In this document: one piece after another, positions 1-40,686 of the stretch
Layout: each line of letters begins with the position of its first letter
How positions within the stretch are numbered: the stretch's first letter is position 1
Source: Planctomycetota bacterium
GTDB taxonomy: Bacteria > Planctomycetota > J058
Direction of reading: 5' to 3'
Assembly (NCBI GenBank): GCA_016765095.1
Contig: JAESQQ010000051.1
Span: 1 to 40,686, forward strand
Length of the DNA stretch: 40,686 bases
The notes under the pieces: generated by a model
Databases searched by the model: none
Told to the model about the DNA's origin: nothing
The model's input: only the letters and a program-made list of their open reading frames with translations
Position numbers and translations under genes: made by a program

Positions 1-20
1 CCAGGACTGCTCCCGCCGAA

Positions 21-671
21 TCAGCTAGCCCTGAGCGTCGGCTCGAGTGCGCTCCGGAGCGTCTGGCGCAGATCGCCCCAGCCGGCTTCCTTCCAGAGCC
101 CGACCAGGCGGATCAGAGAGTCGCCAGCGGGTGCGGCGCCGACGGAGGCATGCACGACGCCTTCCGCGGCGTCGCGGGAGGTCCAGGCGACGTATTCCAG
201 CGCTCGCATTTGGCTCCCGCTGATCTGCGCGATTCGGTAGCGGCCGAGCAGCTGCGAGTTGATTTGGTTGACGGCTTCGCGAGCGGCGGCCACAGAGTCG
301 CGGGCAAGCAGGAGAGACTCTTCGTCGCGGCGCGCCAGCCAGCGTTCGGTCGAGTGGAGTGCGTGCACGACGCCTGGGACTTCGGGGACCCAACGCTCCA
401 GGAGTGGGAGTCCAACTGCGATCGCCGTGCAAAGGGCTCGGAGCGCAAACACAGGATCAAGCGCCACGAGCTCTGGGTAGGTCTCGTGGAGAGTCTCTCG
501 CTCGTGGTCGGGGAAGAGCGCGGTCGCGGCGGGGTCGCCCAGACGGGCGAGGATCAGGACCGCCTGCTCGGAGGATTCGCCGGTGCGGAGTCGGTGCTGG
601 AGCAGCTCTGTGGCCGCTGCGACGTCGCCTTGGTCCGCTCTGCGTTCCAACTCACGAATGCGTTCGTCCAA
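21..671 (-). CDS. hypothetical protein (216 aa), downstream of infA in the same orientation
   Basis: Open frame MDERIRELERRADQGDVAAATELLQHRL..., apparent TTG start 40 bp after the infA stop; no clear family recognised. Confidence 0.6.
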   Translation of the reverse strand: MDERIRELERRADQGDVAAATELLQHRLRTGESSEQAVLILARLGDPAATALFPDHERETLHETYPELVALDPVFALRALCTAIAVGLPLLERWVPEVPGVVHALHSTERWLARRDEESLLLARDSVAAAREAVNQINSQLLGRYRIAQISGSQMRALEYVAWTSRDAAEGVVHASVGAAPAGDSLIRLVGLWKEAGWGDLRQTLRSALEPTLRAS

Positions 672-711
672 GGGACTGGCCCACTCGTGAACAGAGGAGA
701 GGAGGGGAGGT

Positions 712-930
712 CTAGCGCTCCCGGAAGACGATCCGGCCCTTGGTTAGGTCGTAGGGCGAGAGCTCAACGAGGACCTTGTCGCCCGGAAGGATCCGAATGA
801 AGAACTTGCGCATCTTGCCAGAGACTCGCGCAAGCACCTCGTGCCCGTTTTCGAGCTCTACACGGAAGGTGGCGTTCGGGAGGGCCTCCCGCACGACTGC
901 TTCCAGGGTGATTGCGTCTTCTCTCGGCAA
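712..930 (-). CDS. infA: translation initiation factor IF-1
   Basis: 72-aa protein [71 protein letters not shown] matches the IF-1 S1/OB-fold signature; apparent TTG start. Confidence 0.95.
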
Positions 931-1026
931 GGTTTCCGCCCTTCGCGAGGATCCCCCCGCTCGTAAGGCCCAGAAGCTAACCGATGCTGACCCGCACGCA
1001 AGCGAGCGGTTTTGAGAGCCGCCTCG

Positions 1027-2388
1027 CTACTGGCTGGCCTCGGTTCGGAGCTCGGGAACTTCGGTCTCGAGGACCTTCTCCATGCGCTTGATTTCCGACC
1101 GCCGGAGCCGCGGGAAGGTCCCCTGCGCTTCCAGGGCGCGCTTGACGCGCTCTTTGACCGAGCCCCACTGCCCCTGGAGGTCGTCTGCGGCTTCTCCGAG
1201 GGTCAACTGGCGTCGATACGCCCGCTCGAACAGCGCATCGAGGGACAGGTTCTCGTCGCGGACTCGCCGATCCCAGCGATAGAAGCCGTAGGCCGAGCCC
1301 AACACGGCGCCTGCGATCAAGGCTGTGATCGCGGTCCACTGGACTCGATCCCAGCCCTCGCTGCTGATCAGGCTCCACTCCATGTAGAGCGCGAACATGC
1401 TCACGAGTGAGATCACGAGGCCCAAGAACAGGTAGCTGCGCTGGTGGCGACGCCGCTCGCCCTGAAGGTGGTCGAGGACGGTCGCGTGCATGCGGAGCCG
1501 GCGGGTGTATTGGTAGAGCCGGCTGACGACGTTGTCCAGGCGCCGTTGGGGGGCCCGCTGGACCTCCTGGCGGACCTCCTCTCGCTGCTCATCGAAGTCC
1601 TTGACGGGGAGGCCCGCGAGGTCGCCGCTGCCGGACTCGCGCGCCCCGTCGACGGGGAGATAAGTCGTGTAGACGTGGGGTAAGTCCTTGAGTGGGATCG
1701 CCTTGCCGAGGTTCCAGCAGAGGGCGCCGTAGGCTCGCGCGAAGTCGCGCATGGTCGAGAAACGATCAACTTTGTTGAAGATCAGGAGCAGCTTGTGATC
1801 GAGGCCGGCCAGGCTGTCGGTCAGAATCCGCAGCGTCTCGCCCGTTGTGCCGGGCTTGTCGGGGTCGAACAGGAACAGGATCACGTCGGCTCGCTCGGCG
1901 AACCAGCGCACGACGCCGGGGAAGTCGTAGCCCCGATCGACGCTATCGTCTATGGCGTCGATCATGCCCGGGGAGTCGATCAGCGCCAGGCCCCGCAGGG
2001 CTGGGTTCTCGATTTGGCGGAGCTTGAGGTGGCTGACGAGGGTCTGCCCGAAGCGTTGGAGCTCCCCCCAGGCCAGGTCCGGGTTGGTGATCAACGCAGC
2101 CCCGTCCTTGTCGGCGGCCTTCTCGGCGTGGGTGATCACGGTGAACCCGTCGTCGATCGGCGCGATTCCGGTTCGCTGGAGGTCTTCGCCCAACAGGAAG
2201 TTAATGAAGCTGCTTTTGCCGGCCGAGTGGTTGCCGAGCAGGAGCACGGTCGGGAGCCCGCTCGTCTCCGACTTGCTCGGGACGGGTTCGAACTCGAACC
2301 GGGTGGCGATTGGCTGGAGGGCCTCCTCGTAGATCGTCCAGGCCTTGGCCTCGATTGCCTCTACGAGCTCCGGGCTGGGATCGGTCAC
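1027..2388 (-). CDS. EHD/dynamin-like large GTPase (or ATPase) with a C-terminal transmembrane hairpin
   Basis: P-loop GNHSAGKSSFINFLL, DSPGM switch, RGYDFPGVVRWFAERADVILFLFD, NKVD and RAYGALCWNLGK motifs; two hydrophobic stretches (YLFLGLVISLVSMFALYM, AITALIAGAVLGSAYGF). Its start overlaps the hutI stop (ATGA). Confidence 0.85.
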   Translation of the reverse strand: MTDPSPELVEAIEAKAWTIYEEALQPIATRFEFEPVPSKSETSGLPTVLLLGNHSAGKSSFINFLLGEDLQRTGIAPIDDGFTVITHAEKAADKDGAALITNPDLAWGELQRFGQTLVSHLKLRQIENPALRGLALIDSPGMIDAIDDSVDRGYDFPGVVRWFAERADVILFLFDPDKPGTTGETLRILTDSLAGLDHKLLLIFNKVDRFSTMRDFARAYGALCWNLGKAIPLKDLPHVYTTYLPVDGARESGSGDLAGLPVKDFDEQREEVRQEVQRAPQRRLDNVVSRLYQYTRRLRMHATVLDHLQGERRRHQRSYLFLGLVISLVSMFALYMEWSLISSEGWDRVQWTAITALIAGAVLGSAYGFYRWDRRVRDENLSLDALFERAYRRQLTLGEAADDLQGQWGSVKERVKRALEAQGTFPRLRRSEIKRMEKVLETEVPELRTEASQ

Positions 2389-3659
2389 GCCGCCGCCTCC
2401 GCGTTGAAGACCAGGGCGCCCCGCTTATAGACGGCGCGCACCAAAGAGACGCCAAAGTGCGTCGGCAGATAGCGCCAGTTCGGCGCGTCCCAGACCACGA
2501 AGTCTGCTTGTTTGCCGACCTCGAGGCTTCCGATCTCGGCGCCCCGGCCGATCGCGCAGGCCGCGTTGAGCGTCGCGGCGCGGAGGGCCTCAGCGGGGGT
2601 CAGCCCGCACTGGAGGCAGGCCAAAGTCAGGATCATGGGGAGCGACTCGGTCAGCGAGCTGCCTGGGTTGAGGTCCGTCGCGAGGGCGACCGCGACGCCG
2701 GCGTCGATCATTGCGCGTCCGGGGGCGTGGTCGCTCTTGCGGAGGTAGAAGCTCGTCCCCGGCAACAGGACCGCCACGGTTTCGCTCGCGGCGAGGGCAG
2801 CGATTCCGGCCTGCCCGGTGCAGGCCAGGTGGTCAGCGGAGACCGCGCCGAGCTCCACCGCTAGCTCGGCACCCCCGGTCGGCACGATCTCGTCGGCGTG
2901 GATCTTGAGGCCGTAGCCGAGCTCCTTGGCGCGGCTCAGGATCCGGCGCGACTCGGGGACGGTGAACACGTGGTCCTCGCAGAACACGTCGCAGAACTCG
3001 GCGAGCCCGGCGAGGTCGGGGAGGAGCTCTTCGCAGAGGAGATCGAGCCAGCGGCCGCGGTCGGCGCGGTGTTCGTCTGGGATCTCGTGGGCGGCGAGGT
3101 TGGTCGCGACGAGGTCGATCGCGTGGCGGGAGTCGAGCGCCCGGATCGCTTCGAGCTGAGTCCGCTCTGCGGCCAGGGCCAAGCCATAGCCGCTCTTGGC
3201 TTCCGCCGTCGTCGTTCCGCAGCTCAGCATGCGGTCCAGACGAGGGAGGGCGGCCTCGGTCAGCTGGTCGACGCTCGCGCCGCGCACCGAGCGCGTCGTG
3301 GAGCGAATCCCGCCGCCGGCCTTGGCGATTTCAGCGTAGCTCTTGCCCGCCAGGCGGAGCTCGAACTCCGCCTCTCGGCTGCCGAGCCAGGGGAGGTGGG
3401 TGTGGGGGTCGACGAAGCCTGGCAGGACGAGGCCGCCTCCGGCTGAGACCTCGCGCGTAGCCTGGACGCGCGCCGCGACCTCGGCCGCGGGCCCGAGGTC
3501 CACAATGCGTCCTTCGTGGACGGCCAGGGCCGCGTCAGAGATCGTCGCCAGCTCGCTCAGGGGTCCGCGCCAGGGAGCGCCCTGGGGCGTTCCCGCAGGC
3601 GGAGCGAGCGTGACGAGCTGGCCGATCTCCTTGAGGAGGAGGTCGACCTGGACGCTCAT
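2385..3659 (-). CDS. hutI: imidazolonepropionase
   Basis: Amidohydrolase signature LPGFVDPHTHLPW, SYAEIAKAGGGIRSTTRSVR, HADEI and ATDLNPGSS, typical of HutI. Confidence 0.9.
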   Translation of the reverse strand: MSVQVDLLLKEIGQLVTLAPPAGTPQGAPWRGPLSELATISDAALAVHEGRIVDLGPAAEVAARVQATREVSAGGGLVLPGFVDPHTHLPWLGSREAEFELRLAGKSYAEIAKAGGGIRSTTRSVRGASVDQLTEAALPRLDRMLSCGTTTAEAKSGYGLALAAERTQLEAIRALDSRHAIDLVATNLAAHEIPDEHRADRGRWLDLLCEELLPDLAGLAEFCDVFCEDHVFTVPESRRILSRAKELGYGLKIHADEIVPTGGAELAVELGAVSADHLACTGQAGIAALAASETVAVLLPGTSFYLRKSDHAPGRAMIDAGVAVALATDLNPGSSLTESLPMILTLACLQCGLTPAEALRAATLNAACAIGRGAEIGSLEVGKQADFVVWDAPNWRYLPTHFGVSLVRAVYKRGALVFNAEAAA

Positions 3660-4066
3660 TGGCCGGCGGGCGCTATCGCCGGGGCTGGCGCGGGAGCTGC
3701 CGCCGGGGCCGGAGCTGGGGCTGCTGCTGGGGCTGGCGCGTTAGTGAGGGCCTTGAGGACGAAGTCGCCGTCCTTGCTCCAAATGATGTGATCGCGCGCC
3801 TTGAGGGTGAAGGTTTGCGCGCTCGCTGCTATGTCTCCCTCTCCTTGCTGAATCACGATCCGACAGCCAGGCGAGTCGACTTCGACCGCGATCCCGTCCG
3901 TGAGGTGCTGCCACTTGCTGCTCGTGAGGCCGGTGACCGATCGCACGTTTCCTCGCAGGATCGTGAACCCCTGGTAGTGGGTGTCGACGAACTCCTCGGT
4001 CGAGCTGGCGCAGCCAACCACGACGAAGGACAGGATCGTGAGCAGGCAGAGAAAGAGCTTGTGCAT
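3656..4066 (-). CDS. small lipoprotein with a C-terminal Ala/Pro repeat tail
   Basis: MHKLFLCLLTILSFVVVGCASS signal peptide with lipobox VVGC; C-terminal APAPAAAPAPAPAAAPAPAPAIAPAGQ; stop overlaps the hutI start (ATGA). Start taken at the internal Met before the signal peptide, not the 346-aa ORF start. Confidence 0.8.
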   Translation of the reverse strand: MHKLFLCLLTILSFVVVGCASSTEEFVDTHYQGFTILRGNVRSVTGLTSSKWQHLTDGIAVEVDSPGCRIVIQQGEGDIAASAQTFTLKARDHIIWSKDGDFVLKALTNAPAPAAAPAPAPAAAPAPAPAIAPAGQ

Positions 4067-4139
4067 CGTGGGCCTCCAGGTGGGGGTGGGCAATATACGA
4101 ACCGGGGGGACGATTGGGCGGGATTGGGGTCGCTTGGGA

Positions 4140-5756
4140 CTAGCCCTCGGACTCCGACTCGTAGAGCTCGGTGTAGGCGTCTGCCATGGCTTCGAGCGAG
4201 AAGCGCTCGTGGATCCAGCTTCGTGCCGCTGCGCCGAAGGTGGCGCGGAGTTCGGGTGACTCGGCCAGGCGCAGAATTCGCTCCGCGAGGGCCTCGACGT
4301 CGCCGACGGGGACCACAAAGCCCGTGACCCCCTCGCGAACGACTTCGGGGGCGCCGCCCGCGGCCGTCGTGATCGCCGGCAAGCCGAGGGCTTGGCCTTC
4401 CAGGAGGGTGTTGGGGCAGCCTTCTTGGCGCGAGCAGAGCATGACGAGGTCGGCTGCTCCCATGAGCGAGACGACGTCTTGGCGGCGGCCGAGGTGCTGG
4501 AGGACCCCGTCCAGGCCGAGTGAGCGGGCCTCGGCGCGAAAGGAGGCCTCCAGGGGGCCTGAGCCGAGGTGGATCGCGCGCAGCCGGGGGAAGGACTGGT
4601 GGGCCTGGGCGAGCGCTCGGAGGAAGTCTCCGGGGCGTTTGACTTCAATCTGGCGGAACGCGCCGACGACGAGGACTTCGTCGTCTGCGATCCCAAGGGT
4701 GCGGCGCGTTTCTTCGCGCGCCTGGGGGCTTGGGGTGGACCACTCCGAGACGTCGAGGCCGTTGGGAACGACCGAGACGGTTTCCGAGCCGAGGTCGCTC
4801 CAGGCCGCGTAGTCCTTGGCGCCGGCTGCCGAGTTGGCGCAGATCCGAATCCGCTCGCTGCGCGCCAGGCTGGCGTAGGACTGGCGATACCAGGGTTGGT
4901 TGAGGTTGGGCGAGTCCTTGGGGCTGAGGCTGCGGACGCCGAGCACGATCCGGGGGACGCCGCTCAGGAGGCCCGCGATCGCGCCGGCAATGTTGCAGCC
5001 GTCGAGCCAGCAGTGGAGGACCGCGGGCGGGTCGCGGCGGAGCGCGGCGATCAGGGGGGCGATTCCCTCTCGTTCGCAGTGGCGTTCGAGGAGTGCGCGG
5101 TGCTCAGGCGAGAGCCCAGGCAGATCGAGGGGGCGGCTCCGCAGGAGGGGAGGGAGGTAGGTCGAGGAGACGCCCGCTCGAGCCAGACGAGGGGCGTGGT
5201 GGGCGTGCTCTCCCTCAAGGGGCGCTCGCACGTAGACGCGTGCCCCGCCTCCCTGCTGCTCGCAGAGGTAGCTCAGCTGGCGCTCGGCGCCTCCTGCGCT
5301 CAGGGAGCCTATGTAGTGCGCGATTCCCTGGCCGGGTCGGAGGGGAGCTGGGTCTGCGGCGACGGCGTCCGCCAGGGCCAACGTGGCTTCGGGGCTCGGC
5401 CAGGGCGGGTTGAGCCGGTGGCCCCAGAGCGACTCGACGAGGCGCTCGACGCCGGGGAGACGCGCCAGCTTGCGCTGGAGACTGCGGCTCGCGACGAGGG
5501 CGAGGCCCTGGGCGGTTGGGAGAGAGAGGACCGAGCCGGGGTAGTCGACGAGGTGCACGCGGGTCGCGCCCAGGCTGGCGGCGAGCGTGGGGAGGAACCG
5601 GGCCCGCTGGAGTGAGTCGACGAGGACCTCGTGGCCAGGTTCGTGCCCCTCTTGGAGGGGGACGAGGGACGCCTCCGAATCGCAGCTGACCCTCCGGAGA
5701 GGAGAGTTGGTGACAACTGGCCGAGTCCACTCTCGATCGGGTTCGGATTGAGTCAC
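4140..5756 (-). CDS. GT4-type glycosyltransferase
   Basis: IGSLSAGGAERQL, VVPNGLD, VVGAFRQIEVKRPGDFLRAL, LCSRQEGCPNTLLEGQALGLPAITTAAGGAPEVVREGVTGFVVPVGD: GT-B/GT4 signature. Confidence 0.92.
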   Translation of the reverse strand: MTQSEPDREWTRPVVTNSPLRRVSCDSEASLVPLQEGHEPGHEVLVDSLQRARFLPTLAASLGATRVHLVDYPGSVLSLPTAQGLALVASRSLQRKLARLPGVERLVESLWGHRLNPPWPSPEATLALADAVAADPAPLRPGQGIAHYIGSLSAGGAERQLSYLCEQQGGGARVYVRAPLEGEHAHHAPRLARAGVSSTYLPPLLRSRPLDLPGLSPEHRALLERHCEREGIAPLIAALRRDPPAVLHCWLDGCNIAGAIAGLLSGVPRIVLGVRSLSPKDSPNLNQPWYRQSYASLARSERIRICANSAAGAKDYAAWSDLGSETVSVVPNGLDVSEWSTPSPQAREETRRTLGIADDEVLVVGAFRQIEVKRPGDFLRALAQAHQSFPRLRAIHLGSGPLEASFRAEARSLGLDGVLQHLGRRQDVVSLMGAADLVMLCSRQEGCPNTLLEGQALGLPAITTAAGGAPEVVREGVTGFVVPVGDVEALAERILRLAESPELRATFGAAARSWIHERFSLEAMADAYTELYESESEG

Positions 5757-6059
5757 GTCGCCCTGTCAAGCCTCTGGATTAGACCTCCCTGGAAAGGAGT
5801 CGACACCTGAATGAACTAGGATTCCACTCGATCGAAGAGGCCTCTTGCGGACGATACCCCGTGGTGGCGGGAAGTCTGGTGTCTTGCGCCTGGCTTTCGC
5901 TCTACGAACGAACGACTACACCGAAGAGGCGCCCACGAGTCTGCCTAGCGATCCAAACGCCGCTGACATAGCAACTCGAGCCCAGGGGCGCATCCCTGCC
6001 GCCCTGCCCAACCGTCGGAGAGTGCCATTGAGCGGGCTCCACGAGTATCCTCTGCCGCC

Positions 6060-7136
6060 ATGACCGTGTCCGCGCACCCAGTCACTCGGCGAGGTTGGCC
6101 CCTCCTCCTCCTCAAGGCAGGCCTGGGGTTTGGGCTCCTGGCCTGGTTCCTGACCGGGGACACGTGGGTCCGGCTGGTGGGTATCGTTCTCGACGCTTCG
6201 CCCGCGTTTCTTGCTCTTGCGCTCTTGCTGGGCTTGGTCAATTTCGGCATCGGTACTCTCCGCTGGCACCTCCTGCTCCGCGAAGCGGGGAGCCAGAACA
6301 CCTATGTGCGCACCTTCTCCTTGCTCCTAGTCGCACAGTTCTTCAATACATTCGTCCCCGGGGGACTGGCTGGCGATGTGGTCCGGACGTGGGGAGGACG
6401 CGACGGGGAGGTCACGAGTGCAGTCTCCTTCGGGACCGTCCTCACCGACCGCCTCCTCGGCATCGTTGGGCTCATGACCTGCTGTGGCTTGGGACTCGCC
6501 CTATCGTGGAAGGCCCTCCTTCAGTCGGGGCTCGCGCGATACGTGGTGATCGTCTCGGCGATCGCCTGCGTGGCCTTTGCGCTACTGTACAGTCGGCGAA
6601 TCGGTCGCCCGCTGAGCAGGCTGTTGGGGCGTCTCGGAGCCGCGGGGAGCCTGGTGGAGAACGTCTTAGAGGCCCTGCACGCCCAGCGCGAGAGACCCCG
6701 AACTCTGCTCGTGGGACTCGCCCTGTCCCTCACTTCGTCGCTCCTGCAGATCACGATCATCTTCCTGCTAGGCCTGGCCCTCGGATCGGAGGCGGAGTTT
6801 CGGCACTACCTGGCATTCGTCCCCATTATCGGGATTGTGAGCATGGCTCCTGTGACAATCGGGGCCGGCTTGGGGGTCCGCGAGGCCAGCTTCGTCCTTC
6901 TCTTTGGGCAGATCGGCGTCCCTAAGGCAGTTGCCCTGGGGACCTCGCTCCTCTTCTTCGTGGTCATTTTGATTCCAGCGCTGCTCGGGGGGGTCGTCTA
7001 CCTCTCCTCCGGCAGGCGCCAAGCCGGACAGCGGTCCAGCGAGACGCTGCCGGCACCTTCGTCCCCCGACCATCTCGGCGGGCCCGGCTTGGGACCGGTT
7101 CAAGAGGGGGCTACGCGCTCCGAATCGACGATCTGA
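6060..7136 (+). CDS. LPG-synthase-TM/UPF0104 (flippase-like) integral membrane protein
   Basis: Multiple TM segments; NTFVPGGLAGDVVRTW and GAGLGVREASFVLLF motifs typical of the LPG_synthase_TM family. Confidence 0.85.
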   Translation: MTVSAHPVTRRGWPLLLLKAGLGFGLLAWFLTGDTWVRLVGIVLDASPAFLALALLLGLVNFGIGTLRWHLLLREAGSQNTYVRTFSLLLVAQFFNTFVPGGLAGDVVRTWGGRDGEVTSAVSFGTVLTDRLLGIVGLMTCCGLGLALSWKALLQSGLARYVVIVSAIACVAFALLYSRRIGRPLSRLLGRLGAAGSLVENVLEALHAQRERPRTLLVGLALSLTSSLLQITIIFLLGLALGSEAEFRHYLAFVPIIGIVSMAPVTIGAGLGVREASFVLLFGQIGVPKAVALGTSLLFFVVILIPALLGGVVYLSSGRRQAGQRSSETLPAPSSPDHLGGPGLGPVQEGATRSESTI

Positions 7137-7952
7137 TCAGCCCTTCCTCCGGTAGACATACACACCTGCGTAGTCGCAGTCGAGGAACTCGTCGCCTAGG
7201 ACGCATTCACATTGGAGCTCTGCGGCCGCCCGGTTGAGCGGGTGGTCGTGACGGGGGGCCTCGGGTGCCACCAACCGTGGTTGCATGACCCGCGACATGA
7301 AGATGTAGAAGCCTAGGGAGACGTAGTCCACCAATTCGAAGTAGGCCCCGGCCGCCTGTTCGAAGCTCTCTCGCTCCAGGAGTCGGTTGTAGGGAACGAC
7401 CGCGATCGGCCCAAGGCCCGCCCGGTGGCGGCGGAGGTTCATGCCTTGGAATCCGTCTGTCCAACCTTCGCTCGACAGGAAGAGGCCGCCTGGGCGCACG
7501 CAAGCGGCCAGCTCTGCGAGTCCTTGAAGCTGGTTCTCCCAAGACGCCAGGTTGATCAAGCACCGAATCGTGATCACGACGTCGAATGGTTGGTGGGCTG
7601 CGCGAATTGGAGAGAGGTCGAGGACATCCCCATGTCCGAAGGCAACGTTCTCGCTAGAGCGCGCCGCCGCGTGGACTGTAGCGCGTTCCACGAAGGCATC
7701 GACATAGTCCAACCCGACGACGCTCTCGACCTGCTCAGCGAACCGGAGGCTGGAGAGCCCGTCTCCACAGCCCACGTCCAAGACTCGGTCGGCACGGTGT
7801 AGGTATGGTTCCATGGCCGATTCGACCGCCGCCTGTAGGTAGGGGTCACGCGCGGTAGGCCGAAGCCCCTGCCCGTCCACGGCCGCCTCGGCGGAGCGCA
7901 CCCAGAACTCTCTGACTTCGGCAAGACTGCGTGTCTCTTGATTTTCGACCAT
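7137..7952 (-). CDS. class I SAM-dependent methyltransferase
   Basis: VLDVGCGDGLSSLRFAE motif I and downstream VRPGGLFLSSEG; ATG at 7950-7952 preferred over the long ORF start that overlaps the next gene. Confidence 0.82.
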   Translation of the reverse strand: MVENQETRSLAEVREFWVRSAEAAVDGQGLRPTARDPYLQAAVESAMEPYLHRADRVLDVGCGDGLSSLRFAEQVESVVGLDYVDAFVERATVHAAARSSENVAFGHGDVLDLSPIRAAHQPFDVVITIRCLINLASWENQLQGLAELAACVRPGGLFLSSEGWTDGFQGMNLRRHRAGLGPIAVVPYNRLLERESFEQAAGAYFELVDYVSLGFYIFMSRVMQPRLVAPEAPRHDHPLNRAAAELQCECVLGDEFLDCDYAGVYVYRRKG

Positions 7953-8046
7953 AGCGCGAAGTGTAGCGCAGACGACTGGGGAGGCAGACAGACAGCGGCA
8001 CGTGCGACCGAGGAGAATGCGAAACTGGGGTGACCTCCAGCCCAAC

Positions 8047-8814
8047 TCAGGCGCGCGGGTCAGGTGTGTCTGTGCGCCCCGCCTCTGAGAGAATATTGAC
8101 ATAGGTAGTCAACGTTCGCTGAGCTCGCCCTTCTATACATCGCTCGACTCTGGCCCTTGCCGCCATTGGTTGAGCGGGCCACCAACAGGGATGAGTCAGG
8201 ACATGGAGTGGCTCCACGCGTCCTTCTCGCAGCACATCCTCGAGACGGTCGAAGCGCCAGCGACCGTTGGAGTCAGAGCAGTAGCGGTAGCGCTTCTGAA
8301 TTGTTGGCCCGTAGGCGTTCACATACCCAGCGACCTCGTCGCTACGCGGGAGCCAACCCGCTTCAGTGGGATTGTGAAAAGAGATGCTGCGAACTTTGGT
8401 CTCGGCGACTTGGGTGAGCATCTCGCCCTCACGGCGAATCCAAGCGTGCGCTAGTTCCTCCGTCCAATCGCGTGGGCCGAGCGCCTCCAAATCGACATGG
8501 AGGCCCAGTTCGTGGCCTCCGGCTAGGATCCGCCGATAGGCCGCGAGAGAGTCCGGCTCGAGCGCGTTGTAGAACGTCGAGTGGAGGTGCACGAAGTAGG
8601 TCGCGGTGATCCCTGCGTCGGCTTCAAGCTCGGCGAGCCGAGCCGCTCGTTGAGGGGAGAAGTCGATGTCGTGACGCCAGAGGCAATTCGAGTCTGGCTC
8701 GAGCGCGCGGCTAAAACCCACTGGGACCCAGTGCTTCAACACCAGCGCCAAGAGCTGCGAGTACGCTTGCTCGGTGAAGTCTTCCTCGGCCTTCGGGCTG
8801 CGTTCACCCTTCAT
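8047..8814 (-). CDS. polysaccharide-deacetylase-like (CE4/NodB-like) protein
   Basis: WRHDIDFSPQRAARLAELEADAGITATYFVHLHSTFYN, GGHELGLHVD and ISFHNP motifs. Confidence 0.75.
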   Translation of the reverse strand: MKGERSPKAEEDFTEQAYSQLLALVLKHWVPVGFSRALEPDSNCLWRHDIDFSPQRAARLAELEADAGITATYFVHLHSTFYNALEPDSLAAYRRILAGGHELGLHVDLEALGPRDWTEELAHAWIRREGEMLTQVAETKVRSISFHNPTEAGWLPRSDEVAGYVNAYGPTIQKRYRYCSDSNGRWRFDRLEDVLREGRVEPLHVLTHPCWWPAQPMAARARVERCIEGRAQRTLTTYVNILSEAGRTDTPDPRA

Positions 8815-8897
8815 GGGGCTCCTCGTTGCTCAAGAGGCTACAGGCAAATGGCCCTTGGCGGACCTTGCTCGCGCCGGCGCTGACTGAGATCTGCTAT

Positions 8898-10544
8898 ATG
8901 ATCCCGGAGATCGTGGGAAGGCGAAAAAGAAAGAAGCGACGCGGGCGCGGGGCTAGGGCACGCACGAAGCCTTCTCCCCAGTTCGTTGCGCCGCGAGCCT
9001 CAGACCAGCCGGTTGAGCCTTGCTCCAGGCCAGCAGAATCGATGTCGACCGCTGTCGAGCCAGACGATCCGGTACCCACGTTGGGCCAGCCCAAGGCCTT
9101 GTTCCCCTGGCTTGAGTCCAAGCCGGGCCTTGTCTGCGCCCCGCTACTCCTACTCCTCCTCAACTTCGCGCTCCGATCGCAACTCGAGGAGGCAGGCAGC
9201 CACCTTTATTCCCACGCTGAGGCCGCATGGCCTCAGGCCACGCTGGAGTCCGTTCGGGCGATGCCTTGGTGGCGTTTTCTGCTTCCCATTCCTGAGTTCT
9301 CCGGGACTTGGACGACAACCAGCAACATGCTGGTCTGGAACCTGGAAACCTGGCTGGCGCCTGCCGCCATCTACTATCTCGGCAACGCACTCTTCGTTGG
9401 AGTCACCTACGGACTAGCCTACCACTCGACTCGCTCTGGGCTCTTTGCCTTCACGCTAGGCCTCTGCGCGGCTTTCACGACGCATAACTATCAGGTCTAC
9501 GCAGTCACCGGCACGATCGCCCTCTACCTCGTGATGGTTTACGCCGAGGTGGTCTTCTTCTGTCTCTATCGGCTCTGGGGCGCCGAAGAAGGTCGAGTGA
9601 CCCGCTGGGCGATCCTAAGCGCCCTCGCCCTGGTCCCCTTCGTACTCTCCTACGAAGGCTGGCTGGACTTCGCGAGCTATTGCTGGCTAGCAGCTCCTGT
9701 TCTTTACGGATACCACCGCCGGCGGGGCGAGGCCCAGCGTGCGCGACGCGTGCTCATTACCTGGATCGGGATCTCCGCTCTGGCCGTCATTTACGTTGCG
9801 GTCAAGGTCAACTGCGGTTTCGGTCAGGTCAAGGGGAGCGAGTCGGACCTGGTGTTCAACAGTCCCTGGCCGAGGCTGGCCGTAGAAGACGCCCTGACTC
9901 ATGTTGTGACCTTTTTCTACACGTCAATCTCGACGTTCATTCCTGGGCCTCTCGCGGGCTCCGAGGCATTGGGTCAAGTGGGCGCTGAGGCCCTGGTCGC
10001 GGATCAGCATGGGTATCACTCCCAGGCGAACCATCTGATTCCCATGAACTATCACTTTTCCTGGCGCTTTCTGGCGGGCGGCGCGCTAGCGCTCTGGCTA
10101 GGCATGATCCTCAGGACGACTCGAAAGCTGTGGACACGACCCGAGCCGCGAACGCTCGCAGTCCTGCTTGTCTTGATTCTGGTCTTGGTCGGCTCGCCCA
10201 CGCACGCACTCGTCAAGATGCGGCCAATGCATACGGTGCCTTTCCTCGGCTACCAAGTCTGGCTGAGCGTTCTAGGGTTGTTCGCACTCGTAGGTCTCGT
10301 CGTCCGTCGGCTCGAGCAAGCTGGGATCTCACGGGGGTGGGCACGAATCCTAGTTGCTTTGATCTGGCTCGACGTCGTGTCGTGCGCCTTCACTCGCCCC
10401 CCCGTCCTCTCGGAGATGGCGAAGAGTATGGGGGTCGGTTGGTCCTATCCGGACCCGTGGGAGCGCTTGTGCGAACTTTCTGACCTCCCTTGGCGGCGCT
10501 GGGTGACCACCGTAGTAGTTTGGGTCAAGTCCCTGTTGGGCTGA
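8898..10544 (+). CDS. polytopic membrane protein (GT-C-like or polymerase-like, function unknown)
   Basis: Long hydrophobic protein with many TM segments after a basic N-terminus (RRKRKKRRGRGARARTK); ATG at 8898 chosen, a TTG at 8826 is also possible. Confidence 0.65.
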   Translation: MIPEIVGRRKRKKRRGRGARARTKPSPQFVAPRASDQPVEPCSRPAESMSTAVEPDDPVPTLGQPKALFPWLESKPGLVCAPLLLLLLNFALRSQLEEAGSHLYSHAEAAWPQATLESVRAMPWWRFLLPIPEFSGTWTTTSNMLVWNLETWLAPAAIYYLGNALFVGVTYGLAYHSTRSGLFAFTLGLCAAFTTHNYQVYAVTGTIALYLVMVYAEVVFFCLYRLWGAEEGRVTRWAILSALALVPFVLSYEGWLDFASYCWLAAPVLYGYHRRRGEAQRARRVLITWIGISALAVIYVAVKVNCGFGQVKGSESDLVFNSPWPRLAVEDALTHVVTFFYTSISTFIPGPLAGSEALGQVGAEALVADQHGYHSQANHLIPMNYHFSWRFLAGGALALWLGMILRTTRKLWTRPEPRTLAVLLVLILVLVGSPTHALVKMRPMHTVPFLGYQVWLSVLGLFALVGLVVRRLEQAGISRGWARILVALIWLDVVSCAFTRPPVLSEMAKSMGVGWSYPDPWERLCELSDLPWRRWVTTVVVWVKSLLG

Positions 10545-10558
10545 TGTAGAGGATCAAC

Positions 10559-11566
10559 GTGGATCTAAGCGGCAAGCGTTTGTTGGTGATCGGGGGAGCT
10601 GGCTTCATAGGCTCCCACCTCGTGGACCTCCTTCGGGCGGAGGACGTGGCCGAGGTCCGGGTCTTCGACAACCTCTCGCGGGGCGGCGCCGGCAATCTCG
10701 CCGAGGCGCTCCAAGACGATCGAGTTCTCCTCTGGGAGACCGGGGGCGAGCTCCTGCATCGCGACGTCCTAGCGGACGCCATGCAGGGCGTCGACGGCGT
10801 GTTTCACCTCGCCGCCCTCTGGCTGCTTCATTGCTGGGACTTCCCGCGGTCTGCGTTCGAAGTCAACATTGGCGGGACCTTCAACGTGCTTGAGGCCATG
10901 ATCCAGAGCGACGCGAAGCGCTTGGTCTACTCCTCGTCCGCATCGGTCTATGGCGACGCGATCGCGGAGCCCATGGTCGAGGACCACCCCTACAACAACA
11001 CCAACTTCTACGGCGCGACCAAGATCGCAGGCGAGCACATGTGCCGCGCCCTGCATCACCGCTATCGGGATACCCCACAGGCTTTCGACTACGTGGGCTT
11101 GCGGTACATGAACGTCTACGGCGCTCGCCAGGATTACCAAGGCACCTATATCGCGGTGATCATGAAGATCTTGGATCGCCTCGATCGAGGCGAGCCCCCG
11201 ATCGTTTATGGCGACGGGTCGCAGGCCTACGACTTCGTCTACGTCCAAGACGTGGCGCAGTCCAACCTAGACGCCATGCGAGCCGACTCCACCGATCGGT
11301 TCTACAACGTCGGCACTGGGATCAAGACGAGCATTAAGGAGCTGGCCGAGCTGCTCCTCGAGCTGACCGGATCGCCCCTTGAGATTCAGTATGAGCCAGG
11401 CGGCAAGACCTTCGTGAAGAACCGAGTCGGCTGTCCCGAACTAGCTCGTCGCGATCTTGGGTTCGAGTCCAAGATCAGCCTTCGCGACGGACTCCAGCGG
11501 CTGATCGAGTGGCGGGCAGCCCACAAGGAGGCTGTCGCCGAGCGTCGGGCGTCCGCGCGTGGATAA
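10559..11566 (+). CDS. NAD-dependent epimerase/dehydratase (extended SDR)
   Basis: Rossmann GGAGFIGSHLVDLL, SSSASVYGD and YGATKIAGE (YxxxK); GTG start. Confidence 0.92.
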   Translation: MDLSGKRLLVIGGAGFIGSHLVDLLRAEDVAEVRVFDNLSRGGAGNLAEALQDDRVLLWETGGELLHRDVLADAMQGVDGVFHLAALWLLHCWDFPRSAFEVNIGGTFNVLEAMIQSDAKRLVYSSSASVYGDAIAEPMVEDHPYNNTNFYGATKIAGEHMCRALHHRYRDTPQAFDYVGLRYMNVYGARQDYQGTYIAVIMKILDRLDRGEPPIVYGDGSQAYDFVYVQDVAQSNLDAMRADSTDRFYNVGTGIKTSIKELAELLLELTGSPLEIQYEPGGKTFVKNRVGCPELARRDLGFESKISLRDGLQRLIEWRAAHKEAVAERRASARG

Positions 11567-12695
11567 GCGCATCGAGATCTCACAGCCCGCGACCGGGGAG
11601 GAGGAGTGGCATGCGCTCCGCGAGTCCCTCGAGACCGGTTGGCTGACCTCTGGCCCGAGGGTCGCCGAGCTCGAGCGACTCTTCTCTGAGCGGATCGAAG
11701 TCCGCGAGACGATCGCCAGCACCTCGTGTACCACCGCGCTGCACCTGATCTTGGTCGCGTTGGGCGTTGGACCCGGCGACGAGGTCGTCGTGCCAGCGTT
11801 CACCTGGATCACGACCGCGAATGTCGTTCTCTACTGCGGCGCGACACCTGTGTTCGTCGACGTGGACCCTGTGACGTTCAACATGGACCCCAAGCTCGTC
11901 GCGGCGTGCGTTAACGAGCGGACCAAGGCTGTGATCGCGGTCCACTTGTTCGGGCTTTGCGCCGATATGGATGCGATCGCTGCGGCGGCTCCTGGCGTTC
12001 CGATTATCGAAGACGCGGCCTGCGCGGTCGGGGCCCGCTACCGTGGTCGACCTGCGGGGGGGCTGGCCCGGGCTGGAGCGTTCTCCCTCCACCCGCGCAA
12101 GATCATGACTTCGGGGGAGGGCGGGCTCGTCACGACTGACGACGTCCAGTTGGCGGAGCGACTTCGCTCGCTCCGCAACCACGGAGCCAGCGTCAGCGAG
12201 GAGGTGCGGCACCATGGCCCGCGGCCTTACCTGCTCCCCGAGTTCAATCTCCTCGGCTTCAACTACCGAATGACCGATCTCCAGGGAGCGGTGGCCTGTG
12301 TCCAGCTCTCCAAGCTGGACTCGCTGCTCGAGGAGCGCCGGCGCTGGGCAGCGTTCTATCAGGACGCTCTTTCGGACGTGAGCTGGCTTCGGGTGCCGAG
12401 GGCACCCGAGGGTTACGAGCACGGCTGGCAGGCTTTCGTGTGCTTCGTAGATCCCGAGCTGGGCCCACGCCCGCGCAACGAACTCATGGATCAACTCCTG
12501 CAGGCTGGCGTCAGCACTCGGCCTGGCACGCACGCGGTTCACTGCCTGGGGCTCTATCGGGAGCGATTCGGTTTCAAGCCCGAGGACTTTCCCCGGGCCT
12601 GGGACTGCGATCGCCAGAGCCTCGCGATCCCCCTTCATAACCGCATGACTTCAGCGGACTATGAGCGCGTCGTCGCCGCGTTGCGCAGCCTCTAG
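11559..12695 (+). CDS. DegT/DnrJ/EryC1/StrS PLP-dependent sugar aminotransferase
   Basis: VPAFTWITTANVVLYCGATPVFVDVDP, IIEDAACAVGARYRG, SLHPRKIMTSGEGG (catalytic Lys). GTG start overlaps the end of the upstream epimerase. Confidence 0.95.
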   Translation: MDKRIEISQPATGEEEWHALRESLETGWLTSGPRVAELERLFSERIEVRETIASTSCTTALHLILVALGVGPGDEVVVPAFTWITTANVVLYCGATPVFVDVDPVTFNMDPKLVAACVNERTKAVIAVHLFGLCADMDAIAAAAPGVPIIEDAACAVGARYRGRPAGGLARAGAFSLHPRKIMTSGEGGLVTTDDVQLAERLRSLRNHGASVSEEVRHHGPRPYLLPEFNLLGFNYRMTDLQGAVACVQLSKLDSLLEERRRWAAFYQDALSDVSWLRVPRAPEGYEHGWQAFVCFVDPELGPRPRNELMDQLLQAGVSTRPGTHAVHCLGLYRERFGFKPEDFPRAWDCDRQSLAIPLHNRMTSADYERVVAALRSL

Positions 12696-14728
12696 TGTGC
12701 GGATTCGTGGGGGTGCTGGCGCCTCGGGGCTCCCGGCTGCGGCTGGATCGCCTCAAGCCGATGCTCGACAGCATTGCCCACCGGGGTCCGGACGACGCCG
12801 GATATCTAGTCTGGTCCACCGGTCGTGACGACCCGCACGGCGACACTTTCGGGCAGCCTTTCGCCGAGGCTCGTTTTAGAGAGCACTCCCCCCTCCTTCC
12901 GCTGATAGACGGTGACGCGGGGCAAGCACGCCTCCATGACGAGCGCTGGGACTTGTTCCTTGGGCACCGGCGGCTCTCGATCCTCGACCTCACCCCGCGT
13001 GGCCACCAGCCAATGGTCGCTCGCGATCGAGGGGCCTGGATCAGCTACAACGGCGAGGTCTACAACTTTCCTGAGCTACGCGAGGAGTTGATCGGACTCG
13101 GATATCGCTTCTCGAGTCGAACGGACACCGAGGTCGTCCTGGCCGCGTACCAAGAGTGGGGGCTGGACGCGCTCTCCCGCTTCAACGGAATGTTCGCCTT
13201 CGCGCTCTGGGACGTTCGCAAACGACAATTGATCCTGGCCCGGGATCGCTATGGCATTAAGCCCCTCTACTACACCCGCACGCAAGACGGCTTCCTGTTT
13301 GCCAGCGAGATCAAGGCTCTCCTGGCCTATGGGGACCGAGCCCCAAAGGTAGACCTCCTCGCCCTAAACGAGTATTTCTCGTTCCAGAACGTGCTCAGCG
13401 AGAGAACTCTGTTCGACGGAGTTCAGCTCCTCCCACCGGGGACGTCTCTCACGATTCAACTCCCGAGCGGTGACGTCTCGGAACGACGCTATTGGGACTT
13501 TCACTTTCGCGACGACCGCCAAGAGAGCAAAGAGGAGCTTCAAGAGGAGCTCTATCACCTGATTGAGAAGGCGGTCGAGCGTCAGCTCGTCAGCGACGTC
13601 CCGATCGGCTGCTACCTCAGCGGCGGGCTGGACTCGGGCACCGTGACCGCTTTGGCCACGAGGAAGTTGGGGCGTCTAACCAGCTTCACAGGCGGGTTTG
13701 ACCTCTCCGAGGCCGCCGCTCACGAACAACGGTTCGACGAGAGGGAACTGGCTGAGAGGATGGCCAGCCTGTTTCAGACCGAACACTACGAGTGTGTCCT
13801 GCACGCTGGCGACATGGAGCCGATCCTCTCGGACCTGGTCTGGCACCTCGAGGACCTGCGCGTCGGTCAGTGCTATCCGAACTACTACCTGGCTCGCTTG
13901 GCCGGTCATTTCGTGAAGGTCGTGCTCTCAGGGGCAGGCGGAGACGAGCTCTTTGGGGGCTACCCCTGGCGCTATGCCGCCGCCCTCGCTCCTGACAACA
14001 CAGATTACGTTCGCAACTACTACCGCTACTGGAAGCGACTCGTACCAAACTCCGAGAAGCTGAATCTCTTCAACAGTGACACCGTTGCCAGGCTGCGATG
14101 TATGTCGTGTGACGACGGAACCCCTTTTGTCGACCACACCCTCGGCGTGTTCCGAAGAGTTCTGGGGCCGGTCTCCGCAACGACCCCGGCCGAGCAGGTT
14201 AATCAATCGCTCTACTTCGAGTGCAAGACCTTCCTCCACGGCCTGCTCGTCGTCGAAGACAAGCTCTCGATGGCGCACTCGCTCGAGAGCCGGCTGCCGC
14301 TCCTCGACAACGATCTCGTGGACTTCGCGTGCCGGCTGCCGGTGAAATTCAAGATCAGCGGCCTCGAGCAAATCGAACAGCTCGACGAGAACCTCGTTCG
14401 CAAGAATAGAGCCTACAACCCGAAACTCTCGCGAGGCAAAGAGCTCTTGCGCAGCGCTATGGAGCGCATTCTCCCCCCAGAGGTCATTGACGCTCGCAAA
14501 CAGGGCTTCAGCGCGCCAGACGAGTCATGGTTCCGGGGGAAGGCTGAGGACTTCGTGCGCCGAGTTCTGCTCGATCCTCAAGCGAAGCTCTGCCGTTACC
14601 TCGATCAGGACTTCGTCCGGGAGTGGGTGATAGAGCAGCACCGGACTGGCAGTCGGAACCAGCGCCTCCTGATCTGGTCGCTTCTCAGCTTCGAGCTGTG
14701 GTTGGATCGGTTTGGGGTTGTGGAGTGA
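12695..14728 (+). CDS. asnB: asparagine synthase (glutamine-hydrolysing)-like amidotransferase, copy 1
   Basis: N-terminal MCGFVGVL (Cys2 nucleophile), HRGPDDAGY, YNGEVYNF, SGGLDSGTV PP-loop; GTG start overlaps the upstream stop (TAGTG). Confidence 0.93.
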   Translation: MCGFVGVLAPRGSRLRLDRLKPMLDSIAHRGPDDAGYLVWSTGRDDPHGDTFGQPFAEARFREHSPLLPLIDGDAGQARLHDERWDLFLGHRRLSILDLTPRGHQPMVARDRGAWISYNGEVYNFPELREELIGLGYRFSSRTDTEVVLAAYQEWGLDALSRFNGMFAFALWDVRKRQLILARDRYGIKPLYYTRTQDGFLFASEIKALLAYGDRAPKVDLLALNEYFSFQNVLSERTLFDGVQLLPPGTSLTIQLPSGDVSERRYWDFHFRDDRQESKEELQEELYHLIEKAVERQLVSDVPIGCYLSGGLDSGTVTALATRKLGRLTSFTGGFDLSEAAAHEQRFDERELAERMASLFQTEHYECVLHAGDMEPILSDLVWHLEDLRVGQCYPNYYLARLAGHFVKVVLSGAGGDELFGGYPWRYAAALAPDNTDYVRNYYRYWKRLVPNSEKLNLFNSDTVARLRCMSCDDGTPFVDHTLGVFRRVLGPVSATTPAEQVNQSLYFECKTFLHGLLVVEDKLSMAHSLESRLPLLDNDLVDFACRLPVKFKISGLEQIEQLDENLVRKNRAYNPKLSRGKELLRSAMERILPPEVIDARKQGFSAPDESWFRGKAEDFVRRVLLDPQAKLCRYLDQDFVREWVIEQHRTGSRNQRLLIWSLLSFELWLDRFGVVE

Positions 14729-14842
14729 GGGGTTGCGCGTCGGCAGACACGGAGCAGTTCGCGTAGGGCGTAGGGCGTAGGGCGTTGCGGCGACAGGATC
14801 GAGCCGAGGGGAGTAGGTGGTCGCTTAGCGATGCGCGAACCG

Positions 14843-15604
14843 CTAGCGAGCCCTACCGAGACGCACGCGGATCAGGTCTCGGAGGGACCGCATGACTCCA
14901 CGTAGGTTGGAGACCTTCGAAACTCCGCTGAGCCTTGGGCTGGCTACCGTGTGAATCCGGTGGACCGGGCGGCCTGCGCCCCTGCAGTGCAGGTAGAACT
15001 CCCAGTGCATTTCGCCGGTGCGCAGCTCGACTTCGTCGAGGAGGTCGCGTCGGAAGAGGTAAAGTCCCCGAGCCCCCCGCGAATCGACCCCCAAGATGAG
15101 GCTGGCGAGTATCTGGTAGCCGAGGGTGAGAACCTCTCGGTGGGGCGGTCGAATCTGTTTGGCTATCTCGGGCGGGACTTGGCGATCGCTCAACACCAGA
15201 GGCGCATCGTTGGCGGCTTCTAGAAGCGCGAGTGACTGGTCGATTTTGAACTCACCGTCTCCCGGAATGAAGGTCACGAAGCGTCCACGGGCGTTCGTAA
15301 AGCCCGTCAGCAGCCCAGCTCCCATGCCTCGATTTCTCCCGTGGTGGATCACCCGAACCGTCGGGTGCTCGACCGCAAGACGGTCGCACACCTCTCGCGT
15401 GCCGTCTGAACTCCCGTCATTTATGAGCAGCAATTCCGTGGTGTCGACTCGGCCCGCTTGGGCGAGAGTGGCGAGTGAGTCTCGGATCACCTGCGGGACG
15501 TTAAGGGCTTCGTTGTATGCCGGGATGACGACGGACAGCTCAAGAGGAGCCGTTCGAGCCGCTGCCGGAGCGTCGCCTTGGAGTTCGATCTGTGTGGTCC
15601 GCAT
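14843..15604 (-). CDS. GT2-family glycosyltransferase
   Basis: LSVVIPAYNEALNVPQVI, LLINDGSSDGTREV, GRNRGMGAGLLTGF; ATG at 15602-15604. Confidence 0.9.
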   Translation of the reverse strand: MRTTQIELQGDAPAAARTAPLELSVVIPAYNEALNVPQVIRDSLATLAQAGRVDTTELLLINDGSSDGTREVCDRLAVEHPTVRVIHHGRNRGMGAGLLTGFTNARGRFVTFIPGDGEFKIDQSLALLEAANDAPLVLSDRQVPPEIAKQIRPPHREVLTLGYQILASLILGVDSRGARGLYLFRRDLLDEVELRTGEMHWEFYLHCRGAGRPVHRIHTVASPRLSGVSKVSNLRGVMRSLRDLIRVRLGRAR

Positions 15605-15872
15605 GGGGCTCCCTCCTTCGACAGGCGGTAACAAGCGCTGGCGGCCCGGCATTCGACCAAACTTGCCGTGCGCTGTCGCTACCGGTGTCGGTTCGACTTC
15701 GCCCCTCCCCAGTAGGGGCCGCGATCGCCACGTCAAGCTACGCGAGGGCGAGTCCTGCGTTTCCCCCGCGAAGCGTGCGCGTCAGGCAGCCTTGCGCCCC
15801 CAATCAAGACGCCCCCTCTGAGGGCGGGGACCCGTGCAGCCCAGTGATACGGGGTACCTAGGCTACCGAGAG

Positions 15873-16673
15873 CTACCCTTTTGGAGCCCGTGGGCGTGTC
15901 TTCCGCATCCCCCCGCCCTCTTCGAGCCCCCGGGGCTTGGAGGAAGGGTGTCTCACTTGCATTGGCACAGTCGGGGGTGGGCCGTCCGCCATCACTAGCG
16001 CCCTGGTTTGCTCAAGCCCACAATGGAAGAGCGAATCGAGTATGGAGAGTCCCGCGAGGAAAGGTGCACCTCCCTGATGGTAGGTCGGGTGCTGATAGTC
16101 CATCATTTCCAGTTGAATACCCGCCTGTTGGAAGCGCTCTTCCTCGAGGTAGCCCTCGGAGCCGTCGCCGCAGAGATAGGTGGTCCCACCGCAGCCTTGA
16201 ACAAGTTGGACGAGACGCTCAGTCCCAACGGTTTCGATCCCTAGCGTCGAGGTTCGTCTCAGTTCGGTGGAGAGTCCCAGCCAACTGGCGATGGTTGCGA
16301 TGGCGCGCTCGTTGAACTCTGCGATCAACTCCTCTTCGCTCTCTATGAGCAACTGTATGCCGGGAAAGACGGCCTGGAAGTGCGTCGCTTTTCCGTAGCA
16401 CATCTGCAGCGAAGTGAGCGCCTTGCGGCGCCAGCGCGTATCGGCGAAGCGTTGCTCGTTGACGGCTATGACGCCGCCTCCCCGCGCCAGAGGAGCGCTC
16501 CACCACCGTGCCTCCCCGTTGAACCTGAGTCGAACACGGTTTCCCCACCCCCCCCTTCCGGTCCGGGGTTGCTGAACGTCGTCCAACAAGAGGAACACGT
16601 CCGCTCTCGCCAGTTTGGAGAAGAACCCAAGCCAGGGGAAGAAGTTGGGTTGGTGGATGGCGACGGTCGTCAA
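15873..16673 (-). CDS. WbqC-like family protein
   Basis: MTTVAIHQPNFFPWLGFFSKLARADVFLLLDDVQ... and TYLCGDGSEGYLEEERFQQAGI, characteristic of the WbqC family. Confidence 0.88.
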   Translation of the reverse strand: MTTVAIHQPNFFPWLGFFSKLARADVFLLLDDVQQPRTGRGGWGNRVRLRFNGEARWWSAPLARGGGVIAVNEQRFADTRWRRKALTSLQMCYGKATHFQAVFPGIQLLIESEEELIAEFNERAIATIASWLGLSTELRRTSTLGIETVGTERLVQLVQGCGGTTYLCGDGSEGYLEEERFQQAGIQLEMMDYQHPTYHQGGAPFLAGLSILDSLFHCGLEQTRALVMADGPPPTVPMQVRHPSSKPRGLEEGGGMRKTRPRAPKG

Positions 16674-16728
16674 GAGTCCTCCACTCGCGGGCGTGGGATA
16701 CTACTCCGCTGAACACGGGACGGTGACC

Positions 16729-17256
16729 ATGGTGCAGGAAGCGGGCGTTTCACTCGGGCCAATTGAGGAGGCTGACCTCTCTCAACTCAAGGCCTGGATC
16801 AACGATCGTGAGACGGTGATCCAGAGCACCTCGTATCAGCCTGTCAGCGGCGCGCAGCACGAAGGTTGGTATTCGTCCCTCGCGGGCCGCCAAGACATGG
16901 TCGCCTTCGCGATCCGCGCGGGCGAGTCGAGCGATCTCGTTGGCACCTGCAAGCTGAGCGGGATCCAAGGGATCCATCGCTCGGCAGAGCTCGCGATTCG
17001 GATTGGAGACGTCGCCCGCCGGGGTGAGGGGATCGGCACTGCGGCCGTCCGCCTCCTCCTCCACCATGCCTTCGCCGATCTCAACCTGAACCGCGTCTTC
17101 CTCCACGTCTTCTCTGGAAATGCTGCTGCTCTACGCACCTACGAGAAGGCTGGTTTCGTCTCCGAGGGGCTGCTCCGCGAAGCCGTCTTCATAGACGGCG
17201 CCTACCTAGACGTCCAAGTCATGAGCGTCCTCCGCTCAGAGTGGAAGTGCCTCTGA
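16729..17256 (+). CDS. GNAT-family N-acetyltransferase (RimJ/RimL-like)
   Basis: VSLGPIEEADLSQLKAWIND..., RRGEGIGTAAVRLLLHHAFADLNLNRVFLHVFSGNAAALRTYEKAGFVSEG; ATG at 16729 chosen, so the gene does not overlap divergent WbqC. Confidence 0.88.
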   Translation: MVQEAGVSLGPIEEADLSQLKAWINDRETVIQSTSYQPVSGAQHEGWYSSLAGRQDMVAFAIRAGESSDLVGTCKLSGIQGIHRSAELAIRIGDVARRGEGIGTAAVRLLLHHAFADLNLNRVFLHVFSGNAAALRTYEKAGFVSEGLLREAVFIDGAYLDVQVMSVLRSEWKCL

Positions 17257-17281
17257 GCCCCTTGGTGTTGCGTTGCATGCC

Positions 17282-17299
17282 CAACGGCCTGGGCCGTTG
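17282..17299. repeat. short perfect hairpin in a convergent intergenic region
   Basis: CAACGGCC-TG-GGCCGTTG. Confidence 0.6.
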
Positions 17300-17485
17300 C
17301 ATTTGGATTGGCACGAAAGGCCGCTCCAAGACCGTCGTCGTCGTCGGGCCTCACTGTCGGTGGTCCGCCCCCGGACCCTGAGGTTTGGCATGACTCCCGT
17401 GAGCCAGGCCATTGCCGTATGTGGTGAGTCACGCTCTTTGAGAATCGCAGCCCACTCCAGGCGGGGACGGGAGCAGCCGGGCGCT

Positions 17486-17504
17486 GGGCTCTGCCCCGGA
17501 GCCC
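17486..17504. repeat. GC-rich hairpin in the same convergent intergenic region
   Basis: GGGCTC-TGCCCCG-GAGCCC. Confidence 0.55.
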
Positions 17505-17568
17505 GAGGCTTTCTAGGCATGGCACGTGTCTGAAAAGAGAGGGATCCCCAAGCGGATCGTTCAGCGTC

Positions 17569-19167
17569 CTACTTCTCGCGTTCCGCAGGCGACTGCTCTT
17601 GCGCTGCCGATTTTCTCTTGGACACGAGAGTCTCGATCGAGGGAAGCAGAGACTCGAACATGCGGCCTCCGAACTCCGCCGACCCTTCTGGGGTGAGATG
17701 CGTGTAGTCAAGGAAGTAGTCCACGCTACCTTGCTTCTTTAGGGGCGCCGTGAAGACTGCCCTCTCATAGAAGGTCACGCCGATCTCTTGAAAGAGCTCG
17801 GGCAATAGGCGCCTTACTTCGTTCATGAATGTGACGGTGTCGTCGACGGAAACGCCTTCGGAAGGACCCATGATCTTCCTGACTTCGGTTAGGGTCTTCT
17901 GATCGTTGGGTGACAGCAGGCTTGGGTCCTCAAACACAATCTGTGGCTGCAGGAACACCGCCATTGGCGTTCCGCGGTATGAAGTCGCGGCTGCCAACTG
18001 GTGGTAGGTCCATAGGAACGTGCGCCGAGCCCGCTCCCGATAGCGCTCGTTGAGGTTAGTCATATCCTTGGGCCCGAGCCGAATGTTGAAGGCGAAGGGG
18101 TTGCCTTTCTCCTCTGCCTCCCACTTGCGCAGAGCCGCATGCTGAAGGGTCTTGAAGGTCTCGGAATACTGCGCCAGGAACCGCGTACTGACCCACGTGC
18201 TGAACCAAAACGAGCGCTCGTTGAAGCTGCCCAAGACGGCCCTGCCGCCGGAGCTGTAGTGCAACAGAGGGTTGTATTCCTCCATGGTGTAGAACTCGTT
18301 AGCTCCGTCGACCAAGAGGACCATATCGGGCTCGTAGAGGTAGATCTCCGTGTTCAGGCGAAGAAGGTGATGCTGGGAGGTGTAGTCCGGGACCCCGCCG
18401 TTGAGGACCTGGAATCTGAAGCCTGAGGCCGCGAAGTGTGCGTTCAACTTCTTCTCGAGGAAGAAGGTAATCGTCTCCTTGTTCGTCAAGTGCTCGCGGC
18501 TAACCGGATAGCTCTTCAGGTGGCTGTTTCCCCAGCCGTAGAGCGTGGATCCCCCTAGGGCGAATATGCGGATCACGTCCGTCGGTTTAGCTCCGCTGAT
18601 GTCCTCGGGATACTTGAAACCCTGGGCATTGTGTTGGGGTTTCCACCCAGAAGGTGCGTAGGTGGGATCCAGTTCGTGTCCCAGCGTTACGGCAGGAATG
18701 ACCGCTGTCTTGTCCAAGCTGACGCGGCCAAGGTTGCCAGCGACGATCCGGTTGACAGCACACGATCCCAACTCGATAAGTACGAGCAAGAAAACCATGT
18801 AGAAAGCTACGGAAGCGGCCCGGCGCAAGAAACTCTTCTTCTGTGGCTCTTGTGCGGATGGCGAGGCCTGCTCCTCTGCATTCCCGCGAGCCCTCCTCCG
18901 CGAGGCGAGGGCAATCCGGATTCGCTCGCCGAGGGCCGAGAGGGAAAGGGGCCAGCAGACGAACGCGAGCCAGAGGAGGGGCAAACTGCCGCCGCAGAGG
19001 ATAACGGCCCACCAAGAGCCGCTTCCCAGCCAGGTCAGGCCCAAGCCGGGCGCGAATCTTGTCCGTCCCACAACGATCAATATTGCCAGCGCGCCTGCCC
19101 CGGCAAGCGGGAAACAGGACGCACGAATAGTCCCGAAATCTCGAGATGAGGACGTCGAGTCTGACAT
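17569..19167 (-). CDS. membrane-anchored SGNH/GDSL-like hydrolase-type protein
   Basis: N-terminal TM segments; FALGGSTLYGWG nucleophile-like block, DGANEF and DYTHLTPEGSAEFG (Asp/His block). Confidence 0.65.
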   Translation of the reverse strand: MSDSTSSSRDFGTIRASCFPLAGAGALAILIVVGRTRFAPGLGLTWLGSGSWWAVILCGGSLPLLWLAFVCWPLSLSALGERIRIALASRRRARGNAEEQASPSAQEPQKKSFLRRAASVAFYMVFLLVLIELGSCAVNRIVAGNLGRVSLDKTAVIPAVTLGHELDPTYAPSGWKPQHNAQGFKYPEDISGAKPTDVIRIFALGGSTLYGWGNSHLKSYPVSREHLTNKETITFFLEKKLNAHFAASGFRFQVLNGGVPDYTSQHHLLRLNTEIYLYEPDMVLLVDGANEFYTMEEYNPLLHYSSGGRAVLGSFNERSFWFSTWVSTRFLAQYSETFKTLQHAALRKWEAEEKGNPFAFNIRLGPKDMTNLNERYRERARRTFLWTYHQLAAATSYRGTPMAVFLQPQIVFEDPSLLSPNDQKTLTEVRKIMGPSEGVSVDDTVTFMNEVRRLLPELFQEIGVTFYERAVFTAPLKKQGSVDYFLDYTHLTPEGSAEFGGRMFESLLPSIETLVSKRKSAAQEQSPAEREK

Positions 19168-19249
19168 GCGCTGAGCGTAGAGGATTCCAGTTCTCCGTCA
19201 AGGCAGACCACGTGTGACCTGAATTGGCTTGGCGCTCCTACCGTTCCAC

Positions 19250-19660
19250 GTGCCCGGCCCGACTCCGGTCGCGGATTGTCCCTCAGCTACCGCGTCCTGC
19301 TTGAGAACTTTGGCATTCCATTCCATGTAGATATGTTGGCATGTTCTCTGACAAAGCAAGAGCCTTACGATAGTCACGCCAGCGTGGAGGTTTACCTGGA
19401 CGGAGCTTGGGTATCTCAGATCCCACCTTCAACGTCATGCACCTTCACGAGAACAGGTACATCGGCTATCTGGAGCTGAAACGACTCCTCGCACAGGGCA
19501 TTAAGATCAAGGCGACTACAAACGGGAACCAACTCCTGCCGGGGAAGGGCGACCTGGCTACCTACTACATTGGAATTGAGGAGCTTGCAAAGTTCGTCTT
19601 CATCCAAGGCGTGAGGCTGTTTGGGGCGCACCGCGAAAAGTCGACGCTTTGTGACGGCGT
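19250..19660 (+). pseudogene. transglutaminase-like protein remnant, frameshifted and truncated (boundaries approximate)
   Basis: Two overlapping frames join as ...YRVLLENFGIPFHVDMLACSLTKQEPYDSHASVEVYLDGAWV|ISDPTFNVMHLHENRYIGYLELKRLL..., giving transglutaminase His and Asp blocks across a 1-nt frameshift; followed directly by the transposase region. Confidence 0.55.
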
Positions 19661-21214
19661 CAGCGGGGGACCCTTGGTGCCCCTTGGTGCATAGAGGGCT
19701 GATTCGTGCAGGGCGGCTTCGACTTCTTTCCAGCGCCCGGCCTTGGGGCGGCAGCGCAGATGCAGAATTCGCTCTGCGTTCTCCGGGTTCCAGAAGACAC
19801 CCGGGCCCTTGATGCGGAGGTTGACGATCCGCCTGATCGCGCTCTCGACCGCGCCGCTTCCGATCGGATTGCCTTCCGCGAGAAACGTGTCGTAGCGGAT
19901 CATTTCGACGCGGGAGCTGAGGTAGTTGACCTCTTTGAGGAGCTCTTCCGCTCCGTCTTCGCCTGGCACCGGCAGGGCCGCCAGTTCGAGCAAGACACGC
20001 TGAACGGCTCCCTCCTTTAGGCCCTTCTCCTGCTTGGTGATCCAGCGCTTGCGCGAGAGGTCGGAGGCGAAGAGGGTCGAGAGCTTCGCCGCGTCATGGA
20101 GGTGCTCCATGGCGTGATAGAAGTCGAGAACCTTCGTGACACGGGCTGGCTCGACACCCATGGCCTCGACCAGCGCCTCGACCTGGTTCCATATGTTGTT
20201 CGAGCCGTCGGCCAGGATCGTGACGGACTCAGCGTCCTGGATCCCGTGACGGCGCAGGGTCCGTGCGAATAGCGTCATTGCGTCCTTCCAGGACTCGAGA
20301 GTCGCCTCGTAGACCGGCGAAGATCCGCGGACCAGCTCTCCCTTGGCGTCCATGACATGGGCCACAGCCACCTTCGGCTCGCGCCAAGGGGTCGAAAATC
20401 CATGAAAGCCGCTCTTCCTCGGAGCTCCTGGGTTTTGGTGCCTACAGCGGAGCCTGCCTCCGTCGAGGGTCAGGGAGACACGCTTTCCAGCGAAAGTCCG
20501 ATCGATCGGAGCCGCCCGCTCTCGATCAGCGAGGCCCGCGTCGGCGACGTGGTGGGTAATGGTGCGCACGACGTCGGCGTTGAGCTGGAGGCCGACGTCT
20601 TTGAGGGTCGTTGCAGCCTCGTCGTACGAAGCGAGTTGAGCCGAGCTTCGCGCGGCCGAACTCGCAACCCAGGGGGTGCAGCGGCCGACCACGCCGAGGG
20701 CGGAGAGGACCGGGTAGAGGCCGCCGCCACCCTTGCCGCGCTCACCCAAGCCTGGCTTGGGACCTGGCTTGCTGGGGTTCTTGGGAGCGACCATGTAGGG
20801 AGTCTCGACTCTGACCTCGACGCCGCCAGGGAGACGAACTCTGACAGGTCGATCCCTGCCGCCAGGGCGGAGATCCTGGCGGGCCGCGGCCCCCGCCATG
20901 GACGAGAGCAGGAAGCGATCCTGGTTATGGGCGGCAGTCACGAGGGCAGCCAAGACACGACCGGCGACCTCGGTCTGGGCAAGCCGGAGCAGTTCTTGCT
21001 CCAGGGCATGGAACTCCTCGGGCCGAGTGGGGAAGCAGCCAGCGGGAAAGGCAGCGAGCACTGCTTTTTCAAGTCGCGCCCCGACGATCCGGGAGATTTC
21101 TTGGAGCAGCCCCTTGGCGAGAGGGATCCGAGGGATCTGCGCCGGGGAGTGGCGAAATCGCCGATACCTACGGGGCGGTTGCGAGTTGGGCTTGGGCTTT
21201 AGTAGCGTGTTCAT
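19565..21214 (-). mobile_element. ISKra4-family-type transposase ORF (true C-terminus and element ends unresolved)
   Basis: VTILADGSNNIWNQVEALVEAMG...VLDFYHAMEHLHDAAKL and GNPIGSGAVESAIRRIVNLRIKGPGVFWNPENAERILHLRC are typical of this transposase group. Confidence 0.85.
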
Positions 21215-21284
21215 GGGCCACTAATCGGACTCGGGAGCCGCAATCTTTAGGCTTTTGTCCGTGCGCCCGGGGGCACCTGCTGGC

Positions 21285-21625
21285 GCGAGGCAACAACGAG
21301 GGGTGGATCGACTGGGACCTCTGGTGTGTTGACGGCTCTTCGATTCGAGCGATGCGAGCTGCCGTAGGGGGGGCCGACCGACGAGCCCGTAGACCACGCG
21401 CTGGCTCGATCACGCGGAGGTTGGGGGACCAAGATCCACCTCGTAACCGACGCAACGGGATCCCGCTAGCTGCCGTCGTCACGCCAGGACAGCCAGGACG
21501 AGTCGCACAGGTCGAAGAGCTTCGAGTTCGCGCTCGAGGGCGTTCGAGTGCCCCAGCGGACAGTCGGGAGGGCGCCTCGGGCTGGATCGAACTCACGCTT
21601 CGCCACACCGAGGCGATCCGCTGAC
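21285..21625 (+). pseudogene. degenerate IS5-family-type transposase fragment
   Basis: Reading across frames: ...DWDLWCVDGSSIRAMRAAVGGADRRARRPRAGSI...GGWGTKIHLVTDATG|IPLAAVVTPGQ..., resembling the IS5 DDE core; frameshifts present. Confidence 0.65.
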
Positions 21626-21771
21626 GGGGACCGTGAAAACCGACCTCCCCAAAACCGGAGGGGACTTCGACGCGAGCGCCTTGGGCGTGTCGCGTTGACG
21701 TCGTCCGGGCGGGGATCTAGGATTCTGGCCGGTTGTGGGGTGGGGAACGTCGAATGGAAGGCAAGAAGTGC

Positions 21772-22809
21772 ATGTCCAAGCTGCGAAGTGGCCTGTCGAG
21801 GATCCGCAAGGGTATGCGCGAAGCCAGCGCTGGTTTCAGCGCGCTACGAGCAGGACCTGGGACGGGGGCTGCACCGGCCTCAACCGAAGAGTTGCGATCC
21901 CCAACCGAAGAGCTGCGATCCCCAACCGAAGAGTCGCGATCCCCAACCGAAGAGTCGCGATCGGTCACCTCCGCGGGGTACTGGACGCAGCACAACGTCA
22001 CACAACACCGGCGGTTCGCGACCGCTGAGGAGTCGCTCGCCTACTTCCAGTGGCGATGCGACCAGTATCAGCCCTACCTCGACCTGCTGCCGGTGGCGGG
22101 GCACGACGGCAAGGTAGTCCTCGACTACGGGTGCGGTCCCGGGCACGACCTCGTCGGCTTTGCGCACTACTCAAATCCGGCCCGGCTCATCGGTATGGAC
22201 GTGTCACCCAGCTCGCTCGACGAGGCGCGACTGCGACTCGGCGTTCATAACCTCGAGGCCGAGTACGAGCTTGTCGACGAGAACAACGCGCGGATCTCGC
22301 TCGACGACGAGAGCGTGGATTATGTGCACAGCTCCGGTGTGCTCCATCACGTCCCCGACCCCGTGGCCGTGCTCCGCGAGTTTCGGCGCGTCCTTCGCCC
22401 CGGTGGTGAGATTCGCGTGATGATCTACAACTACGACAGCCTCTGGCTTCACTTGTACACGGCGTATGTCGTGCGCCTCGAGGAGGGCCGCTACGCCGAC
22501 CTGCCGATCTGCGAGGCGTTCCGTCACCTGACTGACGGCCCGCACTGCCCAATCTCCAACGTGTATCGGCCCGCGGAGTTCCTGTCGCTCGCGACCGAGG
22601 CTGGGCTCGCCGGCGAGCACCTCGGTAACGCCCTAGCGATGCATGAACTCTCACTCCTGCCCAAGCGCTTCGCGGCGGTGCTCGACGAGCGCTTCCCGCG
22701 GGAGCACCGCCACTTCCTGCTCGACCTCACCTTCGACGAGCGCGGCCACCCCTTCTGGCAGGGCGAGCGAGCTGGCGTGGATGGGTGCTTCCGCCTCTGG
22801 CGTAGCTAG
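21772..22809 (+). CDS. class I SAM-dependent methyltransferase with a repeat-containing N-terminal extension
   Basis: VVLDYGCGPGHDLVGFA, IGMDVSPSSL, VLHHVPDPVAVLREFRRVLRPGGEIRVMIYNYDS. Start uncertain (also 21754 or 21733). Confidence 0.85.
   Translation: MSKLRSGLSRIRKGMREASAGFSALRAGPGTGAAPASTEELRSPTEELRSPTEESRSPTEESRSVTSAGYWTQHNVTQHRRFATAEESLAYFQWRCDQYQPYLDLLPVAGHDGKVVLDYGCGPGHDLVGFAHYSNPARLIGMDVSPSSLDEARLRLGVHNLEAEYELVDENNARISLDDESVDYVHSSGVLHHVPDPVAVLREFRRVLRPGGEIRVMIYNYDSLWLHLYTAYVVRLEEGRYADLPICEAFRHLTDGPHCPISNVYRPAEFLSLATEAGLAGEHLGNALAMHELSLLPKRFAAVLDERFPREHRHFLLDLTFDERGHPFWQGERAGVDGCFRLWRS
21880..21963 (+). repeat. 4 x 21-bp tandem repeat, in frame (7-aa unit, PTEE[L/S]RS)
   Basis: TCAACCGAAGAGTTGCGATCC / CCAACCGAAGAGCTGCGATCC / CCAACCGAAGAGTCGCGATCC / CCAACCGAAGAGTCGCGATCG. 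Confidence 0.97.
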
Positions 22810-22821
22810 CGAGCTACGCCA
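22798..22821. repeat. perfect hairpin, 10-bp stem with 4-nt loop, spanning the methyltransferase stop codon
   Basis: TGGCGTAGCT-AGCG-AGCTACGCCA. Confidence 0.9.
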
Positions 22822-22878
22822 ACCGCGCGACCGCGCGCTGGGACACTCTCAGGGTGCGCGCCTACCTCTCGCCTCAGC

Positions 22879-24204
22879 TCAGTGCGAGTCGGTGGCGGAC
22901 TGACTCCAGCTGTGCTCACAGACATAGCGACCGAGTGAACCCATGAACCCGGTCCCCGTCCGGTAGTAATCCGCAGTGAGGACAGTCAGCTCGCCGGCCG
23001 AGAGCACTTCGTCTTGAAGGACGTCTGGGAGCTCGGATTCGGGCTCGTAGCAGCTCCCGCGGACCTCGAGCGTGTACCGACCTGGGGCCAGGGCGAGCTT
23101 CCCGATCGTGCAGCGAACGCTCCCTTCGGCAGGCAGCTTGGCGAAGTCTTGGCCCCGGTGCTTCGTCCAGCAGCAGGTCAAGACCTGTCCATCCGGATCG
23201 CGAAAACCGACAGAGAACGCAACGCGAGAGAGGGGCTCTTCGTCTCGGCAGACGTATTCCAAGACGATGTCGAGACTTCCTCCCAGATGAACTTCCTGGA
23301 CAGCATTCTCGTGGCGATCGAGGACAGTGACCGAGCGGAATCGAAACCTGCCTCGGCCCAGGCGCTGGTCGGTTTGGCCGAGGTCGGTCGGGCCCTCAGA
23401 CACTCTGGGTGGTGCGAGCATGGTCTCGAGGTAGTTGCGCACGGTCTCGGCGGGCGGTCCTATCTCGCGAATCCGCCCGTGTTCCATCCAAACCACCCGG
23501 TGGGCGAGCTCAGTGATAGAGCCCATGAGGTGGCTTACAAAGAGGATCGTCTGTCCCTCGCTGCTGGCTTCCTTGAGCTTTCGATACGAGCGCTGGATAA
23601 ACTCCGCGTCTCCAACGGCGAGGACCTCGTCGATCAGAAGAACCTCGGGCTCAAGGTGCGCTGCGACCGCGAACGCCAAGCGAACGTACATCCCGCTCGA
23701 GTATCGCTTGACGGGAGTATCAATCATTCGCGCGACACGGCTCCCCGCGAACTCGACGATCCGATCGAAGAGTAGATCGATCTCTCGGCTCTTCAGCCCG
23801 AGGATCGCCCCGTTCATGTAGACGTTCTCGCGTCCGGTCAATTCGGGGTGGAACCCGGTCCCGACTTCCAACATGCTTCCGACTCGACCTCGCAGCTCGG
23901 CCCAGCCCGAAGTCGGCTCCGTGATCCGCGAGAGGATCTTGAGGAGCGTACTCTTGCCACTCCCGTTGTGCCCCACGATCCCCAGGAACTCTCCCTTTTG
24001 GACCTCAAACGAGACGTCCTTGAGCGCCCACAGGAGTTCGTCCTCCCGGGGAGCACGAAGCTTGCTCCTCGCGTAACGGAAAGGGCCCGCAGACACCTGA
24101 GCCATTCGGCCAATGAGACTCGCGGCTGGCTCGACCTTCTCGTAGCCCATTCCGATCCGGTAGAGCTTGGAGAGTTTTTCGACGACGATTGGGGGCTGGC
24201 TCAT
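22879..24204 (-). CDS. wzt: polysaccharide ABC transporter ATP-binding protein (Wzt-like) with C-terminal extension
   Basis: Walker A GHNGSGKSTLLK, signature YSSGMYVRLAFAVAAH, Walker B VLLIDEVLAVGD; ~170-aa C-terminal beta-rich extension; ATG at 24202-24204. Confidence 0.92.
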   Translation of the reverse strand: MSQPPIVVEKLSKLYRIGMGYEKVEPAASLIGRMAQVSAGPFRYARSKLRAPREDELLWALKDVSFEVQKGEFLGIVGHNGSGKSTLLKILSRITEPTSGWAELRGRVGSMLEVGTGFHPELTGRENVYMNGAILGLKSREIDLLFDRIVEFAGSRVARMIDTPVKRYSSGMYVRLAFAVAAHLEPEVLLIDEVLAVGDAEFIQRSYRKLKEASSEGQTILFVSHLMGSITELAHRVVWMEHGRIREIGPPAETVRNYLETMLAPPRVSEGPTDLGQTDQRLGRGRFRFRSVTVLDRHENAVQEVHLGGSLDIVLEYVCRDEEPLSRVAFSVGFRDPDGQVLTCCWTKHRGQDFAKLPAEGSVRCTIGKLALAPGRYTLEVRGSCYEPESELPDVLQDEVLSAGELTVLTADYYRTGTGFMGSLGRYVCEHSWSQSATDSH

Positions 24205-24205
24205 A

Positions 24206-25078
24206 TCAGGCGATGTCCACAATGCTTCGCTCGGCACGGCGGAACATCAATGCGCCGGTGAATAGCAGGATCACGGCGACCGCGAACGAATAGAGCAACA
24301 TGAGGCCCGGTGGGTCGCCAACGCCCAACAAGGACCAGCGGAATCCCTGGATGATGTTGGTCATTGGGTTGAGTCGGTAGAGCAAGCGGTAGCCCTCAGG
24401 CACCATCTGCAACTTATAGACAATCGGTGTGAGGTACATCCAGCCGAGCAACACGAAATCGAGTGCGTGTCCCACGTCGCGGTAGTGGACGACCCAGGGA
24501 GCGCACCAGAGGCCGATCCCCAGAGCGAGCATCCCGGTTAGCAGAATGTAGACAGGCAGGAGCAAGAGCGCCGGCCCGATGGGCCACGCGTAGTGGATCA
24601 TCATCGGGAAGAGTATGAGGAGCGTGACCAAGAAGTTAATCGTGCTCGTGCCAAAGAACACCAAGGGCACACAGAGCCGGGGAAAGTAGATCTTCTCCAT
24701 CAGTGCTTTGAAGCTGACGATCGACGTCGAAGAGGACTTCACGATTTCGGTGAAGTAGGTCCAAACAACGACGGCCGAGTAGTTGAAGAGTGGGTAGGGA
24801 AGCTCTCCTTCCGCCGGGAGCTTGGCTATGAGTCCGAAGATCAAAGTGTAGACCAGCGCCATCGCGGCCGGCCGAATGATCATCCAGAGGGGGCCAAGGG
24901 CCATCTGGCGGTAGTCTATCTTCACCTGACGAACCAGGAGGAACCCAATCATCTCCCGATAGCCCCAGAGTTCCTTGAGGCCAAGACTGAGCCGGGTTCT
25001 GGGCTCGATCCGAATCACTTCCTCAGCCGCGGCGGAGGTGTGCTCCGAGGCGGGGGGAGGTGGGGATTCGCTGCTCAT
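24206..25078 (-). CDS. wzm: polysaccharide ABC transporter permease (Wzm-like, ABC-2 type)
   Basis: DYRQMALGPLWMIIRPAAMALVYTLIFG, ...MYLTPIVYKLQMVPEGYRLLYRLNPMTNIIQGFRW. Confidence 0.92.
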   Translation of the reverse strand: MSSESPPPPASEHTSAAAEEVIRIEPRTRLSLGLKELWGYREMIGFLLVRQVKIDYRQMALGPLWMIIRPAAMALVYTLIFGLIAKLPAEGELPYPLFNYSAVVVWTYFTEIVKSSSTSIVSFKALMEKIYFPRLCVPLVFFGTSTINFLVTLLILFPMMIHYAWPIGPALLLLPVYILLTGMLALGIGLWCAPWVVHYRDVGHALDFVLLGWMYLTPIVYKLQMVPEGYRLLYRLNPMTNIIQGFRWSLLGVGDPPGLMLLYSFAVAVILLFTGALMFRRAERSIVDIA

Positions 25079-25226
25079 AGGGCTCGCTGTTGGGAGGAGG
25101 GGCGTCTGTGGGCGGCCGCCGCCTCGCTCCCATTGCCCTGGAATGGTAGGAAAATCTCAGAGCAGGGACAACCGTTGGGTTGGGAGGAGGAGCCCTCTCG
25201 AATCCGGATTTGAGTCGGCTCAGGGG

Positions 25227-27755
25227 TCAGGAGAGCGCCTCCGCAAGGAGACGGCGCAGGATCTCTTCCTCGCGCTCCCAGCTCAGCTCGTGTGCGGCTG
25301 CAAGCGCACGCTTCTGGAGTCCGGCGTAGGCCTCCTCGTTGGTGAGCAACTCTCGGATTGCGGCCGCCGTCGAGGCCGGATCTTGAGGGTCGATCGCGAG
25401 TCCAAACCCGTAGCGCTCAGCCAAGCGCTCCATCTCCGGGAGTCGAGGGTAGAGGACTGGGAGCCCGGCGCTGATGCACTGAAAGAAACCGTTGGGGAGG
25501 CAATGCACGTAGTTTTCGGAGAGACCGAAGTAGATCACCAACCCCGCGTTGGCGGTGCGAATGTGGGGGACGACTTCGAAGGGCTTGACCGGTCCGCAGA
25601 GGTGAACCCGCCCCTCCAATCCGAGTCGTCGAATCAGCTCAGCGCGCGATTCGTGCCCAGCTCCCAGGAACGCGACGTGGACATTTTCAGGCAGCTGGCG
25701 GAGAGCTTCTAAGGTTTGCTCGACGGCTTGGCCCGCCTTCGCGTTTCCTACCACGACCAAGAGGAAGTCTTCTTCGCTGAGTCCGAGCCGAGCCCGGATG
25801 TCCTCGGCTGGCTCCACCTCCAGACGGGCGTCCTGGACGTTCCTGAGCAAAGTGAAGGGGCGCTGAAAGGCCTCCTCTTGCAGGAGCGCGACTCCTTGGC
25901 TAACGGTCACCACTTCCGCGGCGAACTTGACTGAGCAACGCTCAAGCAGGTCGAAGAAGGGAAGGATGAAGTAGCGAATCGTGGGAATCTGTGAACTCCT
26001 GTGTTGCATTCGTCCGTAGAAGTCATGGGCGTCATAGACATAGCGCGCCCCGTTCTGTCGGCACTTCCAATAGACCGCTGGGAAGAAATACGGGCTGTGC
26101 ATGTAGTAGAGGTCCGCGTCCGGCAACGACTCAAGCGCCGGCCAGAGATACTGGGCGGCATAGGCGCGATAGATCGCGGCGACCTGTCGCACGAGGCGTT
26201 GAGGTGCGCGGCTGGCGTGCAAGGCGTCGTAGAGGCCGCGGGGCAACAAAGGCGAACGGACGCCTGGGCTCCGCGAAGAGCGCAACATGCGCAGCTCGAA
26301 CAGGAGCTCTTCCTCGCGCAAGGAGCTCCGCTTGCCCTCGAAGAGCTGAGAGTGGTAGCCGAGTCGGCTCACCGACGCGGCCTGCTTGAACGTTCTGCTG
26401 TCCCGCTCCACAGGAAGAGGAGTCAGGGTCACCACACGCAGCGGACCAGGCGTCTTGGCACGGGGAGGGATCTTTCCGAGCCTCTTAAGCGCTCCAAGTG
26501 CGTGACCGATGAGCCTCCCGGACGCCTGGGTTCTGCGGAGGGCTTTTCTCGGCGCGGCTGCCAGAGCTGCGACTCCCTCCAGGCGGGACCAAGACCACGC
26601 GTCTCGCGCGCGCAGCTCAAGGAGCAGTGCCTTGGTAGGAGGGCTCCCCGAGCCTCCCCGGCCGCTGGCATCTCTGGCCCCAGAGCCGTGCTCAACAAGT
26701 TCCACCAGATTTCGGTAGGAGTTGAGGTTCGAGCCAACGAGCTCCGCGTAGGCGCAGTCCGTGATTCGCTTGCGCTCGACGTCCGAGAGGACGACTTCTA
26801 GCACCTCGTCAAGGTTGCTGAGATCCGGCTGGAGCTCAAGGTAGTGCCGCCCGGACTGAAGGACACCGCCGTAGTCCCCAGAGACCAAGACGAGGCACGT
26901 TCGCGCGGCGCAGGCTTCGAGGTGACTCGGACGCAGCGCGGAGGCGGCTAGGTTGGCGCCCTCGCCGCTCAAGCGGCGAGCGAGGTCGAGCGGCGCGAGG
27001 TCGGGGAGTGAGCTCGCCTCTCGGCGAAGGGTTCCTCCGGGGTCGAGTTGGTCGAAACCGGCGGCGGCGCTGACGAAATAGCGCGAGGCGAGCAGGAAGC
27101 GCCACCAGGAGTCGCCAGCAAAGTTGGAGCGGGCGCCTGGGGCGCGATCGCAGCGCAACACCCCGCGCTCGAGCGCGCGGCGCTGGACGGCTTCGACGGT
27201 GACGAACTCGCGCACTCCGCTCAGACCGAGCCAGGGCTGAGGCGAGTCTGGCGCCAGCGCCAGGTCGTTGAGTCGCGTCAAGTCGCTCCCAGGGAACTCG
27301 AGACGATTCACCGTCCGCTCGTCAAGGTATGCCCCTTGGCGCTCCAGCAATCGAACGCCTTCTTGGACGAGGCTTCTGTAGAGGACCTCAGCCACCTCCG
27401 GGGAAACCGCGGAAACGACGCAGTCGACTCGGAGCCTGCGCAGGGAACTCACGAGGCGCTCGGTGTCCGAAGCGGAGTTGCGCGGGAGGGCTACGCGAGT
27501 CGCCTCGACCTGCGCGAAGGGATCAAGGCGGCTGAGGGCACGCTCGAATTCGCCGTCTTGGAAGCGGAGTTCGAAGAGGCTCCCGTCGAAGACGATGAGG
27601 TCCCAGCGGGCTCGGAGGACCTCGGGTGAGGGCTCCCCCCTGCCAAGGTTGATGTGGGCCACGCGCCCTGTCGAATGGCGCCGGAAGGCGTAGAGCTGGT
27701 CCCGCTCGGGCGAGGGGATCGGCTGGAGGTGGTGGTAGAGAACAAGGATGTGCAT
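25227..27755 (-). CDS. two-domain glycosyltransferase: CgeB-like N-terminal half plus GT4-like C-terminal half
   Basis: N half MHILVLYHHLQ... and RPSHLEACAARTCLVLVSGDYGGVLQSGRHYLEL; C half RVVTLTPLPVERDSRTFKQAASVSRLGY..., YVYDAHDFYGRM, LPNGFFQCISAGLPVLYPRLPEMERLAERYGFG. Confidence 0.85.
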   Translation of the reverse strand: MHILVLYHHLQPIPSPERDQLYAFRRHSTGRVAHINLGRGEPSPEVLRARWDLIVFDGSLFELRFQDGEFERALSRLDPFAQVEATRVALPRNSASDTERLVSSLRRLRVDCVVSAVSPEVAEVLYRSLVQEGVRLLERQGAYLDERTVNRLEFPGSDLTRLNDLALAPDSPQPWLGLSGVREFVTVEAVQRRALERGVLRCDRAPGARSNFAGDSWWRFLLASRYFVSAAAGFDQLDPGGTLRREASSLPDLAPLDLARRLSGEGANLAASALRPSHLEACAARTCLVLVSGDYGGVLQSGRHYLELQPDLSNLDEVLEVVLSDVERKRITDCAYAELVGSNLNSYRNLVELVEHGSGARDASGRGGSGSPPTKALLLELRARDAWSWSRLEGVAALAAAPRKALRRTQASGRLIGHALGALKRLGKIPPRAKTPGPLRVVTLTPLPVERDSRTFKQAASVSRLGYHSQLFEGKRSSLREEELLFELRMLRSSRSPGVRSPLLPRGLYDALHASRAPQRLVRQVAAIYRAYAAQYLWPALESLPDADLYYMHSPYFFPAVYWKCRQNGARYVYDAHDFYGRMQHRSSQIPTIRYFILPFFDLLERCSVKFAAEVVTVSQGVALLQEEAFQRPFTLLRNVQDARLEVEPAEDIRARLGLSEEDFLLVVVGNAKAGQAVEQTLEALRQLPENVHVAFLGAGHESRAELIRRLGLEGRVHLCGPVKPFEVVPHIRTANAGLVIYFGLSENYVHCLPNGFFQCISAGLPVLYPRLPEMERLAERYGFGLAIDPQDPASTAAAIRELLTNEEAYAGLQKRALAAAHELSWEREEEILRRLLAEALS

Positions 27756-27931
27756 TTGAATCTAGCGGTTGATCGAGTGTAGCCACGGACGGAGTTCGTG
27801 CGGGAGAGGCGAGTCAGAGCGCCAGGACCCCAGCGTTACTTCCACGCGCGAGGACTTATCGGGAAGAGTCGCCGGATTCCTCGCGCTCTTGCGTGGGCTG
27901 AAGAGCCAGAGTGGTCTGACTTCGAATTCGC

Positions 27932-29899
27932 TCACGCCTCTCCCCAGTGTTGACGCGCCCAGAGCTTGGTGCAGATCACTCGCCATGTGATGAACTCTTG
28001 ATTGATCGAACGGTGAGGGGACTCGAAGAGGGCTCGCACGCCCTTGGTGTCGAACCACTCCTCCTCATGTTCGTTGGCTGGTTCGAGGAGGCGGGAGAAA
28101 TGGCGAGCGGCGTAGCCGAAGGTCAATTCGGGGGCCGAGCGGAAGCCGATCTTGTCGCGCCGCGAGCGGACTCCCTCCGGCAGGATCCCTTTCATGGCCT
28201 CGCGCAACACGAGCTTCGTCTCTGTCCCACGTAGCCTGAGTTGATCAGGAAGTGAGAGGCAGAATTCGGCCAACTCGTGGTCTAGAAAGGGAACCCGCGC
28301 TTCGACGGAGTGCGCCATCGAGTTTCGGTCTTCGAATCGCAAGAGAGCGGGCAACACCGCGGAAGCCACGTCGTGGGCCAGGCGAGCAGAGAGCTGGTCG
28401 GAGGCAGGGGCCGCGCTGAAGTCGAGGGCTTCGTCCTTCCAAGTCCTTGCCCAGCTCGACGAGAGGAAGACGTCTGGCTGAACGGCTTGAGGTGTTGGTT
28501 GCGCGTGGCTCTCCGGCAGGTAACGACCCAACACGCGGAGCATGTGGCCATAGGCGCCCTTTAGCCTCGCGGGCACGACGTCTCCGATCGCCTCGCGGCG
28601 CGAGAGGAGAGGCGTGCCGTTGAGCTTCTGGAACTCGCGCAACACACGGTGAGCTTCCCTGAGCCTTCCCTGCTTGATGAACGAGCGCACGAGCGGGTCG
28701 AAGTACATGTGATATCCGCCCAAGATCTCGTCAGCGCCCTGGCCGTCGAGCACCACCTTGAGACCTTCCTGGCTGACTCGCTCGAACACGAACCACTGGG
28801 CCACGATGCTCGCTGAACCGAAGGGCTCGTCTTGGTGGCGGAGGATCCGGCCCAGGGCCTCGTCAAGGGAGGCTGGGTCGACTCGGATCTGGACTAGTCG
28901 AGACCCCGCAGCCTTCGCCACGGGAACCATGTACTTGTACTCGTCGAACGGCGTATCGCTCGCGCAGTAGCCGAACGAGATGTGCCGCTGTGAGCCGAGT
29001 CGTGCGCTCGTCGTCACGATCGAGGAGGAGTCGAGCCCCCCGCTGAGACAAGTCCCGATCGGCACGTCGCTGCGGAGGTGGAGGTTGAGTGAGCTCTCGA
29101 AGAGCTCTTGAAAGCGCGCGACTGCGTCGGGCAAGGAACCCGAGAAGGAGGGGAGGTGGTGAGGGCTCCAGTAGCGCTCTCGCCGGACGCTCTCCGGCGC
29201 GTCCAAAGAGATCTCCATGAACGTCCCGGGTGCGAGGGCTTCGACCCCAGCGAAGAAGGTGCGCGAGCTTCGATCGGTGCAGCCCGTCAGCAGAAATGAG
29301 AGCACCTGGGCTTCGTCAGGGCGAGCCACATACCCCGGCAGGGCCAAGAGCCCCTTGACCTCCGAGGCGAAGGCCCATCCGCCGCGGTGTCGAGTCAGGA
29401 GGAGGGGCTTGATCCCAAAGCGATCCCGCGCGAGCAATACCGTGCGCGCCTTCGAGTCGTAGATCGCGAGCGCGAACATCCCTCGCAACCAGCGGAGAAA
29501 GTTCGTCCCCCACTCGAGGTAGGCTCGCAGGACGACCTCCGTGTCTCCAGACGACACAAATTGGTGTCCCAGCCCTCGAAGCGTCTCGCGAAGCTCCACG
29601 TAGTTATAGACCTCTCCATTGAAAACCAACGCGCAGCCGCGCTCAGGGTCGAGCATTGGCTGGGCTGAGTCCTGGCTGAGGTCTAGAATCGCGAGTCGGC
29701 GGTGGACGAGAGCGACCTCGCCCTTTGCACAGGCTGAGGCCTTAGGCGGCTGATCGTGCCACACCTCCGGCTCGCCTCCCGCGCGCGAGACCGCGAAGCC
29801 AAACCCGTCGGGACCCCGGTGTTCGAGGCGCTCGCTCAGGCGCTCGAGGTCACCTGGCGTGAAAGGACCCGCGCCGATCAAGCCTGCGATCCCGCACAC
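27932..29899 (-). CDS. asnB: asparagine synthase (glutamine-hydrolysing)-like amidotransferase, copy 2
   Basis: MCGIAGLIGAG, LEHRGPDGFG, VFNGEVYNYVELR, CLSGGLDSSSIV. Confidence 0.93.
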   Translation of the reverse strand: MCGIAGLIGAGPFTPGDLERLSERLEHRGPDGFGFAVSRAGGEPEVWHDQPPKASACAKGEVALVHRRLAILDLSQDSAQPMLDPERGCALVFNGEVYNYVELRETLRGLGHQFVSSGDTEVVLRAYLEWGTNFLRWLRGMFALAIYDSKARTVLLARDRFGIKPLLLTRHRGGWAFASEVKGLLALPGYVARPDEAQVLSFLLTGCTDRSSRTFFAGVEALAPGTFMEISLDAPESVRRERYWSPHHLPSFSGSLPDAVARFQELFESSLNLHLRSDVPIGTCLSGGLDSSSIVTTSARLGSQRHISFGYCASDTPFDEYKYMVPVAKAAGSRLVQIRVDPASLDEALGRILRHQDEPFGSASIVAQWFVFERVSQEGLKVVLDGQGADEILGGYHMYFDPLVRSFIKQGRLREAHRVLREFQKLNGTPLLSRREAIGDVVPARLKGAYGHMLRVLGRYLPESHAQPTPQAVQPDVFLSSSWARTWKDEALDFSAAPASDQLSARLAHDVASAVLPALLRFEDRNSMAHSVEARVPFLDHELAEFCLSLPDQLRLRGTETKLVLREAMKGILPEGVRSRRDKIGFRSAPELTFGYAARHFSRLLEPANEHEEEWFDTKGVRALFESPHRSINQEFITWRVICTKLWARQHWGEA

Positions 29900-29949
29900 G
29901 CTAGGGACGCCTCCCGCTCAGGGGACGGCGCTGGCTCAAGGCGGGCGGC

Positions 29950-32460
29950 CTAGGAGAGGTCGTCACGAAACAACACCCTAGAAATGAGAGCCTCAAGGAC
30001 CTGCTCCTCATGCTCCCAGGTCAATTCGCGCGCCGCGAGGTTCGCTGCGGCTTGGAGCAATTCGCGCGATTCGCCTGGCTTGAGGAGGGCCCGAATTCCC
30101 GCTTCGACGGACTCCGAGTCGAGAGGATCGATCGCCACTCCAAAGCCGTAGCGCTCGGCCAGGCGCTCCATCTCGGGGAGACGCGGGTGGAGAATGGGGA
30201 GCCCGGCGCTCACACACTGGAAAAAGCCGTTCGGGAGGCAATTGCGATAATTCTCGGAGAGGTCGAAGTAGAGGACCAAGCCTGCGTCGGCGCTCCGAAT
30301 GTGAGGCACGACCTCGAAGGGCTTGACCGGCCCGCAGAGGTGAACTCGCGCGCTCAACCCGTGAGCCGCCACCATCGGGCCTCGAGACTCGTGGCCTCCG
30401 CCCAAGAAGGCCACGTGGACGTGATCGGGGAGGCGCCGAAGCGCCTTCAGGGTGGGCTCGACCGCTTGCCCTTGCTTCGCGTTCCCGACCACCACGAGCA
30501 AAAAGTCGGCGGCGGACAAGTGAAGTCGGTCCCTCAGTTCGCTGGGGGGGCTCGCCTCGAGACGAGCGTCTTGGACGTTTCGTATCAGCTGGAAGGGCCG
30601 CCCGAAGGCCGCCTCTTGGAGGTCCGCAACCCCCTTGCTGACCGTCACGACCTCAGCCGCGTATTTGACCGAGAGCCGCTCCAAGAGGTCGTAAAAGGGC
30701 TGCTGGAAGTAGCGGACCGTCGGGGTGAGCGACTCTCGCTGATGGATCCGACTGTAGAAGTCGTGAGCGTCATACACGAACTGTGCACCTTCGAGTTGAC
30801 ACTTGAGCAGGATCGCCGGCAGGTAATACGGCGAGTGAACATAGTAAAGCGGCGCTGAAGGGAGCGTTCGGAGAGGGGTCAGGAAGTAGTTCCGAGCGTA
30901 GGACGAGTAGAACTGCCAAAGGTGGTGGACCAAGCGCGCTGGGGCGCCGACGGCATGGACCGCACTTCGGATTGGGGCCGGCGTGAGGGGCGGCCCGGCC
31001 TCCAGAATACGGAGGTCGAAGGGAAGCTCTTGCCCGTTGAAGTTGCTCGGCTGGCCCTCGCAGAGGACCGAGGTGAAGCCGAACCTCTCTAGCGAAGCGG
31101 CCTGCTTGTAGGTCCGGCTGTCCCTCTCGACGGCGAGCGGGGTTACGGTCACGACTCGTTCGCGGGGGACCTCACGCCCTTTGCGGTGAAGCCGTCGGGC
31201 TCCCTCCAGGGCCCGTCGAATCAGGGCCGCGGGGCGGAGCGCGCGACGCACCTGGGGCTTGAGCTTTCCGTGCCGCTTCGCGAGTCGGAGTCTCGCCACG
31301 CCGTCCATGGCGGCCATTCGGTAGTAGGTCGGGCTCGCGACGCCGGTGGCCGGAGCCGGCACGCTACCGAATGTCGTGGTCAGGATCGTCTTCACGAAGC
31401 CGCGGTAGGTAGCGAGTCCAGAGGCGACGACCTCTTCGTAGGCCTGCTCCGTGATCTCCGCGCGGAGCTTGTCGTCTCGCACGAGCTGCAGGACCTCCTC
31501 GAGATTGGAGAAGTCGCGAGCGAGCTCGAGGTAGTGCCTGCCCGGCACGAGGAGCCCGTTGTAGCGACCAGCGACGAGAACCTGACAGGTCCGCGTGGCG
31601 CAGGCTTCGAGGTGACGCGGGGAGAGCGCGAAGAGCTGCAACTCTCCGTCCCGTCCTGGGAAGCAGGCGGTCTCGATCTCAGCGAAGGTCGCGTCCGGAT
31701 GTTCGGCCACGAACGTGTCTGTGCGCTCGCGCAGCTTGCCGTCCGTGTCGAGAAGGCTCGCCCCGCCCTCGACGCTGATCGTGTAGCGACAACGCAGCAA
31801 GAACCGATACCAGTCTGTACCGTGGAAGGTGTCTTCTTGGCGAGTGGAGATGTCGATGCGCAAGCCGTGCCGGGGGCCGCCCTCCTGGAAGGCCTCTGCG
31901 ATCTGAGTCTTGAGGAGGCCGTGGCTGCCGAGCCAAGCCTGCGCGTGGTATGCCCGATAGCCAACGTCGATCGGGCGATTCCGGATCCGCGAGGGCGCGG
32001 CGAGAGAGGCCACGCTCATTTCGTCGAGGTATCCGGTCAGCACCTCGTGGATCCGCACTCCGTCCTCTTGGAGGGCAGGGTAGATCTTGGGCCACTCCGT
32101 AGGAGGGGAGACCGAGAACACAATGTCGACGCCGAACTCGCGGAGGAAGGCGTTTAGGACCCCGGTGTGCGCGAACTCATCTTGGGGCAGCGCGATCTTG
32201 GTTCCGGGAACCCCCGCTAACCCTCTGATTTCCTCTACCGCTCCTGCAAAGGTCGGGGGGTGCCAGCGGATCGAGAGGAAGGTCGTGTGAAACACGATCA
32301 GGTCCCACGAGTGCTTTCGGACGAAGTCCGGCAAGCCGTGGAGGGCGACGTTGAGGTAGTGAACGCGCTGACCGGAGTAGCGGCCAAGGGAATAGAGGTG
32401 CTCCTCGATCGTCGACCGGAGCGGGGAGACGGTGTTGTGATAGACGACGAGGATGTTCAC
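29950..32460 (-). CDS. two-domain glycosyltransferase, paralogue of 25227..27755
   Basis: GTG start (32458-32460) giving MNILVVYHNTVSPLRSTIEEHLYSLG...; SPRHLEACATRTCQVLVAGRYNGLLVPGRHYLEL; C half collinear with the paralogue. Confidence 0.85.
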   Translation of the reverse strand: MNILVVYHNTVSPLRSTIEEHLYSLGRYSGQRVHYLNVALHGLPDFVRKHSWDLIVFHTTFLSIRWHPPTFAGAVEEIRGLAGVPGTKIALPQDEFAHTGVLNAFLREFGVDIVFSVSPPTEWPKIYPALQEDGVRIHEVLTGYLDEMSVASLAAPSRIRNRPIDVGYRAYHAQAWLGSHGLLKTQIAEAFQEGGPRHGLRIDISTRQEDTFHGTDWYRFLLRCRYTISVEGGASLLDTDGKLRERTDTFVAEHPDATFAEIETACFPGRDGELQLFALSPRHLEACATRTCQVLVAGRYNGLLVPGRHYLELARDFSNLEEVLQLVRDDKLRAEITEQAYEEVVASGLATYRGFVKTILTTTFGSVPAPATGVASPTYYRMAAMDGVARLRLAKRHGKLKPQVRRALRPAALIRRALEGARRLHRKGREVPRERVVTVTPLAVERDSRTYKQAASLERFGFTSVLCEGQPSNFNGQELPFDLRILEAGPPLTPAPIRSAVHAVGAPARLVHHLWQFYSSYARNYFLTPLRTLPSAPLYYVHSPYYLPAILLKCQLEGAQFVYDAHDFYSRIHQRESLTPTVRYFQQPFYDLLERLSVKYAAEVVTVSKGVADLQEAAFGRPFQLIRNVQDARLEASPPSELRDRLHLSAADFLLVVVGNAKQGQAVEPTLKALRRLPDHVHVAFLGGGHESRGPMVAAHGLSARVHLCGPVKPFEVVPHIRSADAGLVLYFDLSENYRNCLPNGFFQCVSAGLPILHPRLPEMERLAERYGFGVAIDPLDSESVEAGIRALLKPGESRELLQAAANLAARELTWEHEEQVLEALISRVLFRDDLS

Positions 32461-32518
32461 GGGATCCCTTGAAGAGTCTCGATACTGAGGGCGAATGCCT
32501 GGGAGGCCCGGGGCAATC

Positions 32519-33448
32519 TCAGCCACGCTGCTTGAGGTGGGTGAAGGTCTCGCCGACGCCGTGCGCTTCGTACCAGGCGACGAGGCGGGCGACGCCGTCG
32601 GCGAGATCGATCGTGGGCTCCCAGGAGAAGGTCTCCTTGGTCGCGCTCGGGTCGAGGAGGAGCGAGGCCAAGTCGTCTTCGAGGGGATCGACGACGTCGG
32701 GCGGGGAGTCCGGCGTGATCCCGAGGGCCGCGCTGACTTGCGCGAAGATCTCCTCGATCGTGACGTCGTTTCCGCTCGAGAGGTTGAAGTAGCCGGTCGG
32801 GGCGTCTGTGGGGAGCATGGCTGTCAAGACGCGCATGAAGTCGTCGAAGTAGACGAAGTCTCGACGCGTCCTCACGATCGAGCAGGGCTTGCCAGCCTTG
32901 AGGCGCTTGTAGAAGGCGGGCATGGGCCCGGTGTAGGCGCGCGGGCCGTAGACGTTCGCCATTCGGAGCGAGATCCAGGACAGCCCGCTCATTTCGAGGT
33001 AGCGCTCTCCGCCGGCCTTACTGATCGAGTAGCTCGTCCGAGGCCGCAGCGGGTGATCTCGTCGAACAGGCACCTGATCGGGCTGCCCGTAGGCGAGGGC
33101 CGTCTGAAAGTGAACCACCCGCTCAACCGAGCAGCGCTGGCTCGCGCGAACGACGTGGACTGTGCCCAACACGTTGCTGCGAATGTCCTCTTCCCAGTTG
33201 CTCAGATCCTTGTAGGCAGCCGCAGCGTGAATCACGTGGGTCGGCTGAAAGCGGTCGAAGAGCTCGTCGACCAAGGCGCCGTCAGCGACGCTTCCTTCCA
33301 CGACTTCGAGGGAAGCGTGAGCAGCCAGGGACTCGCGCCGACCGGTGGCGAAGTTGTCGAGGACCAAGACCCCGTGGCCTTCCGCCAAGAGATGGTCAGC
33401 GATGTTGGAGCCGAGGAAACCGGCTCCGCCGGTGATCAGGACCTTCAT
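32519..33448 (-). CDS. NAD-dependent epimerase/dehydratase (WbmG/WbmH-like)
   Basis: MKVLITGGAGFLGSNIADHLL, HAAAAYKDLSNWEEDIRSNVLGTVHVV, YSISKAGGERYLEMSGLSWISLRMANVYGPR. Confidence 0.9.
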   Translation of the reverse strand: MKVLITGGAGFLGSNIADHLLAEGHGVLVLDNFATGRRESLAAHASLEVVEGSVADGALVDELFDRFQPTHVIHAAAAYKDLSNWEEDIRSNVLGTVHVVRASQRCSVERVVHFQTALAYGQPDQVPVRRDHPLRPRTSYSISKAGGERYLEMSGLSWISLRMANVYGPRAYTGPMPAFYKRLKAGKPCSIVRTRRDFVYFDDFMRVLTAMLPTDAPTGYFNLSSGNDVTIEEIFAQVSAALGITPDSPPDVVDPLEDDLASLLLDPSATKETFSWEPTIDLADGVARLVAWYEAHGVGETFTHLKQRG

Positions 33449-33557
33449 GTGGAGACCTTCGTCGGAGACCCGCAGGAGGCGGGGCCTCAGCTGGCCTGGC
33501 GCCCCTCACTGAGGGTCTAGTTAGGAGAATTCGGCGGCTGAGGCCGCGACCGCAACG

Positions 33558-34493
33558 CTAGGACTTGGCTTCTTCCAGCTTGAGGTGGGTGTAGAACTCC
33601 TTGAGTCCCTTCTCCTTGTACCACTTGACGGCCGCCGAAATAATGTCCTCCAGCGGCGTCTCGGCGCGCCACTCGAAGTTGGCGTGAGTTTCGCTCGGGT
33701 CGAGGAGGATCGTGGGGGCGTCGTCGGGGCCCGGGTCGGCCTCCTTGCAGGGGACGTCGAGCCCGAGCGCCTTGGCGACGCCGTCGTAGAGCTCCTTGAT
33801 CGCGGTGTCCTGGCCAGTTGAGGCGTGGTAGGTCCCGGACGGACCCTTGCCGTCTAGCGCCAAGCGCACGAGGCGGACCAAGTCGTCGACGAAGATGAAG
33901 TCGCGCCGGGTGCGGAACACCGTGCACTCCTTCCCGGTCGTGAGGCGCTTGAAGAAGGCGGGGAGCGGGCCGCTCAGGTTGCGGGGACCAATGATGTTCG
34001 CGAGACGAAGGGTCACGTAGTTGAGCCCGCTCATTTCGAGGTATTCCTCGCCAGCCGTCTTGCTGATCGCGTAGGAGCAGTCGGGAAGGCGGGGGTGCTT
34101 GAGCGTGATCGGGTGCTCGAGTGGCTTGCTCCCGTAGCAGAGCGCGGTCTGGAAGTAGACGAAGCGCTTGACCTCGTGGGCCATGGCCGCCTTGACCACG
34201 TTCGCCGTCCCAAGCGCGTTGGTCAGGGTGTCTTCGGTCCAGTTTTCGGGATCCTTGTAGCTCGCGGCGGCGTGAGCGACTTGCTCGGGCTTGAAGCGGT
34301 GGAAGATCGCCAGCACGGCCGCGCCGTCGGCGATCGTCTCGTTGACCACCTCGAGCGAGTCGTGCGGCTCGAGGTTGTCGGCTCGTCCCGTCGAGAGGTT
34401 GTCGATCACGAGGACTTGGTGGCCGTCGGCCAGCAAGCTCTCCGTGAGGTGAGATCCAATGAAGCCAGAACCGCCAGTAATGAGGACGCGCAT
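33558..34493 (-). CDS. NAD-dependent epimerase/dehydratase (WbmG/WbmH-like), paralogue of the neighbouring gene
   Basis: MRVLITGGSGFIGSHLTESLL, HAAASYKDPENWTEDTLTNALGTANVV, YAISKTAGEEYLEMSGLNYVTLRLANIIGPR; ATG at 34491-34493. Confidence 0.9.
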   Translation of the reverse strand: MRVLITGGSGFIGSHLTESLLADGHQVLVIDNLSTGRADNLEPHDSLEVVNETIADGAAVLAIFHRFKPEQVAHAAASYKDPENWTEDTLTNALGTANVVKAAMAHEVKRFVYFQTALCYGSKPLEHPITLKHPRLPDCSYAISKTAGEEYLEMSGLNYVTLRLANIIGPRNLSGPLPAFFKRLTTGKECTVFRTRRDFIFVDDLVRLVRLALDGKGPSGTYHASTGQDTAIKELYDGVAKALGLDVPCKEADPGPDDAPTILLDPSETHANFEWRAETPLEDIISAAVKWYKEKGLKEFYTHLKLEEAKS

Positions 34494-34694
34494 GTCACCT
34501 CCGAGGGGGGGTCGCCGCGAGTGGAGCGGGATCGTAGGAGTCGCACTGAGCTCAGTCAACCCCGCAGGGAAAGCCTCAGAGCGCTGGATACGCGGGCTCC
34601 TGGGCGCGATGAGCGGCCGAGAGTTAGCCGACTCGAACAGCCAACATCACACCCCCTGATCAGCGAGGCGGCGCCAAAAATCTTGGGGAGCGCG

Positions 34695-35900
34695 TCAACA
34701 CGCCGAGAGCAGATCGAGCACGCGTTTCACCCGGTGTGCGTGGGTGTGGGATTCGAGTGCGTGGGCAAGGCCCTGATCGGCGATCCGCTCCCGCTCCTGT
34801 GGATCTTGGAAGCGAGCCAAGACCTCGTCCAGGTTGCTGAAATCTGGCTCCAAGGCGAGGTAGTGGACGTCTGGCTTGAGGAGATCGTTGTAGCGACCAC
34901 GGAGGAGGATCTGGCAAGTTCGCGTCCCAAGCGCGTCGAAGTGACGCGAAGAGATGCACTTGCCGTTGGCCTGGGTCAAGGGATCGGGCTCTGGGAAGAA
35001 GCGGCTGCGAATCTCCTCAGCGTCGGCTCGCTCGTAGACCGGATCTGGGCCTCGGTGCCCCCTCGCCACGAGCTGCGCTGTGATCCCGCGGCAGACCGTG
35101 GCTGCCCGGCGCTGGAGCCAACCCGGCGGGACGCGCTTTTCGAGTCCGAACAGGGCCAGGCTCGGGTTTCGCAGCGATAGCCAGTCAACAATGCGATTGA
35201 CGGTCCGGTCGTCTCGCTCGACGAAGCGAGATCCAGCTTCGGTCGCGATCGTCCCCCGGCACTGATCGAGGTAGCGAGGCCACTCTTCTCCGCTGAGGCG
35301 CTCCCCGAGAGGGAGGTCGACCACGACCGGGAGGTCGCCTCGGTTGAAGCGCTCATAGACCCGATAGCGGTCGCTGTCGCCCAGGAGCGGGGTGTAGCGA
35401 GCCGAACGGCCCCCGAGGTCGAAGCGGCGCTCGGCGTGGGGCGTCAGAGCTTGGAAGCGGGCCGGGTTGAGTGCGTGGGGAATGCTCTCAACCCGGGCCT
35501 CAGGGACCTCGGCGTAGAGCCAGGCTGCGGTCTCGGGCAGGAGCTGGCTCGCGACGAGGTCTGGGCGGAGGCGCTCGAGGAGCCCGATTCGATCGGCCAT
35601 TCCGAGGTGGCTGCGAGGCGAGTTGTATTCGTTCCCCACAAAGACACAGAGCCGAGCCGCGCCGCGGTCGCGGAGCCAGGGCACGAGGGGATCGAGGTAG
35701 ACGAGGTCGTCAGCGAGGAGGGAGTGCAGGACAACTACGGCGTCGTGCTCGCGGACCAAGCGGCGGGCCTCGACGGCCCGACCCGGCGTCGCCAAGTCGA
35801 CTTCGGTGACCTCGGCCTCGGCGGCGAGGAAGGCGTCCCGCCAGTCGAGGTAGTAGGAGTAGCTGTGGTTGTAGAGCGAGTGGAGGAGGAGGAGCCTCAC
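34695..35900 (-). CDS. CgeB-like glycosyltransferase-type protein (single domain)
   Basis: GTG start giving VRLLLLHSLYNHSYSYYLDWRDAFLAA...; SSRHFDALGTRTCQILLRGRYNDLLKPDVHYLALEPDFSNLDEVL. Start overlaps the upstream epimerase stop (GTGA). Confidence 0.75.
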   Translation of the reverse strand: MRLLLLHSLYNHSYSYYLDWRDAFLAAEAEVTEVDLATPGRAVEARRLVREHDAVVVLHSLLADDLVYLDPLVPWLRDRGAARLCVFVGNEYNSPRSHLGMADRIGLLERLRPDLVASQLLPETAAWLYAEVPEARVESIPHALNPARFQALTPHAERRFDLGGRSARYTPLLGDSDRYRVYERFNRGDLPVVVDLPLGERLSGEEWPRYLDQCRGTIATEAGSRFVERDDRTVNRIVDWLSLRNPSLALFGLEKRVPPGWLQRRAATVCRGITAQLVARGHRGPDPVYERADAEEIRSRFFPEPDPLTQANGKCISSRHFDALGTRTCQILLRGRYNDLLKPDVHYLALEPDFSNLDEVLARFQDPQERERIADQGLAHALESHTHAHRVKRVLDLLSAC

Positions 35901-36964
35901 GAACCGGCGAGGGCCTCGAGCTGAGCCTGGTGCTTGGCCATGCAGCCCTCGATCCGAGGCAGGTTGTCCTGCATCCAAGCCACCGTCCGAGCCAGTCCCT
36001 CCTCCAGAGGGACCTTCGCCTCGAAACCGAGTTCAGTGCGCGACTTCTCGGGCGAGCCGAAGCGCTTCCCAGACGTGTCCCAGTCCCTGCGGGGGAGGAC
36101 CTCGAACCCACCCGCACTCTTGGTCAGAGAGACAATGTGCTCCGCGAGCTCCTTGATCGAGGACTCCCGTCCGCTGGCAATGTTGTAGGCCTCACACGGC
36201 TTGCCGCGCAGGGCGCAGGCGATCAGGCCCTGGCAAATGTCCTCGACGAAAATGAAGTCCCGCGTGGACGCGCCGGCGTTGTGGAGCGGGATCACCTCGC
36301 CCTTGAGCGCCTTGTAAATGAAGGTCGGCGTCACGTTGCGCCACACGGTGTGCGGCGTCCCGCGCCACTGGCCGGCGCCGAGGACTTCGCCGGGCCCGTA
36401 GACGTTTTGAAAGCGAGCCCGCACCACAGGGAGGCCGTGCTGCTTGTGGAAGTAGACCGCGTAGAACTCGCCGACGAGCTTGCTGATCGAGTAGGGGCTG
36501 TCTTGATCGAGCGAGAGCGGAGCCTCCTCGGTCGTGGCCGAGGCCGCGTCGTAGGTCTTCTTAGCGGCCGCGCAGCCAGCACCGGAGTAAACGACCCGCT
36601 CGAGGCGCTTGAAGCCAGAGAGGTGATTGAAGAGCTTGAGGGTCGTGAGCAGGTTGTTGTCGTGGTCCGCGATCGGATCGTGGATCGAGCTTTGGTTGCC
36701 GTGAAAGCAAGCCAGGTGGAACACGGTGTCGAACTCGTCGCGGATCTCTCCGAGGATCGCGTCGTCGGCGATCGAACCGACTCGCAGTTCGAGGCGCGCC
36801 TCGTCGGACGGCAGGTTCTCGCGCTCCGAGGAGAGGAGGTTGTCGACCACGACGACCTCGACTTCGGGTGAGCCTGAGAGGAGCAGCCGAACGAGGTTGC
36901 TCCCGACAAAGCCCGCTCCGCCCACGACGAGCACGCGTTTCCCGTTGAATGCTCCTGTGTCCAT
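35897..36964 (-). CDS. NAD-dependent epimerase/dehydratase (WbmF-like)
   Basis: GKRVLVVGGAGFVGSNLVRLLL, HLACFHGNQSSIHDPIADHDNNLLTTLKLF, YSISKLVGEFYAVYF. Confidence 0.9.
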   Translation of the reverse strand: MDTGAFNGKRVLVVGGAGFVGSNLVRLLLSGSPEVEVVVVDNLLSSERENLPSDEARLELRVGSIADDAILGEIRDEFDTVFHLACFHGNQSSIHDPIADHDNNLLTTLKLFNHLSGFKRLERVVYSGAGCAAAKKTYDAASATTEEAPLSLDQDSPYSISKLVGEFYAVYFHKQHGLPVVRARFQNVYGPGEVLGAGQWRGTPHTVWRNVTPTFIYKALKGEVIPLHNAGASTRDFIFVEDICQGLIACALRGKPCEAYNIASGRESSIKELAEHIVSLTKSAGGFEVLPRRDWDTSGKRFGSPEKSRTELGFEAKVPLEEGLARTVAWMQDNLPRIEGCMAKHQAQLEALAGS

Positions 36965-36991
36965 GTGTTTTCCTCAGGCCCGTCTTGGGCT

Positions 36992-38908
36992 CTAGTCAAG
37001 CAGCGCGCGAAAGCGGGGGGCGTCGTCAACGAAGGTCTGGTACCAGAGCTCGAGGCTCAGGAGTCCCCACACCTTGCGACCGAACTGGCTCTCACCAGAA
37101 ATCGCGCGCTCGATCGCGTCGTGGTTGAAATACCTCCGCTGGCGAGCCCGTCCCGTCGCGAAAATATCGCCCACAAACTCGCGCAGCTCGCCCTTGATCC
37201 ATTGGTTGAGCGGAACAGGGAAGCCTGCCTTGTCCTTGCGATCCAAGATCTCTTGGGGGAGCTCGTCGCGGTGGGCATTGATCAGGACGCGCTTGAGTGC
37301 GCCTTCTTGGAACTTGATGTTGGCGGGCATCGTGGCGGCGAACTCGACGATCGGGTGATCGAGGAAGGGCACCCGCGACTCGAGCCCGTGGGCCATGCTC
37401 ATTCGATCTTCGACTTGGAGGAGCGCTGGGAGGAGTGTCTTGAAGTCGAAGTGGGTCATCAGATCGAAGTAGGACTCGTGGCCGACGTTCTTGCCCAAGA
37501 AGATCTTCTTGAACGAGTCGAAGGGGGAGTAGTCGCTTGGGAGTTCGTCCCAGAGGATCTCGTCCTTCATCGAGGGAGCGCGGTTGATCAAGCGGTAATA
37601 GCGCTCGTCGATCGGGCCGAACAGCCCCTCCTTCCAGAAGGTCTTGAGGAGCGGCTTGTAGCCCTCGAGGAGGCGGAGGTTCGGAATGATCGACTCGTAG
37701 GTGACGACGAAGTCACCCTTGTCCATGGTCCCCTCGATCGCGCCCTTAATGCAGCGCTCGAAGTAGGCGATCAAGTAGCGAACGTAGCCACCGAAGATCT
37801 CGTCGCCACCTTGACCTCCAAGGACGACCTTGCGGTGCTTGGCGGCGAGCTTCGAGACGTGGTATTGGGGGAACGAGCCCGGCCCGGCGACGGGATAGTC
37901 CAGGTGGTAGATCACGTCCCGGATCGAGTCGGCGAAGTCCGCAGCCGTGAAGGTCTGCTCGTGGAGCGTGAACCCACTCCTCTTTGCGAGGGCCCGCGCG
38001 TAGGGGCTCTCGTCATAGACCGGAGCCTCCGCGAACTTCCCGTTGAAGCCTAGGAACTCGTGGTCCGGTTGCATGCGCGCGGCGATCGCGGCCACGATTC
38101 CCGAGTCGACACCTCCGCTGACGTAGGACCCGACCGGGACGTCTGCGCGAAGGTGAACGCGGAGCGAGTCCTCGACGAGCTCCCGGAGGCGCTCCTCGAA
38201 GTAGCGACCGGTGTGCTTCCAGTCGAGGTCGTAGTAGACCTCCCAGTAGCGCTTGACCTCGTGACTGCCGTCGCGTCGCACGACGAGCGTGTGGCCAGGC
38301 TGGAGCTCCTGGACACCCTTGAACAGGGTCTTGCCCTCGAGGCAGAGCTGGAAGTCGAGATAGTCACGGAACGCGAGGGGGTCTGGCTCGACCTCGGGCA
38401 GGAAGGGGACGAGCGCCTTGACCTCCGATGCGAAGTAGAACGTGCCCTCAATCACGGCGTAATAGAAGGGCTTGATTCCGAACCGATCGCGCGCACAGAA
38501 CAGCTCTTGTTGCTTCTCGTCCCAGAGCGCGAACGCGAACATTCCGCGCAGGTGATTGACGCAGTCGCGTCCCCAGTGGCGGTAGCCGGCCAGGATCGCC
38601 TCGGTGTCCGAGGTCGTCTTGAACTGATCGACGCCGAGCTCCTCGCGGAGCTCTACGTAGTTGTAGATCTCGCCATTTTGAACGATCACGTTCTTCGACA
38701 CCGAGTCGTGCATGGGCTGGGCGCCGTGATCGAGGTCGATAATGCTCAGGCGGCGGTGCCCGAATCCGACTCGGCCGTCGGGGTGCTCCCACACGCCTTC
38801 GCCGTCCGGCCCGCGGTGGCGGAGGAGCTCATTCATGACTCCCAAGTGGCGAGGGAGTGGGCCCTTGTAGGGCCTGTGAGGGCTAAAGATCCCGGAGATT
38901 CCGCACAC
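36992..38908 (-). CDS. asnB: asparagine synthase (glutamine-hydrolysing)-like amidotransferase, copy 3
   Basis: GTG start at 38906-38908 gives MCGISGIFSPHR (Cys2); LRHRGPDGEGVW, VQNGEIYNYVELR, SYVSGGVDSGIVAAI. The longer ORF to 39289 is spurious upstream read-through. Confidence 0.93.
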   Translation of the reverse strand: MCGISGIFSPHRPYKGPLPRHLGVMNELLRHRGPDGEGVWEHPDGRVGFGHRRLSIIDLDHGAQPMHDSVSKNVIVQNGEIYNYVELREELGVDQFKTTSDTEAILAGYRHWGRDCVNHLRGMFAFALWDEKQQELFCARDRFGIKPFYYAVIEGTFYFASEVKALVPFLPEVEPDPLAFRDYLDFQLCLEGKTLFKGVQELQPGHTLVVRRDGSHEVKRYWEVYYDLDWKHTGRYFEERLRELVEDSLRVHLRADVPVGSYVSGGVDSGIVAAIAARMQPDHEFLGFNGKFAEAPVYDESPYARALAKRSGFTLHEQTFTAADFADSIRDVIYHLDYPVAGPGSFPQYHVSKLAAKHRKVVLGGQGGDEIFGGYVRYLIAYFERCIKGAIEGTMDKGDFVVTYESIIPNLRLLEGYKPLLKTFWKEGLFGPIDERYYRLINRAPSMKDEILWDELPSDYSPFDSFKKIFLGKNVGHESYFDLMTHFDFKTLLPALLQVEDRMSMAHGLESRVPFLDHPIVEFAATMPANIKFQEGALKRVLINAHRDELPQEILDRKDKAGFPVPLNQWIKGELREFVGDIFATGRARQRRYFNHDAIERAISGESQFGRKVWGLLSLELWYQTFVDDAPRFRALLD

Positions 38909-38928
38909 GAGGGGAGTGTAAGGGCAAC

Positions 38929-38953
38929 CTCGGTCAGCGCCACGCTGACCGAG
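38929..38953. promoter_or_regulatory. perfect inverted repeat (11-bp arms, 3-bp spacer) in a divergent intergenic region
   Basis: CTCGGTCAGCG-CCA-CGCTGACCGAG, 20 bp upstream of the asnB (copy 3) start and ~105 bp upstream of the wbpB-like start. Confidence 0.8.
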
Positions 38954-39058
38954 CGTGCGCAAGCGCGGTCGCCGCTGAGCATGACTGGCGGTGTTTCCTC
39001 TAGCGGTGGGCTGGTCTATCCTCTCGCCCCTAAGTCTCGTGTGGAGAAGACGACCTTC

Positions 39059-40039
39059 ATGACGACCTCTAAGAACTTCGCCCTCGTCGGCGCCGCGGGC
39101 TTCGTGGCGGCCCGCCACATGCGCGCCATTCGAGACACGGGCAACAAGCTGGTCGCTACCGTTGACCCCCACGACAACGTCGGGGTGATCGACAGCTACT
39201 TCCCCGACGCGCGTTTCTTCACCCAGATCGAGCGCTTCGATCGCCACCTGGAGAAGCTGCGCCGCAAGGGCGAGGAAGAGCGCGTCCACTACCTGAGCGT
39301 CTGCTCACCCAACTACCTCCACGATGCCCACGTGCGGCTCGCGCTCCGGACCGGCGCACACGCGATCTGCGAGAAGCCGCTCGTGATCAACCCCTGGAAC
39401 CTCGATCAACTGACCGAGCTCGAGGCTGAGCACGACACGAGGATCTACACAGTCCTCCAGCTCCGCATGAACCCCAACCTGATCGCGCTCCGTGAGCGGA
39501 TCTTGGCCGAGGGCAACTCCGGCGGCCGGCGCGAGATCGAGCTGACGTACATCACGCGCCGAGGGTCTTGGTACCTCGTGTCTTGGAAGGGAGACCAGGC
39601 CAAGTCGGGCGGTCTGGCCATGAACCTCGGCGTTCACTTCTTCGACGTCTTGGGTTGGATCTTTGGCCCCGCCGAAGACGCTCAACTCCACCTCGACGAG
39701 CCCCAGCGTATGGCCGGCGTGGTCCTCTTTCCCGGCGCCCGAGTTCGCTGGTATCTCTCCTGTTCGGGGGACGACCTCCCGCCTGCGGCGACCGAGAAGG
39801 GCCTCACGGCCTGGCGAACCATGCGCGTCGACGGCGAGGAGATCGAATTCTCCGGCAACTTCACCGACCTCCACACGCGCGTTTATGAGGACTTGCTCGC
39901 CGGGGGAGGCTACGGAATCGAAGACGCGCGTCCCTCGATCGAGCTGATCTACAAGATCCGCAACACGCCCCTCACTGCGCCGGGCGACGACGCTCACCCG
40001 CTCCTCAAGGGAGAGGCACTGGGAGGTGCCAAGTCGTGA
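39059..40039 (+). CDS. wbpB: Gfo/Idh/MocA oxidoreductase, WbpB-like (UDP-GlcNAcA 3-dehydrogenase type)
   Basis: KNFALVGAAGFVAARHMRAIRDTGNKLVATVDPHDNVGVIDSYFPDARFFT..., CSPNYLHDAHVRLALR, CEKPLVINPWNLDQL, ELTYITRRGSWYLVSWKGD: close collinear match to remembered WbpB/WlbA sequences. Confidence 0.9.
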   Translation: MTTSKNFALVGAAGFVAARHMRAIRDTGNKLVATVDPHDNVGVIDSYFPDARFFTQIERFDRHLEKLRRKGEEERVHYLSVCSPNYLHDAHVRLALRTGAHAICEKPLVINPWNLDQLTELEAEHDTRIYTVLQLRMNPNLIALRERILAEGNSGGRREIELTYITRRGSWYLVSWKGDQAKSGGLAMNLGVHFFDVLGWIFGPAEDAQLHLDEPQRMAGVVLFPGARVRWYLSCSGDDLPPAATEKGLTAWRTMRVDGEEIEFSGNFTDLHTRVYEDLLAGGGYGIEDARPSIELIYKIRNTPLTAPGDDAHPLLKGEALGGAKS

Positions 40040-40629
40040 GTGTGTTCGTTCACGAGAGCGCCTTCCTAGACGAGGGGGCCGAGGTCGGCGCCGGGACCAA
40101 GATCTGGCACTTCAGCCACGTCATGGGCGGAGCCAAGATCGGCGCGGGCTGCTCGCTCGGCCAAAACGTGTTCGTGGCCAACCGAGTCACGATCGGCGAC
40201 GGCGTCAAGATTCAGAACAACGTCTCGATCTACGAGGGCGTCGTCCTTGAGGACTACGTGTTCTGCGGGCCGAGCATGGTGTTCACCAACGTCAAGACGC
40301 CCCGCTCCGCGTTCCCAAGAAACACAGCCGACGACTATCACGAGACTCGGGTCTGCCACGGAGCGTCGATCGGAGCGAACGCGACTTTGGTCTGCGGCGT
40401 GACCGTCGGAGCTTGGGCCTTTGTCGCCGCGGGAGCCGTCGTGACCAAGGACGTGACGCCTTACGCCCTGGTGGTCGGGGTGCCGGCCCGACGGATCGGC
40501 TGGGCTTGCAAGTGCGGCGAGACACTCCCCCGCAGCGGGCCCTTGGAGTGCCAGTGCGGTCGCGCGTATGAAGAGTCGGACGGAGTCTTGACCCTGGCTC
40601 GTGAGCCGGAAACTGAGGGCTCGGCCTAG
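40036..40629 (+). CDS. wbpD: left-handed beta-helix N-acetyltransferase, WbpD-like
   Basis: Hexapeptide repeats: VHESAFLDEGAEVGAGTKIWHFSHVMGGAKIGAGCSLGQNVFVANRVTIGDGVKIQNNVSIYEGVVLEDYVFCGPSMVFTNVKTPR; start overlaps the wbpB-like stop. Confidence 0.92.
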   Translation: MSVFVHESAFLDEGAEVGAGTKIWHFSHVMGGAKIGAGCSLGQNVFVANRVTIGDGVKIQNNVSIYEGVVLEDYVFCGPSMVFTNVKTPRSAFPRNTADDYHETRVCHGASIGANATLVCGVTVGAWAFVAAGAVVTKDVTPYALVVGVPARRIGWACKCGETLPRSGPLECQCGRAYEESDGVLTLAREPETEGSA

Positions 40630-40666
40630 TGGCTAGACCCGGGAAAACCGGTACAGGTGATTGTAG

Positions 40667-40686
40667 GGGCGGGTTTACCCCCGCCC
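40667..40686. repeat. GC-rich inverted repeat cut by the window edge
   Basis: GGGCGGG-TTTACC-CCCGCCC, preceded by GTAGG; may continue past 40686. Confidence 0.6.

Follow-up and report, generated by a model that had tools for sequence, protein, structure and literature searches.

In a single contig from a Planctomycetota bacterium, two paralogous genes (copies A and B) each fuse an N-terminal glycosyltransferase module of the GT-B fold, which we call N-type, to a C-terminal GT4 module. The fused gene was duplicated, and we consider it probable that copy A is a working GT4 enzyme behind a GT-B module that is probably dead, and that copy B is a dual transferase. Computation establishes the fusion, the duplication, the one-sided divergence, the intact GT4 halves, the GT-B fold and the operon context of the pair.

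Coordinates (Table 1) refer to the window, the whole stretch of 40,686 nucleotides that was analysed, which is the entire contig carrying both copies (G000:C339). An earlier note on this DNA, made from sequence alone, described a duplicated two-domain architecture with an asnB gene between the copies, and both the architecture and the duplication are supported. Both open reading frames are present where the note placed them and run on the minus strand, the plus strand being interrupted by stops at both positions; the intervening gene encodes an AsnB protein, and the motifs quoted in the note are present.

Table 1. Features of the fused glycosyltransferase locus, in window coordinates.
Feature	Coordinates	Strand	Remarks
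Wzt with Wzt_C carbohydrate-binding domain	22879..24237	(-)	
Wzm (ABC2_membrane)	24206..25078	(-)	
Copy A, fused N-type GT-B + GT4 protein	25227..27755	(-)	842 aa, ATG start; Pfam PF13692/PF00534 in C-half
Copy A C-half, aa 440-842	25227..26438	(-)	GT4 module, conserved; clade's LPNGFFQ motif present
Copy A linker, aa 356-439	26439..26690	(-)	Partly homologous to C-terminal tail of stand-alone N-type genes; model confidence low
Copy A N-half, aa 1-355	26691..27755	(-)	GT-B module, predicted catalytically dead; 19/48 family-conserved residues lost; model keeps fold
AsnB-type amidotransferase between copies	27932..29899	(-)	Most other loci have a homologue beside the stand-alone C-half gene
Copy B, fused N-type GT-B + GT4 protein	29950..32460	(-)	836 aa from GTG at 32460; ORF extendable to 32526; 858 aa from the upstream GTG
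Copy B C-half, aa 435-836	29950..31158	(-)	GT4 module
Copy B N-half, aa 1-361	31378..32460	(-)	Ordinary N-type GT-B module; 45/48 conserved residues kept
SDR closest to Bordetella WbmG	32519..33448	(-)	2pzk E 1e-95
SDR closest to Bordetella WbmH	33558..34559	(-)	2q1w E 2e-102
Stand-alone CgeB-like (PF13524) glycosyltransferase	34695..35978	(-)	Distant relative of N-half
SDR closest to Bordetella WbmF	35897..36964	(-)	2pzj E 3e-137
Second AsnB-type amidotransferase	36992..38905	(-)	52-64% to counterparts in other phyla
WbpB-type dehydrogenase	39068..40039	(+)	3o9z E 3e-98; diamino-uronic acid precursor pathway
Hexapeptide-repeat acyltransferase	40036..40629	(+)	Adjoins WbpB; putatively WbpD-like, by position

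Copies A and B can be aligned from end to end, and aligning the halves separately confirms the note's observation that the C-halves are the more alike. In a codon alignment, identity is 37.6% (133/354) over the N-halves (A residues 1-355), 30% over the linker (356-437) and 63.0% (250/397) over the C-halves (438-842), so that divergence is unequal along the protein (Fisher p = 3e-12 for N-half against C-half). Homologues of each half were gathered from other genomes and trees were built under a site-heterogeneous model, in which the branches leading to A and B measure 2.25 and 0.20 for the N-half, and 0.33 and 0.36 for the C-half. Relative-rate tests agree: with a stand-alone Planctomycetota homologue (L022) as outgroup the N-half has 99 changes unique to A and 15 unique to B (p 2e-16), the weakest of six outgroups still gives p 2e-4, and the C-halves of A and B are equal with all eight outgroups. 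The excess divergence is therefore confined to the N-half of copy A, and the N-half of copy B is an ordinary family member. The N-terminal specificity divergence suggested in the earlier note did not take place as a two-way process.

The AlphaFold model of the copy B N-half (pLDDT 93.5) matches the GT-B enzymes MshA and BshA in Foldseek (E about 3e-7), as well as human POGLUT1 (E 4.8e-5, TM 0.37), and in the full-length model of copy A (mean pLDDT 86.2) the N-half is predicted to be folded with high confidence; structure prediction and search thus give the N-half a GT-B fold. Neither of the outcomes by which the note would have been refuted, even divergence or an N-half lacking this fold, was observed. 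Its family is less easily named. PF13524 scores 19.1 bits on the copy B N-half, below the cut-off of 25, and is not matched as the best stretch on that of copy A; among 15 N-type relatives it matches nine at E <= 0.1 (best 3e-11), and PF05686 matches two, with a best E of just 0.033. A profile of the N-family finds POGLUT1 by sequence at E 6e-6 over only about 40 residues, at an HYxxLxxDxSNxxEVL block common to the N-half and POGLUT1. The note's term CgeB-like is thus roughly right, given the weak PF13524 matches, but loose in view of the short match to GT90 POGLUT1/2, and we place the N-type module between the CgeB/PF13524 and GT90 families. A literature search on CgeB found nothing.

To compare the two N-halves with the rest of their family we used 48 alignment columns conserved among ten outsiders, and a corresponding set of 61 columns for the C-half. 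Copy A has lost 19 of the 48 conserved N-half residues and copy B three, and at the 61 C-half positions the losses are three and two, respectively. Active sites of Rossmann-type folds are built just past the C-terminal ends of strands. With secondary structure taken from the predicted model, not from contacts in a complex, 15 of the 19 residues lost by A lie within five residues past the C-terminal end of a strand, as opposed to 8 of the 29 that are kept (p 0.0009). Conserved glycines and prolines are 89% retained in the same module, and keeping these and the fold while losing strand-end residues is the pattern expected of a folded module without catalysis.

A different reading is that the N-half of A is still active, with a new donor or acceptor to which selection has reshaped it. 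Its change has been fast but non-random: conserved sites have been retained at a higher rate than variable ones. The model still shows the fold with high confidence, and E280, H304, Y305 and N314, which probably belong to the donor-site neighbourhood, all remain, so that a weak or altered activity is possible. However, the losses include the strand-end motifs QDE, LTG, YRA and SxR, which are kept family-wide and are retained by stand-alone N-type members from five phyla, and the position of R168, a conserved Arg at the end of strand 1 of the second Rossmann domain, is Ala in copy A. The retention of Gly and Pro alongside loss at strand ends fits a pseudoenzyme as well. A loss of catalysis appears to explain these changes better than a switch to a new donor or acceptor, and we regard changed specificity as rather unlikely.

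The intact reading frame of copy A is no evidence for a function of its N-half, since a stop there would abolish the GT4 half too. Because translation must pass through it to reach the GT4 module, the N-module, which most likely no longer catalyses, may have been retained in folded form, as a scaffold or to hold glycan. More specifically, and tentatively, it might have given up catalysis to bind glycan or to regulate, holding the growing chain in place for the GT4 module behind it, while the same operon encodes a twin that is still active. No A-type orthologue was found among 98 relatives (E <= 1e-20) or when N and C profiles were run against 392 genomes of the phylum, and synonymous sites are saturated. 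A literature search on pseudo-enzyme glycosyltransferases found nothing.

The earlier note also raised domain swapping, in which a copied C-half would have been joined to another N-type gene, giving A its N-half. The raw identity of the copy B N-half is indeed higher to its stand-alone homologue L022 (53%) than to A (38%), but A and B group as sisters in both trees, with support 99/96 for the N-half and 100/100 for the C-half, which indicates duplication of a gene that was already fused, with no swap of domains. In addition, the N-half of A shares 37.7% identity with that of B and at most 32% with any outsider, making a swap very improbable. We give even less credence to a sequence or assembly artefact, in which compensating frameshifts or a mis-binned contig would make the N-half of A look degenerate. 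The assembly is certainly fragmented (987 contigs, 84% complete, 4.5% contamination); however, copy A aligns across the whole N-half with few gaps, a frameshift is rejected by the lack of matches to the family model in any other frame, and collinearity of the backbone with a congeneric genome at 62-81% identity shows that the contig belongs to the genome. Least credible of all is that the C-halves (63% identical, against 38% for the N-halves) were made alike by gene conversion, so that the N-halves only look faster: fourfold-degenerate sites differ equally in the N-half (61.0%) and C-half (62.3%), which makes both equally old by synonymous change, and the N branch of A is the only one with an excess. 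These results refute conversion unless it were very ancient.

The C-halves are recognisable GT4 modules. That of copy A passes PF13692 (37.6 bits, cut-off 27) and PF00534 (36.8 bits, cut-off 26.4), and that of copy B scores 39.2 bits with PF13524 (cut-off 25; best stretch aa 692-840 of P0002) and 22.4 bits, under the cut-off, with PF13692; the full-length model matches GT4 structures in Foldseek (BshA 6n1x, E 1e-14). The second Glu of the EX7E-type motif is Gln (LPNGFFQ; aa 754-759 in copy A) in all 22 members of the C-half clade, and Glu in both outgroup GT4s; this substitution is a trait of the whole clade and not a defect of copies A and B. GT4 subfamilies vary at this catalytic Glu, and we therefore do not take the Gln to exclude GT4 membership. 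With 58-59 of the 61 conserved residues kept per copy and branches of equal length, the conserved C-terminal activity proposed in the earlier note is supported as a prediction from sequence.

In other phyla the two halves are separate genes, mostly neighbours. In L014, L024 and L025 the GT4 gene is directly followed by the N-type gene; in the Planctomycetota contig L022 the halves are separate too, and the N-type gene comes first, followed by another gene, GT4, AsnB and AsnB. In both fusions the C-terminal tail of the N-family model reaches into the linker, and stand-alone GT4 proteins begin at the same point as the fused C-half, which points to an end-to-end joint. In our reading an N-type gene and a neighbouring GT4 gene were joined end to end, and the fused gene was then duplicated, with the AsnB gene between the copies. 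Searches of 392 phylum genomes and of 21 cross-phylum loci did not turn up this exact pairing; a plasmid search gave partial GT4 matches only, and a search of viral contigs gave none. Fusions of N-type with other GT4 modules have arisen independently and in both orders: L027:3460-6084 (877 aa) joins an N-type module to a more distant GT4, and L032:1023-3938 has the GT4 ahead of the N-type module.

A congeneric contig (G001:C549, locus L045) is collinear in its backbone with window positions 22879-40039 at 62-81% identity (WbpB 81%, AsnB 74%, WbmF-like 77%, CgeB-like 62%, WbmH/G-like 65%), and its transporter genes are inverted relative to the window. In place of copy B, AsnB and copy A it has one stand-alone N-type gene, only 42% identical to the copy B N-half, and no GT4 C-half is present. 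This suggests that the flanks are conserved and that the transferase segment between them can be exchanged as a cassette.

The minus-strand genes lie in the transcriptional order AsnB, WbmF-like, CgeB-like glycosyltransferase, WbmH-like, WbmG-like, copy B, AsnB, copy A, Wzm, Wzt, and from their order and spacing they probably form one transcript; WbpB and the hexapeptide acyltransferase are divergently oriented at the window edge. The open reading frame of the second AsnB was called to 39289 but is over-extended, with homology from residue 129 and the real start near 38905. Much of this module recurs in Alphaproteobacteria, Myxococcota, Bacteroidota, Lentisphaerota and Planctomycetota; the recurring set (L013-L033) comprises AsnB, GT4, N-type glycosyltransferase, second AsnB, WbmH/G/F-like SDRs and a CgeB-like glycosyltransferase, the second AsnB showing 52-64% identity in most of these loci. 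All three AsnB proteins in the window pass the general asparagine synthase model, and none reaches the NCBIfam cut-off of TIGR03108 or TIGR03104, the named polysaccharide amidotransferases. The third is in a second sugar cluster (8826-14728, plus strand) together with an SDR, a DegT aminotransferase and a multi-span membrane protein that has no Pfam match. Elsewhere in the window, an ISKra4-type transposase (19565-21214, minus strand; NF033572 E 3e-45, which falls short of the curated cut-off) adjoins the polysaccharide genes, and a 532-aa protein (17569-19167, minus strand) is predicted to span the membrane three times and matches nothing in Pfam or NCBIfam.

The roles of WbmF/G/H and WbpS-type AsnB proteins elsewhere, together with the WbpB and acyltransferase genes at the window edge, suggest that Wzm/Wzt probably export an O-polysaccharide of amidated 2,3-diamino-uronic acid. 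Copy B would then be a dual transferase that attaches two of the sugars in the repeat unit (or in the adaptor). One or both of them would be a 2,3-diamino-uronic acid derived from WbpB and WbmFGH and amidatable by the AsnB enzymes, and copy A would retain the GT4 reaction.

One pair of paralogues thus displays the gain of a module by fusion and then its probable loss in one copy, and comparison of A with B comes with a built-in control for questions about the role of each module in a dual transferase. Through the cross-phylum module, two transferase families about which little is known become linked to amidated diamino-uronic-acid polysaccharides, and this makes their donors testable. ABC-transporter O-polysaccharide systems routinely use dual-module transferases; what is new is this pairing, its duplication, and the degeneration of one module in one copy.

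Dual-module polymerases of ABC-transporter-dependent O-polysaccharides include WbdA (E. coli O9a / Klebsiella O3), WbbM and WbbB, and in related systems the same modules are found on separate proteins (PMC11231755). Our fusions resemble these in having two glycosyltransferase modules per polypeptide and Wzm/Wzt exporter genes in the locus, but they join an N-type (CgeB/GT90-like) module to a GT4 module, probably act on uronic-acid sugars, and occur as two paralogues, one with a degenerating module. The loss of conserved residues argues against copy A being a polymerase with both modules active. In Bordetella, WbmF/G/H serve the synthesis of UDP-2,3-diacetamido-2,3-dideoxy-L-galacturonic acid, and the wbm O-antigen locus has an ABC exporter and a polymer containing 2,3-diacetamido-2,3-dideoxy-L-galacturonic acid (PMC2279256; wbm locus PMC3849452). 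The three SDRs described here match WbmF, WbmG and WbmH (E 1e-137 to 1e-95) and neighbour each other, with the CgeB-like gene between the WbmF and WbmH homologues, and an ABC exporter is present too; the comparison with Bordetella covers the SDRs and the exporter. WbpS-type AsnB proteins make uronamides (PMC7468200), and a passage of PMC3684757 citing King et al. 2010 has AsnB-like proteins in uronic-acid polysaccharide loci converting the carboxylate to an amide. The AsnB-like proteins reported here similarly sit in a putative uronic-acid polysaccharide locus.
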